Source of the DNA: Massilia rubra
GTDB taxonomy: Bacteria; Pseudomonadota; Gammaproteobacteria; Burkholderiales; Burkholderiaceae_D
Length of the DNA stretch: 64,000 nt
Direction: 5' to 3'
Assembly: GCF_011682065.1 (NCBI RefSeq)
Contig: NZ_VUYU01000002.1
Location: forward strand, 1 to 64,000
Of this stretch, positions 1 to 64,000 are shown in pieces; position 1 is the first letter of the stretch; each line of letters opens with the position of its first letter. A program made the translations under genes and the position numbers. A model generated the notes under the pieces. It did not search any database and was not told the origin of the DNA. It saw only the letters and a list, made by a program, of their open reading frames with translations.

Positions 1-121
1 TGACATTCGGGCAATCGCACCATTGCTCTATCGGTCTTGCGCAGCGCCTCATTCCACTCTGCCACAAATACCCAATATTTGTTTCTTCGGCGCGATTTTC
101 GGCGGCCCGCCGATTACTACG

Positions 122-207
122 CTGACATTCGGACACGAACTCAACAATCATCGCATCTGCGGTGGGATGCCGTGCTAACGAATGTCCAGTCTGTGTCCGA
201 ATGTCAG
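122..207. repeat. Perfect 15-bp inverted repeat downstream of bamD
   Basis: CTGACATTCGGACAC at 122-136 is exactly reverse-complemented at 193-207. The first bases of the window (1-10) repeat the core TGACATTCGG. The stretch 1-232 otherwise shows no convincing gene. It may be the tip of a small mobile or palindromic element cut by the window edge; its role is unknown. Confidence 0.55.
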
Positions 208-232
208 ACCTGACACCAGCGGTGGGGGCAAC

Positions 233-258
233 AAAAAACCGGGTTTCCCCGGTTTTTT
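233..258 (-). terminator. Intrinsic terminator of bamD
   Basis: A GC-rich stem, ACCGGG then CCCGGT around TTTC, is flanked by six A on one side and six T on the other. It can therefore work in both directions. It lies 20 bp past the bamD stop and would end that leftward transcript. Confidence 0.85.
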
Positions 259-278
259 ACCTCATCGCCAGCGCCGCG

Positions 279-1097
279 TCAGCGTGCCGGACGGCTCGAC
301 TTGGCCCAGAATTTCCACCACGCCTTCTCGCCCGAATTCGGATCGAGATATTTGCTGGTCGGGTAGTTGCGCTCGAAAATGCGCCTGGTGTCGTCGCGCA
401 GTTGCGGCATGCCCAGCTTGTCGTAGTTGCGCATCATCAGGAACAATGCCTCTTCGCGCGCCGGCGCATCCTGGTAATCCGCCACCGCCGCCATCGCCCG
501 GTTCAGCGACGCCAGGTAGGCGCCACGGTCGTGGTAGTAGTTGGCAACGTGGACTTCGTACTGCGCCATCGCGTTGATCAGGTACTTCATGCGGGCGATC
601 GCATCGGCTGCGTAGATGCTGTCGGGGAACTTGTCGACCAGCGCCTTGAAGGCGGCGAACGCTTCACGCGTCGCTTTCGGGTCGCGCTCGGTTGGGTCTT
701 GCTCGTACACGAAGCTGAGGAAGCCGATCTGGTCGTTGAAGTTGATCAGCCCGCGCAGGTAGTACATGTAGTCGACGTTCGGATGGTTCGGGTGCAGCTT
801 GATGAAGCGCTCCACCGCCGCCAGCGCTTGCGCCTGGTCCTGGCTCTTGTAGTACGCGTAGGCAATTTCCATCTGCGCCTGCGCGGCATAATTGCCGAAC
901 GGGTAGTTGGTTTCGAGGCGCTCGAACAGCTTGATTGCCGCCTCGTAGTGACCACCCGCCATTTCTTCGCGTGCCTCAGCGTATAATTTCGTCACCGGCC
1001 AGTTTTTGGTCTCGTCGGTTTTTTCCGGCAACAAGCTGCAAGCGGATAAACCGAGCAGAAGAGTAGTAGCAATAACGCGCGATAATTTTTTTTGCAT
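279..1097 (-). CDS. bamD: Outer membrane protein assembly factor BamD (ComL)
   Basis: Lipoprotein subunit of the BAM complex, which folds and inserts beta-barrel proteins into the outer membrane from the periplasmic face. The N-terminus is a short lipoprotein signal with lipobox LSAC (Cys20 from the ATG at 1097), followed by TPR-like helices (YAEAREEMAGGHYEAAIKLF onward) typical of BamD. About 272 residues, the normal family length. An in-frame TTG lies four codons upstream at 1109, but the ATG gives the better signal peptide. The gene diverges from rluD, an arrangement common in betaproteobacteria. Confidence 0.95.
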   Translation of the reverse strand: MQKKLSRVIATTLLLGLSACSLLPEKTDETKNWPVTKLYAEAREEMAGGHYEAAIKLFERLETNYPFGNYAAQAQMEIAYAYYKSQDQAQALAAVERFIKLHPNHPNVDYMYYLRGLINFNDQIGFLSFVYEQDPTERDPKATREAFAAFKALVDKFPDSIYAADAIARMKYLINAMAQYEVHVANYYHDRGAYLASLNRAMAAVADYQDAPAREEALFLMMRNYDKLGMPQLRDDTRRIFERNYPTSKYLDPNSGEKAWWKFWAKSSRPAR

Positions 1098-1162
1098 AAC
1101 TTTTTGCAAGAGAGTATTAACTGAGATTCAACGAAAGGCTGATTATAGCCGATGGGACTGCT

Positions 1163-2212
1163 GTGATATTAACTCCAACGCCGAATTCGGCGGATTTGCC
1201 CTTAGACCCCGATCTGGAGATCGATCTCGACGACGAGGCAGGCGACGAATACGTTCCTGCCGCCACCGGCATCGACCTCTCTCCAATCCACCTCGAACTG
1301 ACGCCGGACGCTTGCGGCCACCGTCTGGACAAGGTCATTGCCGGCCTGGTTCCGCAATTTTCGCGCAGCCGCCTGCAATTGTGGTTCGAAGCCGGCCACG
1401 TGCTGGTCGACGGCAAGCCCGCACGCGGCAAAGACACGGCCTATGGCGACGAAACGGTCGTCATCCTGCCACAAAGCGCGCCGGAAGACGAGGCCTACAC
1501 GCCGGAAGCGATGGAATTGAACATCGTTTTCGAGGATGAGCATATCATCGTCATCAACAAACCGGCCGGCCTGGTGGTCCATCCGGGCGCCGGCAACTGG
1601 GCTGGCACCTTGCTCAACGGCCTGCTGCACCATTGCCCGCAACTGGCCGGCGTGCCGCGCGCAGGCATTGTGCACCGGCTCGACAAGGACACCAGCGGCC
1701 TGATGGTGATCGGCAAAACCCTGGCGGCGCAAACCGACCTGGTACGCCAGTTACAGGCGCGCACCGTCAAGCGCGAGTACTTTGCGCTGGTCTGGGGCAC
1801 GCCGCAACTGAGCAGCACCATCGACGCGTCGATGGGCCGCCACCCGAAAGACCGGGTCAAGATGGCGGTGTCGACCAATTTTTCGGCCAAGCCGGCTATT
1901 ACCCATTACCAGCGCATTGCTACCGGCATGTTGGACCGTCGTCCCGTCAGTTTGGTTCAATGCCAGCTCGAGACCGGCCGCACCCACCAGATCCGCGTGC
2001 ACATGTTGTCGATCGGCTTCGCGCTGGTGGGCGACGCCGTGTACGGCAAGCAGCATCTGACGCCGGTATTTCCGCGCCAGGCGCTGCAGGCGCGCCGCCT
2101 GGGGCTGGTGCATCCGGCCAGCGGCGAGGATATGGAGTGGATCGTGCCGCTGGCCGATGATTTTGCCGAGCTGATCGAGCGCGCCGGCATTCCCGAGCCC
2201 GAGCAGGTCTGA
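1163..2212 (+). CDS. rluD: 23S rRNA pseudouridine(1911/1915/1917) synthase RluD
   Basis: Converts three uridines in helix 69 of 23S rRNA to pseudouridine. An acidic N-terminal extension (about residues 10-35) is followed by an S4-like RNA-binding domain (about 50-110) and the RluA-family catalytic core with the signature HRLDKDTSGLM, in which Asp174 is the expected nucleophile. The 349-residue length is normal for the family with a modest extension. The start is a GTG. The stop overlaps the pgeF start (TGATG), so the two genes are translationally coupled. Confidence 0.95.
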   Translation: MILTPTPNSADLPLDPDLEIDLDDEAGDEYVPAATGIDLSPIHLELTPDACGHRLDKVIAGLVPQFSRSRLQLWFEAGHVLVDGKPARGKDTAYGDETVVILPQSAPEDEAYTPEAMELNIVFEDEHIIVINKPAGLVVHPGAGNWAGTLLNGLLHHCPQLAGVPRAGIVHRLDKDTSGLMVIGKTLAAQTDLVRQLQARTVKREYFALVWGTPQLSSTIDASMGRHPKDRVKMAVSTNFSAKPAITHYQRIATGMLDRRPVSLVQCQLETGRTHQIRVHMLSIGFALVGDAVYGKQHLTPVFPRQALQARRLGLVHPASGEDMEWIVPLADDFAELIERAGIPEPEQV

Positions 2213-3000
2213 TGCCCGGCGTGCATGTCATCGCACCCGACTGGCCGGACATGCCGGCCGGCGTGGGGGCGCTTGCCACCACCCGCGCCGGCGGCGTCAG
2301 TCCGGCGCCGTATGATGACGGCGCTGGCGGCGGCGGCCTGAACCTGGGCCAGCATGTCGGCGACGATCCGGTGCTGGTCGAGCTCAACCGCGCGCGCCTG
2401 CGCCAGTCGTTGCCAGGCGAGCCGGCCTGGATCTCCCAGGTGCATGGGGTGGCCGTGGTCGACGCCGCCAGCGTGCAGCCCGGCCAGCCGGTGCGGGTGG
2501 GCGACGCCAGCATCGCGCACGCGCCCGGCGTGGTGTGCGCCATCATGACCGCCGATTGCCTGCCGGTGCTGTTCGCTTCCTTGGATGGCAAGGTGGTGGG
2601 CGCGGCGCATGCCGGCTGGCGCGGGCTGGCCGCGGGGGTGCTGGGCGAGACCGTGGCGGCCATGCGCGCCGCTGGCGCCGGCGAGATCAGCGCCTGGCTG
2701 GGGCCGGCAATCGGCCCGGGCCAGTTTGAAGTCGGCAGCGATGTGTTCGACAGCTTTGTCGCGCACGCGCGCGGCGCGGACGAGGCGGCATCGATGGCGC
2801 AGGCTTTCTCTGCCTTTCCCGGGCGTCCGGGCAAGTATCTGGCGGATATGTATATGCTGGCGCGCATTGTGCTGGCGCGCGACGGCGTACACCGTGTTTC
2901 CGGCGGAACGTACTGCACTGCAAGCGAGGGCGGTCGCTTCTATTCCTATCGGCGCGACCAGGTCACCGGTCGCCAGGCCAGCCTGATCTGGATTAAATAG
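2212..3000 (+). CDS. pgeF: PgeF/YfiH family purine nucleoside phosphorylase-like protein (laccase domain)
   Basis: Member of the YfiH/DUF152 family. It was named polyphenol oxidase, and family members have been linked to purine nucleoside phosphorolysis and peptidoglycan editing. The conserved MTADCLPVLFA segment and the HAGWRGL motif, which hold metal-ligand Cys and His residues, are both present. It has 262 residues, usual for the family. It starts inside the rluD stop codon; rluD-pgeF is a recurrent pair in proteobacteria. Confidence 0.93.
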   Translation: MPGVHVIAPDWPDMPAGVGALATTRAGGVSPAPYDDGAGGGGLNLGQHVGDDPVLVELNRARLRQSLPGEPAWISQVHGVAVVDAASVQPGQPVRVGDASIAHAPGVVCAIMTADCLPVLFASLDGKVVGAAHAGWRGLAAGVLGETVAAMRAAGAGEISAWLGPAIGPGQFEVGSDVFDSFVAHARGADEAASMAQAFSAFPGRPGKYLADMYMLARIVLARDGVHRVSGGTYCTASEGGRFYSYRRDQVTGRQASLIWIK

Positions 3001-3014
3001 GCGTCGGCCGCGTT

Positions 3015-3383
3015 TCAGTCGCCGCTGGAGCCGCCGCCGCTGTCCCCGCCGCCACTGTCGCTACTGCCGCTGTCGCTACTGCCGCTGTCGCTCCAGTCGG
3101 GGCTGTCGCTAGAGTCGGCGTCGCGTGCATTGCGCAGGCGCTCGCGCTCGCGCTCGCCGCTGGCGGCCGGCCCGTCCGGCTGGCGTCCCGCGCGTAGGCG
3201 GCGCGCCATTTCTTCTTTCTGTGCGATCTTCATGCGCCGCATCTTGGAACCGGCGATGTACCAGACTATTGACAAAGGCAACACACAATAGCCCAAAAAA
3301 GTCATAATCCCTGCGACAATACTGTGCTCGGTAAGCGCCATCAGTCCGACCACATAGATCCATGCAATAGCGACAAGCCACAT
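3015..3383 (-). CDS. Small two-helix membrane protein with Ser/Asp/Gly-rich tail
   Basis: A 122-residue protein of unknown function. Two hydrophobic helices (about residues 2-20 and 24-44) are followed by a basic stretch (SKMRRMKIAQKEEMARRLR) and a low-complexity acidic tail of SDSGSSDSGG repeats. The ATG at 3383 is chosen because it has the ribosome site AAGGA just upstream and starts directly in the first helix. Its start lies only 28 bp from the phaC start on the opposite strand, so the two genes must share or overlap promoter DNA. No family is recognised. Confidence 0.75.
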   Translation of the reverse strand: MWLVAIAWIYVVGLMALTEHSIVAGIMTFLGYCVLPLSIVWYIAGSKMRRMKIAQKEEMARRLRAGRQPDGPAASGERERERLRNARDADSSDSPDWSDSGSSDSGSSDSGGGDSGGGSSGD

Positions 3384-3411
3384 ACAACTTTCCTTGGAAA
3401 AGATTGAAACA

Positions 3412-5211
3412 ATGAACGCAAACATGAATATGCCCGACCCGCAAGCGATGGCCTCCGCATGGATGGCGCAAATGACCGATCCATCCGCCTGGCAGGCGCT
3501 GTTCCGTCCGGCGCCGCTCGACACCAGCCCGGTCGCCACCCTGCTCAAGGATGCCGGCGCCACCATCCCGCAGCAAGCGCTCGATGCGCTGCGCAACGAC
3601 TATCTGCAAAAAGCAGCGGGATTGTGGCAGGAATTCCTGTCCGGTAAAACCCCGGCGCTGGCCGACCGCCGCTTTGCCGCGCCGGAATGGCTGGCCAATC
3701 CGATGTCCGCCTACAGTGCCGCATCATACCTGTTAAACGCCGAATTCCTGACCGCCATGGCCAATGCCGTGGAGGCCGGTCCGCGCGAACGGCAGAAGAT
3801 CCGTTTCGCCGTGCAGCAGATGGTCGACGCCATGTCGCCCGCCAATTTTTTGGCGACCAATCCGGAAGCGCAGCAACAACTCATCGAAACGAAAGGCGAG
3901 AGCCTCTCGCGCGGGCTGTCCAACATGCTGGGCGATATGCAGAAAGGGCGCATTTCGCTGTCGGACGAGTCGGCGTTTGAAGTCGGCCGCAACGTGGCCA
4001 CCACGCCCGGCCAAGTGGTGTTCGAAAACCATCTGTTCCAGCTGATCCAGTACAGCCCGGCCACGCCGACCGTGCACCAGGTGCCGCTGCTGATGATGCC
4101 GCCTTGCATCAACAAGTTCTACATCCTCGATTTGCAGCCGGAAAACTCGGTGGTGCGCTATGCGGTAGAGCAGGGCAACACCGTGTTCCTGGTGTCGTGG
4201 CGCAATCCGGATGCCTCGCTGGGCGGCACCACCTGGGATGACTACGTCGAGACCGGCGCGATCAAGGCGATCGAGGTCGCGCGCGCCATTTCGGGCAGCG
4301 AGAAGGTCAACGCCTTCGGCTTTTGCGTCGGCGGCACCATCATGAGCACGGCGCTGGCGGTGCTGGCCGCGCGCGGCGAACAACCGGCCGCCAGCCTGAC
4401 CCTGCTGACCACCTTGCTCGACTTCGAGGACACCGGCGTGCTCGAAGTGTTCATCGACGAAACCCAGGTCGCCATGCGCGAAAAAGCCCTGGCCAAAGGC
4501 GGGCTGATGCCGGGCCGCGACCTGGCGACGACGTTTTCCTCGCTGCGTCCGAACGACCTGGTGTGGAACTATGTGCAGTCGAACTATCTGAAAGGCAAGG
4601 AACCGCCGCCGTTCGACTTGTTGTACTGGAATTCGGACAGCACCAACCTGCCGGGCCCGATGTTTTGCTGGTATCTGCGCAATACTTACCTGGAAAACAG
4701 CCTCAAGGTGCCGGGCAAGCTGACCGTGGCCGGGTCCAGGGTCGACCTGGGCGCGATCGACGCGCCGGTGTTCGTGTACGGCTCGCGTGAAGACCACATC
4801 GTGCCGTGGAAGGCCAGCTATGCGTCGCTGGGCCTGCTCAATCCCGGCAAGGGCGGGGCCAACCGCTTCGTGCTGGGCGCGTCCGGGCATATTGCCGGGG
4901 TGATCAATCCGGCATCGAAGAACAAGCGCAGCTACTGGACCAACGATCCCGCCCCGGTGGCGGCGCCGGCCAAGGGCAAAGGCAAGGGCAAGAAGGCTGC
5001 GCCGGAAGCCGACGCCAACGCCGCCATCGTGCCGGCCGAGCAATGGTTCAGCGGCGCCACCGAGCATGTCGGCAGCTGGTGGCCGGAATGGGCGGCCTTT
5101 TTGGCCAATAACGGCGGCAAGGACGTCAGTGCCCCAAAGAAACTTGGGAATGCCGACTACCAGCCGATCGAGCCGGCGCCGGGGCGTTATGTGAAGGTGC
5201 GGGCCGACTGA
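3412..5211 (+). CDS. phaC: Class I poly(3-hydroxyalkanoate) synthase PhaC
   Basis: Polymerises (R)-3-hydroxyacyl-CoA into polyhydroxyalkanoate at the granule surface. From the ATG at 3412 the protein has 599 residues, the class I length. The lipase-like box GFCVGG carries the nucleophile Cys305, and the triad is completed by Asp461 (SREDHIVPW) and His493 (SGHIAGV). An in-frame TTG at 3394 is possible, but GGAAAAG sits at a good distance from the ATG. An unusual Lys/Gly/Ala-rich insert (KGKGKGKKAAPEA) lies near residues 525-540, after the catalytic His. phaR follows on the same strand. Confidence 0.96.
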   Translation: MNANMNMPDPQAMASAWMAQMTDPSAWQALFRPAPLDTSPVATLLKDAGATIPQQALDALRNDYLQKAAGLWQEFLSGKTPALADRRFAAPEWLANPMSAYSAASYLLNAEFLTAMANAVEAGPRERQKIRFAVQQMVDAMSPANFLATNPEAQQQLIETKGESLSRGLSNMLGDMQKGRISLSDESAFEVGRNVATTPGQVVFENHLFQLIQYSPATPTVHQVPLLMMPPCINKFYILDLQPENSVVRYAVEQGNTVFLVSWRNPDASLGGTTWDDYVETGAIKAIEVARAISGSEKVNAFGFCVGGTIMSTALAVLAARGEQPAASLTLLTTLLDFEDTGVLEVFIDETQVAMREKALAKGGLMPGRDLATTFSSLRPNDLVWNYVQSNYLKGKEPPPFDLLYWNSDSTNLPGPMFCWYLRNTYLENSLKVPGKLTVAGSRVDLGAIDAPVFVYGSREDHIVPWKASYASLGLLNPGKGGANRFVLGASGHIAGVINPASKNKRSYWTNDPAPVAAPAKGKGKGKKAAPEADANAAIVPAEQWFSGATEHVGSWWPEWAAFLANNGGKDVSAPKKLGNADYQPIEPAPGRYVKVRAD

Positions 5212-5299
5212 ATCTTGCAATGAGGCAGGGCAACGGGCGTTGCCCGGTACTTACGGTTTGGGTGCGGCGCACTATTTGCTGCACCCGACCGCGTAAAGT

Positions 5300-5328
5300 G
5301 GTATTTTTGCGAATATCCACTCTATAAT
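5300..5328 (+). promoter_or_regulatory. Candidate sigma-70 promoter upstream of phaR
   Basis: A consensus -10 hexamer TATAAT sits at 5323-5328; the -35 region is weak (GGTATT at 5300-5305). The expected transcription start, near 5335, falls just before an intrinsic terminator hairpin. Confidence 0.5.
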
Positions 5329-5349
5329 GCAAAAAGCAGGCGTGTCAGG

Positions 5350-5374
5350 AGCGGACCTCAGTCCGCTTTTTTTT
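5350..5374 (+). terminator. Intrinsic terminator between phaC and phaR
   Basis: AGCGGAC, loop CTCA, GTCCGCT, then eight T. It would end phaC transcription. It also lies immediately after the -10 box at 5323, so a transcript from that promoter would meet it about 15 nt after initiation and before the phaR start at 5421. Confidence 0.85.
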
Positions 5375-5420
5375 CGTGATCAGTCAACATGCGCTGCGGC
5401 GCAATAAGTGGAACCTTGAG

Positions 5421-5975
5421 ATGAGTAGTGCAAAAAAGAGTACGGAACGCCTGATCAAGAAGTACCCGAATCGTCGTCTGTACGATACCCAGACCAGTTC
5501 GTATATCACCCTGACCGACGTCAAGCAGCTCGTGCTCGACGCCGACGAGTTCACCGTCATCGATGCCAAGAGCAGCGAAGACCTGACCCGCAGCATCTTG
5601 CTTCAGATCATCCTTGAAGAAGAAGCGAACGGCGCGCCGATGTTTTCGAGCGGCGTGTTGTCACAGATCATTCGCTATTATGGCCATGCCATGCAGGGGA
5701 TGATGGGCTCGTACCTGGAGAAAAACGTCCAGGCCTTCACCGATATCCAGAACAAGTTCACTACCGGCCAGACCGGGACGTTCGAAGGCAAGCCTTTCAG
5801 CCCGGAGATGTGGACCCAGTTCATGAACGTGCAGGGACCGATGATGCAGGGGATGATGAACAACTACATCGACCAGAGCAAAAACCTGTTCGTACAGATG
5901 CAGGAACAGATGCAGAACCAGAGCAAGAGCATTTTCGGGGCGGCGTTTCCGTTTCCGCCGGTGGAGAAGAAGTAA
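5421..5975 (+). CDS. phaR: Polyhydroxyalkanoate synthesis repressor PhaR
   Basis: DNA-binding regulator that represses phasin genes and also binds PHA granules. The N-terminus carries the PHB accumulation regulator DNA-binding domain (RLIKKYPNRRLYDTQTSSYI), followed by a PHB_acc domain and a Met/Gln-rich C-terminal stretch (residues about 135-170). It has 184 residues, normal for the family. The ATG at 5421 is preferred because upstream in-frame codons precede the conserved part without a ribosome site. Confidence 0.95.
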   Translation: MSSAKKSTERLIKKYPNRRLYDTQTSSYITLTDVKQLVLDADEFTVIDAKSSEDLTRSILLQIILEEEANGAPMFSSGVLSQIIRYYGHAMQGMMGSYLEKNVQAFTDIQNKFTTGQTGTFEGKPFSPEMWTQFMNVQGPMMQGMMNNYIDQSKNLFVQMQEQMQNQSKSIFGAAFPFPPVEKK

Positions 5976-6015
5976 GTCTGAAGCGGCTGTTTATGCCCCG
6001 AATACCTGTTAGTTC

Positions 6016-6104
6016 CGTCGTTCCCGCGAAGGCGGGAACCCAAGTTCGCCGAGCCGCTGTTGGCTACGGTACAAAATTGGGTTCCCGCCTTCGCGGGAAC
6101 GACG
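6016..6104. repeat. Nested palindromic intergenic repeat, copy 1
   Basis: Two arms form an inverted repeat (6016-6045 and 6075-6104), and each arm is itself a palindrome, TTCCCGCGAAGGCGGGAA, followed by CCCAAGTT. The same unit occurs three more times in this window (near 8.9, 27.3 and 34.0 kb), always between genes. It resembles a REP/BIME-like element and could act as a phaR transcript end or stabiliser. Confidence 0.85.
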
Positions 6105-6173
6105 AGGTAAGGGGGCAGGCACGATACGCAGTGCTGCGAACTTTCAAACCACCAACTCCCCGTCCCAAACAGG

Positions 6174-6179
6174 TATAAT
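6174..6179 (+). promoter_or_regulatory. Candidate -10 box for rimO
   Basis: TATAAT lies 32 bp before the rimO ATG. No good -35 hexamer is visible at the usual distance, so this is a weak call. Confidence 0.35.
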
Positions 6180-6211
6180 CGCAGATTACCCTGCTTTATT
6201 GTGCCTCCAAC

Positions 6212-7591
6212 ATGTCCGAACTTCGTCGTAATCCCCTTCCTGGTGCCGCTCCAAAAGTCGGCTTTGTCTCGCTCGGTTGCCCTAAAGCGCTGGTCGACTC
6301 CGAACAGATCCTGACCCAGTTGCGCGCCGAAGGTTACGAAACCGCGAAGTCGTACGAAGGCGCGGATCTGGTCATCGTCAACACCTGCGGCTTCATCGAC
6401 GCCGCCGTACAAGAATCGCTCGACGCCATCGGCGAAGCGCTGGCCGAAAACGGCCGCGTCATCGTCACCGGCTGCCTCGGCGCCAAAAAAGATGCTGCCG
6501 GCGACGACATCATCATGAAGGTGCACCCGAAAGTGCTGGCCGTCACCGGTCCCCACGCCCTCGGCGAAGTCATGGACTCGGTCCACCTGCACCTGCCCAA
6601 GCCGCACGAGCCGTTCTTCGACCTGGTGCCGGCGCAGGGCATCAAGCTCACACCGAAGCATTACGCTTACCTCAAGATTTCCGAAGGCTGCAATCACCGT
6701 TGCAGTTTCTGCATCATCCCTTCGATGCGCGGCGACCTCGTGTCGCGTCCGATCGCCGACCTGATGATGGAAGCCGAAAACCTGTTCAAGGCCGGCGTCA
6801 AGGAATTGCTGGTCATCTCGCAAGATACCAGCGCCTACGGCGTCGACGTCAAGTTCCGCTCCGGTTTCTGGAACGGCCGCCCGGTCAAGACCCACATGAC
6901 GCAACTGGTCGAAGCGCTGGGCCAACTGGCCGCGCAGTTCGGCGCCTGGGTGCGCCTGCACTATGTGTATCCGTATCCGCACGTCGACCAGATCATCCCG
7001 ATGATGAGCGGCGGCAATGTCCTGCCTTACCTCGACATTCCGATGCAGCACGCCCATCCGGATGTGTTGAAGCGCATGAAGCGTCCGGCCAGCGGCGAGA
7101 AAAACCTCGACCGCATCCAGGCCTGGCGCGCCATGAACCCGGACCTGACGATCCGCTCGACCTTCATCGCCGGCTTCCCGGGCGAAACCGAAGCCGAATT
7201 CGAGTACTTGCTGGACTTCCTCAAGGAAGCCCAGATCGACCGCCTCGGCTGCTTTGCGTATTCGCCGGTGGAAGGCGCAACCGCCAACCTGCTCGATAAT
7301 CCGGTGCCGGACGAAGTGCGCGAAGAGCGGCGCGGCCGCGTCATGCTGCTGCAAGAAGAAATCTCGGCCAAGCGCCTGCAGGCCAAGGTCGGCAAGACCA
7401 TGCGCGTGCTGGTCGATGAAGTCGGCGGCAAGGAAGCCATCGGCCGCTCGTGGGCCGACGCGCCTGAAATCGACGGCGTGGTCCACATCAAGCGCTCGCT
7501 GGTACCGGGCAAGAAGCTCACCGTCGGCGAATTCGCCGAGGTCACCATCACCGCCGCCGACGCCCACGATCTCTGGGCTTCGGTAGTCTAG
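6212..7591 (+). CDS. rimO: Ribosomal protein uS12 methylthiotransferase RimO
   Basis: Radical-SAM enzyme that adds a methylthio group to the conserved Asp of ribosomal protein S12. The N-terminal UPF0004 domain has the three auxiliary-cluster cysteines (Cys23, Cys59, Cys88). The radical-SAM motif CNHRCSFC gives Cys160, Cys164 and Cys167. A TRAM RNA-binding domain closes the protein. The 459-residue length is as expected. The gene stands alone between a repeat element and the metC-like gene. Confidence 0.96.
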
Positions 7592-7654
7592 TCCCCCACG
7601 GCTGGCACGGCCGCAGCAAGTGGCCGCGCCGCCACTGCCAAGCCTGCCAGCCCG

Positions 7655-8818
7655 ATGAAAACAACGTCCCCGCAAACCCAACTGATACACGACGCCTACC
7701 AGCCGCCCGCCGGCTTCGCGGCGTTTCCCACCCCGATCCATCACGCCTCGACGGTCCTGTTCAAGGATGTCGCCGCGATGCGTTCGGGCGACTGGAAAGA
7801 CAAAAGCGCCTATACCTACGGCCTGCACGGCACGCCGACCACGTTCACGCTGGAAGCGCGCCTGGCCGCCATCGAAGACGGGCAGTTCTGCCTGCTGGCG
7901 CCGAGCGGGCTGGCGGCGATCGCCATGGTCGATTTTGCGCTGCTCAAAAGCGGCGACGACGTGCTGCTGCCCGATAATGTGTACAACCCGAACCGCGAAC
8001 TGGGGCGCTGGCTCAGCGCCGACTTCGGGATCACGGCGCGCTATTACGATCCAATGATCGGGGCCGGCATCGCGCAACTGATGCAGCCGAATACGAAATT
8101 GGTCTGGACCGAGGCGCCGGGGTCGGTGTCGATGGAAGTGCCCGACCTGCCGGCCATCTGCAAGGCGGCGCATGCCGCCGGCGCGCTGGTGGCGCTCGAT
8201 AACACCTGGTCGGCCGGGCTGGCGCTGCGCGGCTTCGAGCATGGCGTCGACATCATCATGCAGGCGCTGACCAAGTACCAGTCGGGCGGCTCGGATGTGC
8301 TGATGGGCGCCGTGATCACGCGCGAGCGTGCGCTCAACGACCGGCTGGCGATGGCGCATATGCGGCTCGGCATGGGTGTCAGCGCCGACGACGCGTACCT
8401 GGTGCTGCGCTCGCTGCCCACCATGCAGCTGCGTTTTGCGGCGCACGATGCGGCGGCGCGCAAGGTGGCGCTCTGGCTCAAGGCGCGTCCCGAGATTGCG
8501 CGCGTGCTGCATCCGGCGTTTGCCGATTGTCCGGGTCATGAGCACTGGAAGCGCGATTTTACCGGGGCGGGAGGCTTGTTTTCGGTGGTGTTCGATGCGC
8601 GTTACAGCGAAGAGCAGACCGACCGCTTTGTGGACAGCCTGGCCTTGTTCGGGATTGGCTACAGCTGGGGCGGGGCGAACAGCTTGGTCATGCCGTACCG
8701 GGTGCAGGCAATGCGCAAGGATTGGAAAGGTGCGGGAGTGCTGGTGCGCTTCAATATCGGGCTGGAAGAGGCCGATGACCTGATCGCGGATCTGGAGCAG
8801 GGCTTGGCGCGGCTGTGA
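7655..8818 (+). CDS. metC: Cystathionine beta-lyase-like PLP enzyme
   Basis: Member of the Cys/Met metabolism PLP-dependent family, most like cystathionine beta-lyase, which releases homocysteine for methionine synthesis. The PLP lysine is Lys207 in LTKYQSGGSD, and the cofactor-binding segments LAPSGLAAI and DNTWSAG are present. It has 387 residues, usual length. It starts 63 bp after rimO and may be co-transcribed. Substrate preference (lyase versus a gamma-type enzyme) cannot be fixed from sequence alone. Confidence 0.88.
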   Translation: MKTTSPQTQLIHDAYQPPAGFAAFPTPIHHASTVLFKDVAAMRSGDWKDKSAYTYGLHGTPTTFTLEARLAAIEDGQFCLLAPSGLAAIAMVDFALLKSGDDVLLPDNVYNPNRELGRWLSADFGITARYYDPMIGAGIAQLMQPNTKLVWTEAPGSVSMEVPDLPAICKAAHAAGALVALDNTWSAGLALRGFEHGVDIIMQALTKYQSGGSDVLMGAVITRERALNDRLAMAHMRLGMGVSADDAYLVLRSLPTMQLRFAAHDAAARKVALWLKARPEIARVLHPAFADCPGHEHWKRDFTGAGGLFSVVFDARYSEEQTDRFVDSLALFGIGYSWGGANSLVMPYRVQAMRKDWKGAGVLVRFNIGLEEADDLIADLEQGLARL

Positions 8819-8862
8819 GCCGCGTGTGCGTTCCGGACACTGGCTCGTCGTTACCCGTAGTT

Positions 8863-8985
8863 CGTCGTTCCCGCGCCAAGGCGGCCCTCGGCGGGAACCC
8901 AAGTACATTGATCCGACTATAGCTACGGTACGAAATTGGGTTCCCGCCTACGCGGGAACGACGAGCTTGCGCGGGAACGACGAGC
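8863..8985. repeat. Nested palindromic intergenic repeat, copy 2 with an extra half unit
   Basis: The left arm (8863-8904) has an enlarged loop reading GCGCCAAGGCGGCCCTCGGCG, split by the same insert as copy 4. The right arm is 8934-8963. A further half unit, GCGGGAACGACGAGC, follows to about 8985. It fills most of the gap between the metC-like gene and the next gene. Confidence 0.8.
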
Positions 8986-9068
8986 TAACGATGGCAGCGA
9001 GCTGCCAGTAACGACGAGCTAACCGGAGCAACGAGCTAACCGGTGGCGGACGGTCCGGCTGACCGTCG

Positions 9069-9446
9069 TTAAGCCGGCATCGCCTGGTTCTTCTCCAGGT
9101 CAAAAAATCCTTTCAGCAGGCGATACGCTTTCCAGATCCACGCCAGTCCGCCGATGACCCATGCGATGAACAGGCCGATACCGAACACCCAGCCCAGCGC
9201 CACCGCAAAGAAAATAGCGACCACCATCCAGAAAACGAACCACCAGAACGAGCGGATCATCCAGCTGTGATGGCTGTAGACGAAGGTCCCTTGCGCCTCG
9301 CCGCGCTTGATGTAGTTGACGATCAGCGGGATCACCGACAGCATGCCCAGCGAGAAAACCAATGCCAGCGCATGCACAATGTACAGAATGCGCGCCATGT
9401 TTTTCTGTTCTTCCATATTCCGCTCCAAGGTCAGGTCTTGCGTCAT
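9069..9446 (-). CDS. Small integral membrane protein, DUF4870-like
   Basis: A 125-residue protein with three to four hydrophobic helices (about residues 18-45, 66-90 and 92-110) and a short charged C-terminus. The pattern of a first helix ending in PLIVNYIKR and a later glycine-rich helix resembles the DUF4870/Tic20-like small membrane proteins; function is unknown. A good ribosome site (AAAGGAG) precedes the ATG at 9446. It lies beside trxC on the same strand with 75 bp between them. Confidence 0.75.
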   Translation of the reverse strand: MTQDLTLERNMEEQKNMARILYIVHALALVFSLGMLSVIPLIVNYIKRGEAQGTFVYSHHSWMIRSFWWFVFWMVVAIFFAVALGWVFGIGLFIAWVIGGLAWIWKAYRLLKGFFDLEKNQAMPA

Positions 9447-9521
9447 GATGCATGCTCCTTTAACAATATGGGCCGATTGTAGCAGTCGCGCCGCCGCCTA
9501 TCCTGAAATTTCGCATGCATA

Positions 9522-9965
9522 TCATGCGTTTCGCATGAGAGCATCCACCCAGGAAACAATCCCGTTCACGTCCATCGCCCCCGGCTGGCGCGCCACCTCG
9601 CGGCCGTTGCAAAACAGCGCCAGCGTGGGAATGCTGCGGATGTTGTAGCGCGCCGCCAGGTCCTGCAAGTGCTCGGTATCGACCTTGAGCAGGCGCACGC
9701 GCGGCTCCAGCCGTTTGGCCGCTTGCAGGTAGGCCGGCGCCATCATCTTGCACGGCCCGCACCATTCGGCCCAGAAGTCGACCAGCACCGGAATGTCGTT
9801 GCGCTCGATATGCTTGTTGAAACGCGCCGTGTTGACGTCGATCGGCGCGCCGACGAACAGCTCTTTCGCGCATTTGCCGCATACCGGCGTGTCTTTCAGT
9901 CGCTCCTGGGCGAGCCGGTTGACCGCTTCGCAATGCGGGCAGACGATGTGGACGGGGTCGGTCAT
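9522..9965 (-). CDS. trxC: Thioredoxin 2 (TrxC), zinc-binding
   Basis: Cytoplasmic thiol-disulfide reductase. The N-terminal zinc module has two CxxC pairs (Cys9/Cys12 and Cys29/Cys32), and the thioredoxin fold has the active site WCGPC (Cys69/Cys72). The 147-residue length matches TrxC rather than TrxA. In relatives the gene is often under oxidative-stress control; no OxyR site could be confirmed by eye here. Confidence 0.95.
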   Translation of the reverse strand: MTDPVHIVCPHCEAVNRLAQERLKDTPVCGKCAKELFVGAPIDVNTARFNKHIERNDIPVLVDFWAEWCGPCKMMAPAYLQAAKRLEPRVRLLKVDTEHLQDLAARYNIRSIPTLALFCNGREVARQPGAMDVNGIVSWVDALMRNA

Positions 9966-10064
9966 GAAATCCTCCTGCGTACAGATTGGTAAAACGCCAT
10001 TGTAGACCGCGCGCCGTCCAAGCGTGTTCGGCTTGGCGCGCGAGGGCTGCTACACTTTCGCATC

Positions 10065-10856
10065 ATGGCAAATACATCACATCATGCGCCCGGCGTGCTG
10101 CGCATCGGCTGCGCCGGCTGGACTATTGCGCGCGAGGTGGCGGCCTCTTTCGAAACCGAAGGCAGTCACCTGGAGCGCTACGCGGGCGTGCTCGGCACGG
10201 TCGAAATCAACTCGTCCTTCTATCGGCCGCACCAGAGCAAGACTTACGCGCGCTGGGCCGCGAGCGTGCCGCCGGCGTTTCGTTTCACGGTCAAGATGCC
10301 GCGCGCCATCACGCATGATGCGGGCCTGGCCGGCATCGAGGCGCCGCTGCGCCAGTTCGCCAGCGAAGCCGGGGCGCTGGGCGACAAGCTGGGCTGCCTG
10401 CTGGTGCAACTGCCGCCCAAGTTCGGTTTCAACGCCGCCGTCGCCGGCGATTTTTTCGCGCGCGTGAAAGACACCTTCGGCTGCATGCTCGCCTGCGAAG
10501 CGCGCCACCCCAGCTGGTTCGGCGAGGAGGCGAGCGCACTGCTCGAACGCGCGGGCGTCACGCGCGTGATCGCCGATCCGGCCAAGGGCCAGGAAGGGCC
10601 GCACGTGCCGACCACGCGGGCCATTTACGTGCGCCTGCATGGCTCGCCGCGCATCTACTACTCGTCGTATTCGCCGGCCTACATTGCGCAGCTGGCGCGC
10701 GACATGGCCATCCACGCGCGGCAGGGGCGCGACGTCTGGATCATTTTCGATAACACGGCGTCCGGCGCGGCGCTGCCCAATGCGCTTGAGCTGCGCGTGG
10801 CGCTTGACGGTCTGCCGGCGCTTACGCCAGCGCCAGGTCCAGGTCTTCCAGCCTGA
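10065..10856 (+). CDS. DUF72 domain protein (YecE-like)
   Basis: A 263-residue TIM-barrel-like DUF72 protein of unknown function. The family hallmarks are visible: GCAGW near the N-terminus, EINSSFYRPH, FTVKMPRAITH, and a C-terminal IIFDNTASGAALPNA segment, where most members have FNN. Its 3' end overlaps the convergent histidine-kinase gene by 35 bp, so the two stop regions are mutually antisense. Confidence 0.88.
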   Translation: MANTSHHAPGVLRIGCAGWTIAREVAASFETEGSHLERYAGVLGTVEINSSFYRPHQSKTYARWAASVPPAFRFTVKMPRAITHDAGLAGIEAPLRQFASEAGALGDKLGCLLVQLPPKFGFNAAVAGDFFARVKDTFGCMLACEARHPSWFGEEASALLERAGVTRVIADPAKGQEGPHVPTTRAIYVRLHGSPRIYYSSYSPAYIAQLARDMAIHARQGRDVWIIFDNTASGAALPNALELRVALDGLPALTPAPGPGLPA

Positions 10857-13017
10857 TCGGCTTGGTGAAGTGGCGCGCAAACCCGGCGTCGATGGCTTGG
10901 GTGCGGTCTTTTTCGCTGCCGTAGCCGGTCAGCGCAATGAGTTCGATGCCGGCCGTGCGGGCGTCGGCCTTGAGCGCGCGCGCCAGCGCATAGCCATCCA
11001 TGCCGGGCAGGCCGATGTCGATCAGCGCCAGTTCCGGCTGCGAGGCCAGGGCCGTGGCAATCGCCTCAAGCCCGCTGGCGGCGCTGACCACGTCGCAGGA
11101 ACGCAGTTGCAGCAGCATCGACATCATCTCGCGCGCGTCGGCGTTGTCTTCCACCAGCATCACGCGGCGCAGGCGCGGCGCCGGCGCGTTCACCGCACCC
11201 GGCAGCGCCGGCGTGTGCCCGGCCAGGCGCGGCAGGGTGACGGTGGCGATGCTGCCCTTGCCGCTGCCTTCGCTGTCGATGCGCACAAAGCCACCATGCA
11301 ATTCGACCAGCCGGCGCACCAGCGACAGGCCGATGCCCAGGCCGCCATGCGCGCGTTGCAGGCTTTGCTTGCCCTGCACGAAAATATCGAACACGTGCGG
11401 CAGCAGCTCGGGCGCAATGCCCTGGCCCGCATCGCGCACGGACAGTTCCGCCGCCTCGCCCACCTGGCGCACGGTGAGCACGATTTCGCCGCCGCCCGGA
11501 CTGTATTTGATGGCGTTGTCGAGCAGGTTGTCGATCACCTGCAGCAGGCGGGTGGGATCGGCGTTGACCGTCGTCGCCACGCTCTCGACCCGCACACTGA
11601 AGCCGGCGGTGCGCCCGCTGGCCGTGAGCGTGTCGACGCAGCGCTGCGCCACCTCGGCCAGGTCGACCGGCGCCTTTTGCAGTTCCAGCTTGCCCATCAG
11701 GGCGCGGTTCACTTCGAGCAGGTCGTCGACCAGTTTGCGCAGGTGGTCGGTCTGGCGCCGCAGCACGTCGCGCGCGCGCTGGGCCATGGCGTCGTCGACC
11801 TGGCGCGCGTTGTCGAGGATCGAGACGGCGCTGGCCACGGCGCTGAGCGGGTTGCGCAGCTCGTGGCCGAGCATCGCCAGGAATTCGTCCTTGGCCGCAT
11901 TCTGTTCTTCGGCGCGGGCGCGCGCGGTTTTTTCGGACACCAGCAACGCATTGCGTTCGTTTTCGGCGTCGGTGCGCGAGCGCATCTCGGCCTGCAGGCG
12001 GTCGCTCGCTTCGCGGATCGCTTCGTTCAGGCTTTCCAGTTCATGGATGCCGGAACGCGCCAGCGCGCGCACTTCGCCGCCCCGGCCGAGCAGCGCGGCC
12101 GCTTGCGAGGCGCGCGCGACGAAACGCACCAGGTGGCGCCCGGCCAGCATGGCCAGCGCCAGCGCCGCCGCCAGCGCAATCACCAGGCCCGCGCCCATGA
12201 CCGGCACGCCGCGCCAGACGGCCGCGTTGATCTCGGCCACCGGCGCGCCGATGATGATGGCCCAGCCCGAGCGCTCGGAGCGGGTGAAGGCGTCCACCAC
12301 TTCCTTGTCGTCGCCCGACAGATGGTTGAATACGCCGCTGGGGGTCTTGTTGATGACCGCCAGCGTCTCCGGGCGCACCGTGAGGCCGACGAATTTGTCG
12401 GCGTTCTCGCTGCGCGCGATGATCACGCCGGCGCGGTCGAGGATCGCCACGCGCCAGCCGGGCGGCACGGCGCGCCCGGTAAACGAGTGCGCGAAAAAGG
12501 CTGGCGAAAAGGCCTGGCCGATCACGTAGCGCTGCCCGGACGGGGTCTGGATCGGCTCCTCCACCATCACGAAATGGTTCTTCAGCACTTCGCCCCATTT
12601 GATGCCGGTGACCTGGCCCTGGTTGGATGCCAGCATGGCGCCGACCTGGTCCGGATCGGGGCGCTTGGGCAGTGCGATGCCGTAGGGGCGGCGCGTATTG
12701 AGCAATTGCTGGCCATGGGTGTCGTACAGGATGATCCAGCCGCCCGGCGCGGCGCTGGCCTCGCGCGCCTCCTCGTAGAAGTGGGCCAGGTCGCCCTGCG
12801 CCAGCGCGTGCGAACGCCCCAGCACCTTGAGCACCGACTGGGCGCGGTAAATATCGGCATCGATGGCGCGCGCGGTCAGCGTGGCGCTTTGCTCGATGCG
12901 CCCGATGGCGGAACTGTGCTGGGTATCCTGCAAAATGTGCAGCGCAATGGCGCCGAAGACGGCGACCGGAACGACGATCGAGAGGGCCAGGACGATGTAG
13001 TGGGAACGCAGGCGCAT
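10822..13017 (-). CDS. Hybrid sensor histidine kinase/response regulator
   Basis: A 731-residue membrane-bound two-component sensor. An N-terminal transmembrane helix (about 7-27) is followed by a periplasmic cache-like sensor region and a second helix (about 268-290). Then come a HisKA dimerisation domain with GHELRNPL (phospho-acceptor His), a HATPase domain (NLLDNAIKYSP, GQGIAPE, GGLGIGLSLV) and a C-terminal receiver with the phospho-acceptor Asp in LIDIGLPGMDG. There is no DNA-binding domain and no cognate regulator next door, so the output is unknown. Confidence 0.93.
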   Translation of the reverse strand: MRLRSHYIVLALSIVVPVAVFGAIALHILQDTQHSSAIGRIEQSATLTARAIDADIYRAQSVLKVLGRSHALAQGDLAHFYEEAREASAAPGGWIILYDTHGQQLLNTRRPYGIALPKRPDPDQVGAMLASNQGQVTGIKWGEVLKNHFVMVEEPIQTPSGQRYVIGQAFSPAFFAHSFTGRAVPPGWRVAILDRAGVIIARSENADKFVGLTVRPETLAVINKTPSGVFNHLSGDDKEVVDAFTRSERSGWAIIIGAPVAEINAAVWRGVPVMGAGLVIALAAALALAMLAGRHLVRFVARASQAAALLGRGGEVRALARSGIHELESLNEAIREASDRLQAEMRSRTDAENERNALLVSEKTARARAEEQNAAKDEFLAMLGHELRNPLSAVASAVSILDNARQVDDAMAQRARDVLRRQTDHLRKLVDDLLEVNRALMGKLELQKAPVDLAEVAQRCVDTLTASGRTAGFSVRVESVATTVNADPTRLLQVIDNLLDNAIKYSPGGGEIVLTVRQVGEAAELSVRDAGQGIAPELLPHVFDIFVQGKQSLQRAHGGLGIGLSLVRRLVELHGGFVRIDSEGSGKGSIATVTLPRLAGHTPALPGAVNAPAPRLRRVMLVEDNADAREMMSMLLQLRSCDVVSAASGLEAIATALASQPELALIDIGLPGMDGYALARALKADARTAGIELIALTGYGSEKDRTQAIDAGFARHFTKPIRLEDLDLALA

Positions 13018-13133
13018 CAGTGGGCGACGCTGCGGAAGTGGTTGAAGTGCTCTGGCATGGATCGATGGCGCTGGGTGAGGTGGGAACGGTGCGCAATTTT
13101 ACCGCAGCGGCCGCCCGGCTTGCGAGAATCGCT

Positions 13134-13406
13134 TCAGCGCCCGCCGCCGCGCAGCCGGCGTTGCTCCACCTCATGCACCGCCAGCGGCAAGGTCGCGCGC
13201 CACAGGGCCAGTCCGGCCAGGCTGGCGCCGCCGCACAGCCAGCCGCGCAGGTCGAGGGTCGGTTGCGAGGACAGGAACCACATCATCGCCACCATGCCGC
13301 CGATCATCAGGAGCATGCCGGCCAGCGCCGCCCAGGCGCGCCAGTTGGCGGCGTTGGCTTGGGCGACGGTGCTCAGGGTCAGGGCGATCTGTTGGGTGAT
13401 GTTCAT
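13134..13406 (-). CDS. Small hypothetical membrane protein
   Basis: About 90 residues with two hydrophobic helices (roughly 24-46 and 53-72) and a basic C-terminus. The start MNITQQ at 13406 is preferred over an in-frame ATG 24 bp upstream, but neither has a clear ribosome site. It lies upstream of the histidine-kinase gene on the same strand. No family recognised; reality of the gene is probable rather than certain. Confidence 0.5.
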   Translation of the reverse strand: MNITQQIALTLSTVAQANAANWRAWAALAGMLLMIGGMVAMMWFLSSQPTLDLRGWLCGGASLAGLALWRATLPLAVHEVEQRRLRGGGR

Positions 13407-13561
13407 GCAGGCAAGCATACAAGCTGGCATGGCGATTGTCCATTGGCAAGAGCGTCGCGTACGCGAGTGGCGCTAGCGCGTTCCTTGCTGGTACACTCAG
13501 CTCCGATGCTTAACTGAAACTTAACCTCATCCGGACGATACTGCGGGGCTGTGAACTGACG

Positions 13562-13960
13562 ATGAAAACGTATCTTGGAAGTTGCCATTGCGGCGCGGTG
13601 CGCTTCGAGGCCGATATTGACCTGAGCCTGGAGACCTTGCGCTGCAACTGTTCGATGTGCAAGAAGATCCGCTGGTGGGCGGCCATCGTGAAGCCGGAAT
13701 CGTTTCGCCTGCTGTGCGGGGCGTCCGAGCTGGGCGACTACCAGTTTCACCGGAGGGTCGAGCATCACCTGTTTTGCCGCCATTGCGGCGTGCGCCCGTT
13801 CAGCATCGGCCAGTCGCCCCGGCTCGGCAAGTTTTATGGCGTGAGCGTGGCCTGCCTGGACGGCGTGTCGGATGAAGAACTGTCGTGGGTGCCGGTCCGC
13901 TACGTGGACGGGCGCAACGACGAGTGGGACCAGGCGCCCGCCGAAACGGGCTACCTGTAG
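13562..13960 (+). CDS. GFA/CENP-V family zinc protein
   Basis: A 132-residue protein of the glutathione-dependent formaldehyde-activating (GFA) fold. The zinc cysteines are seen in SCHCG (Cys8, Cys10), CNCSMC (Cys28, Cys30, Cys33) and FCRHCG. Many single-domain members have no proven catalytic role, so a formaldehyde function should not be assumed. It ends 6 bp from the convergent lipoprotein gene. Confidence 0.88.
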   Translation: MKTYLGSCHCGAVRFEADIDLSLETLRCNCSMCKKIRWWAAIVKPESFRLLCGASELGDYQFHRRVEHHLFCRHCGVRPFSIGQSPRLGKFYGVSVACLDGVSDEELSWVPVRYVDGRNDEWDQAPAETGYL

Positions 13961-13966
13961 GGCTTG

Positions 13967-14377
13967 TCAGCGGTGGCGCCAGCCGCGCCCCACGTGGGCG
14001 CGCCCGTAGCCGTGATGGCCCCACGAACGCCCGAAGCCGAATCCCAGGCTGAGCGACACCGGCGGATACCAGATCGGTTCCTCGATGTACACCGGAGCCG
14101 GTACATACACCGGCCGCTGCACGTAGATGGGCGACTGCACGTAGACCGGTTGCGTCACGGTCACCGGGCGCGAGGAATATTCGACGCGCGAACCGTTGGG
14201 CGAGGCCGCCGCCACCTTGTCGCCGGTGCCCGGCGCGACCGGCGTGACCGACACCACGCGCCACTGCGACGGGTCGGACGGCTGGGCGTAGCCGCCGTTG
14301 GCATAGCCCGGCGCGGACGGATAGGTGGCGCAGCCGCCCAGCGCGACCAAGGTTGCGATAAGTAAGAGGTTTTTCAT
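13967..14377 (-). CDS. Small lipoprotein with repeated PVYV motifs
   Basis: A 136-residue envelope protein. The signal peptide ends in the lipobox LGGC (Cys16). The middle contains five near-tandem Tyr/Pro/Val units (QPVYVQ, SPIYVQ, RPVYVP, APVYIE, EPIWYP), and the C-terminus is rich in Gly, His and Arg. The ATG at 14377 follows AAGGAG. It diverges from the Ser/Thr kinase gene. Function unknown. Confidence 0.8.
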   Translation of the reverse strand: MKNLLLIATLVALGGCATYPSAPGYANGGYAQPSDPSQWRVVSVTPVAPGTGDKVAAASPNGSRVEYSSRPVTVTQPVYVQSPIYVQRPVYVPAPVYIEEPIWYPPVSLSLGFGFGRSWGHHGYGRAHVGRGWRHR

Positions 14378-14440
14378 GGCAAGGCACTCCTTATTCTGAT
14401 CCGATCACTATAGGCAAACGGCGCATGCCGGCGCTGCTAC

Positions 14441-14509
14441 TTACACGTTGTTACACTCATGATAAGACATGAAACTTTTTTGTCATTGACAGTGCCAAAC
14501 ATGTACACT
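14441..14509 (+). promoter_or_regulatory. Regulatory region of the Ser/Thr kinase gene
   Basis: Direct half-sites TTACACG (14441-14447) and TTACAC (14451-14456) occur here in nearly the same arrangement as in the sigma-54 control region at 18996-19013. TTGTCA (14480-14485), an 18-bp spacer and TACACT (14504-14509) could form a sigma-70 promoter; TTGACA and CATGTACAC half-sites overlap it. The likeness to the other region suggests a shared binding protein. Confidence 0.5.
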
Positions 14510-14537
14510 ACGGAAATGTTTTTGTAACTGATATAAC

Positions 14538-16712
14538 GTGGAGCGCAATTTGCAGGATGAAGAGCAGGGACCGGGCCATTATCAGCTGAAGCGACTGTTG
14601 GGAGAGGGTGGCTTCGGGCAAGTGTACGAAGCCTGGGACTCCAAGCTCCAGCGTATTATCGCCATCAAGCGGCTCAAGCCGCAACTGCTTTCGGCGCGAC
14701 CAGAAAACCTGCTCGACGAGGCGCGTCTCGCCGCGTCCCTGCGCCATCCCGGCTTCGTGCGCATCTTCTCGATCGAGGGCGATGCCGCCCAGCAATCGAT
14801 CATCATGGAATTCGTCGACGGCTGCACCTTGCGCGAAGCCGGCAAGCGCGGTCCGATGCCCGAGGCCCAAGTGCTCGACATCGTCGACCAGGTGGCCGAC
14901 GCCATGTGCGAAGCCCACGCCGCCAAGCTGATCCACGGCGACCTCAAGCCGGCCAACCTGATGCTCGAACCCGGCGGCAGGGTGCGCATCATGGATTTCG
15001 GGCTGGCGCGCAAGATCGACCCGCAAGCGACCGAATCGGTGGTGTTCGACCAGACCGAAGGCACCATCGCCTACCTGGCGCCGGAACTGATGATGGGCTC
15101 GACCCTGAGCCCGCAAAGCGATGTGTACGCGCTGGGCGTGGTGATGTATGAATTGCTGACCGGCACGCGCCCCTTTTCGCACCTGAGCGGGCTGGCCCTG
15201 GCCGCCGCCCATATCCAGTCGTCCTCGGGCGTGTGGCCGTTTCCACCGGACGCCAGCCCGGATGTGATCGCCCTGGTGCGGGCCATGGCGGCGCGCCAGC
15301 CCGAGGACCGCCTGGCCTCGATGCAGGCGGTGCGCGCGGCGCTCGCCGCGCTGGGCGGCGGGCCGGGCGCGCCTCTAGCGGCGGCGGCGCCGGCGCGCTC
15401 GCTCAGGAGCCGCGCCGCCGCGCTGTTGAACACGCGCGCGCGTCGCTACGGCTTGCTTGCCGTCGTCGTCGTCGTGTCCATCGGCGCCGGGCAAGCGCTG
15501 ATCCCGCCCGCGTGGTTCGGGCCGCACACGCCCTTCTTTTCCGAGTCGGCCGCCATGCGCGGCGGACTGACGGCCCTGACCACCTTCGACCGCGACGAGA
15601 GCCTCGACCTGGCGATTCGCAACTTCACCTCGATCCTCGACCGCCAGCCCGATCACGCCGCCGCCGCGGCCGGACTGTCGCTGGCCTACGCACTGCGCCA
15701 CACGGGCGACACGCGCGACGATGTCTGGCTGCGCCGGGCCGATGCCAGCGCCCAGCTGGCCTTGAAACTGAACGACCAGCTGGCGCTGGCGTACGCGGCG
15801 CAGGGCGTGGTGCGGATGGGACAGCAACGCGACGCGGAAGCGCTCGATTTTGCCGACAAGGCCTTGCGGCTCGATCCGATGGACCGCTTCGGACTGCTTC
15901 TCAAGGGCGATGCCCTGACCCGCATGCGGCGCTATGCGGAGGCGGAGCGAACCTTGCTCGATGCGGTGCGCATGCATGAGCGCGATCATGTTTTTCTCGA
16001 CTTGCTGGGGACGCTTTACCATCACCAGGGCAAGTACCTGGCGGCGGAGCAATCGTTCCGCCGCAGCATCGTACTCGAGCCCGATGCGGTCATCGCCTAT
16101 GCCAACCTGAGTTCGGCGCTGTTGCGCCAGAACCGCACGGATGAAGCGCTGCAAGTGTTGCAGCAGGGTCTGCAGGTGCGCCCGAGCGGCCGGCTCTACA
16201 ACAATCTGGGAAATGTCTTGTTCAACCGCGGCGATTACGTGGGCGCCGCGCAAGCCTTTGAAGAATCGGTCTCCGGGGCAAAGGGCAATCCGAACGATTA
16301 TTTGCGCTGGGCCAACCTGGGCGATACCTTGCGCTGGATACCCGGACGCACCGCCGCCTCGAACAACGCCTATCGCCAGGCGGTCGGCTTGTTGAAGCCG
16401 CTGCTTGAGCGTTCGGGGTCGAAACCGGTGCTGATCTCGCGCATGGGCTTGTATTCGGCGCGCGTGGGCGACCGCGACGCCGCCATGGTGTACACGCGCC
16501 AGGCGCTCAAGGCCGATCCGTCCAGTGCCGATGTGCACTTCCGCGCAGCCATGTCACACGAAATCCTGGGTGACCGGGACACTGCCCTGGCCGAGTTGAT
16601 GATCGCGCAAGAGCGCGGTTATCCGGCCAACCTGATCCGGTCCGAGCCCGACCTGACCGCGTTGCGGCGCGACCCCCGCTATCTCCACTCCACCACCAAA
16701 GGCGAAAAATGA
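14538..16712 (+). CDS. Transmembrane Ser/Thr protein kinase with C-terminal TPR repeats
   Basis: A 724-residue Hanks-type kinase. The N-terminal kinase domain (about 15-275) has the glycine loop GEGGFGQVYEA, ATP-binding Lys44, the catalytic loop HGDLKPANL (Asp135; the usual HRD Arg is Gly) and DFG Asp153. One transmembrane helix at about 306-325 is followed by roughly 380 residues of TPR repeats, presumably periplasmic. The lack of the HRD Arg suggests activation does not depend on the usual activation-loop phosphorylation. The start is GTG at 14538. The next gene begins inside its stop codon. Confidence 0.93.
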   Translation: MERNLQDEEQGPGHYQLKRLLGEGGFGQVYEAWDSKLQRIIAIKRLKPQLLSARPENLLDEARLAASLRHPGFVRIFSIEGDAAQQSIIMEFVDGCTLREAGKRGPMPEAQVLDIVDQVADAMCEAHAAKLIHGDLKPANLMLEPGGRVRIMDFGLARKIDPQATESVVFDQTEGTIAYLAPELMMGSTLSPQSDVYALGVVMYELLTGTRPFSHLSGLALAAAHIQSSSGVWPFPPDASPDVIALVRAMAARQPEDRLASMQAVRAALAALGGGPGAPLAAAAPARSLRSRAAALLNTRARRYGLLAVVVVVSIGAGQALIPPAWFGPHTPFFSESAAMRGGLTALTTFDRDESLDLAIRNFTSILDRQPDHAAAAAGLSLAYALRHTGDTRDDVWLRRADASAQLALKLNDQLALAYAAQGVVRMGQQRDAEALDFADKALRLDPMDRFGLLLKGDALTRMRRYAEAERTLLDAVRMHERDHVFLDLLGTLYHHQGKYLAAEQSFRRSIVLEPDAVIAYANLSSALLRQNRTDEALQVLQQGLQVRPSGRLYNNLGNVLFNRGDYVGAAQAFEESVSGAKGNPNDYLRWANLGDTLRWIPGRTAASNNAYRQAVGLLKPLLERSGSKPVLISRMGLYSARVGDRDAAMVYTRQALKADPSSADVHFRAAMSHEILGDRDTALAELMIAQERGYPANLIRSEPDLTALRRDPRYLHSTTKGEK

Positions 16713-17353
16713 AAAAACCGACATCGATGCTATTGGAAGCAAATTTCGATATTAACCAGATCGGCGAGACACTGGAATGGAAGTTCAGCCGCAAGGATGG
16801 CAATGGTAATCCCGTCAAGGGCCGCTATGCCGGCGCCATCTATTTTACGGTGGGCGAGCAGATGCATATCCGGATCCGCGCCGGCGGCTACGAGAAATTC
16901 GAATCGTTCCAGGTGCTCGACTGCACCCTGATCACGCGTCCGCAGATTCGTTCCATCGCGCCGGGCGTGCTGCCCGAGTACGCGCCGCCATCGCCGTTCA
17001 TCGATAATGAACACGTGCGCGTCAAGGGCGCCAGCGTGCAAATCCCGGCAGAACAGTTCTTGCGGGACAAGGCCGACAGTGACGATCCGCTGTATCACAA
17101 AAAAGCGCTGAAATGGGACAAGCACCTGACCGTCGGCGCCTGTACCGGGCGCTGGGAAGTGTCCTTTGTGCTGACCGTGCTGATCACGCGCGCCTCGGGC
17201 GAGACCAGCCAGCGCGTGTTCGTGTTCGATCCTGAAAGCGAAGTCGGCGGGGGCATTGCCCCAACCGTCGAGGCGCTCGCTCCGGGCGCGGCCTCCGACC
17301 AGGTCGCGTGCATGCCGGAAAGTGAAGTCGGCGGAGGCATCGCTCCGGCCTGA
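16709..17353 (+). CDS. Hypothetical protein with duplicated ESEVGGGIAP tail, coupled to the kinase
   Basis: A 214-residue cytoplasmic-looking protein with no recognised family and no signal peptide. The first ~180 residues look like a compact beta-rich domain. The C-terminal 40 residues carry the motif PESEVGGGIAP twice, separated by about 20 residues. Its ATG overlaps the kinase stop (ATGA), so the two products are made together; a kinase substrate or scaffold role is a guess from this context. It ends 6 bp from the convergent sigma-54 activator gene. Confidence 0.8.
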   Translation: MKKPTSMLLEANFDINQIGETLEWKFSRKDGNGNPVKGRYAGAIYFTVGEQMHIRIRAGGYEKFESFQVLDCTLITRPQIRSIAPGVLPEYAPPSPFIDNEHVRVKGASVQIPAEQFLRDKADSDDPLYHKKALKWDKHLTVGACTGRWEVSFVLTVLITRASGETSQRVFVFDPESEVGGGIAPTVEALAPGAASDQVACMPESEVGGGIAPA

Positions 17354-17359
17354 TCAGCC

Positions 17360-18925
17360 TTAGGCGAGGCTGGTGTCGAGCCCCAGCACCCGCAAATGGC
17401 GGCGCAAGGCTTCGCTCGGCGTTTTCAGGCGCGAGGCGCAGCGGGCCAGGTCGCCGCCGTGGGCGCTCAGGGCGGCGTCGAGTTCCTCGCGCGGAATCAG
17501 GGCCGCCGGGCGGATCGCCGGATGCGCTTCGATCAGCTTGTACAGCGACGGGCGCGACAAGCCCAGTTGCTGGGCCGCGCCGCTGATCTGCCAGCCGTGT
17601 TCTTCCAGCGCGCCGAGCAGGTCGTCATTGCTGACCTCGGCCAGCTTGCGGCGCGGCGCGGCGTCCGCCGGCGCTTTCTGGCTGGCGCTGCGCGGTTGCG
17701 CGGCCGAGGCCGGGTAGCCCAGGCCGAGCGCGCGCGCCGGCGCCGGCGCATGCACGTATTGCGACAGCAGCGGCCGCTCGCCCGCCTGCAAGGCCATCAC
17801 CATCCTGCGCGCCACATTGGCCAACTGGCGGATATTGCCCGGCCAGTCATAATTGCACATCTCGGACACCAGCGCCGGCGGAAACGCCGCCAGCTCGGCG
17901 TTGTTCAACTCGCACCCCTTGAGCATATGCAGCAGCAGCACGCCGATATCCTCGCGCCGCTCGCGCAGGGTCGGCACCCGGATCACGAACGCCTCCATGC
18001 GGCGCAGCAAAGGCTGGTTGAAGCCGCGCGCGTCCAGGTCCTGGTCGGTGGCGGCGATCAGGCGCGCCGTGGTGCGCGCATCGGTGCTCGCGCCAAGCGG
18101 GCGATAGGAGCCCGTTTCCAGCACCCGCAGCAGCATCGGCTGCACCGAGGCCGGCGTGTCGCCCAATTCATCGAGAAACAGGGTGCCGCCATCGGCCTCG
18201 GCAAACAGGCCCTGGCGCGGCGCCTGCGCGCCCGTGTACGCGCCCTTGACCGCGCCGAACAGGTCGGCCGCGGCCAGCGACTCGCTCAGGGTCGCCATGT
18301 TGACCGCCACCAGCGGATTGGCGCTGCGCTTGCTGGCCTGGTGGATGGCGCGCGCGGCCACATCCTTGCCGGTGCCGGTTTCGCCGAGCAGCAGCACGGC
18401 CAGGTCGGTGCCCGCCACCTGGCGGATCAGCTCGCGTGTGGCGATCGCGCCACTACTCACGCCCAATAAGCCCGGAAACAGGTTAGGGCGCGGGAAACTC
18501 GTCATCCAGTGCAGGCACAGCAGCACATGGCCGCCCAGGCCCAGCACCACGCCGCCTTTGACTTCGTCGCGCGTAAAGCGGCGCGTGCCGCTCAGCACCG
18601 TGCCATTGACTTCGAGCGCCATGCGGCTGTCGGGTGCGGCCAGCTCGACGCTGTCGTCACTGGTGCGGCGCACCACCAGCGGCGCGCGCGCGATGGCGCG
18701 GTGGCCGAGTGCGATGCCGTCCTGGCCGGGACGGAAGAACAGCGGCGTATAGCGGCATACCTCGATCGTGCCTTCCTCGGCCGGGCCGATGAACTGCTCG
18801 CCGATGCGCTCCGTTTCCGGATGCCACAGGATGGTCAGGCCCAGCAAGGCACTTGTGATGCCATTTTTTTGCGAGAAAAGCTGCGTCGTCAACGTGTTAT
18901 CAACATCATTCACCGGGGTCTCCAT
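17360..18925 (-). CDS. Sigma-54-dependent activator with FHA-like N-terminal domain
   Basis: A 521-residue bacterial enhancer-binding protein. The N-terminal region (about 60-150) resembles an FHA phosphothreonine-binding domain. The AAA+ core has Walker A GETGTGKD (Lys187), the sigma-54 contact loop GAYTGA (Tyr for the usual Phe of GAFTGA) and Walker B TLFLDELGD. A C-terminal Fis-type helix-turn-helix (GAAQQLGLSRPSLYKLI) precedes a second, DNA-binding-like stretch. The ATG at 18925 is preferred over a TTG at 18949. It is divergent from a gene with a sigma-54 promoter and convergent with the kinase pair, so kinase-to-FHA signalling is a reasonable inference. Confidence 0.92.
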   Translation of the reverse strand: METPVNDVDNTLTTQLFSQKNGITSALLGLTILWHPETERIGEQFIGPAEEGTIEVCRYTPLFFRPGQDGIALGHRAIARAPLVVRRTSDDSVELAAPDSRMALEVNGTVLSGTRRFTRDEVKGGVVLGLGGHVLLCLHWMTSFPRPNLFPGLLGVSSGAIATRELIRQVAGTDLAVLLLGETGTGKDVAARAIHQASKRSANPLVAVNMATLSESLAAADLFGAVKGAYTGAQAPRQGLFAEADGGTLFLDELGDTPASVQPMLLRVLETGSYRPLGASTDARTTARLIAATDQDLDARGFNQPLLRRMEAFVIRVPTLRERREDIGVLLLHMLKGCELNNAELAAFPPALVSEMCNYDWPGNIRQLANVARRMVMALQAGERPLLSQYVHAPAPARALGLGYPASAAQPRSASQKAPADAAPRRKLAEVSNDDLLGALEEHGWQISGAAQQLGLSRPSLYKLIEAHPAIRPAALIPREELDAALSAHGGDLARCASRLKTPSEALRRHLRVLGLDTSLA

Positions 18926-18972
18926 GGTACCGCGTTTAGTATTTGCCAATTATAGAGCACGGACGACAATAG

Positions 18973-19100
18973 TTGACATGTAAAGAGCGGTCCGCTTACA
19001 CGTTTTTTACACGTCGCGTGTCAATGACACGTCAGCGGCTTACGCGTTACCTTTCCGCCAGACATGTAAATAGAAGCGCATTTACATGCTCGTTGACATG
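18973..19100. promoter_or_regulatory. Cluster of TTACAC/TGACA half-sites, probable activator-binding region
   Basis: Visible sites: TTGACATGTAAA (18973-18984), TTACACG (18996-19002 and 19007-19013), the 15-bp palindrome CGTGTCAATGACACG (19017-19031), the inverted pair CATGTAAAT (19063-19071) and ATTTACATG (19080-19088), and TTGACATG (19093-19100). They lie about 50-180 bp upstream of the -24 element, the usual place for enhancer sites of sigma-54 activators, between the activator gene and its presumed target. Confidence 0.7.
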
Positions 19101-19151
19101 TTTTCCCTAAAAACAAGCCTTTTCTGCATGATATTTCGGCACTTATCAGCA

Positions 19152-19167
19152 TGGCACGGTAGTTGCT
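19152..19167 (+). promoter_or_regulatory. Sigma-54 (-24/-12) promoter
   Basis: TGGCACG, four bases, TTGCT: an essentially perfect match to the RpoN consensus, with the GG and GC doublets at the required spacing. Transcription would start near 19178, about 50 bp before the ATG at 19230. Confidence 0.88.
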
Positions 19168-19229
19168 AAGTATCCATGGCGGCCTTGTTGGGTAGCAAGT
19201 AGTCAATCTGCCGGAGAGAGTTGGAAAAC

Positions 19230-20054
19230 ATGGGTATTGTGATCGAAAGTTATGCATTCGTTGGCGTGGCAACCCGGGCGACCGGGCCGACGGCACAGGT
19301 ATGGCTGCCGCCGGGTTTCACGCTCACCGGCGGCGGCGCCTACGACATGGGCCGCGGCACGTCGAACACACTGACGGCCTGCTACCCGACCCGCAACCAG
19401 TGCGGCGTCTACAACGGCTGGGCTGCGGCCGGACGCGACTTCGGCCTGGCCGACCCGGTGCCGCTGGCCGTGTACGCGGTCGGCATCCGCATCATCCGCG
19501 ACGGCGTGCCGGTCAAGATCGAGCAGCAAGTGTTTTCGGCCACCAGCGCGCTGATTTCGGACCCGGGCGTGAGCGTCAAGCTCGGCGCCGGCTGGATCGG
19601 CACCGGCGGCGGCGCCCAGGATAACTACGCCACCCCGATCAACGGCAATATGCTCACCGCCAGCTACCCGCTGATCGGCGCCGACGGCAATATCTGCGGC
19701 TGGAGCGCCTCCGGGCGCGAACACGACGCGCTCGACCAGGCCCGCGTGACCGCCTTTGTGATCGGCATCCGCACCGGGCCCGACGTGGCGCTCGCAGCGC
19801 GCATCGTCTCGAACACCAGCCTGCTGACCGGCTACCCGAGCGCGCTGGTGGCTGTCCCGCACGGCAATGCGGTGGTGGCCGGCGGCGGCGCCCTGGTCGG
19901 CGAGAGCGGGCGCAACACCATGCTGAGCGCCTCGTGCCCCATCATCAGCAGCCAGGACGGTCGCCTTACCGGCTGGTTCGCCGCCCGCAAAGTACAAAAA
20001 TCGGCCCCGCCGAGCGGCATTACCGCCTATGGAGTCTTGCTTGAAGCTGCGTGA
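19230..20054 (+). CDS. Hypothetical three-repeat GGGA/LTASYP protein
   Basis: A 274-residue protein without signal peptide or transmembrane helix. It consists of three homologous repeats of about 90 residues (roughly 1-90, 91-185, 186-274). Each contains a GGGA motif, then (L/M)(T/S)A(C/S)(Y/C)P, then a GW(A/S)A or GWFAA segment and a strand resembling ITAYxIGI. No catalytic motif is evident. The ATG at 19230 has GGAGAG at a proper distance; a TTG at 19221 is too close to it. It is placed directly under the sigma-54 promoter and is therefore the best candidate target of the divergent activator. Function unknown. Confidence 0.85.
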   Translation: MGIVIESYAFVGVATRATGPTAQVWLPPGFTLTGGGAYDMGRGTSNTLTACYPTRNQCGVYNGWAAAGRDFGLADPVPLAVYAVGIRIIRDGVPVKIEQQVFSATSALISDPGVSVKLGAGWIGTGGGAQDNYATPINGNMLTASYPLIGADGNICGWSASGREHDALDQARVTAFVIGIRTGPDVALAARIVSNTSLLTGYPSALVAVPHGNAVVAGGGALVGESGRNTMLSASCPIISSQDGRLTGWFAARKVQKSAPPSGITAYGVLLEAA

Positions 20055-20223
20055 CTGGATCCTGGTGCTGATGGCCGTGCTGGCGCTGGCGGCCGACCTG
20101 CCCGAGCGCGCAGCCATGGCCGGCAAGCAGCCCACAACCGCCCTGACAACCGGGCCCGCGCCAGCGCAGCCGGCCCCGGTACCTTATAACCTCGATCGAA
20201 CGAGGGATACCGCCAGACGATAG
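20041..20223 (+). CDS. Possible small exported or membrane-anchored peptide
   Basis: A 60-residue frame starting at a TTG (20041) with GGAG six bases upstream, overlapping the end of the three-repeat protein by 14 bp. The N-terminus, KLRDWILVLMAVLALAADL, looks like a signal or anchor helix, and the rest is Pro/Ala/Thr-rich. A terminator follows. It could be the second gene of the sigma-54 operon; an alternative ATG is at 20029. Confidence 0.4.
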   Translation: MKLRDWILVLMAVLALAADLPERAAMAGKQPTTALTTGPAPAQPAPVPYNLDRTRDTARR

Positions 20224-20271
20224 GCGGATGGCGTTCCACCACGCCCGCCGCCACCTATGTCGTCTTCTTTT

Positions 20272-20299
20272 AACGCGCACCAAGGTGCGCGTTTTTTTT
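20272..20299 (+). terminator. Intrinsic terminator of the sigma-54-controlled unit
   Basis: AACGCGCACC, loop AA, GGTGCGCGTT, then a run of T. This strong stem ends the transcript before the acetyltransferase gene. Confidence 0.9.
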
Positions 20300-20349
20300 C
20301 GCCTTGCCGGGCCGCCTATAATCGGGTTTTCACCACGACGGGAGCACGC

Positions 20350-20898
20350 ATGTTCACCATTCGCCTCGCACGCATGTCCGAAAAACCCCTGCTCGAGGCC
20401 TTGATTGCGCGCTCGGGGATCGGGCTGGCCGCCGGCTTTTACACGCCGCAGCAAGCCGCTGCCATCACGCGCGAGGTGTTCGGCGTGGACAGCGCCCTGG
20501 TCCAAGACGGCACCTATTTCGCCATCGAGGAAGATAGTACGGTGGTGGCCTGCGGCGGCTGGAGCCGGCGCGCCACCGACTTTGGCGGCGATGGCGCCAA
20601 GCATGGCAACGACCGCCTGCTCGATCCGGCCAGCGAGCCGGCCCGCATCCGCGCGTTTTTCGTCGATCCCGCGATGGCGCGGCGCGGGCTGGGCAGCATG
20701 CTGCTGCGGCACTGCATGGAGGCGGCCGCGCGGGCCGGCTTTGGTTCGCTGGAACTGGTCTCGACCCTGCCGGGCGAACCCTTGTACCTGGCGCACGGTT
20801 TCGTGGCGCTCGAACCGGTCGCGCTGTCGCTGGCCGATGGCGTGGTGGTGCGGCTGACCCGCATGGGACGCAGCCTGTCGCGCCAGCCTGGCGGCTGA
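20350..20898 (+). CDS. GNAT family N-acetyltransferase
   Basis: A 182-residue acetyltransferase of the Gcn5-related family, cytoplasmic. The acetyl-CoA binding segment IRAFFVDPAMARRGLGSML shows the RxxGxG/A-type loop, and a C-terminal YLAHGFVALEPV matches the end of the GNAT fold. The ATG at 20350 begins with the conserved FTIRLAR strand; earlier in-frame codons run through the terminator and are rejected. Substrate unknown. Confidence 0.85.
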   Translation: MFTIRLARMSEKPLLEALIARSGIGLAAGFYTPQQAAAITREVFGVDSALVQDGTYFAIEEDSTVVACGGWSRRATDFGGDGAKHGNDRLLDPASEPARIRAFFVDPAMARRGLGSMLLRHCMEAAARAGFGSLELVSTLPGEPLYLAHGFVALEPVALSLADGVVVRLTRMGRSLSRQPGG

Positions 20899-21031
20899 AA
20901 CGCCAGCACGCCGTCGGCAAGCGCTTGTTAGTGTGAACGTTGTGTAAATTCAACAACAATTCATCGCGTGCGCGCGCGCTGCTGCTATATTGTCGCTTCG
21001 AATAATTTTGTAATTAAATCAAGGTAAATCC

Positions 21032-21901
21032 ATGAACAAATTCGCCGCAGGTGTGGTGGTCGCGGCCACGCTGGCGTCACCGCTGCTGGCCCAGGCACAG
21101 GTGCGCGTTGACGCCAGCCTGAACAATTTCTCGTACACGCTGGTCGACTTGTTGCCCGACGATGGCATTGTCCCGTCGCTCAGCATCGTCGCGCCCGGCG
21201 GTTTTGCCGGCGGCTCCCGGATATATGGCAACCTCAGCCAGTATGGCGACACGGTGCCACAGTTGGACGACAGCCGTACACAATCGACAACCCGCTATAA
21301 CCGCGATATCACGGCGCGTGTCGACTCGCCTGCCGGCAAGGCAAGCGCCAGCGTAAGCGGTACTGATTTTGCTTCATTGCAATTGCGCACCACGGCCTCG
21401 ACCACCAGCACCACGGCTGGAACCCGGCAGACGAATGCGTACGCCAGTTCCAATATTGTCGAGTTTGTGCTCTCGCCGGGCACGCAGGTCTCGTTTTTCG
21501 CAGACTTCAACGGCAGCGCCTTGACCGCGCAGCCAAAAGGCAGCCGGTTTCGGGAAGATGCCGAGATCGAGGGTTCGTTTTCTTTAGTCGGCTATGTGCA
21601 GGACCGCGCGATTGGCGGTGACTCAAAATTGATCAGGGTGAAAGCGGCGAACGGCTATTACGACGCAAGTCCTCCAGCGACGATGTCTGCCCATGAGCGT
21701 TTCTCGCTGACGTTCGACAACAACTCGGCGTTTTCATCGAACCTGAATCTGAAGTTCGCCTTGAACGCGTCCGCGGACACCCAGTACTACAGCACGCTGC
21801 CACTGCCGGTACCTGAGCCGGCCACCACGGCCATGCTGCTTGCCGGACTGGGCCTGGTCGCGGGCGCAGCCCGTCGCCGCCGCAAGATCCAGGGCAACTA
21901 A
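21032..21901 (+). CDS. PEP-CTERM sorting domain protein, copy A
   Basis: A 289-residue exported protein. It has a signal peptide ending near AQA-QV, a beta-rich middle and a C-terminal PEP-CTERM signal (VPEPATTAMLLAGLGLVAG followed by ARRRRK), recognised by exosortase/archaeosortase systems for delivery to the surface. About 25 bp later follows a paralogue with the same opening after the signal peptide (LNNFSYTLVDLLPDDGI). The exosortase is not in this window. Confidence 0.9.
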   Translation: MNKFAAGVVVAATLASPLLAQAQVRVDASLNNFSYTLVDLLPDDGIVPSLSIVAPGGFAGGSRIYGNLSQYGDTVPQLDDSRTQSTTRYNRDITARVDSPAGKASASVSGTDFASLQLRTTASTTSTTAGTRQTNAYASSNIVEFVLSPGTQVSFFADFNGSALTAQPKGSRFREDAEIEGSFSLVGYVQDRAIGGDSKLIRVKAANGYYDASPPATMSAHERFSLTFDNNSAFSSNLNLKFALNASADTQYYSTLPLPVPEPATTAMLLAGLGLVAGAARRRRKIQGN

Positions 21902-21925
21902 ATCATTATTCAACTCAGGAATTTT

Positions 21926-22783
21926 ATGAAGACAATCGTTACCACGCTGGTACTGGGCGCAACGCTCGCCGTGCCGCTGTCGGCCAGCGCGCAAGTGAGC
22001 GCGCAAGGCACATTGAACAATTTTTCGTACTCGCTGGTGGATTTGCTGCCGAACGACGGCATCGCGCCGTCGCTCTCGATCGTCAAGCCGCTCTATCCCG
22101 AGCAGCCCGGCACGCGCGCGATCGGCTATATCAGCGAGAGCGGATTACGCCAAACGGCCGAGACCAGCGAAGACAAGTCGCGCGTGCTGTACAGCCGCAA
22201 TCTCGATGCCAGCATGTCCGTCGCCCAGGGTGCCGTGGTCTCGACCGTCGGCGGAACAAATTTCCAGACCCTGGCCTTGGGTACGGCCGCCTCAACCAAG
22301 AACGGCGCCGGCTATGACCGCAGGGCGTTCGCGTCGAATTACGTGATGATCGAAGAATTCGTCCTCGCGCCCGGTACGCAGGTCAGGTTCTTTGCCGACG
22401 CCAGTGGCAGCGTCTCAAAATCATTGCCAAACACAAGTACCCTGAAGGAAAGTTCGACATTCACGGCCTCGATGAGCTTCCCTGAATTCAGCGCCAACGG
22501 CTACCCGGATTTCGTTTCGGAGTTCAGCTTGAGAGCGCCGTCCTGGAGCGCCGACCCGAACTCGCCGTACTCGGAGTCGGCAAGCGAGCGCTTGTCGATC
22601 ATGTTCCAGAACACGCGGGCAACGTCGGTGAACCTGAAGGTGTTGCTCACCTTGTGGTCCGAAGCGAATTCGCTCGATACGTCGCCGGTGGCCAGTCCGG
22701 TGCCGGAGCCGGCGACCTATGGCATGCTCATTGCCGGCTTGGCGCTGGTGGCCGGGATGGCGCGCCGCAAGCGGCCTGCCTGA
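21926..22783 (+). CDS. PEP-CTERM sorting domain protein, copy B
   Basis: A 285-residue paralogue of the preceding gene: signal peptide ending near ASA-QV, shared LNNFSYSLVDLLPNDGI block, shared (E)FVLxPGTQVxFFAD block, and C-terminal VPEPATYGMLIAGLALVAG plus RRKRP. The two copies arose by tandem duplication and have since diverged strongly in the middle. They are probably one operon. Biological role (often biofilm or exopolysaccharide-associated in PEP-CTERM families) is inferred only. Confidence 0.9.
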   Translation: MKTIVTTLVLGATLAVPLSASAQVSAQGTLNNFSYSLVDLLPNDGIAPSLSIVKPLYPEQPGTRAIGYISESGLRQTAETSEDKSRVLYSRNLDASMSVAQGAVVSTVGGTNFQTLALGTAASTKNGAGYDRRAFASNYVMIEEFVLAPGTQVRFFADASGSVSKSLPNTSTLKESSTFTASMSFPEFSANGYPDFVSEFSLRAPSWSADPNSPYSESASERLSIMFQNTRATSVNLKVLLTLWSEANSLDTSPVASPVPEPATYGMLIAGLALVAGMARRKRPA

Positions 22784-22793
22784 GTGGTGTTTG

Positions 22794-22815
22794 CATGCGG
22801 GCGTGCGCCCGCATG
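22794..22815. terminator. Hairpin between convergent PEP-CTERM and serB genes
   Basis: CATGCGGGCG and its exact complement CGCCCGCATG form a near-perfect stem. There is no T run, so termination is possible but not certain. Confidence 0.5.
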
Positions 22816-22848
22816 GCTCGATGAACGCATCCGCGCTACGCGACCCGC

Positions 22849-23700
22849 TTACGCGAGGATGTTGAGCAAGCCGTCCAGGCCCGAGTAAGTCAGCGCCACA
22901 TCGGCCTGGGCACGCACCACCGGTTTGGCGCGAAACGCCACCGACAGGCCCGCAATGCTCATCATGGCGAGGTCATTGGCGCCGTCGCCCATCACGATCG
23001 CCTGCGCCGGGTCGATGCCGATATCGACGCACACGCGCTCCACCGTGCGCTTCTTTTCGTCGGCGTCGACAATCCCGCCCAGCACGCGGCCGGTCAGTTT
23101 GCCGTCCACGATCTCCAGCACGTTCGCATGCGTGTAATCGAGCCCCAGGCGCGCCTTGAGGCGTTCGGTAAAGAAGGTGAATCCGCCCGACACCAGCAAG
23201 GTTTTCAGGCCGGCCGCGCGCAGCGCCGCCAGCATCGCTTCGCCGCCCATCGAGATGGCCAGCCGCTCCGTGTACACGCGTTCGAGCGCCGCCGCCTCCA
23301 GCCCCGCCAGCAGCGCCACGCGCCGGGTCAGGCTTTCGGCAAATTCGAGCTCGCCGCGCATGGCTGCCTCGGTAATTGCCGCCACCTGCGGTTTCAGGCC
23401 CTGCATGTCGGCGATTTCGTCGATGCATTCGATGGTGATCAGGGTCGAGTCCATGTCCATCGCCACCAGCTTGAAGTCGGCCAGCACGCGGCCGGGCGCG
23501 ATGAAGGTGGCGTCGATGCGCGCCGCCTCGGCGGCGACACCGATGGTCTGCTTGAGCACATCGGAAAATTCGATGCCTTCACAGCGGATGGCGCGTGCGC
23601 CCAGCTCCGTCACGCGCGCCGGATTGGCCAGCGCGCCGATGCGGCGCAAGGTGTCGATGGTTGTCTCGGGGCCTTGCAGCACCAGGTTCATGGTCGTCAT
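22849..23700 (-). CDS. serB: Phosphoserine phosphatase SerB
   Basis: HAD-family phosphatase for the last step of serine synthesis. Motif I MDMDSTLI holds the nucleophile Asp; motif II lies in LLVSGGFTFF and motif III in MGDGANDLAMM. An N-terminal ~75-residue ACT-like domain precedes the catalytic core. The 283-residue length is usual. It starts 7 bp after mfd and is probably co-transcribed with it. Confidence 0.95.
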   Translation of the reverse strand: MTTMNLVLQGPETTIDTLRRIGALANPARVTELGARAIRCEGIEFSDVLKQTIGVAAEAARIDATFIAPGRVLADFKLVAMDMDSTLITIECIDEIADMQGLKPQVAAITEAAMRGELEFAESLTRRVALLAGLEAAALERVYTERLAISMGGEAMLAALRAAGLKTLLVSGGFTFFTERLKARLGLDYTHANVLEIVDGKLTGRVLGGIVDADEKKRTVERVCVDIGIDPAQAIVMGDGANDLAMMSIAGLSVAFRAKPVVRAQADVALTYSGLDGLLNILA

Positions 23701-23707
23701 GTTCGTT

Positions 23708-26700
23708 TTACGCTAACAGTTGTTTGATCGTTTGCTTGAGCTGCGTGACCCGCGCCGCCAGGTCGGGCATGCTGGCGGTGATTTTCAGCTTGTCCTGGCC
23801 GGCCAGCTTGATGTGCCGGTTTTTCTGGATCAGGGTGATGATGCGCATCGAGTCGATCGGCGGGTTGACCATGAACTGCAGGCTGGCCGCTTCGCCATGC
23901 GCATCGATCTTGATGATGCCGACCGTCTTGGCCGCGATGCGCAGGCGGTGCGTTTCGATCAGGGCCTTGACCGGGTCGGGCAGCTTGCCGAAGCGGTCGA
24001 TCAACTCTTCCTGCATGTCGTCGATCTTCTCTTGCGCGCTGCAGTTGGCCAGGCGCTTGTAGATCGACAGGCGCTCGTGCACGTCGCCGCAGAAGTCGGC
24101 CGGCAGCAGCGCCGGAACGTGCAGGTTGATTTCGGTGGTGGTGGCCAGCGGCGCGGCCAGGTCGGGTTCCTTGCCGGCCTTGAGCGAGCGTACCGCTTCG
24201 TTGAGCATGTCCGAATACAGCTGGAAGCCGATCTCCAGCATCTCGCCCGACTGGTTCTCGCCCAGCACTTCGCCGGCGCCGCGAATTTCCAGGTCGTGCA
24301 TCGCCAGAAAGAAGCCGCTGCCCAGTTCTTCCATCTGCTGGATCGCGTCCAGGCGGCGCTGCGCTTGCTTGGTCAGGCTGCTCACGTCCGTCACCAGCAG
24401 GTAGGCGTACGCCTGGTGGTGCGAACGGCCGACGCGCCCGCGCAACTGGTGCAGCTGCGCCAGGCCAAACTTGTCGGCCCGGTGCATGATGATGGTGTTC
24501 GCGGTCGGCACGTCGATGCCGGTTTCGATAATCGTCGTGCACAGCAAAATGTTATAGCGCTGCGCCACGAAGTCGCGCATGACTTTTTCCAGGTCGCGCT
24601 CGTGCATCTGGCCGTGGGCCACGCCGATGCGCGCTTCCGGCAGCAGCTCGGTGAGCATGGCCATGCGGTTCTGGATGGTCTCGACTTCATTATGCAAAAA
24701 GTAGATCTGGCCGCCGCGTTTGAGTTCGCGCAGGCACGCTTCGCGGATGACCGAGCCGTCTTCTCCGCGCACGAAGGTCTTGATCGCCAGGCGCTTTTGC
24801 GGGGCGGTGGCGATGATCGAAAAGTCGCGCAAGCCTTCCAGCGCCATGCCGAGCGTGCGCGGGATGGGGGTGGCGGTGAGCGTGAGCACGTCGACTTCGG
24901 CGCGCAGGGCTTTGAGCGCTTCTTTCTGGCGCACGCCGAAACGGTGTTCTTCGTCGATGATCACCAGGCCCAGGCGGGTGAACTGCACGTCCGGCGAGAG
25001 CAGCTTGTGGGTGCCGATCACGATGTCGAGCGTGCCGTCGGCCATGCCCTTGATGGCGTTGTTGATTTCTTTGCCGGTCCGGAAGCGCGACAGCTCGGCG
25101 ATGCGCACCGGCCAGTCGGCAAAGCGGTCGGCGAAGGTTTGCGCGTGCTGTTCGGCCAACAAGGTGGTCGGCGCCAGGATCGCCACCTGCTTGCCGCCCA
25201 TGACCGCGATGAAGGCCGCGCGCAGCGCCACTTCGGTCTTGCCGAAACCGACGTCGCCGCACACCAGGCGGTCCATCGGTTTGCCGGCGGTCATATCCTT
25301 GATGACGTTGTTGATCGCCTCGGCCTGGTCGGGCGTTTCTTCGAAGCCGAAGCTGTCGGCGAAGTTCTGGTAGTCGTGCGCCGAGTATTCGAAGGAGTGG
25401 CCCTTGCGCAGCGCGCGCCGCGCGTACAGGTTAAGCAGTTCGGCGGCGGTGTCGCGCACCTGTTCGGCCGCCTTGCGCTTGGCTTTGTCCCAGGCGCCCG
25501 AGCCGAGCGAGTGCAGCGGCGCGTCTTCGGGCGAGGCGCCCGAGTAGCGCGAGATCACGTGCAATTGCGACACCGGCACGTACAGCTTGGCGTCCTTGGC
25601 GTAATCGAGATGCAGGAATTCGGTCTCGCCTTCGCCCAGGTCCATGCTGGTCAGGCCCATGTAGCGCCCGATGCCGTGGTTGATGTGGACCACCGGGTCG
25701 CCGATTTTCAGCTCCGACAGGTCGCGCACCATCGACTCGACCTGGGTCACGCCTTCCTGCTTCTTCTTGCCGGCGCGCCGGCCCGAACCCGCATACAGCT
25801 CGGTCTCGGTGATGAAAATCAGCTTGCCGGCGCCCGCCTCGGACAATTCGAAACCCGCCTGCAGGGGCGCCACGCCCAGCGCGAGGCGGGCGTCGGACTG
25901 CACGAAGCCGGCGAAGCCTTCGACCGGCACCAGCGCCAGGCTGTATTCGTTGAAGTACTGTTGCAGCGTTTCGCGCCGGCCGTTCGATTCGGCGCAGATC
26001 ATCACGCGCTTGTCATTCTGCAGCAGGTAGGCGCGCAGGTTGATCAGCGGGTCCTCGACGCGGCGGTTGACGGCCACGTTCGGAATCGGCGCCGACAGCT
26101 CGGACGGCTCCAGGTCGGCGTCTTTGGTCACGACCCAGCGGCCGTATGCTTTGGCCAGCGTGAAGAAGTTCTCGTCGCTGAGGAACAGTTCATCGGGCGT
26201 CAGGATCGGGCGGTCGCGGTCGGCCTTGAGGAAGCGGTAGCGCGATTCGGTGTCGAGCCAGAAGCGCTTGATGGCGCCGTCGATGTCGCCCACCAGCGCC
26301 AGGCTGGCTTTTTCGGGCAGGTAGTCGAACAGGGTCGCGGTGTGCTCGAAGAACAGCGGCAGGTAGTATTCGATACCGGCCGAGGCGATGCCGCTGCTGA
26401 CATCCTTGTACACCACCGAACGCGATGGATCGCCCTCGAAACGTTCGCGCCAGCGGCTGCGGAAGGTGGTGCGGGCCGCTTCGTCCATCGGGAACTCGCG
26501 CCCCGGCAGCAGGCGCACTTCGCGCACCGGGTAGAGCGAGCGCTGGGTGTCGGCGTCGAAGGTGCGGATGGTTTCGATTTCGTCGCCGAACAGGTCGAGC
26601 CGGTAGGGCAGGGCCGAACCCATCGGGAACAGGTCGATCAGGCCCCCGCGCACCGAGTATTCGCCGGGCGACATCACCTGCGAATTGTGGGTGTAGCCGG

Positions 26701-27154
26701 CCAGGGTCAGTTGCGCCTTGAGGCGCGTTTCGTCGAGTTTTTCGCCCTGCTTGAAGAAGAAGGTGTAGGCCGCCAAAAACGACGGCGGCGCCAGGCGCAC
26801 CAGCGCCGTGGTGGCGGGCACGATCAACACATCGCACTGGCCGTTCTGGATTTCGTGCAGGGTGGCCAGGCGTTCGGAGACCAGGTCCTGGTGCGGCGAG
26901 AAGGCGTCGTAGGGCAGCGTTTCCCAGTCCGGCAGCAGGTGGCAGGCCAGTTTGCCGTCGGCGAACCAGGGAATTTCGTCGAGCAGGCGCTGGCCGTCGC
27001 TGGCGTTGGCCACGATCACGGTCAGCATCTGCTTTGCCGCTTTGAGTTCGAGCGCGGCCACCGCCAGCGCATACGCGTCCGAGGATCCGTACAGGGTCGG
27101 CAGGGCGAAGCGGTTACCGGTTTTTGGGAGTGATTTCTTTAAATCGAAGGGCAT
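23708..27154 (-). CDS. mfd: Transcription-repair coupling factor Mfd
   Basis: A 1148-residue DNA translocase that removes stalled RNA polymerase and recruits UvrA. In order: UvrB-homology region, RNA polymerase-interacting CarD-like domain (LKIGDPVVHINHGIGRYMGL), RecG-like helicase with Walker A CGDVGFGKTEVALRAAF and DEEH box (IIDEEHRFGV), and the C-terminal TRCF domain. Full family length with no breaks. A long antisense open frame covers it but is a codon-bias shadow. Confidence 0.97.
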   Translation of the reverse strand: MPFDLKKSLPKTGNRFALPTLYGSSDAYALAVAALELKAAKQMLTVIVANASDGQRLLDEIPWFADGKLACHLLPDWETLPYDAFSPHQDLVSERLATLHEIQNGQCDVLIVPATTALVRLAPPSFLAAYTFFFKQGEKLDETRLKAQLTLAGYTHNSQVMSPGEYSVRGGLIDLFPMGSALPYRLDLFGDEIETIRTFDADTQRSLYPVREVRLLPGREFPMDEAARTTFRSRWRERFEGDPSRSVVYKDVSSGIASAGIEYYLPLFFEHTATLFDYLPEKASLALVGDIDGAIKRFWLDTESRYRFLKADRDRPILTPDELFLSDENFFTLAKAYGRWVVTKDADLEPSELSAPIPNVAVNRRVEDPLINLRAYLLQNDKRVMICAESNGRRETLQQYFNEYSLALVPVEGFAGFVQSDARLALGVAPLQAGFELSEAGAGKLIFITETELYAGSGRRAGKKKQEGVTQVESMVRDLSELKIGDPVVHINHGIGRYMGLTSMDLGEGETEFLHLDYAKDAKLYVPVSQLHVISRYSGASPEDAPLHSLGSGAWDKAKRKAAEQVRDTAAELLNLYARRALRKGHSFEYSAHDYQNFADSFGFEETPDQAEAINNVIKDMTAGKPMDRLVCGDVGFGKTEVALRAAFIAVMGGKQVAILAPTTLLAEQHAQTFADRFADWPVRIAELSRFRTGKEINNAIKGMADGTLDIVIGTHKLLSPDVQFTRLGLVIIDEEHRFGVRQKEALKALRAEVDVLTLTATPIPRTLGMALEGLRDFSIIATAPQKRLAIKTFVRGEDGSVIREACLRELKRGGQIYFLHNEVETIQNRMAMLTELLPEARIGVAHGQMHERDLEKVMRDFVAQRYNILLCTTIIETGIDVPTANTIIMHRADKFGLAQLHQLRGRVGRSHHQAYAYLLVTDVSSLTKQAQRRLDAIQQMEELGSGFFLAMHDLEIRGAGEVLGENQSGEMLEIGFQLYSDMLNEAVRSLKAGKEPDLAAPLATTTEINLHVPALLPADFCGDVHERLSIYKRLANCSAQEKIDDMQEELIDRFGKLPDPVKALIETHRLRIAAKTVGIIKIDAHGEAASLQFMVNPPIDSMRIITLIQKNRHIKLAGQDKLKITASMPDLAARVTQLKQTIKQLLA

Positions 27155-27233
27155 GCGCTGTGCTGGCTGGGTGCGGGACGGGTAATTATAGCTGGATATG
27201 GGAAATGCAATGGGGGCAGGGCCAAGCTAGCAG

Positions 27234-27346
27234 AACTTGGGTTCCCGCCTGCGCGGGAACGACGGTTTCAAGGAGACCGTTCGAAGTTGATCCGTCGTTC
27301 CCGGCATTGGCGGAACCGACTTCCCGCGCAGGCGGGAACCCAAGTT
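27234..27346. repeat. Nested palindromic intergenic repeat, copy 3 (degenerate, arms rearranged)
   Basis: One arm, AACTTGGGTTCCCGCC onward, occupies 27234-27264. A second, partly doubled arm occupies 27293-27346 and ends in GCGGGAACCCAAGTT. An imperfect unit (GGCATTGGCGGAA) lies between them. It sits between the divergent-side start of mfd and the end of the 5'-nucleotidase gene. Confidence 0.8.
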
Positions 27347-27349
27347 TCC

Positions 27350-28291
27350 CTACCCCATCGGGCGCCGGTTGGCAATCCCGAACGGCACATGCACCATCGG
27401 TATCGTGCCACCCGGCGACGATGTCAGGTGGGTCAGCTGGTCATCGAAAAAGATATGCGGCTTGAAGATCGACAGCACGCGCGTCTTGTTCATCCCGCCC
27501 AGAAAGAAGGTCTCGCTGGCCGATACGCCCCAGCTCTTGAGCGTGGTCACCACGCGCTCGTGCGAGGGCGCGTTGCGCGCGGTGATGATCGCAATACGCA
27601 GCACCTTCTTGTAGTCCGGGTCGCGCTTTTGCGCGCGTTCTTCCAGCCGCTGCATCAGCGACAGCTTGCGGAACATCTCGGCCAGCGGCCCCGGACGGTG
27701 CGGCACGGCCATGTGCAAGGTCTCGTGGGCGTGGAATTCTTCGAGGTTGTTATTGCGCTTGAAGATGGTCTCCGACTCGTCGTCGGCGATCACGCCATCG
27801 AAGTCGAAGGCCACGCGCAGTTCGATATCGTCATCGTCGTCGATGATTTTCGATGGCAGCACCAGCCCGGCCGGATAGTCGGCCGCAATCGCGCTCTTGA
27901 CGTCTTCTTCGTTGGCGCTCAGGAACAGCGCCGCGTTAAACGCGGGCAGGTAGGTGTAGGGCGACTTGCCGGTGATGAAAGCGGCGCGCGAAATATCGAG
28001 CCCGTAGTGGGCGATCGAGCGCATTACCCGCAGGCCCGTTTCGGGCGAGTTGCGCGACAAGAGCACCACTTCGACCGGGTGATGGCGCGCGAAGACCTTG
28101 TTGATGTTGAGGAAGCGGCGAATGAAGGGAAATGCCACGCCTTTGTCGAGAATGACGTCCAGATTGCGTTCCTGGTACCTGCGGTATTCGTCCGGTCCGC
28201 TGTCCAGGTACACCTGGTGCGAGGCGGTCAGGTCGAACAGGGCGCTCGACGCCACGCCGATCACCAGCTTGCGCTCAATCTCGAATGCCAT
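27350..28291 (-). CDS. Cytosolic 5'-nucleotidase (PF06189-type)
   Basis: A 313-residue protein matching the 5'-nucleotidase family that includes eukaryotic cytosolic 5'-nucleotidase IA. It has the HAD-like motif VAFDFDGVIADDESE, an upstream VVLLSRNSPETGLRV segment and a C-terminal FFDDQLTHL. It would dephosphorylate nucleoside monophosphates in the cytoplasm. The ATG at 28291 lies 12 bp after the HDOD gene, so they are probably one transcript. Confidence 0.88.
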   Translation of the reverse strand: MAFEIERKLVIGVASSALFDLTASHQVYLDSGPDEYRRYQERNLDVILDKGVAFPFIRRFLNINKVFARHHPVEVVLLSRNSPETGLRVMRSIAHYGLDISRAAFITGKSPYTYLPAFNAALFLSANEEDVKSAIAADYPAGLVLPSKIIDDDDDIELRVAFDFDGVIADDESETIFKRNNNLEEFHAHETLHMAVPHRPGPLAEMFRKLSLMQRLEERAQKRDPDYKKVLRIAIITARNAPSHERVVTTLKSWGVSASETFFLGGMNKTRVLSIFKPHIFFDDQLTHLTSSPGGTIPMVHVPFGIANRRPMG

Positions 28292-28303
28292 GCATGGTCC
28301 TCG

Positions 28304-29299
28304 TTATTCGTCTTCGTTACGGAGTTCTTCGAAACAGGCCAGGCTGGCCGCATCCAGCCCTTCGACCACGAACGGATCGTCTTCTTCAAAGTGGGCCGAG
28401 TCGACCAGCATGCGCAGGCGACTGAGCATGTCGGCCAGCGCCACCACCTGCGACAGCGCTTCGCCGTCAGGGTCGCCGGCTTCGCGCATGGCGCTGGTCA
28501 CGGTTTCAGGAAAACCCCATGCTTCGGCGATCCGCACCGACAGCACGCGCGCGTGCCCATGCAGCGCAGCCACAAACTCTTCGGACTGCGGCAAGGACGG
28601 TTCGGTATTGGCCTGGTCGAGCAGGCGGAAGGCTACGATCAGGCCCATATTGTGCAGCAGCCCGGCGAAATACGCTTCGACCGGATTGGCGCGCACCGAG
28701 GGCGCCAGCACGCTGGCTGCAAGCGCGCATTTTTCGCACTGGCGCCACAGCAGCGGCGTGGAAAGCTGCGAAAACGGCCCCGGATGCATGCTCATGATCA
28801 CCGGCAGCAGCGAGGCCCGTCCGACCAGCATGCGCAGCCCGTTCACGCCCAGCAGCATGGTGGCCCGTTCGACGGTCGTCACCGGGTCGTTGGCGTGATA
28901 GTGCGGGTGGTGGCAGGGACGGTTCGCTTCGCGCAGCACTTCGGCGACCAGTTCCTTGTCTTGCGAGAGCTGGCGCGCCAGGTCGGCACCGGAGACGCTG
29001 CTGTCGCGCATGGAGCGCAGCAAAGGCGTGAATACGGGCGGCCTGCTGGGGGCGAGGGTGATCTCGTCGAGCGGCTGCTGGGTCATGTAGGCCAGGTCGA
29101 CCGCGAGGATTTTTTCGTCGCTGGACGGGCCGCTGTTCGGCGTGACGCCGGCCAGCCAGCGGTAGAACAGCACATCGACCATGCCGGCGTGCGCACGGTC
29201 GGGCGCCCGCGCCCTGGAGGGAGCGGGAGCGGCTATGGGGGCTGGCGCAGGCTTGCTTTGTTCGCTGTCGCTGCCCAACAAATTCTTCAGCCATTTCAT
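28304..29299 (-). CDS. HDOD domain protein
   Basis: A 331-residue cytoplasmic signalling protein. A short Pro/Ala-rich N-terminal region (about 15-35) is followed by an HDOD domain (LARQLSQDKELVAEVLREAN, LGVNGLRMLV, YFAGLLHNMGLIVAF). HDOD proteins are degenerate relatives of HD-GYP phosphodiesterases and usually act by protein contact. It precedes the nucleotidase on the same strand. No partner can be named from context. Confidence 0.88.
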   Translation of the reverse strand: MKWLKNLLGSDSEQSKPAPAPIAAPAPSRARAPDRAHAGMVDVLFYRWLAGVTPNSGPSSDEKILAVDLAYMTQQPLDEITLAPSRPPVFTPLLRSMRDSSVSGADLARQLSQDKELVAEVLREANRPCHHPHYHANDPVTTVERATMLLGVNGLRMLVGRASLLPVIMSMHPGPFSQLSTPLLWRQCEKCALAASVLAPSVRANPVEAYFAGLLHNMGLIVAFRLLDQANTEPSLPQSEEFVAALHGHARVLSVRIAEAWGFPETVTSAMREAGDPDGEALSQVVALADMLSRLRMLVDSAHFEEDDPFVVEGLDAASLACFEELRNEDE

Positions 29300-29439
29300 T
29301 GCTTGTTCTCTTTTACCTGCACAAAGGCTGTTCCCTGGATTTTACATGATTACTCAGTAGAAACTTAGGGTTGTGCTGTCCAGCGTCGTGTCTGGTACAC
29401 GAGTATTTGCTGATTATTAATCTTGTGGAATTGTAATGG

Positions 29440-30294
29440 TTAATCGCAATGAAACAGGACCACGGTGACATTGTCGCGGCTGCCGTCGCGCAAGGCGGTG
29501 GCGATCAATTCCTTGCAGCAATCGCCCAGTTGCGCCGGGCCGGCGTCGGCCAGCAGCGCGGCGATGCGTTCGTCGGAGGTGGCGCCGTACATGCCGTCGC
29601 TGCATAACAGGTACAGGTCGCCGGGCTGGACGGCCTGGATATGCAGTTCCGGGCGCACGTCGCCCGAGGGCCCTATCGCCTGCAGCAACAGGTTGCGCGG
29701 AGGCAGGTTTTCGGTGGCGCCGGCTTCGACGGCTTCCTGGTACATGGTCTGGTCGCGCGTGAGCTGGGTCAGCTGGCCGGCCCGGTAGCGGTACAGGCGG
29801 CTGTCGCCGACGTGGAACACCAGCAGCGGGGCGCCCGGTTCGGGTTGCCACACGCCGGTGAGCGTGGTGCCCATGCCGCCGCCGTCGCCGCGCCGGTTGG
29901 CCAGGTTGGTCTGGTACATGCGCTGGTTGGTAAATTCGACCGCGTCGTGCAGCGTGACCATGCTGGCCAGGGTCGCTTCGCTCCAGTGAGCGTGCGGATC
30001 GGTCGCTTCGGGGTCGAACGGGCTGGCGCGGAAGTCGGGCGGCGCCACGCCGCTGTCCGGGTCGGTGCTGGCGCGCAGGAAGTTGGCGAGTGAGCTCAGT
30101 GCTTCGGCGCTGGCGACCTCGCCCGAGTCGTGACCGCCCATGCCGTCGGCTACCGCGACCAGGCCCAGGCCGGCCTCGATCAGGAAATTATCCTCGTTCG
30201 AAGGGCGTACGGTGCCGGTGTCGGTCATGCCGAAAGCCGTACCGGCGCTGAGGCGGTGCGGTGTGGACGGTGAAAGTTGCTTCCAAAAATACAA
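29440..30294 (-). CDS. PP2C-family Ser/Thr protein phosphatase
   Basis: A 284-residue metal-dependent phosphatase (Stp1-like). The metal-binding aspartates are in RPSNEDNFLIE, VADGMGGHDSGE, LLCSDGMYGATSDE and DGSRDNVTVVLF. It could oppose the Hanks-type kinase at 14.5-16.7 kb or FHA-dependent signalling, but the two are 13 kb apart and no direct link is visible. Confidence 0.93.
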   Translation of the reverse strand: MYFWKQLSPSTPHRLSAGTAFGMTDTGTVRPSNEDNFLIEAGLGLVAVADGMGGHDSGEVASAEALSSLANFLRASTDPDSGVAPPDFRASPFDPEATDPHAHWSEATLASMVTLHDAVEFTNQRMYQTNLANRRGDGGGMGTTLTGVWQPEPGAPLLVFHVGDSRLYRYRAGQLTQLTRDQTMYQEAVEAGATENLPPRNLLLQAIGPSGDVRPELHIQAVQPGDLYLLCSDGMYGATSDERIAALLADAGPAQLGDCCKELIATALRDGSRDNVTVVLFHCD

Positions 30295-30450
30295 GGCGTC
30301 TCCTGAGGGTGGACTGACGCAAGCCAGTCGCGCATGATTGCCATGCTAGCACGCAGGGTGCGCTTTGTCCGGGTCAATACGGCAAAAACCGGTTCAGGGT
30401 GCGTGGCGGGACGGGCCGGCGCGCCGCCGCGCTGCGCCAGGCTTGCGTAT

Positions 30451-30972
30451 TTATGGCGGCGGGGCGGATGTGAAATTCTCGCATCTCATCCCATCCGTAG
30501 ACGTTTTCTTGAATGCTTTTTTCTTTTCATCAATAATCCAAGCGGAATGTGCTGATAAAGTCGCAACACCATCTTCTTTATTCAAAATAGCAAAAATCAA
30601 TTCTGATTTTTCTTTATCGTGTACTGTGCATTGTCCAGTAAATTCTACCAGGCGTGTTGGATCGTCTGGAACTTGTATAACATCGCGTATCATCAGAAGC
30701 TTTTTATCCTCAAGCAGGATAAATTTGTTCCCACAAATCATCCAGTATCCTGCGATCAATCCTTCAGAAATGTCATCCATTCCCAAATTTTTAAGGTCTA
30801 TGCTTTTATGCCTAGCCTCAATATCCACAACTTTTTCGTTTTTTACGTGCCTGCCGATAAGCTTCTTTGAAATTTCCGATCCGCATTTAATGGTGCTGAA
30901 CGTATCACTTGCAAAAGAAAATTTGCTGCAAAAAAACGAAAGCACTAAAAGAGAATAAATTCCAATTTTCAT
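30451..30972 (-). CDS. Secreted hypothetical protein, probable immunity protein of the adjacent amidase
   Basis: A 173-residue protein with a clear signal peptide (to about residue 22, SFASDT) and several cysteines. It has no recognised domain. It begins 39 bp after the amidase-like gene on the same strand. Both genes are much richer in A and T than their neighbours (many AAA, TTT and ATT codons), which points to recent transfer. A periplasmic protein paired with a peptidoglycan amidase is the usual layout of a type VI effector-immunity pair; this role is inferred from position. Confidence 0.75.
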   Translation of the reverse strand: MKIGIYSLLVLSFFCSKFSFASDTFSTIKCGSEISKKLIGRHVKNEKVVDIEARHKSIDLKNLGMDDISEGLIAGYWMICGNKFILLEDKKLLMIRDVIQVPDDPTRLVEFTGQCTVHDKEKSELIFAILNKEDGVATLSAHSAWIIDEKKKAFKKTSTDGMRCENFTSAPPP

Positions 30973-31011
30973 CTTATTGTCAATCTAAAATTGATTCATT
31001 GATCTTAATTT

Positions 31012-31380
31012 CTACGACTTTCGGTAAAATGTCACTGGTGGTTTCTGTTGCCTATAGGCAGGTGATGGATAATATCCATGTACTGCTGGCTGCTTATAGT
31101 CAGATACCCATTGCGTACCGTTATACATCGTCATATGGCCATCAGGATGACCGGGAATTGGTTGAATAACCGCGACATCGCCGGCTCTTGGCGCGCCTTG
31201 CACTGCAACAAATCCGGCATTAGTAAGGCGGATGCCATAATCTTTTGCGGAATTTGTATTTACAACAGTTACACCGCCAGCCGCAATGGCTTTCCTGACA
31301 AATTTCGCACAGTTGCTTGTGCTGGCTGGCATTGCATGTGAATTAAGATGTGCTACGGCGGTATTGACGTTCCAAGGCAT
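31012..31380 (-). CDS. NlpC/P60- or CHAP-like peptidoglycan amidase, T6SS effector-like toxin
   Basis: A compact 122-residue cysteine hydrolase. The candidate catalytic Cys is in TSNCAKFVRKAI (residue 23), and the His is in HPDGHMTMYNG, with AGDVAVIQPIPG between, the order seen in small CHAP/Tae-type amidases (often named BPSL0067 family). It has no signal peptide, so it would need a secretion machine such as a type VI system to reach the periplasm of a target. A good AAGGAA ribosome site precedes the ATG. No T6SS structural genes are in the window. Confidence 0.78.
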   Translation of the reverse strand: MPWNVNTAVAHLNSHAMPASTSNCAKFVRKAIAAGGVTVVNTNSAKDYGIRLTNAGFVAVQGAPRAGDVAVIQPIPGHPDGHMTMYNGTQWVSDYKQPAVHGYYPSPAYRQQKPPVTFYRKS

Positions 31381-31489
31381 TCTAGGTTTCCTTTATTTAC
31401 GTGAGATTTCAATTGCTTGCTTTACTGATGACATGGAAAAACACCAGTATCGCCCCCTCCGTCCGGGTCGGAATGACAGGGTCATCTTT

Positions 31490-31524
31490 TAAAAACTCTA
31501 TTGCTGAGCGTGCTCAGTAGAGTC
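31490..31524 (-). terminator. Leftward intrinsic terminator upstream of the amidase pair
   Basis: Read on the minus strand, ACTCTA-CTGAGC, loop AC, GCTCAG, a 3-nt bulge and TAGAGT form a stem followed by TTTTTA. It would end the OPT transporter transcript before the toxin-immunity pair. Confidence 0.55.
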
Positions 31525-31840
31525 TCTCGCACAACTCTATTAACGGAAAGCATTGTTCAATATACACTAAAACAAGCCATATTGGTGACATTGCTTTTCA
31601 AAATGCTCAGTAACCATGCGGGTGGGCGCCGGCAAGTGGGTCGACTTTTACCTTGAGCCGACATCGAGCCCGGCCTGGCAGTGATCGGCGCGGCGATGAA
31701 GAGAATGGGTGGGAAGAGGGCGTGGGGTCGGCGTGAAACACGACTCGACGAACAACCAGTGCAGCATCGCATTGACTGGTCCACGGTTCGCCAGGACGCC
31801 GGCCGGCGCCCTGGCGGGGGAAGCGCAGCTTAAGTCGCGC
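31525..31840. other. Gene-free stretch after the OPT transporter gene
   Basis: Between the amidase gene (end 31380) and the OPT gene (31841) there are 460 bp without a credible gene. Apart from the terminator at 31490-31524 I see no promoter, repeat or RNA structure that stands out; base composition shifts from AT-rich to GC-rich near 31610. Confidence 0.5.
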
Positions 31841-33823
31841 TCAAGCGGCGACTTTTTGGGCGCTGCGCGCGGCCCAGCGATACAGGCCGCTGACAATGGC
31901 CGCGCCCAGCACCAGGGCGATCAGCATGTGCGTCGTTTCGCTCATGCTGTTCGGGACGGCCAGCGGCTCGGCGACCTTGGTGGCCACGATCAGGCCGGCC
32001 AGGCCGACGTTGAACAGGCTCTCGCCGACGATAAAGCCGGACATGACCAGCACGCCGATACGCTTGGCCGTCTCGCCCCAGGTGGCGCTGCTGACAGCGC
32101 GTTCGAACAGCCAGCCGGCCACGGCGCCGACCACGACCGGCGCGGTGACCGCGCTTGGCAGGTAGATCGCCAGGCCCACGCCCAGCGGCGGCAAGCTGAA
32201 ACGCTCCTTGCTGGCCTTGCGGATGACAAAGTCCACGACGACCAGCGTCAGGCCGAGCAGGGCGCCGTAGCCGATCAGGTTCCATTCCAGGTTATTGCCG
32301 ATGACGCCCTTGGCCAGGGTGGAAATCAGTGCCGCCTGCGGGGCCGCCAGCGGATCGTCGCCGACCACGCCCACGTTCGGGGCGCCGGCAAAGCCTTTAG
32401 CGCTATTGAGCAGGTCCAGCACCAGCGGCACCACGGTCGAACCGGCGGCCACGCCGATCAACAGGCCGACTTGCTGCTTCCACGGAGTGGCGCCGACCAG
32501 CTGACCGGTTTTCAGGTCTTGCAGGTTGTCGTTGCCGATCACCGCAACGGCCAGCACCACGGTAGTGACGAACAGCGCGTAGGCGACCAGCGCGTGCGCC
32601 ACGTCCGGGCCGATGAGATGCTTGCCGACGAAGCCGACGCTGAGCGAGGCGCCCAGGATGGTCAGGATGGCGATGCCGGACACCGGCGAATTGGACGATC
32701 CGATCAAGCCGGCCATGTAGCCGCAGACGGCGGCGGCGAACACGCCGGCCACCAGGATGTAGCCGACACCGACGGCCACCAGCGGCAGCGCCAGGCTGGC
32801 AAGCACGCCGCCCTGCAGGAAGCTGGCCAGCAGCCAGCCGGCCGGCGCCATGGCCAGCAGGGTGACCAGGCCGACGATGAAAATCGGCAGGTCCTGTTCG
32901 GCGCGCGGAATCTCCGCGCCTTCGGCCTTGGCCTTGCGCGCCATCTCCAGCGCCGATTTCAGGCCGCCGAGCACCGGCTTACCCAGTCCGGCCAGGGTGA
33001 CGATAGCGGCCGCGCCGATGGCGCCGGCGCCGATCATGCGCACTTTGGAGCTCCACATCCCGAGCGCCTGGTCGGCTGCCGCCAGGGCCGGCATCGGCTC
33101 CATCGACGTCAGTACCGGCACCAGCACGGCCCAGGCGATGATCAGGCCGGCCAGCATGGCGATGCCGACGGTGATGCCCATCAGGTGACCGGCGCCCAGC
33201 AGGGCGAGCGAACTGGCCGCCCCGATCCCGGTGGCGCCGCTGCCGGTCTTGAAATAGAAGGCCACTTCGGCGGCCATCAGCTTGGCGCCGGCGGCGGCCG
33301 CGAACAGCGCGGAGGCCACGCTGCCCCAGATCACCGCCATCAGACCGAGCTTGCCTTCGGCCGCGCCGCTGCGCGAGGAAGTGCCGACCTTGAGCACTTC
33401 GGCCGCGGCCACGCCTTCCGGGTAGGGCAGGTCGGACTGCGACACCAGCGCGCGCCGCAGCGGCACCGTGTACATCACGCCCAGCACGCCGCCGATGGCG
33501 CAGGCGCCGAAGACGGGCCAGAACGGCACCTTGGCCCACCAGCCGATCATGATCAGGCCAGGTAGCACGAAGATCACCGACGCCAGCGTGCCCGCCGCCG
33601 ACGCGATGGTCTGGACGATATTGTTTTCCTGGATGGTGGCGTCCTTGAAGGCGCTCAGCAGCGCCATCGAGATGACGGCGGCCGGGATCGAGGTCGCGAA
33701 GGTGAGCCCGACTTTCAGGCCCAGGTAAACCTGGGCGGCTGTAAAGACGAGGGTGATGACGATGCCGAGGAGGACTCCTCGGATCGTGATTTCTTTTGGT
33801 CCGGCCAGTGCGACAATCGCCAT
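31841..33823 (-). CDS. OPT family oligopeptide transporter
   Basis: A 660-residue inner-membrane transporter with about 15 hydrophobic helices. The N-terminal EITIRGVLLGIVITLVFTA and the conserved YPEGVAAAEVLK segment are typical of the OPT superfamily, which imports peptides or metal-chelate compounds by proton coupling. The ATG at 33823 has TGGAG upstream. It is a single-gene unit with a repeat element between it and the PBP1A gene. Confidence 0.93.
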   Translation of the reverse strand: MAIVALAGPKEITIRGVLLGIVITLVFTAAQVYLGLKVGLTFATSIPAAVISMALLSAFKDATIQENNIVQTIASAAGTLASVIFVLPGLIMIGWWAKVPFWPVFGACAIGGVLGVMYTVPLRRALVSQSDLPYPEGVAAAEVLKVGTSSRSGAAEGKLGLMAVIWGSVASALFAAAAGAKLMAAEVAFYFKTGSGATGIGAASSLALLGAGHLMGITVGIAMLAGLIIAWAVLVPVLTSMEPMPALAAADQALGMWSSKVRMIGAGAIGAAAIVTLAGLGKPVLGGLKSALEMARKAKAEGAEIPRAEQDLPIFIVGLVTLLAMAPAGWLLASFLQGGVLASLALPLVAVGVGYILVAGVFAAAVCGYMAGLIGSSNSPVSGIAILTILGASLSVGFVGKHLIGPDVAHALVAYALFVTTVVLAVAVIGNDNLQDLKTGQLVGATPWKQQVGLLIGVAAGSTVVPLVLDLLNSAKGFAGAPNVGVVGDDPLAAPQAALISTLAKGVIGNNLEWNLIGYGALLGLTLVVVDFVIRKASKERFSLPPLGVGLAIYLPSAVTAPVVVGAVAGWLFERAVSSATWGETAKRIGVLVMSGFIVGESLFNVGLAGLIVATKVAEPLAVPNSMSETTHMLIALVLGAAIVSGLYRWAARSAQKVAA

Positions 33824-33956
33824 CCATTGCTCCAGTATGAAATAGGGGTGCTAAAAAAGCGTCTTATCATAGCTGGCAATGCATGAACGCGGAAGGAAAA
33901 TGCGAACGCGGCGTCGGTCGCGCCTCCGGCCGCTATCTCGTATCGGACCGCTATCT

Positions 33957-34057
33957 CGTCGTTCCCGCGCCAAGGCGGCCCTCGGCGGGAACCCAAGTTG
34001 TTCTTGCCGTTACTGGCGACGCGCGAAACTTGGGTTCCCGCCTGCGCGGGAACGACG
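33957..34057. repeat. Nested palindromic intergenic repeat, copy 4
   Basis: Left arm 33957-33999 with the enlarged GCGCCAAGGCGGCCCTCGGCG loop also found in copy 2; right arm 34026-34057 (ACTTGGGTTCCCGCC then GCGGGAACGACG). It lies between the OPT start and the PBP1A stop. Confidence 0.85.
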
Positions 34058-34090
34058 CTGCGGGGGCCGGAACGTAAAGGCGCGTGTAGG

Positions 34091-36559
34091 TTAACCTCCC
34101 GCCTGCGATTCGGCGCCATGGGTGTTCTGCGCGGGCGGCGCTGGCGGCACGGCCGGCGCGCCTGGCACGGGCGGCTGGCCTGGTTCACCCGGTTCTCCCG
34201 GCTCGCCCGGCTCCGCGCCATCTGCCGGCAGCGCCGGCAGCTCGTTCATGTCGATCGTCTTGAACTCGCTGCTGCCCGCGTATTCCGCATAAATCCAGTC
34301 GTCGTCCTCGCGCAGCACGCCTTCCGGGGTCGGGCGTTCCTTGGCGGGACGCTTGTCGAGCGCCGCGCGCATGTAGTCGACCCAGATCGGCATGGCCAGG
34401 GTGGCGCCGAATTCGCGTCCGCCGAGCGAGCGTGGATCGTCGTAGCCCATCCAGGCCACGCCCACCACGTTGCCGGCGTACCCGGCGAACCAGCCGTCGA
34501 AGGCGTCGCTGGTGGTGCCGGTCTTGCCGGCCAGGTCGTTGCGGCCCAGTGCGCGGGTGGCGCCGGCGGCGGTGCCGAAGCGGGTCACGTCGCGCAGCAT
34601 GCTGTCGACCATGAAGGCGTTGCGCTGGTCGATCACGCGCCGCGTTTCGTCGGCCACGGCCGGCGCCGGCGTCTCGAGCAGGATGGCGCCGTTGCCGTCC
34701 TTGATTTTGGCGATCAGGTAAGGATTGACCGAAAAGCCGCCGTTGGCGAACACCGCGTACGCGCCCGCCAGTTGCAGCGGGGTCACCGCGCCGGTGCCGA
34801 GCGCCATGGTCAGGTTCTTCGGATGGCGCGTCAGGTCGAAGCCGAACTTGCCGAGGAATTCGTGGCCGTAGCCGACCTGGATGGCGCGCAGCAAGCGCAC
34901 CGACGGCACGTTCTTCGAGTGCACCAGGGCGTGCCGCATGCTCACTTCTCCATCGAACTTGCCGTCATCGTTTTGCGGCGACCAGGTGGCGCCGCCGGCG
35001 CCGCTCGGCATGACCAGCGCTTCGTCGAGGATGCGGGTGCCCGGCGAAAAACCCTTTTCCAGCGCCGCCGAATACACGAACGGCTTGATCGAGGAGCCGG
35101 GCTGGCGCCAGGCCTGGGTGACGTGGTTGTACTTGTTGAGCCCATAATCGAAGCCGCCGACCAGCGCATGGTAGGCGCCGGTGGCCGAATCGATGGCCAC
35201 GAAGCCGGCCGCCACCTGCGGCAGCTGGACGATCGACCAGGTCCTGGTCTCCTTGTCCTTGTCTTTCTCTTTTACCTTGTCCTGGGCGATGCGCACCACC
35301 GCGCCCGGACGCAGCTTGATGGCGGCCTTGGCGGAGGACGCCAGGGCCGGCGCCACGAAGCGCAGGCCGGCGCCGCTAATTTCGATGCGCTCGCCGTCCA
35401 TGGTTTCTACCGCCACCAGCTTGCCCGATACCTCGGTCACCACGGTGGGCGTCAGGCCGTCGCTGACCGGGCGCTTGCGCAGTTCTTCGCGAATGTCGTC
35501 GGCCCGTTCCTGGGCGTCCGAGGGCAGGTCGATGAACGACTCCGGGCCACGGTAGCCGTGCCGCTGGTCGTACGCCAGCACGTTGCGGCGCAGCGAGTCG
35601 TAGGCCGCGTCCTGCTCGGCCTTGAGGATGGTGGTGTAGACGCTCAGGCCGCGCGTGTAGGCCTCGTCCTTGTATTGTTCGAACACCGCCTGGCGCGCCA
35701 GTTCGGCCACGTATTCGGCGTGGATGTCGAATTCCTGGCGCTTGGCGGCGATGCGGATCGGTTCTTCCTTGGCGCTCGCGTACTGGGTCTCGTCGAGGTA
35801 GCCCAGTTCGCGCATGCGCCGCAGCACGATCATCTGGCGCTTCTTGGCGTTGCGCGGATTGACCGCCGGGTTGTTGCCGACCGGGTCGCGCGGCACGCCG
35901 GCCAGCATCGCCATTTCGGCGATCGAGAGCTGGTCGAGGCGCTTGCCGAAGTAGGCCTGGGCGGCGCTGGAAAAGCCGTACGAGCGCCGTCCCAGGAAAA
36001 TCTGGTTCATGTACAGTTCGAGGATCTTGTCTTTCTTGAGCGCGGCCTCGATCTTGAAGGCGAGCGCGATTTCGTCGGCCTTGCGCCCCAGTACCTTGTC
36101 GCGCGTGAGGAAGAAGTTACGCGCCACCTGCATGGTGATGGTCGACGCCCCTTCGCGAAAGCCGCCGCGCAGGTTGGCGCGCGCGGCGCCGGCGGCGCGA
36201 ATCCAGTCGACCCCGCCGTGGGTGTAGAAGCGTGTGTCTTCGATGGCCAGCACGGCGTTTTTCATCATCGCCGGCACTTGTTCGATGGGGATGAAGTCGC
36301 GGTGCTCTTCGCCGAATTCGCCGATCAGCACATTGTCGGCGGTGTAGATGCGCAGCGGGATTTTGGGGCGGTAGTCGGTGACGGCGTCGATGGCCGGCAC
36401 GCGCGGCACGATCACGCCGTAAAAGTAGCCGAGCGCGCCGAGCACCAGCACTAGGGCCGCGCCGGTCGCCAGCAGCACGGCGCGGATAATGTATTTGCGC
36501 GTCAGCCAGCGCTTGATAAAGGTCTCTGTAGTCAAAACGATGTCCGCCAATGGGGCCAT
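34091..36559 (-). CDS. mrcA: Penicillin-binding protein 1A, bifunctional peptidoglycan synthase
   Basis: An 822-residue class A PBP. It has an N-terminal cytoplasmic stub and transmembrane helix (about 26-50), a GT51 glycosyltransferase domain with the catalytic Glu in AIEDTRFYTHGGVD and the EGASTITMQVARN block, then a transpeptidase with SSIK (catalytic Ser), SKN and KTGTT motifs. The C-terminus is unusual: about 40 residues of Pro/Gly/Glu, including three GEP triplets like collagen. The exact start is uncertain because the first helix begins well inside; ATG 36559 is used. Confidence 0.95.
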   Translation of the reverse strand: MAPLADIVLTTETFIKRWLTRKYIIRAVLLATGAALVLVLGALGYFYGVIVPRVPAIDAVTDYRPKIPLRIYTADNVLIGEFGEEHRDFIPIEQVPAMMKNAVLAIEDTRFYTHGGVDWIRAAGAARANLRGGFREGASTITMQVARNFFLTRDKVLGRKADEIALAFKIEAALKKDKILELYMNQIFLGRRSYGFSSAAQAYFGKRLDQLSIAEMAMLAGVPRDPVGNNPAVNPRNAKKRQMIVLRRMRELGYLDETQYASAKEEPIRIAAKRQEFDIHAEYVAELARQAVFEQYKDEAYTRGLSVYTTILKAEQDAAYDSLRRNVLAYDQRHGYRGPESFIDLPSDAQERADDIREELRKRPVSDGLTPTVVTEVSGKLVAVETMDGERIEISGAGLRFVAPALASSAKAAIKLRPGAVVRIAQDKVKEKDKDKETRTWSIVQLPQVAAGFVAIDSATGAYHALVGGFDYGLNKYNHVTQAWRQPGSSIKPFVYSAALEKGFSPGTRILDEALVMPSGAGGATWSPQNDDGKFDGEVSMRHALVHSKNVPSVRLLRAIQVGYGHEFLGKFGFDLTRHPKNLTMALGTGAVTPLQLAGAYAVFANGGFSVNPYLIAKIKDGNGAILLETPAPAVADETRRVIDQRNAFMVDSMLRDVTRFGTAAGATRALGRNDLAGKTGTTSDAFDGWFAGYAGNVVGVAWMGYDDPRSLGGREFGATLAMPIWVDYMRAALDKRPAKERPTPEGVLREDDDWIYAEYAGSSEFKTIDMNELPALPADGAEPGEPGEPGEPGQPPVPGAPAVPPAPPAQNTHGAESQAGG

Positions 36560-36618
36560 GCCGGGAGTGACGGCCCTGTTCCGGCGAATTATAGTCGATC
36601 GCTTTTAGCATCCCGTTT

Positions 36619-36966
36619 TCAGGGAAACGCCGCCAGCGCGGCCAAGGCCGCGGGCGCCGCCAGCATCGCCGAGCACGCGGTGGCGCGCGGCGCGTATGGC
36701 AGCAGGAACACCAGCGGCAGCGCGCCGGCCGACAGGAAGCCGAGCCAGAGCACCGTGCCGACGGTGCCGCCCCAGGTCGATACGCACGGCAGCAGCGCCA
36801 GCGCCAGCAGGATCGCTCCCGCGCCGCGCAGCCCAAGGCGCAGCCGCGGCGAGGGTTCGCGCCGCCACGCCTGCACATGGTGGCGGTCCATCGCCAGGCA
36901 CAGGAAGGCCATGCCGGCATACGCCAGCCCCAGCGCCAGCAGGCTCGCTGTCTGAAAACCGCTCAT
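36619..36966 (-). CDS. DUF3325 membrane protein of the iron-uptake operon
   Basis: A 115-residue protein with three predicted helices, matching the DUF3325 family usually found with PepSY proteins and siderophore receptors. Its ATG at 36966 overlaps the stop of the PepSY gene (ATGA). It is the last gene of the operon. Function unknown. Confidence 0.8.
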   Translation of the reverse strand: MSGFQTASLLALGLAYAGMAFLCLAMDRHHVQAWRREPSPRLRLGLRGAGAILLALALLPCVSTWGGTVGTVLWLGFLSAGALPLVFLLPYAPRATACSAMLAAPAALAALAAFP

Positions 36967-38570
36967 GGCTTCTCCCGTCGCCCGGACGCGCGCACCCGCA
37001 GCGCGGCCCATGCCGCCAGCGCGCCGGCCAGCAGCGCGGCCAGTTCGACGCCGGCGCTTTCCCAGTCGCCGCGCACGCCGATTTGCGCCAGCAGATGGTC
37101 GCCCGTGCTGGCCCAGTTCAGCAGTGGCAGCAGCAGGCAGGCCAGCGCCAGGGTCGCCAGTTGTTCGCGCCAGGCCCGGGCCGGCGCGCGCAGCAGGGCG
37201 TGCGCCAGCGCCGCTAGCCAGAGGCCGAAGAACACCCGCAATTCCCAGCCGGCGCGCTGTTCGAGCGCCAGCGGCAGCAGGCGGTTGGCCCACAGGAAGC
37301 CGACGCAGGCGATCGCCAGCCCGGCGATGGCGGCCACGTTCATGCCCTCGATCAGCCGGTAGACGCGGGCGGTGGCCGCGCCGAATTCGGCGCCGTGCTT
37401 GTTGCGGCGCTTGACCATGAACAGGATGGCGCCGGTCGCCATCATCGCCGTGCCGGCCAGGCCGCACACAAAGTACAGCCAGCGCACGGTCACGCCGCCG
37501 AAGCTGGCCATGTGCAGGCTGCCCATCACCAGGCGCGTGAGCGAGGCGGCGCCGCCATCGACCTGGCCGCCCTGGCGCACGGCCAGCACCTTGCCGCTGG
37601 CGGCCGAAAACGTGACCATGCCGCTGGTGTTGGCGATGCGGCGCAGGCTGTCGGCGTCGTTGTCCCAGCCGTAGACGCCGATGCGCATGCTGCTGTCGCC
37701 GGGGTTGTCGATGACGATGCAGCGCACCGGTTGCCTGAAGATGGCCTCGGCCCGCGCGGCGTAGTGTTCCAGGTCGGGCACGGCCAGCGCGCGGCCGTCG
37801 CGCGCCAGCCGTGCCGGCCCGCCCAGGTCGGCGAGGAACTGCTTGAGGTTATCCCTGCCCGGGCCGTAGTGGGCCAGCAGCGGCGCCGGCATCAGGGTGG
37901 TGCTGGAAATGGCCAGGCCGGTGTAGGCGATCATGAACAGGAACGGCAAGGTCAGCACCGCCACCGCATTGTGGGCGTCGAGCCAGCTGCGCTGGCCCTT
38001 GGCCGGCCGGAAGGTGAAAAAGTCCTTGAAGATGCGCTTGTGCGTGATCACGCCCGACACCAGCGCCACCAGCATCGCCATGGCGGCGACGCCCGTGATC
38101 CACAAGCCGGCCTTGCCGGCGTGTAGCTCGTAATGGAAATCGACGAAATGGTGGCCGCCCAGGGTGGGGCGGACCGGCTTGTCGGCCGGGCCCTGGGCCA
38201 GTTGGGCGCCGCTGGCCGGGTCGAGCCGGGCGTCGGCGTAGCCGCCCTGCGGGTCGAACCAGTAGGCCACCAGCGCATTGTTGTCGTTGCGGTTGATGGG
38301 CCAGATTTCCCACATGTCGGCGCGCGGATGGGCGCGCGCCATGAAGGATGCGCCCAGCGCCAGGCGCGGCCCGCGCTCGCCCGCGGCCGCCGGTGCGGGC
38401 GGCGCCCCCGCGTGTTCGGCCAGCGCGTGTTCGGGCGACATCCAGTGCGTGATCGCCTCGTCGAATACGGCCAGGGTGCCGGTCAGGAAGATGGCGTACA
38501 GCAGCCATGAAAACCACAGGCCGCACCAGGTATGCAACCAGGCCATCGCCTGGCGCCAGCCGGCCTTCAT
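36963..38570 (-). CDS. PepSY-associated membrane protein (PiuB-like, iron-regulated)
   Basis: A 535-residue inner-membrane protein with an opening helix (HTWCGLWFSWLLYAIFLTGTLAVFD), PepSY-like periplasmic regions and further helices at about 190-215, 240-260 and 335-360, plus a four-helix C-terminal part. Family members are thought to reduce or release iron from siderophores in the periplasm. The ATG at 38570 overlaps the stop of the DUF3649 gene by 4 bp. Confidence 0.88.
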   Translation of the reverse strand: MKAGWRQAMAWLHTWCGLWFSWLLYAIFLTGTLAVFDEAITHWMSPEHALAEHAGAPPAPAAAGERGPRLALGASFMARAHPRADMWEIWPINRNDNNALVAYWFDPQGGYADARLDPASGAQLAQGPADKPVRPTLGGHHFVDFHYELHAGKAGLWITGVAAMAMLVALVSGVITHKRIFKDFFTFRPAKGQRSWLDAHNAVAVLTLPFLFMIAYTGLAISSTTLMPAPLLAHYGPGRDNLKQFLADLGGPARLARDGRALAVPDLEHYAARAEAIFRQPVRCIVIDNPGDSSMRIGVYGWDNDADSLRRIANTSGMVTFSAASGKVLAVRQGGQVDGGAASLTRLVMGSLHMASFGGVTVRWLYFVCGLAGTAMMATGAILFMVKRRNKHGAEFGAATARVYRLIEGMNVAAIAGLAIACVGFLWANRLLPLALEQRAGWELRVFFGLWLAALAHALLRAPARAWREQLATLALACLLLPLLNWASTGDHLLAQIGVRGDWESAGVELAALLAGALAAWAALRVRASGRREKP

Positions 38571-38854
38571 GCGCCACCGCCGCTGCGCGCGAGCAGCCAG
38601 CCGGCGCCGCCGAGGAGGGCGGTGGCCAGCGCCAGGACCCCGCATACGCGGCCCAGCGGCAGCGGTGCGAAAGCCCAGACAATGGCCGCCGTGTAGCCGG
38701 CGAAGCTGACGAAGCCGCCCATCAGCACCGCTTCGGCGCGCGCCATCGGCAAGACCGCGCCGAGGAACACGGCCAGCGCGGCGGCGAAAGCATAGCCGCC
38801 CGCCACGGCGGCGAGCAGGCGGGACCACATTTGCTGCTTGGGACTTAGTATCAT
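38567..38854 (-). CDS. DUF3649 small membrane protein
   Basis: A 95-residue protein with three hydrophobic helices, matching DUF3649, a family that accompanies TonB-dependent siderophore receptors. Its stop overlaps the next ATG and it starts 2 bp after the receptor stop. Function unknown, likely part of ferric-siderophore processing. Confidence 0.82.
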   Translation of the reverse strand: MILSPKQQMWSRLLAAVAGGYAFAAALAVFLGAVLPMARAEAVLMGGFVSFAGYTAAIVWAFAPLPLGRVCGVLALATALLGGAGWLLARSGGGA

Positions 38855-38856
38855 GT

Positions 38857-41313
38857 TTACAGGGCGGGTGTGTACTTGATGGTGAACATGACGCTGCGCG
38901 GACTGCCATAGTCATTGTTGCCATCGGCTTGGTTGAAGGCGGGAATGTAGTAGCGCTTGTCGAACAGGTTGTTGACATTCAAGGCCAGCGCGAGCTGCGG
39001 GTTCAGCTGGTAAGCCAGGCGCGCGTTCCATACGGTGTAGCCGGGCACCTTGAAGGTGCGTTCGTAGCCGATCGAATTGCTCTGGGCGCTGAAACCCGCG
39101 CCGACGCTGAGCTTGTTCCAGGCGCCCGGCAACTGGTAGCGGCTCCATGCGCGCAGCATGTGCCTTGGTGTCCACTGGCTGAAGATCTTGCCCTTGTTAT
39201 CGGCGTCTTCGAGGAACTTGGTCGGGTTCCAGGTGTAGCCGGCCGACAGTTGCAAGCCGGGCAAGACTTCGCCGCTGGCCTCGGCTTCCACGCCCTGGCT
39301 GCGCACCTTGCCGCTGGCCTTGGAGCAATACCAGCCGTCGCAGGCGAAACCGGCGGCATAATCGGCCACGGCGCGGTTCTTGTGGTCGTAGCGGAACATG
39401 GCCAGCGAGGTGTTGACCCGGCCGTCCATCAGCTCGCCCTTGACGCCAAGTTCGACGTTGCCGCCGTTGATGGGTTCGAGCATCTGGCCGCTGACGCTGC
39501 GCGCGGACTGCGTTTCGAAGACGCTGGTGTAGCTGGCGTAGGCCGACCATTGCTTGTCGAGCGCGTAGACCAGGCCGGCGTAGGGCGTCACTTTGCCGGA
39601 GGCCGTCACCGTGCTGCGGTAGTTGTCGCGCCGCAGGCGGTAGAGTTCCTCGTACCAGCTTACGCGCGCGCCGCCGATGACGGTCAGCGCCGCGCCCACC
39701 CTGGCGCGCCAGCTGCCGTACACGCCTTTCTGGCGCACGTCGTAGCTGGCGTAGGTGCCGCCGTTGTTGCGCGCCTGCAGGATGTCGAAGTCGACCCAGG
39801 CGCGATCGTGGTCAATGTTGAAGATATTGCCGCCCGGGTTGAAGGTGCGCGCGTAGCGATCATCCGACGTGTATTTGGAGTAATTGGCTCCCAGCATGAC
39901 GTCGTGGCGCATGCCGGCTGCGTCGAAGGCCCCGTTCAGGTACACGTCCGCGCCCAGCTTGGCCGAGTTGAAATCGGTGGCCCAATCGGCATAGGTCAAG
40001 CCGCTGCCATCGGTGGCCACGTCGCCGTGCATGCGCTGGTGGACCGAGCTGTTGCTTTCGTCCATGTGGACGGCGGCGGCCTTGACCCGCCAGTTGGCGT
40101 TGAAGCGGTGGCTGAGGTCGGCATAGACGGTGGTTTGCCCGATTTCGGCGCGGTTCCAGCCGGCCCCGACGAAGGTGGAGCGCGCCAGGCCGATGTCGGC
40201 CCCGTCCGGATAGCGCGGCAGGCCGCGCACCATCGGGCGCGAGCGGTTGTCGGTCTGGCTGACGGCCAGGCCGAGCGTGGTGTCGGCAGTGATGTCGTAG
40301 TCGAGCGCGGCGTACAGGGCGTGGTTGCGTTCCCACACGTAATCGATAAAGGAATCGGCGCGGTCGAGGTCGGCAACCACGCGGGCGCGCAGGGTGCCGG
40401 CCTCGTTCAGGGGGCCGCCGGCGTCGAGCTGGGCGCCGGCGTGGCTCCAGGAACCGGCTTTGGCGCTGAGCGCGACGGTGCGCTCGGCCTGGCCGCGCTT
40501 GCGCACCAGGTTGACCGCGCCGCCCGGGCTGCCGGTGCCTTGCAGTAAGCCGGCCGCGCCGCGCAGCACTTCGATGCGGTCGAAGTAGGCCAGGCCCTCG
40601 GTGCCCCAGTTGCCCAGCACATAAGTATTGCGCGGGATCGGCACGCCGTCGTATTGCCAGGAATCGATCTGGAAGCCGCGCGCATTGATCACCATGCCTT
40701 GCCCCACGCCCTTGACGCCGACCACGCCGGTGACGCTGTTGGCCGCGTCCATCAGGTCGGTCAGGCCCTGGTCGTCCATCTGTTCGCGCGTGAGCACACT
40801 GACCGACTGCGGCATGTCCTTGAGCGCCAGGTCGCCCTTGCCCAGGGTGACCCGGTTGCTGGTGTAGGCGTTGCTGCCTTCGGTGGTCGGGCCGGGCGTG
40901 GCCCGCGCGCTGACCTTGATTTCGTCCATGGTCTGGGCCGCGCCGGTTGGGGCGGGAGGGGGTGCGGAAGCGGCCGGGGCCGGCACCAGCACATAGCCGG
41001 CGGCCGACTTGCCGAGCGCGTAGCCAGTGCCGCGCAGCAAGATCGCAAACCCTTGTTCGACGCCGTGGCTGCCGGCCAGGCCTTCGGTGCGCAAGCCCCG
41101 CACCTTTTCGGCGTCGAGCACGATGGCGGCGCCGGCCAGCTGGGCGTAGCGGTTCAGGGCGTCGGCCAGCGGACCGGCGGCAATCGTGTACTGGCGTTCC
41201 TGGACCTGGGCCTGGGCGTGCAGGGCGGGGCCGGCGCTGAGCAGGGCGCCGCAGACGAGCTGGACGGCGAGGGTGGAGGTGCGCAGGCGGCGCGGAGAGG
41301 TGCTGGTGGACAT
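38857..41313 (-). CDS. TonB-dependent siderophore receptor with secretin/STN signalling domain
   Basis: An 818-residue outer-membrane receptor of the FecA/FpvA type. Signal peptide ending near AQAQ; STN domain (about 45-100, IAAGPLADALNRYAQLAGAA) that contacts the FecR anti-sigma factor; plug with SVSVLTREQMDDQGL; 22-strand barrel ending in an aromatic-poor ...MFTIKYTPAL. It would import a ferric siderophore and signal its presence. The ATG at 41313 has AAGGAAG upstream. A 77-bp gap separates it from fecR. Confidence 0.94.
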   Translation of the reverse strand: MSTSTSPRRLRTSTLAVQLVCGALLSAGPALHAQAQVQERQYTIAAGPLADALNRYAQLAGAAIVLDAEKVRGLRTEGLAGSHGVEQGFAILLRGTGYALGKSAAGYVLVPAPAASAPPPAPTGAAQTMDEIKVSARATPGPTTEGSNAYTSNRVTLGKGDLALKDMPQSVSVLTREQMDDQGLTDLMDAANSVTGVVGVKGVGQGMVINARGFQIDSWQYDGVPIPRNTYVLGNWGTEGLAYFDRIEVLRGAAGLLQGTGSPGGAVNLVRKRGQAERTVALSAKAGSWSHAGAQLDAGGPLNEAGTLRARVVADLDRADSFIDYVWERNHALYAALDYDITADTTLGLAVSQTDNRSRPMVRGLPRYPDGADIGLARSTFVGAGWNRAEIGQTTVYADLSHRFNANWRVKAAAVHMDESNSSVHQRMHGDVATDGSGLTYADWATDFNSAKLGADVYLNGAFDAAGMRHDVMLGANYSKYTSDDRYARTFNPGGNIFNIDHDRAWVDFDILQARNNGGTYASYDVRQKGVYGSWRARVGAALTVIGGARVSWYEELYRLRRDNYRSTVTASGKVTPYAGLVYALDKQWSAYASYTSVFETQSARSVSGQMLEPINGGNVELGVKGELMDGRVNTSLAMFRYDHKNRAVADYAAGFACDGWYCSKASGKVRSQGVEAEASGEVLPGLQLSAGYTWNPTKFLEDADNKGKIFSQWTPRHMLRAWSRYQLPGAWNKLSVGAGFSAQSNSIGYERTFKVPGYTVWNARLAYQLNPQLALALNVNNLFDKRYYIPAFNQADGNNDYGSPRSVMFTIKYTPAL

Positions 41314-41390
41314 GTCGATGCTTCCTTGTAGGTGGGTTTCATTGACATGACGAATGAAAACCCCCAAGCGGAACCGCCTGGCGAAAAAAG

Positions 41391-42407
41391 TTAGTCGGTT
41401 TTTGTATCGACCAGCACCAGCCAGGCGGTGAGCGTGCGCACCCGCAGTTGCGGAAAGCTCGCCTGCAGCAGTCGCAGGGCGCGGTCGGTGTCGTCCAGCG
41501 GCAGTACGGCGGACACGCGGATGCCATCGAGCCGGGCCGGGTCGTAGCGGATCTGTCCGCGCCGGTGCCGGTTCAGTTGCTCCAGCACTTCGCCCAGCGG
41601 CCGGTCGCTGACCACCAGCTGGTGCAGGCGCCAGGCGTCGTCGATGGCGGCCGGGTCGATCGGCTCGGGAGCGTGCACCCCGGCCGCGTCGATGGCGACA
41701 CGCTGGCCGGCGCCGACGATGGCCTCGGCCCCGGCCTTGGCCTGCGTGCCGGCGGCGCTGCGCACCGCCACGCGCGACTCGAGCATGCTCAATACGGTGG
41801 CCTGCTCGCCGCGCGCGACGGTGAAGCGGGTGCCGAGCGCGCGGATGCTGCCTTGCGGCGTTTCGACCACGAAGGGGCGGCCGGGGTCCTTGGCGACCTC
41901 GACCAGGATGTCTCCCCGCACCAGTTCGACCGTGCGGCGACGTTCGTCGAAGTGGAGGTTGACGGCGCTGGCGCCATGCAGGGTGATGCGGCTGCCGTCC
42001 GGCAAGGTGCGGCTGTGCCACTGGCCGGCGCCCGCGCGCACGTCGGCCAGCAAATACGCGGGCGGCCAGGCGTGCAGGGTCAGCCAGGCCGGCAGGGCCA
42101 GCGCGGCCAGGGCCAGCGCCACGGCGGCGCCGGCGCGTTTAGCGCGCGCGCGCCCGGCCGGCACCGTTGCCAAGGCGGCGCGGGCCGGCCGGGTGCTGCC
42201 GCCGGCGTGTCCGCGCAAGGCGTCGACCTGGCCGAGCAGGCGTTCCATGCCGGCGGCGGCGGCGGCGTGGCGCGGGTCGGCCGCCTTCCAGGCGGCAAAG
42301 CCGGCGTGCGCGCGGGCGCGCTCGGCGTTGTCGTCGCCGGTGAGACGGACGATCCAGGCGGCCGCCCTTGCGGCGAGCGGGTCGGAGCGTGGGTTGGCGC
42401 GCCTCAT
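41391..42407 (-). CDS. fecR: FecR family anti-sigma/signal transducer
   Basis: A 338-residue inner-membrane protein. N-terminal DUF4880-type cytoplasmic region (about 5-50, including AARAAAWIVRLTG and FAAWKAADPRH), one transmembrane helix near 95-115, then the periplasmic FecR domain (LPDGSRITLHGASAVNL; GDILVEVAKDPGRPFVVET). It relays receptor occupancy to the sigma factor. Its ATG overlaps the fecI stop by 4 bp. Confidence 0.93.
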   Translation of the reverse strand: MRRANPRSDPLAARAAAWIVRLTGDDNAERARAHAGFAAWKAADPRHAAAAAGMERLLGQVDALRGHAGGSTRPARAALATVPAGRARAKRAGAAVALALAALALPAWLTLHAWPPAYLLADVRAGAGQWHSRTLPDGSRITLHGASAVNLHFDERRRTVELVRGDILVEVAKDPGRPFVVETPQGSIRALGTRFTVARGEQATVLSMLESRVAVRSAAGTQAKAGAEAIVGAGQRVAIDAAGVHAPEPIDPAAIDDAWRLHQLVVSDRPLGEVLEQLNRHRRGQIRYDPARLDGIRVSAVLPLDDTDRALRLLQASFPQLRVRTLTAWLVLVDTKTD

Positions 42408-42940
42408 GCGGTCATGGCCGGGCAATGCGCGCGGCAGGCCAGCAGCGCCTGCACCAGGTATTTGCGCACCATGCGGGTCGATACGCCGAGCCGGGTGGCG
42501 ATGGCGGCGTGCGACTGCTGGTCTAGGTAGTGCAGCAAGAACGCTTCGCGCGCTTTGGCGGACAGCGCTTGCAGGGCGGCGCCGATCTGGTCGAGCGCCT
42601 GCAAGGCCATCAAGGTCTCGTCGGGCGAGGGGTAACAGGGCAGGACCTCGGCCAGCAAGGCCAGTTCGGCCAGGTAGCTTTGTTCCAGCGCCTGGCGGCG
42701 CGCGCGGTCGACGATCAGGCGCTTGGCGGTGGTGGCCAGCCAGGCGCGCGGCTGTTCGACCCCGAGCAGGGCGTCGCGCGAGGCGATGATGCGCAAGAAG
42801 GTGTCGTGCGCCACGTCGGCCGCATTGTGGGCGCAGCCCAGTTTGTTGCGCAGCCAGCCGAACAGCCAGCGATGGTGCGCGCCATACAGTGCATGCACCG
42901 CCTGGGCGTGCTGTTGCGGAATTGACTCGGCCGCCGACAT
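42404..42940 (-). CDS. fecI: ECF sigma factor, FecI-like
   Basis: A 178-residue extracytoplasmic-function sigma factor. Region 2 is HRWLFGWLRNKL...DVAHDTFLRI, and region 4 is LDQQSHAAIATRLGVSTRMVRKYL. Together with FecR and the STN receptor it forms an iron-siderophore surface-signalling unit. ATG 42940 fits the AGGTG ribosome site; in-frame starts at 42946 (ATG) and 42949 (GTG) are possible. A Fur-type box and TATAAT lie just upstream. Confidence 0.92.
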   Translation of the reverse strand: MSAAESIPQQHAQAVHALYGAHHRWLFGWLRNKLGCAHNAADVAHDTFLRIIASRDALLGVEQPRAWLATTAKRLIVDRARRQALEQSYLAELALLAEVLPCYPSPDETLMALQALDQIGAALQALSAKAREAFLLHYLDQQSHAAIATRLGVSTRMVRKYLVQALLACRAHCPAMTA

Positions 42941-42957
42941 GACCATCACCTAAAAGA

Positions 42958-42980
42958 GAATAAGAATTATTCGCATTATA
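42958..42980 (-). promoter_or_regulatory. Fur-type box over the fecI promoter
   Basis: The palindrome GAATAAGAATTATTC (42958-42972) resembles a Fur box and abuts a -10 hexamer TATAAT on the minus strand (42980-42975). Repressor bound here would block fecI transcription when iron is plentiful. Confidence 0.65.
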
Positions 42981-43010
42981 GGCGGGCGGGCCGGCGAAGC
43001 GCAACCTGCG

Positions 43011-43940
43011 TCAGACGAAGGCCAGGTCGTGCTGCAGGATCAGGTGGTCGAGCCAGTCGTCGCTGTGGCCGAAGCGGTAGCCCAGTTGGGCGGCGCGCGC
43101 GGTGTTCATCAGGTAGGGAGCCGGGTAGTCGAAGGGACTGAGTTCGCCGGCCGCCACGTCCGGCTTGGCCGGCAAGGCGCGCACCGGCACCTCGAGCAGC
43201 ATGCCGATGCGCTGGACCAGGTCGAAGGCCGACAAGCCGCCCTCGCACGCCGCATTGACCGGGCCGACAAACTCCTGGGCGCCGGCCCACAGCAAAAAGT
43301 TGCTGGTGCCCTGGGCGCTCATGAAGGAACTGGCGGCGGCCGCGTTGGCGTAGCGCAGCGGCGCGCGCTGGCGCACCAGGTCGACGTAGTGGGCCAGGCG
43401 TCCGGTGAAGTCTTCGGCCCCGGCCAGCACGTGGCCGATGCGGACCGTGACCAGCGGCAGCGAGCCGTCGCGGTACAGGTACGCTTCGGCCTGCAGCTTG
43501 CCGGCCACGTAGCTTTCGGTGGCCAGCGTGGGGTCGTGCCACGGATAGCGGGTGTCGATCGGCTGCGCCAGCATATTGATATCGCTTTCCGCGAACGGCG
43601 CCACCTGCTGGCCGAGCAGCTCGCGGTAGACGTCGATGGTGGAGGCGACGATGTAGCGCTTGACCTTGCCGGCGAAGACCTTGACGGCGATCGCCGCGTC
43701 CACCGGGCTGTAGCACATCTGGTCGTACACGATGTCGTAGCCGGCGCTGGCGGCGAAGGCGGCGCGCATGGCGTGCTCGTTGCGGCGGTCGACCTTGATG
43801 CGGGCGATGCGCGCGCCGAACGGGTCGGGGGTGTGCCCGCGCGTGGCGATCGTTACCTGGTGTCCCGCGTTGAGCAAGCGCTGCACCAGCAGCTTGCCGA
43901 AATAGCGGGTACCGCCTATCACCAATATATTCTTGCGCAT
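43011..43940 (-). CDS. NAD-dependent epimerase/dehydratase family protein
   Basis: A 309-residue short-chain Rossmann enzyme of the extended SDR class. The nucleotide motif is ILVIGGTRYFGKLL, an acidic VDRRNE segment follows strand 3, and a DIVYDQMCYSPVD block replaces the usual active-site region; the classical YxxxK is not obvious. The product is unknown. It is divergent from a LysR-type gene 104 bp away, which may regulate it. Confidence 0.82.
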   Translation of the reverse strand: MRKNILVIGGTRYFGKLLVQRLLNAGHQVTIATRGHTPDPFGARIARIKVDRRNEHAMRAAFAASAGYDIVYDQMCYSPVDAAIAVKVFAGKVKRYIVASTIDVYRELLGQQVAPFAESDINMLAQPIDTRYPWHDPTLATESYVAGKLQAEAYLYRDGSLPLVTVRIGHVLAGAEDFTGRLAHYVDLVRQRAPLRYANAAAASSFMSAQGTSNFLLWAGAQEFVGPVNAACEGGLSAFDLVQRIGMLLEVPVRALPAKPDVAAGELSPFDYPAPYLMNTARAAQLGYRFGHSDDWLDHLILQHDLAFV

Positions 43941-44044
43941 TGCATTCCCTTGTTGATCTCAGTATATTTTCTGCTTAGTATGGCGATTCAACAACCGAGA
44001 AAAATTGAACCGATGAGCAAGAAAAACTTATTCATGGGATATGC

Positions 44045-44947
44045 ATGAAGCCGCTTCGCACACTGTCCGGCCTGGTCGACTTCGACTGCGCGGCGCGTTG
44101 GGGCAGTTTCAAGCTGGCGGCCCAGGAGCTGCACAAGACCCCGGCGGCGATCAGCCAGCAGGTCAAGCAGCTCGAAGAAAACCTCGGCTTTGCCCTGTTC
44201 ATCCGCCACGCGCGCCATGTGACCCTGACCGCCAAGGGGCAGGAACTGGCGGTGGTGGTGGGGCGCATGCTGGCCGAACTGCGCGCCAAGGTGGGCGCGC
44301 TGCAAGGCGGCGACGAGGAGTCGGTGCTGCGCATCTCGACCACCCATTCGTTCGCCATCAAGTGGCTGGTGCCGCGCATGCACCGGTTCACCAAGCTGTA
44401 TCCGGAACTCGATATCCGGCTCGATTCGAACGATGCGCCGGTCGACCTGGAAGACGACAGCAGCGACGTGGCGGTGCGCTACGGCCCGGTGAGCGATGGT
44501 GATCCGGCGCTGCTGTTCCGCGAGCGCCTGATCGCCGTCTACAGTCCCGAGCTGCTCGCGCCCGGCCAGGCCGAACTGACCCTGGCCGACCTGCCCAATT
44601 TTCCGCTCCTGTACGAAAATTCGACCGAGTCGTGGCTGCAGCTGCTCAACGAGAACAAGGCATTGAAGGGTAAATACGATTTCTCGCGCGGCTACAGCCA
44701 CTGGGGCGTGCTGGCGCAGGCGGCGGTGGCGGGGCAGGGCATTGCGCTGGTGGCGTACGGGATCGCGTTCCAGGATATCCTGAAAGGGTCGCTGCGGCAG
44801 ATCAGCTGCCGCAGCGCGCCGTTCGGCAGCGGCTACCGCTTCATGGTCAACCGCAGCAAGGAGAACATGCCCAAGGTGCAGCGTTTCCGCGCCTGGCTGG
44901 TGGCCGAGATGAACGAGATGCAGCGCGCCCTGGACCAGGGCATGTAA
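44045..44947 (+). CDS. LysR-type transcriptional regulator (GcvA-like)
   Basis: A 300-residue regulator. N-terminal winged helix (LVDFDCAARWGSFKLAAQEL and TPAAISQQVKQLEENLGFALF) and a C-terminal LysR substrate domain similar to GcvA/DsdC-type members (VAVRYGP). The divergent epimerase gene is its likely target by the usual LysR rule; no operator was assigned. Confidence 0.9.
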   Translation: MKPLRTLSGLVDFDCAARWGSFKLAAQELHKTPAAISQQVKQLEENLGFALFIRHARHVTLTAKGQELAVVVGRMLAELRAKVGALQGGDEESVLRISTTHSFAIKWLVPRMHRFTKLYPELDIRLDSNDAPVDLEDDSSDVAVRYGPVSDGDPALLFRERLIAVYSPELLAPGQAELTLADLPNFPLLYENSTESWLQLLNENKALKGKYDFSRGYSHWGVLAQAAVAGQGIALVAYGIAFQDILKGSLRQISCRSAPFGSGYRFMVNRSKENMPKVQRFRAWLVAEMNEMQRALDQGM

Positions 44948-44950
44948 ACG

Positions 44951-44978
44951 ACAACGGCGGCCCGCGGGCCGCCGTTGT
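44951..44978. terminator. Strong hairpin between convergent lysR and POT genes
   Basis: ACAACGGCGGCCCGCGGGCC continues to the exact complement ending GCCGTTGT, a stem of up to 14 bp with no loop to speak of. It serves both directions; no T run, so efficiency is uncertain. Confidence 0.6.
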
Positions 44979-44995
44979 TCATGGTGCTGGCGCGC

Positions 44996-46528
44996 TTACT
45001 TCACGCCGTGCATCAGCTTCTGGATCAATGGTGCGAGCAGGAACAGCAGCACGCCGCCGATCATCAGCCACATGAAACCCTGGGTGTAGCCGGACAGCGC
45101 CGACTGGATCGACATGCCCGACTCGCCGCTGACATGGCTGGCGAAAATGCCCGACAGGTTGTTGCCGATACCGGTCGAGAGGAACCAGCCGCCCATGCCC
45201 AGGCCAACCAGGCGGGTAGGGGCGAGCTTGGTGACCATCGACAGGCCGATCGGGGACAGGCACAGCTCACCGATCGACTGCACCCAGTAGACCGCGAACA
45301 GGGTCCAGAACGGGATCTTGCCGTAGGTCGGATCGACCAGCTTGGTTAGTGCGTACATCAGCAGGCCGAAGGCGAGGCCGTTGAAGATGATCCCGAGGCC
45401 GAATTTGCGCGGAATCGATGGGTTGACGTCGCCCATGGCGACCCAGACCCACGCGATCAGCGGAGCGCAGGCGATGATGGCGACCGAGTTCACGCTCTGG
45501 AACCAGGCGGTCGGGAATTCTGTCATGCCGAACGGCGCGGTGATGAAGGAGAGCGCGTCCTTGCGGTCGACGATGCTCTCGGCCAGGAAGGTGAACGAGC
45601 TGCCGGCCTGTTCGAAGAACATCCAGAACAGGATGTTGAAGGCGAAGATGATCATCATCGCAAAGGTCTTGTCGCGCGCGATTTTGCCGTCGCGGATACC
45701 TTCGGCGATCAGCATGCCGGCCAGGATCAGGAACAGGATGGTCAGGACCACCTGCAGATTGCCGGCGCCGGCCTTGAGCAGGAAGAACATGACTGGAATA
45801 ACCAGCAGCGCGCCGGCGACCACCATGATCATGCGCTTCGGGCTGTTGTCCTCCGCCGGTGGCGCGCCGATGCCCTTGAGGGTGGCGCGGCCGAAGAAGA
45901 ACCAGACCAGGCTGATGACCATGCCGATACCGGAAGCGAAGAACACGACCTTGTAGGCCGGGATGTCGCCGGTGTTGAACACTTTCTGGGCCAGGATCTG
46001 GGTAAAGATCGGGGCCAGGAAAGCGCCGGCATTGATGCCCATGTAGAAAATGGTGAAGCCGGAATCGCGGCGCGGGTCGTCCAGCGTATAGAGCTTGCCG
46101 ACCATGGTCGAGATGTTCGGTTTGAACAGGCCGTTACCGACGATGATGGTGGCCAGGCCCAGCTTGAAGATATCTTCATTCGGCAAGGTGATGGCGAACA
46201 GGCCGGCGGCCATGAAGGCGGCGCCGATCAGGATCGAGCGCTGGTAGCCGATGACTTTGTCGGCCACATAGCCGCCGAAGACGGCGCCGGCGTACACCAG
46301 CGCGAGGTAGGAACCATAGGTGAGGTTGGCCGCCTGCTGGCCGCTGGCGTCGCCGCCGTAGAACTGCGTGACTATATATAGCACGAGCGCCCAGCGAATA
46401 CCGTAGAACGCAAAACGTTCCCAGAATTCGGTCATGAACAACATCCAGAGCGGACTCGGATGACCGAAGATCTGCTTGAATTCCGGGATTACGACTTCCT
46501 GGTTGGGTGGGGTAGCGGCACCGCTCAT
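44996..46528 (-). CDS. Proton-dependent oligopeptide transporter (POT/PTR family MFS)
   Basis: A 510-residue inner-membrane di/tripeptide-proton symporter. The family signature is present near the N-terminus (FWERFAFYGIRWALVLYI) and as GNGLFKPNISTMVGKLY with the FTIFYMGINAGAFLAPI block. About 14 helices. GGAGAAA precedes the ATG. It stands alone between a convergent lysR and a divergent ppnN. Confidence 0.94.
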   Translation of the reverse strand: MSGAATPPNQEVVIPEFKQIFGHPSPLWMLFMTEFWERFAFYGIRWALVLYIVTQFYGGDASGQQAANLTYGSYLALVYAGAVFGGYVADKVIGYQRSILIGAAFMAAGLFAITLPNEDIFKLGLATIIVGNGLFKPNISTMVGKLYTLDDPRRDSGFTIFYMGINAGAFLAPIFTQILAQKVFNTGDIPAYKVVFFASGIGMVISLVWFFFGRATLKGIGAPPAEDNSPKRMIMVVAGALLVIPVMFFLLKAGAGNLQVVLTILFLILAGMLIAEGIRDGKIARDKTFAMMIIFAFNILFWMFFEQAGSSFTFLAESIVDRKDALSFITAPFGMTEFPTAWFQSVNSVAIIACAPLIAWVWVAMGDVNPSIPRKFGLGIIFNGLAFGLLMYALTKLVDPTYGKIPFWTLFAVYWVQSIGELCLSPIGLSMVTKLAPTRLVGLGMGGWFLSTGIGNNLSGIFASHVSGESGMSIQSALSGYTQGFMWLMIGGVLLFLLAPLIQKLMHGVK

Positions 46529-46782
46529 GCGGTTTCTCCTGAATTATGGTTATGGTTGGATAAATCATATGGCCGACCGCGGCTCGTGACCCCGGTTTTC
46601 CAATAGGGTCGCATTTTAATGTAAATCGACTATGCTCAGCGAATTTTTGCCGGATGTGCTAATTAATGCAAGAAACGAGGCTGCGCAAGCACAGCCACAG
46701 TTGTGTCCCCCAAGAGCGGCGAGTTGTCGTATATTGGCATGGCAGGCTTGTTTGTTACACCGAATCGAAAAGGATTTGTACT

Positions 46783-48153
46783 ATGGAACACGACGTTGTC
46801 GATACCCTGATTTCGCCAGAAGGCCAGCTCGAAGTGCTGTCGAAAGCCGAAGTCTTCAAACTGCTCGACACCAGCCAGGGCGGCCTGTATCAAATCTTCC
46901 GCAATTGCGCGCTGGCGGTGCTGAACTGCGGCAGCACCATCGACGATGGAAAAGAGCTGTTGGAACGTTATAAATCCTTTGAAATCAGCATCGTACAGCG
47001 CGAACGCGGCATCAAGCTGGAGATCAAGGGCGCCCCCGCGATCGCGTTCGTCGATGGCAAAATGATCAAGGGGATCCACGAGCACCTGTTCGCGGTACTG
47101 CGCGATATTATCTTCATCAGCAGTGAAGTGACCGACAATCCCAAGTTCGACATGTCGCGCACGGAAGGGATCACCGATTCGGTGTTCCACATCCTGCGCA
47201 ACGCCAATGTGCTGCAACCGCAGCGCAATCCGAACCTGGTGGTGTGCTGGGGCGGGCACTCGATCAACCGGATCGAATACAACTATTCGAAGGAAGTCGG
47301 CTACCAGATGGGATTGCGCGACCTCGACATCTGCACCGGCTGCGGCCCGGGCGCGATGAAAGGGCCGATGAAGGGCGCCACCATCGGGCACGCCAAGCAG
47401 CGCCTGGCTGGCGGGCGTTACCTGGGCATTTCGGAACCGGGCATTATCGCGGCCGAGTCGCCGAACCCGATCGTCAACGACCTGGTGATCATGCCCGATA
47501 TCGAAAAGCGGCTGGAAGCGTTTGTGCGCACCGGGCACGGGATCATCGTGTTCCCGGGCGGCGCCGGCACCGCCGAAGAGATCTTGTACATCCTCGGCAT
47601 CCTGCTCCATCCAGATAACGCCGACATGCCGTATCCGCTCATTTTTACCGGTCCGGAAACGGCGCGCGACTATTTCATCCAGATTAACCAGTTCATCGCC
47701 GATACGCTGGGCGAGGAAGCGCAGAAGCGCTACAAGATCATCATCGACGATCCGGAAATGGTGGCCAAGGAGATGCAGCTGGGGATCCGCCAGGTGCGCG
47801 AATTCCGCAAGTCGCGCAGCGATGCCTATTATTTCAACTGGCTGCTCAAGATCGACGAGGAATTCCAGCGCCCGTTCCGGCCGACGCACGAAAACATGCG
47901 CAACCTGTCGCTGCACAAGAACCAGGAAAAGCACCTGCTGGCGGCCAACCTGCGGCGCGCGTTTTCGGGCGTGGTGGCCGGTAACGTCAAGGACGAAGGC
48001 ATTCGCGCGATCGAAAAATTCGGCCACTTCGAAATCCACGGCGACGCCGCCATCATGGGGCCGATGGATGCGCTGCTGGCGTCATTCGTGGCGCAGAGCC
48101 GGATGAAGTTGCCGGGCAAGGCGTACACGCCTTGCTATCGCGTCATTACGTAA
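46783..48153 (+). CDS. ppnN: Pyrimidine/purine nucleotide 5'-monophosphate nucleosidase PpnN (YgdH)
   Basis: A 456-residue nucleosidase that splits nucleoside monophosphates into base and ribose 5-phosphate; in E. coli it is controlled by (p)ppGpp. The LOG-type motif PGGAGTAEEILYILG and the GCGPGAMKGPMKGA segment are seen. The ATG at 46783 follows AAAGGA, and the length then matches E. coli PpnN (454); a much longer N-terminus is not supported. Confidence 0.94.
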   Translation: MEHDVVDTLISPEGQLEVLSKAEVFKLLDTSQGGLYQIFRNCALAVLNCGSTIDDGKELLERYKSFEISIVQRERGIKLEIKGAPAIAFVDGKMIKGIHEHLFAVLRDIIFISSEVTDNPKFDMSRTEGITDSVFHILRNANVLQPQRNPNLVVCWGGHSINRIEYNYSKEVGYQMGLRDLDICTGCGPGAMKGPMKGATIGHAKQRLAGGRYLGISEPGIIAAESPNPIVNDLVIMPDIEKRLEAFVRTGHGIIVFPGGAGTAEEILYILGILLHPDNADMPYPLIFTGPETARDYFIQINQFIADTLGEEAQKRYKIIIDDPEMVAKEMQLGIRQVREFRKSRSDAYYFNWLLKIDEEFQRPFRPTHENMRNLSLHKNQEKHLLAANLRRAFSGVVAGNVKDEGIRAIEKFGHFEIHGDAAIMGPMDALLASFVAQSRMKLPGKAYTPCYRVIT

Positions 48154-48168
48154 GCCGCATCGTGCGCG

Positions 48169-50259
48169 TCAGTCGAGCTTTTTGACAAAGCCGACAGCAA
48201 TGCGGCGCGCGACGAAATGATCGAAGCCAGCCTGGCGGAAGGTGCTGGCGTCGGTGCGGTAGCTGCGCTTGGCGCCATCGAACAGATCGCTGGCGCTGAC
48301 GGTCACGCTGAGCGTCTTGCTCAACTGGCGCTTCCAGCTCAGGTTCACGCTGCTGGTCGGTCCCTGCCGGCCGAGCGGTGTGATGGCGGCCGACTGGCCG
48401 TGCGCGTCGAGCGCCACGTCGTCCGCCCCGGCGCTGTAGGCGGCCCGCAGGTTCACATAGCCGGCGATATCGTCCTGGCGCACCGTGCCATGCAGATCGG
48501 GCGTCGACAAGGCCACCCGATACACGCCGCCGTCCACGCCGAAGCGCAGCGCCGCTTCGGGCGTCCAGTCGAGCGAGCCGGTAACGCCGGTCGAACGCGC
48601 CTGCCCACCATTCTGTTTCGACGTCACCAGCACATTGTCGGCAAAACTGCGCGCATCGGCCACCGTATCGCCGCTGGTGCGGTAGAAGGCATTGACGCTG
48701 GCGCTCCACTGCGCCGCCTCGGTGTTGGCGCCGATCTCCCATGAATCGAGGCGCTGCGGTGTGAGGCCGGGATTGCCGCGGCTGAGGTTTTGCGCATCGA
48801 CGTAGGTGCTGAAGGGATTGAGGTCGCGGGGATCGGGCCGTTGCAGGCTGCGGCGGTAATTCAATGTCAGGTCGGTTTTGTCGCTGGCGGCGTACTTCAC
48901 GTGCAGGCTGGGATTGAAGGCTTGCCAACGGCTTCGTTGCACGAGGCCCTGGGCCGGACTGACCCGCAGCGCCATGCGCTCGAGGCGTCCACCCAGCAGC
49001 GCTTCCCAGTTTCCCCGCCTGAGCTGGTCGGTGAGATAGATGGCGCCCAGCGTTGTCGCCACGGCGTAGCCGTTGGTGGTAGCCGGATCGGGCGTTTCGG
49101 CGCCCGTCGAACGATCGACGGCAGCCTGATAGTTATCGAGGTCGTTGACCTCGTCCTGGAGATCGACGCCCATGCCCCACTGGCCGTGCGCGCTGGCGCG
49201 GGTCCAGTCGAGGGTGGCCTGGTTGAGGCGGCGCGCCGACCTGGTGGCGCCGCGACTGTAGCCGGTGGCGCGCTCCGGTTCGACGAAGACGTCGCTGAAC
49301 GACTTGTCGATCAGCCCTGTTGTCGTGCTGCGCTGGACCATGGCCTTGAGCGCGCTGCCTTTGTCCTGGCGGCTGTAACCGAGGCTGGCGCTGTCGTCGG
49401 CCTGCTCGTTGGGCCCGTAGGAGATGCGATGATAGACGCGCCGGCCGGCGCCGTCGCGCGCCACGTTGAGCGTATCGAGCAGGGGCCGCGAGGCGCGCTC
49501 GTTGTATTTCGCCGACAGGGCCAGGCTATCGGTGTCGCTGAGGGCGTAATCGAGGCCCAGCGCCGCGCTGTGGACTTTGCGCCGCACGAAGACCTCGGAC
49601 GTTTGCAGCGTCGCTCCGGTTTGGCCGCTGAGGGGATTATTCCAGTCGACTGCCGACTGCCGGAATTTTTGCGTGCCGTCGCGCCGGTACGCCAGCTTGC
49701 CGTGGACGCTGAGCTGTTTTCTGGTCAGGTCGCCCGACGTGCTCACATTCCACAAGCCATGGTCGGCGGCGCTGGCCTGCATCTGCGCGTGCGCACCCGG
49801 CTTGCGGTTGCGCTTCAGGACGATATTGAGGATCGCGCCGCCATTGGCGTTGTAGGCGGCGGAGGGATTGGTGATCACTTCGATGCTGGCGATATCGGCG
49901 CCGCTCATGGTCTGCAGCGCCACCGCCCGCTCATCGCCCGACATCATCGCCGTCGGCTTGCCGTCTACCAGCACCGTGACCCTGGCGTTGCCCTTGACCG
50001 AGATCTGGCCGTCGGCCGTCACCGCGATCTCGGGTGTCGACTGCAGCACGTCCTGGGCGCTGCCGTTGGCCGCCCTCGGCATGTTGGACACGTCGTACAC
50101 GGTCTTGTCGAGCTTTTTGACGACCGGCGCCTTCTTGCCCGTGACGGTCACCGTCGCCACCTCCGGTTCTTCGGCGCGCGCTTGCGCCGGCAGCGCGACG
50201 AGCCCGAACAGGATCAGGGAGAGGGTTGTCCTGGGCAGGGAGGCTTGATCGAAATGCAT
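48169..50259 (-). CDS. TonB-dependent outer membrane receptor (OMP_b-brl_3 type)
   Basis: A 696-residue outer-membrane receptor. Signal peptide ends near ARA-EE; a TonB-box-like EVATVTVTGKK is followed by the plug domain (VLVDGKPTAMMSGDE; IASIEVITNPSAAYNANGGA) and a beta-barrel. It has no STN domain, unlike the receptor at 38.9-41.3 kb, so it does not use FecIR-type signalling. Ligand unknown. Confidence 0.9.
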   Translation of the reverse strand: MHFDQASLPRTTLSLILFGLVALPAQARAEEPEVATVTVTGKKAPVVKKLDKTVYDVSNMPRAANGSAQDVLQSTPEIAVTADGQISVKGNARVTVLVDGKPTAMMSGDERAVALQTMSGADIASIEVITNPSAAYNANGGAILNIVLKRNRKPGAHAQMQASAADHGLWNVSTSGDLTRKQLSVHGKLAYRRDGTQKFRQSAVDWNNPLSGQTGATLQTSEVFVRRKVHSAALGLDYALSDTDSLALSAKYNERASRPLLDTLNVARDGAGRRVYHRISYGPNEQADDSASLGYSRQDKGSALKAMVQRSTTTGLIDKSFSDVFVEPERATGYSRGATRSARRLNQATLDWTRASAHGQWGMGVDLQDEVNDLDNYQAAVDRSTGAETPDPATTNGYAVATTLGAIYLTDQLRRGNWEALLGGRLERMALRVSPAQGLVQRSRWQAFNPSLHVKYAASDKTDLTLNYRRSLQRPDPRDLNPFSTYVDAQNLSRGNPGLTPQRLDSWEIGANTEAAQWSASVNAFYRTSGDTVADARSFADNVLVTSKQNGGQARSTGVTGSLDWTPEAALRFGVDGGVYRVALSTPDLHGTVRQDDIAGYVNLRAAYSAGADDVALDAHGQSAAITPLGRQGPTSSVNLSWKRQLSKTLSVTVSASDLFDGAKRSYRTDASTFRQAGFDHFVARRIAVGFVKKLD

Positions 50260-50312
50260 GACGACATTTTAACGTTTCTGCGCGGTCAACGGGCGGATGT
50301 TGGATCGAATGC

Positions 50313-50621
50313 CTATAGTTCGCTGGCGTAGCGGCCCGACGGCGGCTCGCGCAAGCAGGCGGCAATCGCGTCCCATCCACCGGAGGCGGCCAGGGTCCCG
50401 ATGTGCGCCTTGTGGGCCTGTTCGCTGTCCCATTGCTCGACCAGCGTGAATACGGCCGGGTCGTCGCTGGCGCAAAAGATGTTTACGCCACGGCAGCCGG
50501 CAACGCTGGGCAGGTCGCGCTTGACGCCGTTGAGGATCGCGCGCAGCCCGGATGCCGCCTCGGGCCGGGTGGTGAAGGTGATGATAAAGGTGGTGCCTGT
50601 CATGGTTGCGTCGCTTTGCAT
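50313..50621 (-). CDS. Antibiotic biosynthesis monooxygenase (ABM/YgiN-like) family protein
   Basis: About 102 residues of the ferredoxin-like ABM fold: FIITFTTRPEAASGLRAIL, then VFTLVEQWDSEQAHKAHI. Some members oxidise quinols or polyketides, others degrade heme or have no known activity. Start 50621 or the in-frame ATG 50603; neither has a good ribosome site. It sits downstream of the AraC gene in the same direction. Confidence 0.8.
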   Translation of the reverse strand: MQSDATMTGTTFIITFTTRPEAASGLRAILNGVKRDLPSVAGCRGVNIFCASDDPAVFTLVEQWDSEQAHKAHIGTLAASGGWDAIAACLREPPSGRYASEL

Positions 50622-50700
50622 AGTGGGGAATGCGGCCGTGCTTCGGCCGTGTGCATACGATAGGCGCTCGCGCGCCGCGCCGCCAGCGCCCCTCCTGCGT

Positions 50701-51618
50701 CTATATTGACTGTGGCTGCGAACTTGCGAGCTGGCGGGCATACTGCGCCGGCGGCGCGCCGTAGCGGCGCTTGAATTCGCGCGTAAAGTGCGCGGCGCTG
50801 TCGAAGCCTGTCAGGGCGGCCACCTCGCCGGCACGCCTGCCGCCGGCCAGCAGCAGCGCGCGCGCCGCGTCGAGGCGCGTATTGCGCAAAAAATGCATCG
50901 GCGCCAGCCCGGCCACCTCGCGGAAGGTGTGGGCGAAGTGCGAGGGGCTCATCGCCACCGCGCCGGCCAGTTCGGCAATGTCCAGCGGACGGCGGAAGTG
51001 CTGCTGTATCAGCTGCATCGCCTGGTGGATGCGGGCGGCCGAGCGCTTGATGGCGGCGGCGTCGCGGATGGCGCTTGCCGCCGCGGACCTGAGCAGGCGC
51101 ACGATGATTTCTTCGACGATGAGCGGGGCGATGGTGGCGCGGTCGATGGCGTGGTCGGTCGCCGGCAGCAGCCGCGTGAAGGCGTCGAGCACGCGCTCGT
51201 CGACCGGCGCGACATAGTTCGGGCTCGCCTGCGCGTCCGGGGCGGGAGCGGCGTCGGCCAGCGCGACGAAGGTCTTCACCAGCAGGTCCGGCGCCAGGTC
51301 CATGTGGATCGCGAGGTAGGGCCGGCCCGCACTGGCCTCGACCACGGTGCCTTCGCAGCGTGTTTCGGCGCCCAGCACGAGGCAGCTCATGTCATCGTAG
51401 GCGAGCGTGATCGCGCCCAGGCGGGCGCTCTTGCGGCCCTGGAGCACGATGACGACGCCCGGCGCCAGCGTCTGGGTTTTGTCGTAGCGCAGCGGGGTCG
51501 AAAAGCGGTAGTAGCGCAAGCCCGGCCAGATCGAATCGGTGCGCCCTTCGTTCACGGCGCGTGCGGCGACCATCTCGCGCAGGCGCGCCAGGGGCGTTGA
51601 AACGGCGTCGGTATTCAC
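50701..51618 (-). CDS. AraC family transcriptional regulator
   Basis: A 305-residue regulator. N-terminal AraC_N cupin-like domain (TLAPGVVIVLQGRKSARLG) and two C-terminal helix-turn-helix units (LDIAELAGAVAMSPSHFAHTF and AGEVAALTGFDSAAHFTREF). The start GTG at 51618 overlaps the stop of the ECF41 gene (GTGA), so translation of the two regulators is coupled. Target genes unknown; the neighbours (monooxygenase, decarboxylase) are candidates. Confidence 0.88.
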   Translation of the reverse strand: MNTDAVSTPLARLREMVAARAVNEGRTDSIWPGLRYYRFSTPLRYDKTQTLAPGVVIVLQGRKSARLGAITLAYDDMSCLVLGAETRCEGTVVEASAGRPYLAIHMDLAPDLLVKTFVALADAAPAPDAQASPNYVAPVDERVLDAFTRLLPATDHAIDRATIAPLIVEEIIVRLLRSAAASAIRDAAAIKRSAARIHQAMQLIQQHFRRPLDIAELAGAVAMSPSHFAHTFREVAGLAPMHFLRNTRLDAARALLLAGGRRAGEVAALTGFDSAAHFTREFKRRYGAPPAQYARQLASSQPQSI

Positions 51619-52484
51619 GCTGCGCGCACCAGTTTGTCGGGATTGCGCACCACGTAGATGGCGCTGATTTTGCCATCGTCCATCTCGAACGACATGGTCG
51701 AATCGAGCTTGCCGTCGACCAGGCGCAGCAGGCCAGGCTGGCCGTTGATGGTGGCATGCTCGAACGTCGTCGCAGCGCCGTACTTGCGCGCCATGCTTTC
51801 GTAGAAGCGGGCGATCTTGTCGGCCCCGCGCACCACGTTGATGGTGGCCGAGACCTTGCCGCCGCCGTCGGCGCGGAAGGTGGCGTCCGGCGCGAACAGC
51901 TGCGCCAGCTGCGCGCGCTCGCCGCTTTGCGCGGCCGTCACGAAGCGTTCCAGCAAGGCCATGTGCGTTTCGGCGCTGACCGAAAAGCGCGGCTTGTCGG
52001 CGCGCACCCGTTCGCGCGCGCGGTGCAGCAGCTGGCGGCAGGCCGCTTCGGTCTTGCCGACGGCGCTGGCGATGTCGGCGTAGTCGCAGTCGAATACCTC
52101 GTGCAGCAGGAACACCGCGCGTTCCTCGGGACCGAGGCGCTCGAGCATCAGCATGAAGGCCATCGAGATGTCGCCGGCCAGTTCCAGGCGCGACTCGGGC
52201 AGGTCGGCGGCGCGGGTGACGATCGGTTCGGCCAGCCACGGGCCGATGTAGGCGTCGCGGTCAAGCATGGCGCTGCGCAAACGGTCGATGCACAGGCGCG
52301 TGACGACGGTGACCAGCCAGGCGTCGCTGCTCGCCAGCGTGGCGCGGCTGTCGCTGGCGTTCCAGCGCAGCCACGCGTCCTGCACGGCGTCGTCGGCGTC
52401 GGCGCGCGAGCCGAGCATGCGGTAGGCAATGCCGAACAGGCGCCCACGGACCTGGTGAAACTGGGTGGTGAAGGTGTCGTTCAT
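51615..52484 (-). CDS. sigJ: ECF41-group sigma factor (SigJ-like) with SnoaL-like C-terminal extension
   Basis: A 289-residue ECF sigma factor. Region 2 (AYRMLGSRADADDAVQDAWLRW) and region 4 (CDYADIASAVGKTEAACRQLLHRA) are followed by about 100 extra residues of SnoaL/NTF2 type, with the hallmark DGGGKV (in FRADGGGKVSA). This extension is known in the ECF41 group to act as a built-in regulator instead of a separate anti-sigma factor. The divergent carboxymuconolactone-decarboxylase gene has the matching promoter. Confidence 0.93.
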   Translation of the reverse strand: MNDTFTTQFHQVRGRLFGIAYRMLGSRADADDAVQDAWLRWNASDSRATLASSDAWLVTVVTRLCIDRLRSAMLDRDAYIGPWLAEPIVTRAADLPESRLELAGDISMAFMLMLERLGPEERAVFLLHEVFDCDYADIASAVGKTEAACRQLLHRARERVRADKPRFSVSAETHMALLERFVTAAQSGERAQLAQLFAPDATFRADGGGKVSATINVVRGADKIARFYESMARKYGAATTFEHATINGQPGLLRLVDGKLDSTMSFEMDDGKISAIYVVRNPDKLVRAA

Positions 52485-52500
52485 TCTTTTTCGGGAAAGC

Positions 52501-52527
52501 TGTCACAAACGTTGCGACAGGTTCGTC
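52501..52527 (+). promoter_or_regulatory. ECF41 target promoter
   Basis: TGTCACA (52501-52507), exactly 16 bp, CGTC (52524-52527). This is the published ECF41 consensus (TGTCACA-N16-CGTC). It lies about 48 bp upstream of the decarboxylase start and in the gap shared with the sigma factor gene. Confidence 0.9.
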
Positions 52528-52574
52528 TAATGATTGTAAGGCCAGACAATCAATCTCACCAAAAAGGAATCAGC

Positions 52575-53009
52575 ATGGAACGCATCAATTTTATGACCGC
52601 CTCGCCGAACGCCATCAAGGCCTGGATGGCGCTCGAGCAGTATATCGCCACGTCGAGCATCGACAAGCCGCTGGCCGAACTGGTGCGCCTGCGCAGTTCG
52701 CAGATCAATGGCTGCGCGTTTTGCGTGGACATGCACGCGACCGATGCGGCCAATGGCGGCGAGACCGCACGGCGCCTGCATGCGGTGTCGGTATGGCGCG
52801 AGACGCCGTTCTTCACGCCGCGCGAACGGGCCGCGCTGGCGTGGACCGAGACCATGACGCGCCTGGCGCAGCAGCCGGACACCGGCGAGAGCTACGCGGC
52901 GCTGGCAGCGCAGTTCAGCGCGGAAGAGATGGTTGATCTGACGCTGTTGATTTCGACGATCAATGGATGGAACCGCATGGCGGTGGGGTTTGCCAAGATG
53001 CCTGAATAG
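52575..53009 (+). CDS. Carboxymuconolactone decarboxylase/AhpD-like protein
   Basis: A 144-residue protein of the CMD/AhpD fold with the redox motif CAFCVDMH (Cys-x-x-Cys then His), as in alkylhydroperoxidase partner proteins. AAAAAGGA precedes the ATG at 52575. It is the typical ECF41 partner class and is transcribed from the ECF41 promoter. Role in peroxide or reactive-species defence is inferred from the family. Confidence 0.92.
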   Translation: MERINFMTASPNAIKAWMALEQYIATSSIDKPLAELVRLRSSQINGCAFCVDMHATDAANGGETARRLHAVSVWRETPFFTPRERAALAWTETMTRLAQQPDTGESYAALAAQFSAEEMVDLTLLISTINGWNRMAVGFAKMPE

Positions 53010-53036
53010 GTGTAGCGGCCCGCACTTTAAACCGGA

Positions 53037-53083
53037 CGTGCTCGCATTCGATGCCGATTTCGGCTCGAATTAACTGCCAATGA
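53037..53083 (+). repeat. Left ~47-bp inverted repeat of a decayed mobile element
   Basis: The segment beginning CGTGCTCGCATTCGATGCC and continuing through TTTCGGCTCGAATTAACTGC matches the reverse complement of 54206-54253 at about 44 of 48 positions. Subterminal copies of TGCTC(A/G)CGCTAT(C/T)TGCAAA follow near 53095 and 53158. Confidence 0.75.
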
Positions 53084-53270
53084 CGGGACCTCCATGCTCA
53101 CGCTATCTGCAAATGAGCTTGCAATCGACGGCGCTGCTTGCATTCAATGACAACGTGCTCGCGCTATTTGCAAACAAAGGTCCATGTCTGCACTTCCTGC
53201 GCCCCGAATGCGCTCGGCGTTTTCGGCAGTCTGAATACCCGGCCGTTCACGCGTAATCACCGAGCGCTAC

Positions 53271-53684
53271 TCATCCTGGTTGGTGGCACACTGCTTCAAT
53301 GTTGTTGCCTTCTAAATCAATGACAAAGGCACCATAGTAGTTAGGGTGATAGTCCGGGCGGAGGCCAGGGGCGCCATTGTCTTTTCCTCCGGCGGTGATC
53401 GCTGCAAGGTAAAAAGCATCCACTTGCGCACGATCCTCTGCTCGCCATGCCAGGTGGCAGCCGGTAGTCGCTGATGGGCCCTCGTATGGTGATGGGCCAT
53501 CGATGAACCATACATCGGCTTTTTTGCCGTCAGGCTCAGAGGCGTCAGGGTAAGCAAACCCCAACATGTTCGCGCCGTAGTTGCCTTCGAAGCATACGCT
53601 GTAGCCCAATGGCGCAAGTGCCGCGCTGTAAAACGCTTTAGCACGACCAATATCGGTCACGCGGAAAGTCATGTGGTCAAGCAT
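53271..53684 (-). CDS. VOC (glyoxalase/bleomycin-resistance) family protein
   Basis: A 137-residue protein with the VOC fold: MLDHMTFRVTDIGRAKAFYSAALAPLGYSV at the start and DLEGNNIEAVCH at the end, with metal-ligand-like His4 and Glu near the C-terminus. Codon use is less GC-rich than the neighbours. It is enclosed by the ~47-bp inverted repeats, so it may be cargo of that element. Substrate unknown. Confidence 0.88.
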   Translation of the reverse strand: MLDHMTFRVTDIGRAKAFYSAALAPLGYSVCFEGNYGANMLGFAYPDASEPDGKKADVWFIDGPSPYEGPSATTGCHLAWRAEDRAQVDAFYLAAITAGGKDNGAPGLRPDYHPNYYGAFVIDLEGNNIEAVCHQPG

Positions 53685-53809
53685 GGTGAGTTACTCCTGA
53701 GGTAGATTGTTGTGTGCGATTGACGCAGATGAACTGTACATGCGTACAGCGTTAATGACAAGACATTAACAATGCATATACCGCAAGCCCTGCGGTAGAC
53801 ATAGCTGGT

Positions 53810-54027
53810 CCGGCACTGTCCTGTTCGATTCCCGCCACCCGCCGCGCCGGCCGCCCCGAACTGGAGACGCTGCTCGCTTTCCTGCGGCGGGGCGACACGC
53901 TGGTCGTGACGAGAATCGACCGCCTGGCGCGCAGCATCAAGGATTTGCAAGACATCGTGCACACGCTGAAGGAGCGCGGCGTCACCCTCAAGGCGACCGG
54001 GCAGCCCATCGACACGCGCAGCGCGGC
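53810..54027 (+). pseudogene. Truncated serine recombinase (resolvase/invertase)
   Basis: The readable frame gives GRPELETLLAFLRRGDTLVV, then TRIDRLARSIKDLQDIV and GVTLKATGQPIDTRSA, the middle of a Tn3-type resolvase catalytic domain. The N-terminal segment with the catalytic Ser and the C-terminal helix-turn-helix are missing; similarity stops at about 54027, where another fragment begins. Confidence 0.85.
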
Positions 54028-54201
54028 CAGCTCGACGACCTGGAGCCGACGCTGGCGCGCCACGGCTATCGGCTCAAGGACATGAGCGAGCAATTCGATG
54101 CCAAGGCGGTGGAGATTCGCGCGATGTTCAGCAATCAGCTCGAACCGAAGCGGACGGCCGAGATCCGCGAGCGCATGCTGGCGGCGGGCTTGCCGATATG
54201 A
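54016..54201 (+). pseudogene. C-terminal fragment of an unidentified gene
   Basis: In the next frame, LDDLEPTLARHGYRLKDMSE and RTAEIRERMLAAGLPI lead to a TGA at 54199-54201. It is joined to the resolvase remnant with a frame change, as expected from a deletion between two genes of a mobile element. The last 5 bp before the right inverted repeat separate them. I do not recognise the family. Confidence 0.6.
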
Positions 54202-54205
54202 GCCC

Positions 54206-54253
54206 TCATTTGCAGTTAATTCGAGCCGAAATCGGGCGTCAAATGCGAGCACG
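54206..54253 (-). repeat. Right ~48-bp inverted repeat of the decayed mobile element
   Basis: Mirror copy of 53037-53083 (four differences including one indel). No target-site duplication could be found next to either arm. The YcaO-type operon ends 83 bp further right. Confidence 0.75.
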
Positions 54254-54335
54254 GCCCATTTCTAACTCAGGACACTAGAAATAGGGTGGGGTCGCCGGCG
54301 GCCGTTTATGCAGGCGCCGGGCTTGCCCGCCCCCA

Positions 54336-54581
54336 TCACCACTCGGGCGGGCGATCGCGGCGCCTGCGGGCGCGGCTGACCAGCATGACAATGATGTAGC
54401 CGCTCAAGGCGAGCAGCAGCAATATGCTGATGGCAATGAGCGGCATCGGAAGTTTGTCGGCGCCGGGATTGTCGCGCAGCGGCACGATAATCCCGAAATA
54501 GATACCGCTGAACAAACCTCCCAGACCAAAAATGCTGCCGAGAATGATTCCCAGCAGGCTGGCGCGTGATTTGGACGACAT
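54336..54581 (-). CDS. Small two-helix membrane protein at the end of the TOMM operon
   Basis: An 81-residue protein. Helix 1 (about 8-31, LLGIILGSIFGLGGLFSGIY) and helix 2 (about 47-68) are followed by an Arg-rich tail. A textbook AAGGAG ribosome site precedes the ATG at 54581. It begins 11 bp after the second permease. By position it could be an immunity or accessory protein of the exported peptide; there is no Cys/Ser/Thr-rich core, so it is not a precursor. Confidence 0.75.
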   Translation of the reverse strand: MSSKSRASLLGIILGSIFGLGGLFSGIYFGIIVPLRDNPGADKLPMPLIAISILLLLALSGYIIVMLVSRARRRRDRPPEW

Positions 54582-54592
54582 GGCGATTCTCC

Positions 54593-55792
54593 TTAACGTG
54601 GGCGATCCTGGGACGCACGCTGCGCCGGTAGCCAGGCGAAGGTGCAGGCGCCGACCGCGGCGCCCATGATCAGGGTCGGCACCACGCCCGAGGGCGACGC
54701 GGGCAAACCGATGCTGATCGCGCCCGACGGCAGCAGGCTTTGCAGCTGCAAATTGTGGCAAAGCAAGGCGTACAGCAGCAGCGCCAGGCCGGCCGCGAGA
54801 ATGCCGATCGCACATCCTTCGGCGAGTTCTCCGAGGCGCACTGCGAGCGGCAGGTAGCCAAGCTGCAGCACGATCTGGCGCACCCTGTCGCGCTCGATCT
54901 CCAGGGCCAGGGCGATCGTATAGATGCCGAAGCCGGTGCAGGTTACCGTCAATACCTGAAAGGCGATCCAGAATTTGTTCAGTTGCGACTGAAGGTGGGC
55001 CACGAAGCGGCCGCCATAGTCGTTCAGTCGCAGCAGGTCGACGCGGATACCTTCGACTTGCTCGCTCAGGCGGCGCACCTCGGCCAGTTGGACGGGATCG
55101 AGCGTCATGCTGATGGAGCTGACAATATCGCTGACCTCGAAGTGCTGCTGCAAGGCCGGCAAGGTACTGTACATCTCCACCTCCCGGCTCACGCCCGCAC
55201 GTTGCGCGACCCCGACGACGCGCCACTCGACGTGCCCCAGTTTCAGCACGGGGCCGGCCTTGCGCCCTGCAATCCAGGCGTCCAGCGCAGGGCTCAGCAG
55301 CAGCTCGCGCCGGCCCGGCAGGGGCAAGCGTCCTTCCATCAAGGTCAGCCCGGCCAGGCCGCCGGCGTCATCGGCCGGCAAGCCGCGCATCAGGGTGGGC
55401 ACCCGATCCCCATCCCGCTCGCCCAGCACGATGTCGGCAGGCAGGACCAGCGCCGCGTGCAGCGCTTTGCCGCGCAAGGCCGGCGAGGCCGAAAAGCCGG
55501 TGCGCAGCTGTTCGTAGGCGGAAAGCGGCAGGAAGCTGCGCGCTTCCGTGCCCGCGCCGGCCGCCAGCATCAGATAGGCGTTTGCGGGCGCCGCCGGCTT
55601 GGCCTGGTCGAGCGCGTCCGACAGGTTCATTCCCGTGACAAACGTCAGGGCGCTGGCGCAGATGCTGATCATGACCAGGGCCAGGCGCAGCGGGCTGCGG
55701 CGGTAGCTGCGCAGCCAGAGCCCGAACATCATGGGAGTCTGACGCAGGGAGGAGGTCAACATGGCGGATCCGGACATGGCGGTGGCGCTCAA
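54593..55792 (-). CDS. FtsX-like ABC transporter permease B
   Basis: A 399-residue inner-membrane protein. One helix near the N-terminus (about 37-57), a large extracytoplasmic MacB-type domain, and three C-terminal helices (about 275-300, 325-350 and 370-390) give the FtsX/MacB permease layout without a fused ATPase. Its ATG overlaps the stop of permease A (ATGA). Confidence 0.9.
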   Translation of the reverse strand: MSATAMSGSAMLTSSLRQTPMMFGLWLRSYRRSPLRLALVMISICASALTFVTGMNLSDALDQAKPAAPANAYLMLAAGAGTEARSFLPLSAYEQLRTGFSASPALRGKALHAALVLPADIVLGERDGDRVPTLMRGLPADDAGGLAGLTLMEGRLPLPGRRELLLSPALDAWIAGRKAGPVLKLGHVEWRVVGVAQRAGVSREVEMYSTLPALQQHFEVSDIVSSISMTLDPVQLAEVRRLSEQVEGIRVDLLRLNDYGGRFVAHLQSQLNKFWIAFQVLTVTCTGFGIYTIALALEIERDRVRQIVLQLGYLPLAVRLGELAEGCAIGILAAGLALLLYALLCHNLQLQSLLPSGAISIGLPASPSGVVPTLIMGAAVGACTFAWLPAQRASQDRPR

Positions 55793-56916
55793 TCGAGGGT
55801 GTCGCTGAACAGGTCATTGACGTCAAGGCGGGCGATCACGGAGCTCACCGCGGTCCAGGCCGACAGCGCGACCAGGGTGCCGGCCGCCGCCGCCGCCTGC
55901 AGCGCTGCCGCCGGCACTTCGATGCGCAGCCAGAGCAGGTTGTCGAACAGGTAGCTGCCGGTCCCGAACGCCAGCACGAAGCCGCCCGCGCCGATCAGCA
56001 GGCCGGCAGCGAGCGCCAGGCGCATTGCCTGGAACAGCAAGGGAAGCTTGCGCTGTCCGACCACCAGCAACAGCGCCAGGCTGGTCCGGTAATGAAGGGC
56101 AAGCATGTTGCTGCACAGTGCAGGCAGCAACAGCGCTGCCGCCAGGGTCATGCAAAAGGCGATATACACCAGCTGGCGCAGGTCGATCAGGTCGTTCATG
56201 AAACCGGATGCGGCCGGCAGGAAATCGGTGCTGCGGGTAGCCGGGGTGTCGTGGGCAAACAGGGTGTCGAGCGCGCGCCGCGCCTTGGCCTTGTCCACGT
56301 GCTCGCGCAGGCGCACGTGAAAACTTGCGACCACCGCGCGATAGGTGGGCAGGGCGAGGTCGGCGAAATCACGCCCGAGCATGACGCAGGTCGTGCATTT
56401 CAATTCATTGTCGGCGCCGAAGGTCCCGGCGATGTAGAACTCCTGATTGTTTTCGGCGTCGCCCGAAAACAGGCGCGCGGCGACCATATTGCCGACCGCA
56501 AGCTGCTGTTTTTCCAGCAGGGCGGCGCTGACCAGTACGGCGTCGCGCCGTTGCTGCCAGCGCGCAATGGTGGCGCTGTCCGCCCCGAGGCGGGGAAAGG
56601 TGGCGGCAACCTGGTCCTTGTCGACGATCACCCCGGTGAATACTTGCCGCTCATTTGCCAGGAACAGGGCGACCGAACTGTACTCGGTCACGCTGGCGAC
56701 CCCCGGCCAAGCCTGGATGCGCGCGATATAGGTACGCGGCAGCAGGTTCGATGGGGAGAGGGCGTTGCTCACTGTGAGCAAGCGGTCGTCCGTCTTGACA
56801 AAGCGCGGATGCCAGTAGGAATTGCCAGCAAGCAAAGCGGTACACGTGGCCAACAGCACGGCCAGGGTTGCCAGGCTGGCGGCAAGGGCGCGGTGGCGAA
56901 GGAGCAGGCCGATCAT
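55789..56916 (-). CDS. FtsX-like ABC transporter permease A
   Basis: A 375-residue permease of the same FtsX type: N-terminal helix (about 10-30), MacB-like periplasmic domain (including FYIAGTFGADNELKCTTCVM), three C-terminal helices from about 255. It is clearly different in sequence from permease B, so the exporter is likely a heterodimer. ATGA overlaps join it to the ATPase gene before it and permease B after it. Confidence 0.9.
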   Translation of the reverse strand: MIGLLLRHRALAASLATLAVLLATCTALLAGNSYWHPRFVKTDDRLLTVSNALSPSNLLPRTYIARIQAWPGVASVTEYSSVALFLANERQVFTGVIVDKDQVAATFPRLGADSATIARWQQRRDAVLVSAALLEKQQLAVGNMVAARLFSGDAENNQEFYIAGTFGADNELKCTTCVMLGRDFADLALPTYRAVVASFHVRLREHVDKAKARRALDTLFAHDTPATRSTDFLPAASGFMNDLIDLRQLVYIAFCMTLAAALLLPALCSNMLALHYRTSLALLLVVGQRKLPLLFQAMRLALAAGLLIGAGGFVLAFGTGSYLFDNLLWLRIEVPAAALQAAAAAGTLVALSAWTAVSSVIARLDVNDLFSDTLD

Positions 56917-57641
56917 GGCGCAAGTCCCTGGAGCGCGCCGTTATGCAGATACAGGCGCCGCGTGGCCTGGCGCGCGAGCGACTCGTTATGCGTGACGAGC
57001 ACCACTGCGCGCCGATGCGCCTGGGCGAAGGTGCAGAGCAACTCGAATATCTGCTGTCCCGCCTCCTCTCCCAGGCTCCCGGTGGGTTCGTCGCACAGCA
57101 GGAGCGACGGCGCCCCGACGATGGCGCGCGCAATGGCCACCCGTTGCTGCTCGCCGCCGGAAAGCGTGGCGGGCATGGCCATGCGCTTCGGCTCCAGGCC
57201 CATCAGCGCCAGCGCCGCCTGCGCCTGGCGCCGCCTGTGCTGGCGCGCCATGCGCCGCAGCTTGAGGGGCAGTTCGACATTTTCCTGGGCAGTCAGGAAG
57301 GGCACCAGGTTGAAGCGTTGAAAGACGAAGCCGATGCTGCGCGCGCGCAGTTGCGCCAGTTGGCGGCCATTGCGAAAGTCGACCATTTCACCGCCGCAGC
57401 ACAGGGTGCCGGCGTCGGGCTTTTCCAGGGTGCCGAGGATCTTGAGCAGCGTGCTCTTGCCGGCGCCCGACGGGGCCGTGATCGCCAGCACCTCGCCCAG
57501 GCCGACGCTGAGCTGCACGGCGCCCAGGATGGTCTCCCTGCCGGCGGCCGACTGGAACGACTTGCAGATGCCGTGCGCCTGCATGAACGGATGGGCGGCC
57601 TGCGTGCCCTGGGAGGGGGTGTCGATGGTGGCGTGGTTCAT
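56913..57641 (-). CDS. ABC transporter ATPase (MacB/LolD type)
   Basis: A 242-residue nucleotide-binding subunit. Walker A APSGAGKSTLLK, signature LSGGEQQR, Walker B LLLCDEPTGSL and the H-loop VLVTHN are intact. It follows the HlyD-like adaptor with an ATGA overlap and energises the two permeases downstream. The MacB-like set suggests export of a peptide from periplasm or inner membrane. Confidence 0.95.
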   Translation of the reverse strand: MNHATIDTPSQGTQAAHPFMQAHGICKSFQSAAGRETILGAVQLSVGLGEVLAITAPSGAGKSTLLKILGTLEKPDAGTLCCGGEMVDFRNGRQLAQLRARSIGFVFQRFNLVPFLTAQENVELPLKLRRMARQHRRRQAQAALALMGLEPKRMAMPATLSGGEQQRVAIARAIVGAPSLLLCDEPTGSLGEEAGQQIFELLCTFAQAHRRAVVLVTHNESLARQATRRLYLHNGALQGLAP

Positions 57642-58720
57642 GGGTTCTGGTGGGTGAGGAGGGGAGGCGTTGCGCAACGGCTGTCGCCGGCGCCGACGAA
57701 CTGCACGTCGGCGCTCGTTTCAAGGATGGGCAACACGCGGATCGGGTGTAGCGGGACCAGGATGGCGTTGACCGCGCCGCGCTGGCGGTCGGCGGTGCTG
57801 CCGATCCGGTCGAGCCGGAACGGCAGCGCGTGAATCTGGTCCGGCTGCGCCAGCGACGACACCAGCGCGCAACCGGCGCGCTGCAATTGCGGAAGCAAGC
57901 GCTCCTGTACCGACACATGCACTTCGAGGGTGGCGGGATTGAGCAGGGACAGCAAGCCGCTGCGGATATAGCTGCCGCCGTTGGTGGGCGAGACGACTTC
58001 GCCGACGCGCGCGTTCTGCGCCACCACCACGCCGGAAAACGGGGCGCGGATGGCGTACTCGCGCTGGGTTTCGCGAAAGCCGTCCAGGTTGGCGAGGGCG
58101 TCGCCGATATTGCTGCGTGAGCGGCTCAGTTCCAGTACGGCCTGCTCGACCCGCAGGTCGGCTTCGGACATGGCCTTGCGGGTGCCGAAGCCGCGCGCCA
58201 TCAGGCTGGACTGGCGCTGCTGTTCGTCGCGCGCCTGGCGCACGTCGAGCGCGGCTTTCTGCGATGCGAGCCGCTCGGCGGCCAGCCGCTGTTCCGCCGA
58301 GCGGACATCGTTGTCGCCCCGCATATTGCTCAGTTCTACCAGGAGCTCTCCCTTCTTGACCGTACTGCCTTCGCTGACCCGTATCGTCTTTACCCGCGCC
58401 AGGACCGTGGCGGAGATCTGCACCATTTCGTGGGCGGAGAAAAAGCCGGACATCTTCAGGCCGGCGCCAGCGGGATCGCTCGCGGCGGGCGGGGCGGGGC
58501 GGGGGGGCGCGGGGACGGCCGGCGCGACGGGCGCCCCCGCGCGCTGCCAGTATCCCGCAGCGGCGATGACGGCGACGGCCAGCGCCGCCGCCCACGCGAG
58601 CGCGCGCCTGGAGGGATGGCCGGCCGGTGCTTCCTGCGCGCTGTGCTGCACGAGGCTGTGCAAGGCTTGCTGCTGCTCCGATCGCGCCTGGTCGTCATGG
58701 CGGTTTGGTGTTGTTTGCAT
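57638..58720 (-). CDS. HlyD/MacA-type periplasmic adaptor
   Basis: A 360-residue membrane fusion protein. One N-terminal helix (about 40-58), a Pro/Ala-rich linker, lipoyl half-domains (LARVKTIRVSEGSTVKKGELLVEL and IRAPFSGVVVAQNARVGEVV) around a coiled coil (about 135-215), and a beta-barrel region. It would link the ABC permeases to an outer-membrane channel, which is not encoded here. It starts 9 bp after the M50-like gene. Confidence 0.92.
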   Translation of the reverse strand: MQTTPNRHDDQARSEQQQALHSLVQHSAQEAPAGHPSRRALAWAAALAVAVIAAAGYWQRAGAPVAPAVPAPPRPAPPAASDPAGAGLKMSGFFSAHEMVQISATVLARVKTIRVSEGSTVKKGELLVELSNMRGDNDVRSAEQRLAAERLASQKAALDVRQARDEQQRQSSLMARGFGTRKAMSEADLRVEQAVLELSRSRSNIGDALANLDGFRETQREYAIRAPFSGVVVAQNARVGEVVSPTNGGSYIRSGLLSLLNPATLEVHVSVQERLLPQLQRAGCALVSSLAQPDQIHALPFRLDRIGSTADRQRGAVNAILVPLHPIRVLPILETSADVQFVGAGDSRCATPPLLTHQNP

Positions 58721-58729
58721 AAGTGGCCT

Positions 58730-59362
58730 TTACACGATGCCGGGACGGGAGTGCAGGAGAAGCTTGACCGCCATCAGCAGCACGACCCCGGCGTAGACGA
58801 GCGACACGGCGCCGTACACGGCTGCCGGCCAACGCCAGCGGCACAACAGGCGGAACTGGCGGATGCCCTGTTGCATGTCGGCGCGTGTCAGCATGCAGCA
58901 GTTTGGCAATCCGACCAGCAAGCTGACGACAAACAGTCCCTGGAGCGTGGCTGCCTGCGCAGGCGGCGCCAGGGTTGTCGCGATGGCCAGGCACAGCGAA
59001 CAGAGCATGTCCAGCAGCGGGCCGGCGCTGAGGATCAAAAAGCGCGTATCGCTGCGTTCGAGCGAGGCCTGGGCCGGGGCGTGAAAGGCCGGCAGCGCGG
59101 CGGACCAACGAATCCGGCCGTCGCGCACGCCGCACCAGCGGGCGGCTGTGGCGTGCGCCAGCTCATGCACGGCGATCCATGCCAGCAAGCCGGCAAGCGC
59201 CACCACCGGCACCGCGCTGCGTACCAGGGCGCCAAGGGCGATACGGGGCAGTTCGGCCAGGGGCAACTGCAGGAAAAACGCCAGCGACAGCGTGATGTGC
59301 CAGGCGCTTAACAAGGCCAGGACCAGCCAGGCGGCATACAAACGCAAGCGCATGGAAGTCAT
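58730..59362 (-). CDS. M50-like membrane metallopeptidase
   Basis: A 210-residue protein with about five membrane helices. The zinc motif HELAH (His66, Glu67, His70) lies in a helix, and a downstream SAGPLLDML resembles the third-ligand region of site-2-type proteases. In peptide clusters such proteins are proposed to trim leader or signal parts. The ATG at 59362 overlaps the stop of the dehydrogenase fusion gene by 4 bp, which fixes the start. Confidence 0.85.
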   Translation of the reverse strand: MTSMRLRLYAAWLVLALLSAWHITLSLAFFLQLPLAELPRIALGALVRSAVPVVALAGLLAWIAVHELAHATAARWCGVRDGRIRWSAALPAFHAPAQASLERSDTRFLILSAGPLLDMLCSLCLAIATTLAPPAQAATLQGLFVVSLLVGLPNCCMLTRADMQQGIRQFRLLCRWRWPAAVYGAVSLVYAGVVLLMAVKLLLHSRPGIV

Positions 59363-61503
59363 TGCGTGGTCTCCGGGGCGTTGCCGAACGTGAACGCGAA
59401 CAGGTTGAACAGGTGAGCGCACGATGGCGGGAGATGGGTCAGCAAGTCGCTTTCGACCGCCGCACCGGCCGGACAGCCGCGCAGGCGCCGGGACTCGATG
59501 GCCAGCCAGAAGCTGCCGATCCATTGGCCGATCAAGACCAGCAACTGGTCATGGCCGGCCGGCCCGTGCGTATGGAGCACGCGCGACAGGTCGGCCAGCA
59601 TGAAAAGACGGCCCGCCGCCTGGCTGAGATTGCGCTGGGATAGCAGCTCCTGGTCCGGTCCGTCGCGCGACAGGGTACTGCCGGGGCACGGGAGCAAGTT
59701 GCCCTCGTCGGCCCACTGGTAGGTGACGCACACGCCGGCGCGTTCGATCACGAGGATTGGGTGCAGGCTCGACATTAAGGCGGCGGCCGCACGGTCGCCT
59801 GGCCGGGGGCGGGATTGCCTCAGCAGCGCGGCAATGTCCGGCACGGCGAGGTCGAGTTCGGAACAATCGCGCGCCGCGCTGCGTTGGCGCAGCAAGCGAT
59901 CGAATCGGTCCCATTCGATGGGTGCGGCGGAAACGCAAGGCAGATCGGCGCGCCACGCGAAGTTGTAGTAATGACGGCGGTGCTCGACGATGTCGCGCAG
60001 CCAGGGCGCTTCGAACGGCTGGCAGGTCGGTGTCAGCGCATGGCCGGCCGCCAACGCGGCAGCCTGGAGAAAGGCGGCGCCGAAGCCGCTGTCGAGCAGG
60101 CCGAGGCTGAGCCCGAAATCGCCGTATTTTTGCCGGATTTTCTCGGTGTTTGCCAGGCACACGATGGCATACTCGGCCTGGCCGGCGCCATCGAGGGACG
60201 CTTCGGCAAGGGGCTCGAGCCAGTCGACGACGGGCACGTAGCGCATCAGGCGGGTACGCCGCCTCGACTGGTCGCGCCACACGACCATGCACTCGGCGGC
60301 CCCCAGGTTGCCGCCGCTCGGACAGATTCGCCGCCGGTTGCCGGCGGCATCGCTCCAATAGCCGAAGGCGCGCGTGACCAGTTGCAGCAGCAAGCGCTGC
60401 GGCGGGCTGGCGCTGGCCATCGAAATGACCTTGCCGGCATCGCCATGCGGTAGCGGAAACTGCTTGGCAGCGAGGATATTCTTCGGCGCATAATGTTGTT
60501 CATAACTTTTCACCCCGATCATGCGGCGCGGAGGAACCGCGGCCCGGCTGTGCCGTTCCAGCCGCTGCAACGATGCGGGTCTGTCCACTGCGGCAATCGC
60601 GTGGGGCGCGTCGCCGAGTGCATGCAGGCGCGCCACGGGATGGGTGCTGCAGCCGAGATGCCCGTTGTCGAGCTGGTAGCGAATGAAATTGTTCAGCAGC
60701 GAGAAGGGGGTGCTGCCGCTGTTGAGCAGCACAAGGGCATTGCACACGATCCCCGCCCATAGCGGCAGGGTGGCGGCCTGACAAGCGTCGTCGACGGCGC
60801 CGGCGGCGGCGCGGTAGCACGCCGTCGTGCAGCAACCGCGGTTCGCGAGCAGCGGCCCGACATCGAGCGACAGCGCGCGCACGGACACCAGCAACACCGC
60901 GGCGCCGGCGGCCTGCAAGCGGGCCACTTGCTTGTCGAGCCCGGTCGTGCCGTCGAGAACGGCGATGGTCATGTGGCAGGGCGGCGCGCCCGGCATGCAG
61001 TCGACCACGTTCAAGCCGCATCCTCGCAGCGCCAGGGACAGCTCGCGGCGGAAGCGGCCGCTCCCAAGCATGCTGACCGGACGCAGGAAGGCGGCGGCCG
61101 CGTCGCTGCGGCGCTGGTGGATGCGGGTCTGGTTCATGACCTTGGCGAGGAAAGCGCCGGTGTGCGCATCGAGCGCCGCCGGCGTGGGCGCGGCCGGCTG
61201 TTCGAGCAAGCCGTGCTGCTGAAGCCAGCACAACAGGCGCTTGCGTTCGTACGCGCCCGCCAGATGATCGGCGCACAGTTCCTCCACGGTGCGCGTGCCG
61301 TCGAGCTGGCGCAGGAATGCCAGCACGTCCAGGGCCCCGAAACGGCGCCCGACGACCGGCGCGCCCAGGCCGCCGACCAACATCAGGCGCGTATCGTCGA
61401 TGGCGGCCACCGCCACCTCGTCCAGCAAGCGTGGCTGGCTGGGAAACGCGTCGTCGAGTTCGGCGTCTCCGGTGAGCGCGAAGCGGGGAGTCAGGCTAGC
61501 CAT
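59359..61503 (-). CDS. Fusion protein: RRE/E1-like cyclodehydratase partner plus SagB-type dehydrogenase
   Basis: A 714-residue protein. Residues about 25-102 resemble a PqqD/RRE leader-binding winged helix (LRQLDGTRTVEELCAD). Residues about 140-310 look like the ThiF/E1-like domain of TOMM cyclodehydratases (VGPLLANRGCCTTACYRA; LDNGHLGCSTHPVARLHA). From about 365 there is a SagB/McbC-type FMN nitroreductase (RICPSGGNLGAAE, KYGDFGLSLGLLDSGFGAAF), followed by a second, weaker nitroreductase-like half to the end. It would bind the precursor, help form azolines and oxidise them to azoles. Overlaps the gene before it by 13 bp. Confidence 0.85.
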   Translation of the reverse strand: MASLTPRFALTGDAELDDAFPSQPRLLDEVAVAAIDDTRLMLVGGLGAPVVGRRFGALDVLAFLRQLDGTRTVEELCADHLAGAYERKRLLCWLQQHGLLEQPAAPTPAALDAHTGAFLAKVMNQTRIHQRRSDAAAAFLRPVSMLGSGRFRRELSLALRGCGLNVVDCMPGAPPCHMTIAVLDGTTGLDKQVARLQAAGAAVLLVSVRALSLDVGPLLANRGCCTTACYRAAAGAVDDACQAATLPLWAGIVCNALVLLNSGSTPFSLLNNFIRYQLDNGHLGCSTHPVARLHALGDAPHAIAAVDRPASLQRLERHSRAAVPPRRMIGVKSYEQHYAPKNILAAKQFPLPHGDAGKVISMASASPPQRLLLQLVTRAFGYWSDAAGNRRRICPSGGNLGAAECMVVWRDQSRRRTRLMRYVPVVDWLEPLAEASLDGAGQAEYAIVCLANTEKIRQKYGDFGLSLGLLDSGFGAAFLQAAALAAGHALTPTCQPFEAPWLRDIVEHRRHYYNFAWRADLPCVSAAPIEWDRFDRLLRQRSAARDCSELDLAVPDIAALLRQSRPRPGDRAAAALMSSLHPILVIERAGVCVTYQWADEGNLLPCPGSTLSRDGPDQELLSQRNLSQAAGRLFMLADLSRVLHTHGPAGHDQLLVLIGQWIGSFWLAIESRRLRGCPAGAAVESDLLTHLPPSCAHLFNLFAFTFGNAPETTQ

Positions 61504-62111
61504 GTGCCCAGTTCCCCATGAAACGCGGCAAAACGCTGCGGCCCGGCGCAGGTGGTGCGGCTCGGGCTACGGCAGGTACACCCGTGCACGGGCATGATGG
61601 CGCTGCTGACAATCGCGCCACTGGCGCTGTCGATCGCCAGGCTGTCGGTGGGCGCCAGCAGGCCGCGTTCCTGAAGCAGGCACAATTGCGCCGTCAGGTC
61701 GACCAGGCTGGCCGGATAAGCGCGGAACTCCGCGGCTTCGGACTGGGCCGCCAGTTTGGCCAGGAAAAACAGGGTTTCGGCGCCATACGGCTCTGGCGGC
61801 TGGCTCAGCAGGCGTTTGCAAAAGCACTGCGCGCAGATGCCATCGGGCGAGCAGGGCGGCGCCAGCAGCACGTGCCGCTCGAACGCGAAGCAGGTAAACA
61901 GGTTGGCGCAAGGGGCGAGGCGCTGCGCGGCTTCCTGCATCAGGTCGAGTCGCAAGGAGGAGAACAGGGCAAACACCTGGCCTTCCAGCGGCCCGGTGCA
62001 GGCGCGCCACTGCGCGGGCTCGAGCATGGTTGCCGCTTGCCCGGACTGGCGGGGGGCAATGCAGCCTGCCACGCTTCGTCCGAACTCGCCGCTGTAGATA
62101 AAGGTAGACAT
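61491..62111 (-). CDS. Cys-rich E1-like/TOMM accessory protein
   Basis: A 206-residue protein with a putative zinc site formed by CAQCFC (Cys93, Cys96, Cys98) and HGCTC (Cys178, Cys180), in the order typical of the C-terminal zinc site of E1-like TOMM proteins. LLAPPCSPDGICAQC resembles the P-G-C-x-x-C segment of those proteins. The ATG at 62111 lies one base after the YcaO stop. It probably works with YcaO, but it is short and its exact family is uncertain. Confidence 0.7.
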   Translation of the reverse strand: MSTFIYSGEFGRSVAGCIAPRQSGQAATMLEPAQWRACTGPLEGQVFALFSSLRLDLMQEAAQRLAPCANLFTCFAFERHVLLAPPCSPDGICAQCFCKRLLSQPPEPYGAETLFFLAKLAAQSEAAEFRAYPASLVDLTAQLCLLQERGLLAPTDSLAIDSASGAIVSSAIMPVHGCTCRSPSRTTCAGPQRFAAFHGELGTWLA

Positions 62112-62112
62112 G

Positions 62113-63438
62113 TCAGGCAAACGGTTGTGGAAAAGGGTTGATCGTCATGGCCGCGCCGGGCGCGATGTCGCCGCGATCCATCAGGAAGGCGTGGAATTGC
62201 GCCAGCCGCGCGGCGCCGAGGTAGCGCGCGGTGGTGATCGTACTCATGGGCATCAGGCTGGGAACCAGGGCGCGAAAACCACGCAGGCCGACCTGGCGCA
62301 GCTCGTCGGAGCTCAGTTCCAGCAGCAGGATCTCGTGGCCCAGCGCTTGTGCGCGTTGTTTCAGCCAGGCCAGCTGGGCGCCTGCATGACTGTGGTCCGG
62401 CAATGCCTGTCCGGCTTGCAGGTCGGAAAAGCGCACCCGGTCGCTCCCGTCGAGGAAATCGAACGCATGGGCGCGTTCGGGCCGGGCCATGTACACCGCG
62501 CCATCTTCGATGTCCGCGCATTGCTCGGCGCTTGCGGGAACGTTCAGCTGGCCGGTGTCCAGGATGGAACTCAAGCTTGCAACCTCGCGCAAGGCCTTGT
62601 AGCACGCGTCCGCGAAGCTGAAACTGCTGGCGCAGGTGACAAGGTTGGCCGCATGCGGGTGGCACGAACGATGCCGCCGCAGATACACGGTCGGCAAGCC
62701 GACATCGGTGGTGGCGTCGAACAGCATGTATTCATCTTCCTGTTCGAGCAAGGTGCGCACGGCGGGCGCGAAGTGCGCCAGGTCGGTGCTGTCGAAGGCG
62801 ATCTGCGGCAGCCGCCTGCGCAGCAGCCACGTCAGTGCTATCGCATCCCTTTCCAGCACTTCCGCAGTCGCGGTCACCAGGGCGGTGGCGGGATCGTGGT
62901 GGACTGCGGTGCCGGTGGAAATCGCGGCCCAGAATCGTTCGCTGGTCCACGCGCGCGGATACAAGTGACTCATCACGACGGGCACGTATTTCTTGTCGCC
63001 GGTGTTCAAGCTCACAGCCTCGACCCAGCGCATCGGCTCGTCCGGGTCGAAGGGGTGGAAGGGCTGGTCCGGCAAGGCCAGTTCGTCCTCGGAAAAGCTC
63101 GGCAGGGTGGGCCAGTTGAACGCGTCCTTGCCCAGTTCGTTGGCGCTGGCGACCATATATTCATGCTCCAGCAACATGCACGAGCTATACCGCTCCGCTG
63201 CTTCGCACACCGCCTTCAGGCGCGCCAGCTCGGGGTCGACGTCGGTGCCGCAGCCGCTGAGATACGTGTTCCAGAGGGGCGCCCCAGTGTATGTGCGCGC
63301 TCCCTGGAGTAGTGCGCTCAGGTTGCCGGCATGGCAGCCGTAGCTGTGGAAAATTCGGTCGGAAAAATTGGACAGGACGATGGACCGGGGCATGCTCAAC
63401 ACCCCGCCGAACGCCCCGCACAAGGCTTCAAAGCGCAT
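62113..63438 (-). CDS. YcaO cyclodehydratase (TOMM azoline-forming)
   Basis: A 441-residue YcaO-domain enzyme that uses ATP to activate peptide amides so that Cys, Ser or Thr side chains cyclise to azolines. The ATP-site blocks are SGCGTDVDPELARLKAVCEA with following AERYSS, and STGTAVHHDPATALVTATAE with VLERDAI. The C-terminus ends NPFPQPFA, a PxPxP motif, which marks true azoline-forming YcaO proteins. It overlaps the gene before it by 11 bp and precedes the Cys-rich partner. Confidence 0.95.
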   Translation of the reverse strand: MRFEALCGAFGGVLSMPRSIVLSNFSDRIFHSYGCHAGNLSALLQGARTYTGAPLWNTYLSGCGTDVDPELARLKAVCEAAERYSSCMLLEHEYMVASANELGKDAFNWPTLPSFSEDELALPDQPFHPFDPDEPMRWVEAVSLNTGDKKYVPVVMSHLYPRAWTSERFWAAISTGTAVHHDPATALVTATAEVLERDAIALTWLLRRRLPQIAFDSTDLAHFAPAVRTLLEQEDEYMLFDATTDVGLPTVYLRRHRSCHPHAANLVTCASSFSFADACYKALREVASLSSILDTGQLNVPASAEQCADIEDGAVYMARPERAHAFDFLDGSDRVRFSDLQAGQALPDHSHAGAQLAWLKQRAQALGHEILLLELSSDELRQVGLRGFRALVPSLMPMSTITTARYLGAARLAQFHAFLMDRGDIAPGAAMTINPFPQPFA

Positions 63439-64000
63439 GCTGCCGCCTCCAGTGCTGTTGCAGGGCGCGCAGTGCGTGCGGCGGGAGCGCCAGCAGGATC
63501 AGATAGTCCGACTCGGATCCGTCAAATCCCAGCTGGTTCAGCAGCAAGCGCAGCACGTCGAACCGGCTCGTTCCCTCGCCGCTGGCGGCCAAACCGTGCC
63601 TGAGTGCGCCTATCAGGTGATGAAACGTGGGCAGCGCGGCAGCTGGCAAGTTGGCGCCGCGCACCAGCAGGCCATCACGCTCCAGCGCGTCGGATTGGGC
63701 CAGCATCTGCCCGACCAGGGCGCCCGGCAGCGTGTTGGCAAACACCAGCGGCGAGAGCATGGCGGCCGGCGGCGGGCAGCGCATGTCCAGTGCCGCCGCC
63801 ATGGCGGCCGGCAAGGCCGTCTTCAAGAGCGCCGGGTCGGCCACCAGCAGGGGCGGCAGATGGTCGTTTAGCGCGACCAAGGTGGCGGCAGTGCGCGCAT
63901 CGGCGTGCGTTGCCAGCCACAGCGCGGCGTGCGCGGGTTGGCACCGCACGAGCGTTTGATGGGCGCCGCTGTCGCGCGCCGGACCCCGGCCGAGCAGTTC
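63428..64000 (-). CDS. C-terminal part of an unidentified protein, first visible gene of the TOMM operon
   Basis: The frame is open from the window edge to the stop at 63428, at least 190 residues, so the true start lies beyond 64000. It is Ala/Leu-rich with no signal peptide or clear motif in view; segments such as LSPLVFANTLPGALVGQMLA and SDYLILLALPPHALRALQQHW suggest an all-helical domain. It overlaps the YcaO start by 11 bp. I do not recognise it. Confidence 0.7.
   Translation of the reverse strand, partial: ELLGRGPARDSGAHQTLVRCQPAHAALWLATHADARTAATLVALNDHLPPLLVADPALLKTALPAAMAAALDMRCPPPAAMLSPLVFANTLPGALVGQMLAQSDALERDGLLVRGANLPAAALPTFHHLIGALRHGLAASGEGTSRFDVLRLLLNQLGFDGSESDYLILLALPPHALRALQQHWRRQHAL

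Follow-up and report, generated by a model that had tools for sequence, protein, structure and literature searches.

What does the run of minus-strand genes at the end of the analysed window of Massilia rubra DNA (64,000 nucleotides, contig NZ_VUYU01000002.1, positions 1 to 64,000) produce, and is the pathway complete? The first-pass annotation had described an azole-peptide operon with its own protease and a MacB-like exporter in the interval 54336-64000. On the minus strand, every gene it listed (spanning 54336-63438) has an open frame and the stated position, with the overlaps and motifs as described, and genes for both the protease and the split MacB-like exporter do exist. The operon does not stop at 64000 but continues with four more genes upstream, the precursor gene (66671-66435) being the first in line, for a total of 13 genes that include two ABC exporters. 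This is very probably a complete TOMM (linear azol(in)e-containing RiPP) operon of a thiopeptide-related type that includes an M50 protease and two ABC exporters of its own. It would be a compact, complete azole-peptide operon whose precursor is now known, in a genus of environmental bacteria.

The precursor gene (66435-66671, minus strand; L003:12436-12672) has a GTG start behind GGAG, and its end lies 3 kb upstream of where the YcaO gene begins, which supports the azole-peptide interpretation. The encoded peptide of 78 aa consists of a leader (residues ~1-40), a core (~41-68) and a variable tail (69-78). The core, FNTAGTAGTFGTAGGCIGTVGSFGSANC, is an X-Gly-(Thr/Ser/Cys) repeat in which 9 of the 28 residues are Cys, Ser or Thr; no double-glycine site was seen by eye in the leader. 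Against the NF033482 model (“thiocillin family RiPP”) the precursor scores 30.2 (cut-off 25), none of ten shuffled controls matches, and it is the sole match reported in its own genome, where 17 of 61 first-look candidates were scored; four matches in other genomes fall below the cut-off. Homologous precursors are present in four other clusters, and the X-Gly-Z core is common to all nine copies across the five clusters, three of which copies miss the NF033482 cut-off; the number of precursors per cluster is one, two or four, and their comparison reveals the conserved positions of the core. An ORF on the plus strand that lies over the precursor gene (66364-66570) was taken as a shadow frame. 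A promoter scan upstream of the precursor found 3 candidates against 1.4 expected, and a terminator scan behind the operon found 2 (1.1 expected), one of which lies within the last gene.

The YcaO cyclodehydratase, or D protein (62113-63438, minus strand), scores 229 bits against TIGR03604, the azole-forming SagD type (cut-off 219.25), and terminates in NPFPQPFA, the PxPxP end recorded in the first pass; the operon thus combines a SagD-type YcaO with a Cys/Ser/Thr-rich precursor core, both of which belong to the definition of the TOMM class. The best of four PDB relatives of the YcaO are LynD, TruD and MusD. The adjacent Cys-rich protein of 209 aa (61491-62120, minus strand; possible ATG start at 62111) has no family match of its own in profile searches and is assigned as the probable E1-like C protein through its homologues: TIGR03882 (cut-off 36.9) is exceeded by those of G017 (37.3) and Paracoccus (57.7), that of L019 scores 20.9, under the cut-off, and CxxC and HGCTC are kept across three aligned homologues.

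The 714-aa protein (59359-61503, minus strand) had been described as a fusion of leader-binding, E1 and SagB regions. An hhalign comparison agrees with this layout and adds a second dehydrogenase half that the description omitted: behind the N-terminal leader-binding-like region, the E1-like region and the SagB-type dehydrogenase (to ~495) there is a nitroreductase-type half (~532-684). Residues 10-495 align to a 567-aa annotated SagB protein of Anoxybacillus (E 1.9e-31) and residues 532-684 to the 223-aa nitroreductase encoded next to it (E 2.7e-9), so that two dehydrogenase genes which are separate and adjacent in Anoxybacillus and Streptomyces are joined here in one chain. The assignment as a SagB-type dehydrogenase likewise relies on homology rather than on the protein's own TIGR03605 score, which at 18.5 is far under the cut-off of 78.4; the homologues in G017 and L019 (43 each) are also under it and that of Paracoccus (88.3) is over. 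Neither the 714-aa nor the 209-aa alignment found a match when searched as a profile against the PDB, and an AlphaFold model of the 714-aa protein from a three-row alignment (pLDDT 32.4) was too poor to support any domain by its fold. With both dehydrogenase halves on one chain, the protein would be a convenient subject for studying how paired oxidases cooperate.

The M50-like membrane protease (58730-59362, in an ORF that runs from 59524) carries the motif HELAH and scores 28.1 against PF02163 (cut-off 27.2); its G017 homologue scores 32.9 bits against daptide_HExxH, under the cut-off of 300. It is followed on the same strand by a HlyD-type membrane fusion protein (57638-58720; PF13437, 42.4, cut-off 22.2), the ABC ATPase of the MacB-like set (56913-57677, likely start 57641; PF00005, 108.1, cut-off 25) and two FtsX-type permeases. 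Permease 1 (55789-56916) has no family match in profile searches and is assigned from its hydrophobic segments (11-29, 249-267 and 291-324, a long loop separating the first two) and from a homologous Paracoccus gene annotated as FtsX-like; permease 2 (54593-55792) has a weak MacB match (E 0.23), hydrophobic segments at 37-55, 327-345 and 370-388, and homologues in G017, L019 and Paracoccus. In MacB exporters the ATPase and the FtsX domain lie on one homodimeric chain, whereas the Massilia operon encodes a separate ATPase and two different permeases. The MacB-like set, the exporter named in the first-pass annotation, is joined by a second, DrrAB-like one upstream of the YcaO gene, where a protein of 284 aa (63428-64282, with 63428..64000 inside the window), an ABC-2 type permease (64286-65338; PF01061, 60.5, cut-off 26.9) and a DrrA-like ABC ATPase (65351-66310, alternative starts 66295 or 66289 possible) lie between the YcaO and precursor genes, all on the minus strand. 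This ATPase scores 163.8 bits against TIGR01188, under the cut-off of 312.45, and contains Walker A, LSAGQ and Walker B. The genes are joined by an ATGA overlap between the ATPase and permease 1, by TTGA between the two permeases and, provided that the M50 and ATPase genes start at 59362 and 57641, respectively, by ATGA at the 714-aa/M50 and HlyD/ATPase junctions. Three further junctions overlap by 11, 8 and 13 nt, elsewhere the genes are 3-12 nt apart, 124 nt follow the precursor gene, and the last gene, for a small protein of 81 aa with two hydrophobic segments and homologues in relatives (54336-54581, minus strand), begins 11 nt behind permease 2.

We infer the following route from these genes. 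The N-terminal region of the 714-aa protein would bind the leader of the 78-aa precursor; the YcaO and the 209-aa protein would use ATP to convert Thr, Ser and Cys, mostly those after Gly, into (methyl)oxazolines and thiazolines; and the paired SagB/nitroreductase halves would oxidise the azolines to azoles, for up to nine possible rings in the core. By analogy, the M50 protease may remove the leader at the membrane. The product would be exported either by the HlyD protein, ATPase and two FtsX permeases or by the DrrAB-like pair, and the set not used for the product would probably serve in self-protection; any antibacterial role is likewise putative.

The first-pass statement that no characterised cluster matches proved only partly right, given a described precedent for the ring-forming set and an annotated relative in Paracoccus. 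The work on SulD-E-F-G of the thiopeptide sulfomycin is reportedly that of Du et al. 2020. As described in the available part of PMC10634744, SulDEFG comprises a YcaO, an E1-like protein, an RRE/E1/dehydrogenase protein and a second dehydrogenase and converts Cys, Thr and Ser to azoles; the Massilia domain set, and the proposed oxidation step, resemble it by this description rather than by comparison of the Sul sequences. The Massilia operon differs in having the dehydrogenase halves on one chain and a single YcaO in the cluster, and no dehydratase was found. The cluster on plasmid pAMI4 of Paracoccus aminophilus (NC_022049.1), itself uncharacterised, has in the same order an ATPase, an ABC-2 permease, a YcaO and a TOMM leader-binding protein, followed by a 780-aa fused nitroreductase, a site-2 protease, an ATPase and two FtsX-type permeases. 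It differs in that LanB_N replaces HlyD, a second YcaO with TfuA, MoaD and MoeB genes lies between the precursor and the ATPase, and the core sequence is other than that of Massilia. A plasmid cluster of Anoxybacillus amylolyticus (NZ_CP015439.1), which contains an annotated “thiocillin family RiPP”, has a related YcaO (34%), but separate dehydrogenase genes, a lantibiotic dehydratase and other core sequences. In microcin B17 and other linear azol(in)e peptides, Gly precedes Ser or Cys in the core, and to our knowledge an M50 protease with a split FtsX exporter is absent from them. Discrete C and D proteins and ABC export are common to these systems and the Massilia operon, whereas the dehydrogenase layout differs, and the part of PMC4603692 available describes no family with this gene set.

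In Massilia mucilaginosa all 13 genes have counterparts (85-94% identity), and the cluster is therefore more than a chance assembly. Gene order is kept in G002 and nearly kept in G017 and L019. A near-identical order is seen in a further genus of the Oxalobacteraceae and in one genome of the Sphingomonadales, and an altered order on pAMI4. Ten of the 13 proteins have direct BLAST matches in G017 and nine in L019 (~22-40% identity); the M50 and 284-aa counterparts in both, and that of permease 2 in L019, were placed by position, by alignment or via G017. The 81-aa protein has homologues in M. mucilaginosa (92%) and G108 (28%, E 3e-5) and no match in G017 or L019, where the last gene encodes a JmjC protein. 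Of two weak family-search matches, the one in G004 belongs to another kind of cluster, which includes a LanB_C gene, and G193 has no matching cluster protein; 39 pattern matches in viral contigs included no relatives.

A decaying or silent operon that yields no product is very unlikely. Its distribution is patchy and sparse, with 4 of 392 family genomes judged to have it, its own included, a relative has an empty site, and the 714-aa homologue of G108 is split over two frames; a look for repeats at the island ends gave only matches of 7-10 bases. All frames are nevertheless open in M. rubra, the counterparts in M. mucilaginosa are full-length, and between the two species the core shows no amino-acid changes against 5 silent ones, while 6 of the 10 tail residues differ. 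A YcaO acting on the backbone in another way is more improbable still. Elsewhere YcaOs do make thioamide or macroamidine changes, and the Paracoccus relative has its second YcaO next to TfuA, but here the SagD-type, PxPxP-bearing enzyme is accompanied by an E1-like partner and dehydrogenase halves, and none of the cluster genes was seen to resemble TfuA. Thioamidation and a RimO-partner role are rejected on the basis of family scores (37.1 against 365 required for the McrA-thioamidation model; no match to the S12/RimO-partner model) and of a 20-row tree, with the 572-aa YcaO of the same genome set as outgroup, in which the YcaO groups with those of related clusters, apart from the TfuA-adjacent one. 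On this point too, the check proposed in the first pass favours the azole reading.

The azole reading leaves the 284-aa protein without an assigned function; it could add another modification. If it were a far-diverged LanB_C/pyridine-synthase-type enzyme, the pathway would be thiopeptide-like and the product would bear dehydro residues or a macrocycle besides azoles, which we consider unlikely. Pointing that way are the precursor's “thiocillin family” score, the protein at the same position in Paracoccus, which is of the TIGR03891 “thiopeptide-type” (LanB_C-like; 91.9 bits, cut-off 48.45), and a weak C-terminal hhalign match (E 0.059). In a Foldseek search PbtD, a pyridine synthase, comes seventh (E 0.03), a hint only, since the model used, of the M. 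mucilaginosa homologue (2 rows, pLDDT 40.9), is too poor for use, none of 1033 matches reaches E 0.001 and folds of other kinds stand above PbtD in the list. Profile searches found no family match for the protein and none of weight for its homologues, five of which were aligned (13-25% identity outside the genus). PF14028 ([4+2] pyridine synthase/LanB_C) has no match in the M. rubra genome, in a search run without a positive control. The LanB_N dehydratase model (PF04738) matches in none of the five cluster genomes, one of untold completeness, so that this is not a standard thiopeptide system; it does match the Paracoccus and Anoxybacillus records (29.6 and 29.4 bits, cut-off 28), and because these positives barely exceed the cut-off a diverged LanB copy could be missed. 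Tentatively, and at somewhat less than even chances, the predicted azole-peptide operon may represent a distinct Gram-negative family of X-Gly-(Thr/Ser/Cys) tripeptide-repeat peptides, derived from thiopeptide-type pathways by loss of the dehydratase, with a repurposed LanB_C-like protein, two oxidases joined in one chain and a beta- and alphaproteobacterial spread by transfer. If the 284-aa protein does go back to an enzyme of thiopeptide synthesis, the clusters would line up as a series, with LanB_N-bearing Paracoccus at the thiopeptide-like end and Massilia at the azole-only end.

All genes of the operon listed in the first-pass annotation were recovered on the minus strand, and the contig carrying the window (537,552 bases of the 7.57-Mb genome of Massilia rubra) reaches beyond the window end, where the anticipated precursor-like frame is present upstream of the YcaO gene: a 78-aa frame (66671-66435, minus strand) with a GTG start behind GGAG. 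Upstream of the YcaO gene follow, in order, a gene for a 284-aa protein, an ABC-2 permease (minus strand; PF01061, 60.5 bits), a DrrA-like ATPase and this frame. The DrrAB-like pair is a second predicted exporter, next to a putative split MacB-like set of HlyD, an ATPase and two different FtsX-type permeases. Neither of these permeases had a weighty family match in profile searches, and they are therefore named from their hydrophobic segments, their position and their homologues. The M50-like protein, with the motif HELAH, scores 28.1 on PF02163 against a cut-off of 27.2, and its homologue in G017, a genome of another Oxalobacteraceae genus, resembles the daptide and YydH/LiaK maturation proteases, far below cut-off. 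Last in the operons of G017 (L010 17994-18968) and of the Sphingomonadales (L019 19330-20316) is a JmjC/cupin protein, possibly a further modifying enzyme; in Massilia, a small membrane protein takes this place.

The 78-aa protein matches the NF033482 family ("thiocillin family RiPP") with 30.2 bits against a cut-off of 25, and none of 10 versions with a shuffled core but the leader and tail retained scored at all. Six of the nine precursor copies from five clusters pass this cut-off; the second copies of G017 and L019 and the copy of G108, a further genome of the family, fall below it. Among 399 genomes of the order at least five match at E <= 0.001 and that of M. rubra alone exceeds the cut-off among the candidates scored, the search having covered, non-exhaustively, part of the first-look candidates (17 of 61 in M. 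rubra). By eye, X-Gly-(Thr/Ser/Cys) repeats are common to all nine copies, and the leader motif H-(S/A)-(F/Y)-D is found in eight, being missing in that of G108. Compared with Massilia mucilaginosa, where record NZ_WHJH01000035.1 (71,656 bases) carries the same cluster, the 28-codon core has five silent and no amino-acid-changing base differences, so that the core is under constraint; amino-acid differences affect 5 of 40 leader positions and 6 of 10 positions of the tail, which seems free of constraint.

The YcaO protein scores over the cut-off of the SagD-type family and ends in PxPxP; the best among its four PDB relatives are LynD, TruD and MusD. In a tree of 20 YcaO sequences rooted with the 572-aa YcaO of the same genome, it joins G108 (100/99), then G017 and the Sphingomonadales (97/94), with Paracoccus adjoining this group (91/90, not starred); farther out join five actinobacterial rows (96/94), then Anoxybacillus and Massilia G004 (98/95), an outer order that is unsure because several branches are long. 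Grouping with a TfuA-type clade, the outcome that would have spoken against the first-pass reading, is not what the tree gives: the TfuA-adjacent YcaO lies outside the group.

In profile comparisons, residues 10-495 of the 714-aa protein match the 567-aa SagB protein of Anoxybacillus (E 1.9e-31) and residues 532-684 the 223-aa nitroreductase adjoining that SagB gene (E 2.7e-9); a Streptomyces dehydrogenase pair matches likewise, more weakly. Sulfomycin SulF is listed under RRE, E1/Ocin-ThiF-like and dehydrogenase proteins, with SulE, SulD and SulG completing the azole-forming complexes (PMC10634744), and RRE-dehydrogenase fusions are given for several (n = 14) cases as possibly vestigial (PMC7470986). 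For the 714-aa protein, a putative leader-binding region is assigned by eye and by analogy with such proteins.

The pathway is probably not a standard thiopeptide pathway. LanB_N (PF04738) matched none of five cluster-bearing genomes and both positive records, the latter barely over cut-off; LanB_C (PF14028) had no match in the M. rubra genome in a search whose controls gave none either, and with the same model a Massilia G004 gene reaches 134 bits. The 284-aa protein was assigned no family in profile searches, and there are hints that it derived from LanB_C: a profile comparison gave a weak match (E 0.059), a TIGR03891 protein occupies its position in Paracoccus, and PbtD is among its Foldseek matches, obtained with a poor query model and none at E 0.001. 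Massilia G004 has a different thiopeptide-type cluster (L016) of YcaO, LanB_C and a 638-aa nitroreductase-type protein. Plasmid pAMI4 of Paracoccus aminophilus (L029) brings together an azole-type YcaO, LanB_N, the TIGR03891 protein, YcaO with TfuA, and MoaD with MoeB, a combination that hints at a hybrid of azole, dehydro and thioamide type. Among the literature matches listed, a scope mostly outside subscription papers, no paper was recognised as describing the present cluster; none of the families described in the excerpt of PMC4603692 has this gene set, and that of PMC7988111 gives Massilia antibiotica a thiopeptide-type cluster with OsmC/YcaO proteins as core genes.

The 714-aa protein was found in three of 60 relatives, M. 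rubra included, and, as lower bounds from searches scoring about two candidates per genome, in at least six of 392 family genomes (at least four judged cluster carriers: M. rubra, M. mucilaginosa, G017 and G108) and at least one of 398 phylum genomes, namely M. rubra. In G108 (L015 11170-12955 and 14052-14264), the start and the remainder of its homologue lie in different frames, and the precursor-like frame sits behind the M50 gene. When the species genomes were scanned with two patterns from the YcaO alignment, 124 pattern matches and six relatives resulted; two of the relatives (L018 of M. mucilaginosa and L019) have the gene order, and in the other four some of the proteins matched. These counts may be lower bounds, the scan not having returned G017 or G108. 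The YcaO of G017 is 72% identical to that of the Sphingomonadales and 38% to that of Massilia, which suggests that the cluster was transferred between classes.

In the relative G012, which has no match to the 714-aa protein, about 90 bases separate a match to 48001-53008 from the next one, to 67670-69967, so that the segment holding the cluster spans about 14.7 kb (53010-67669). Stretches of 7.5 kb from G016 and G009 lack the cluster segment too, but there the intervening sequence or order is different. The G+C content of the segment (0.642) equals that of its flanks (0.641 and 0.640). In M. mucilaginosa the same left flank lies no more than about 2 kb from the cluster; fragments of a Dyp-peroxidase gene (L018 12881-13063) lie between the two, a full-length copy being on another contig. 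Inside the island of M. rubra, behind the operon, is a gene of the glyoxalase/bleomycin-resistance superfamily (53271-53684).
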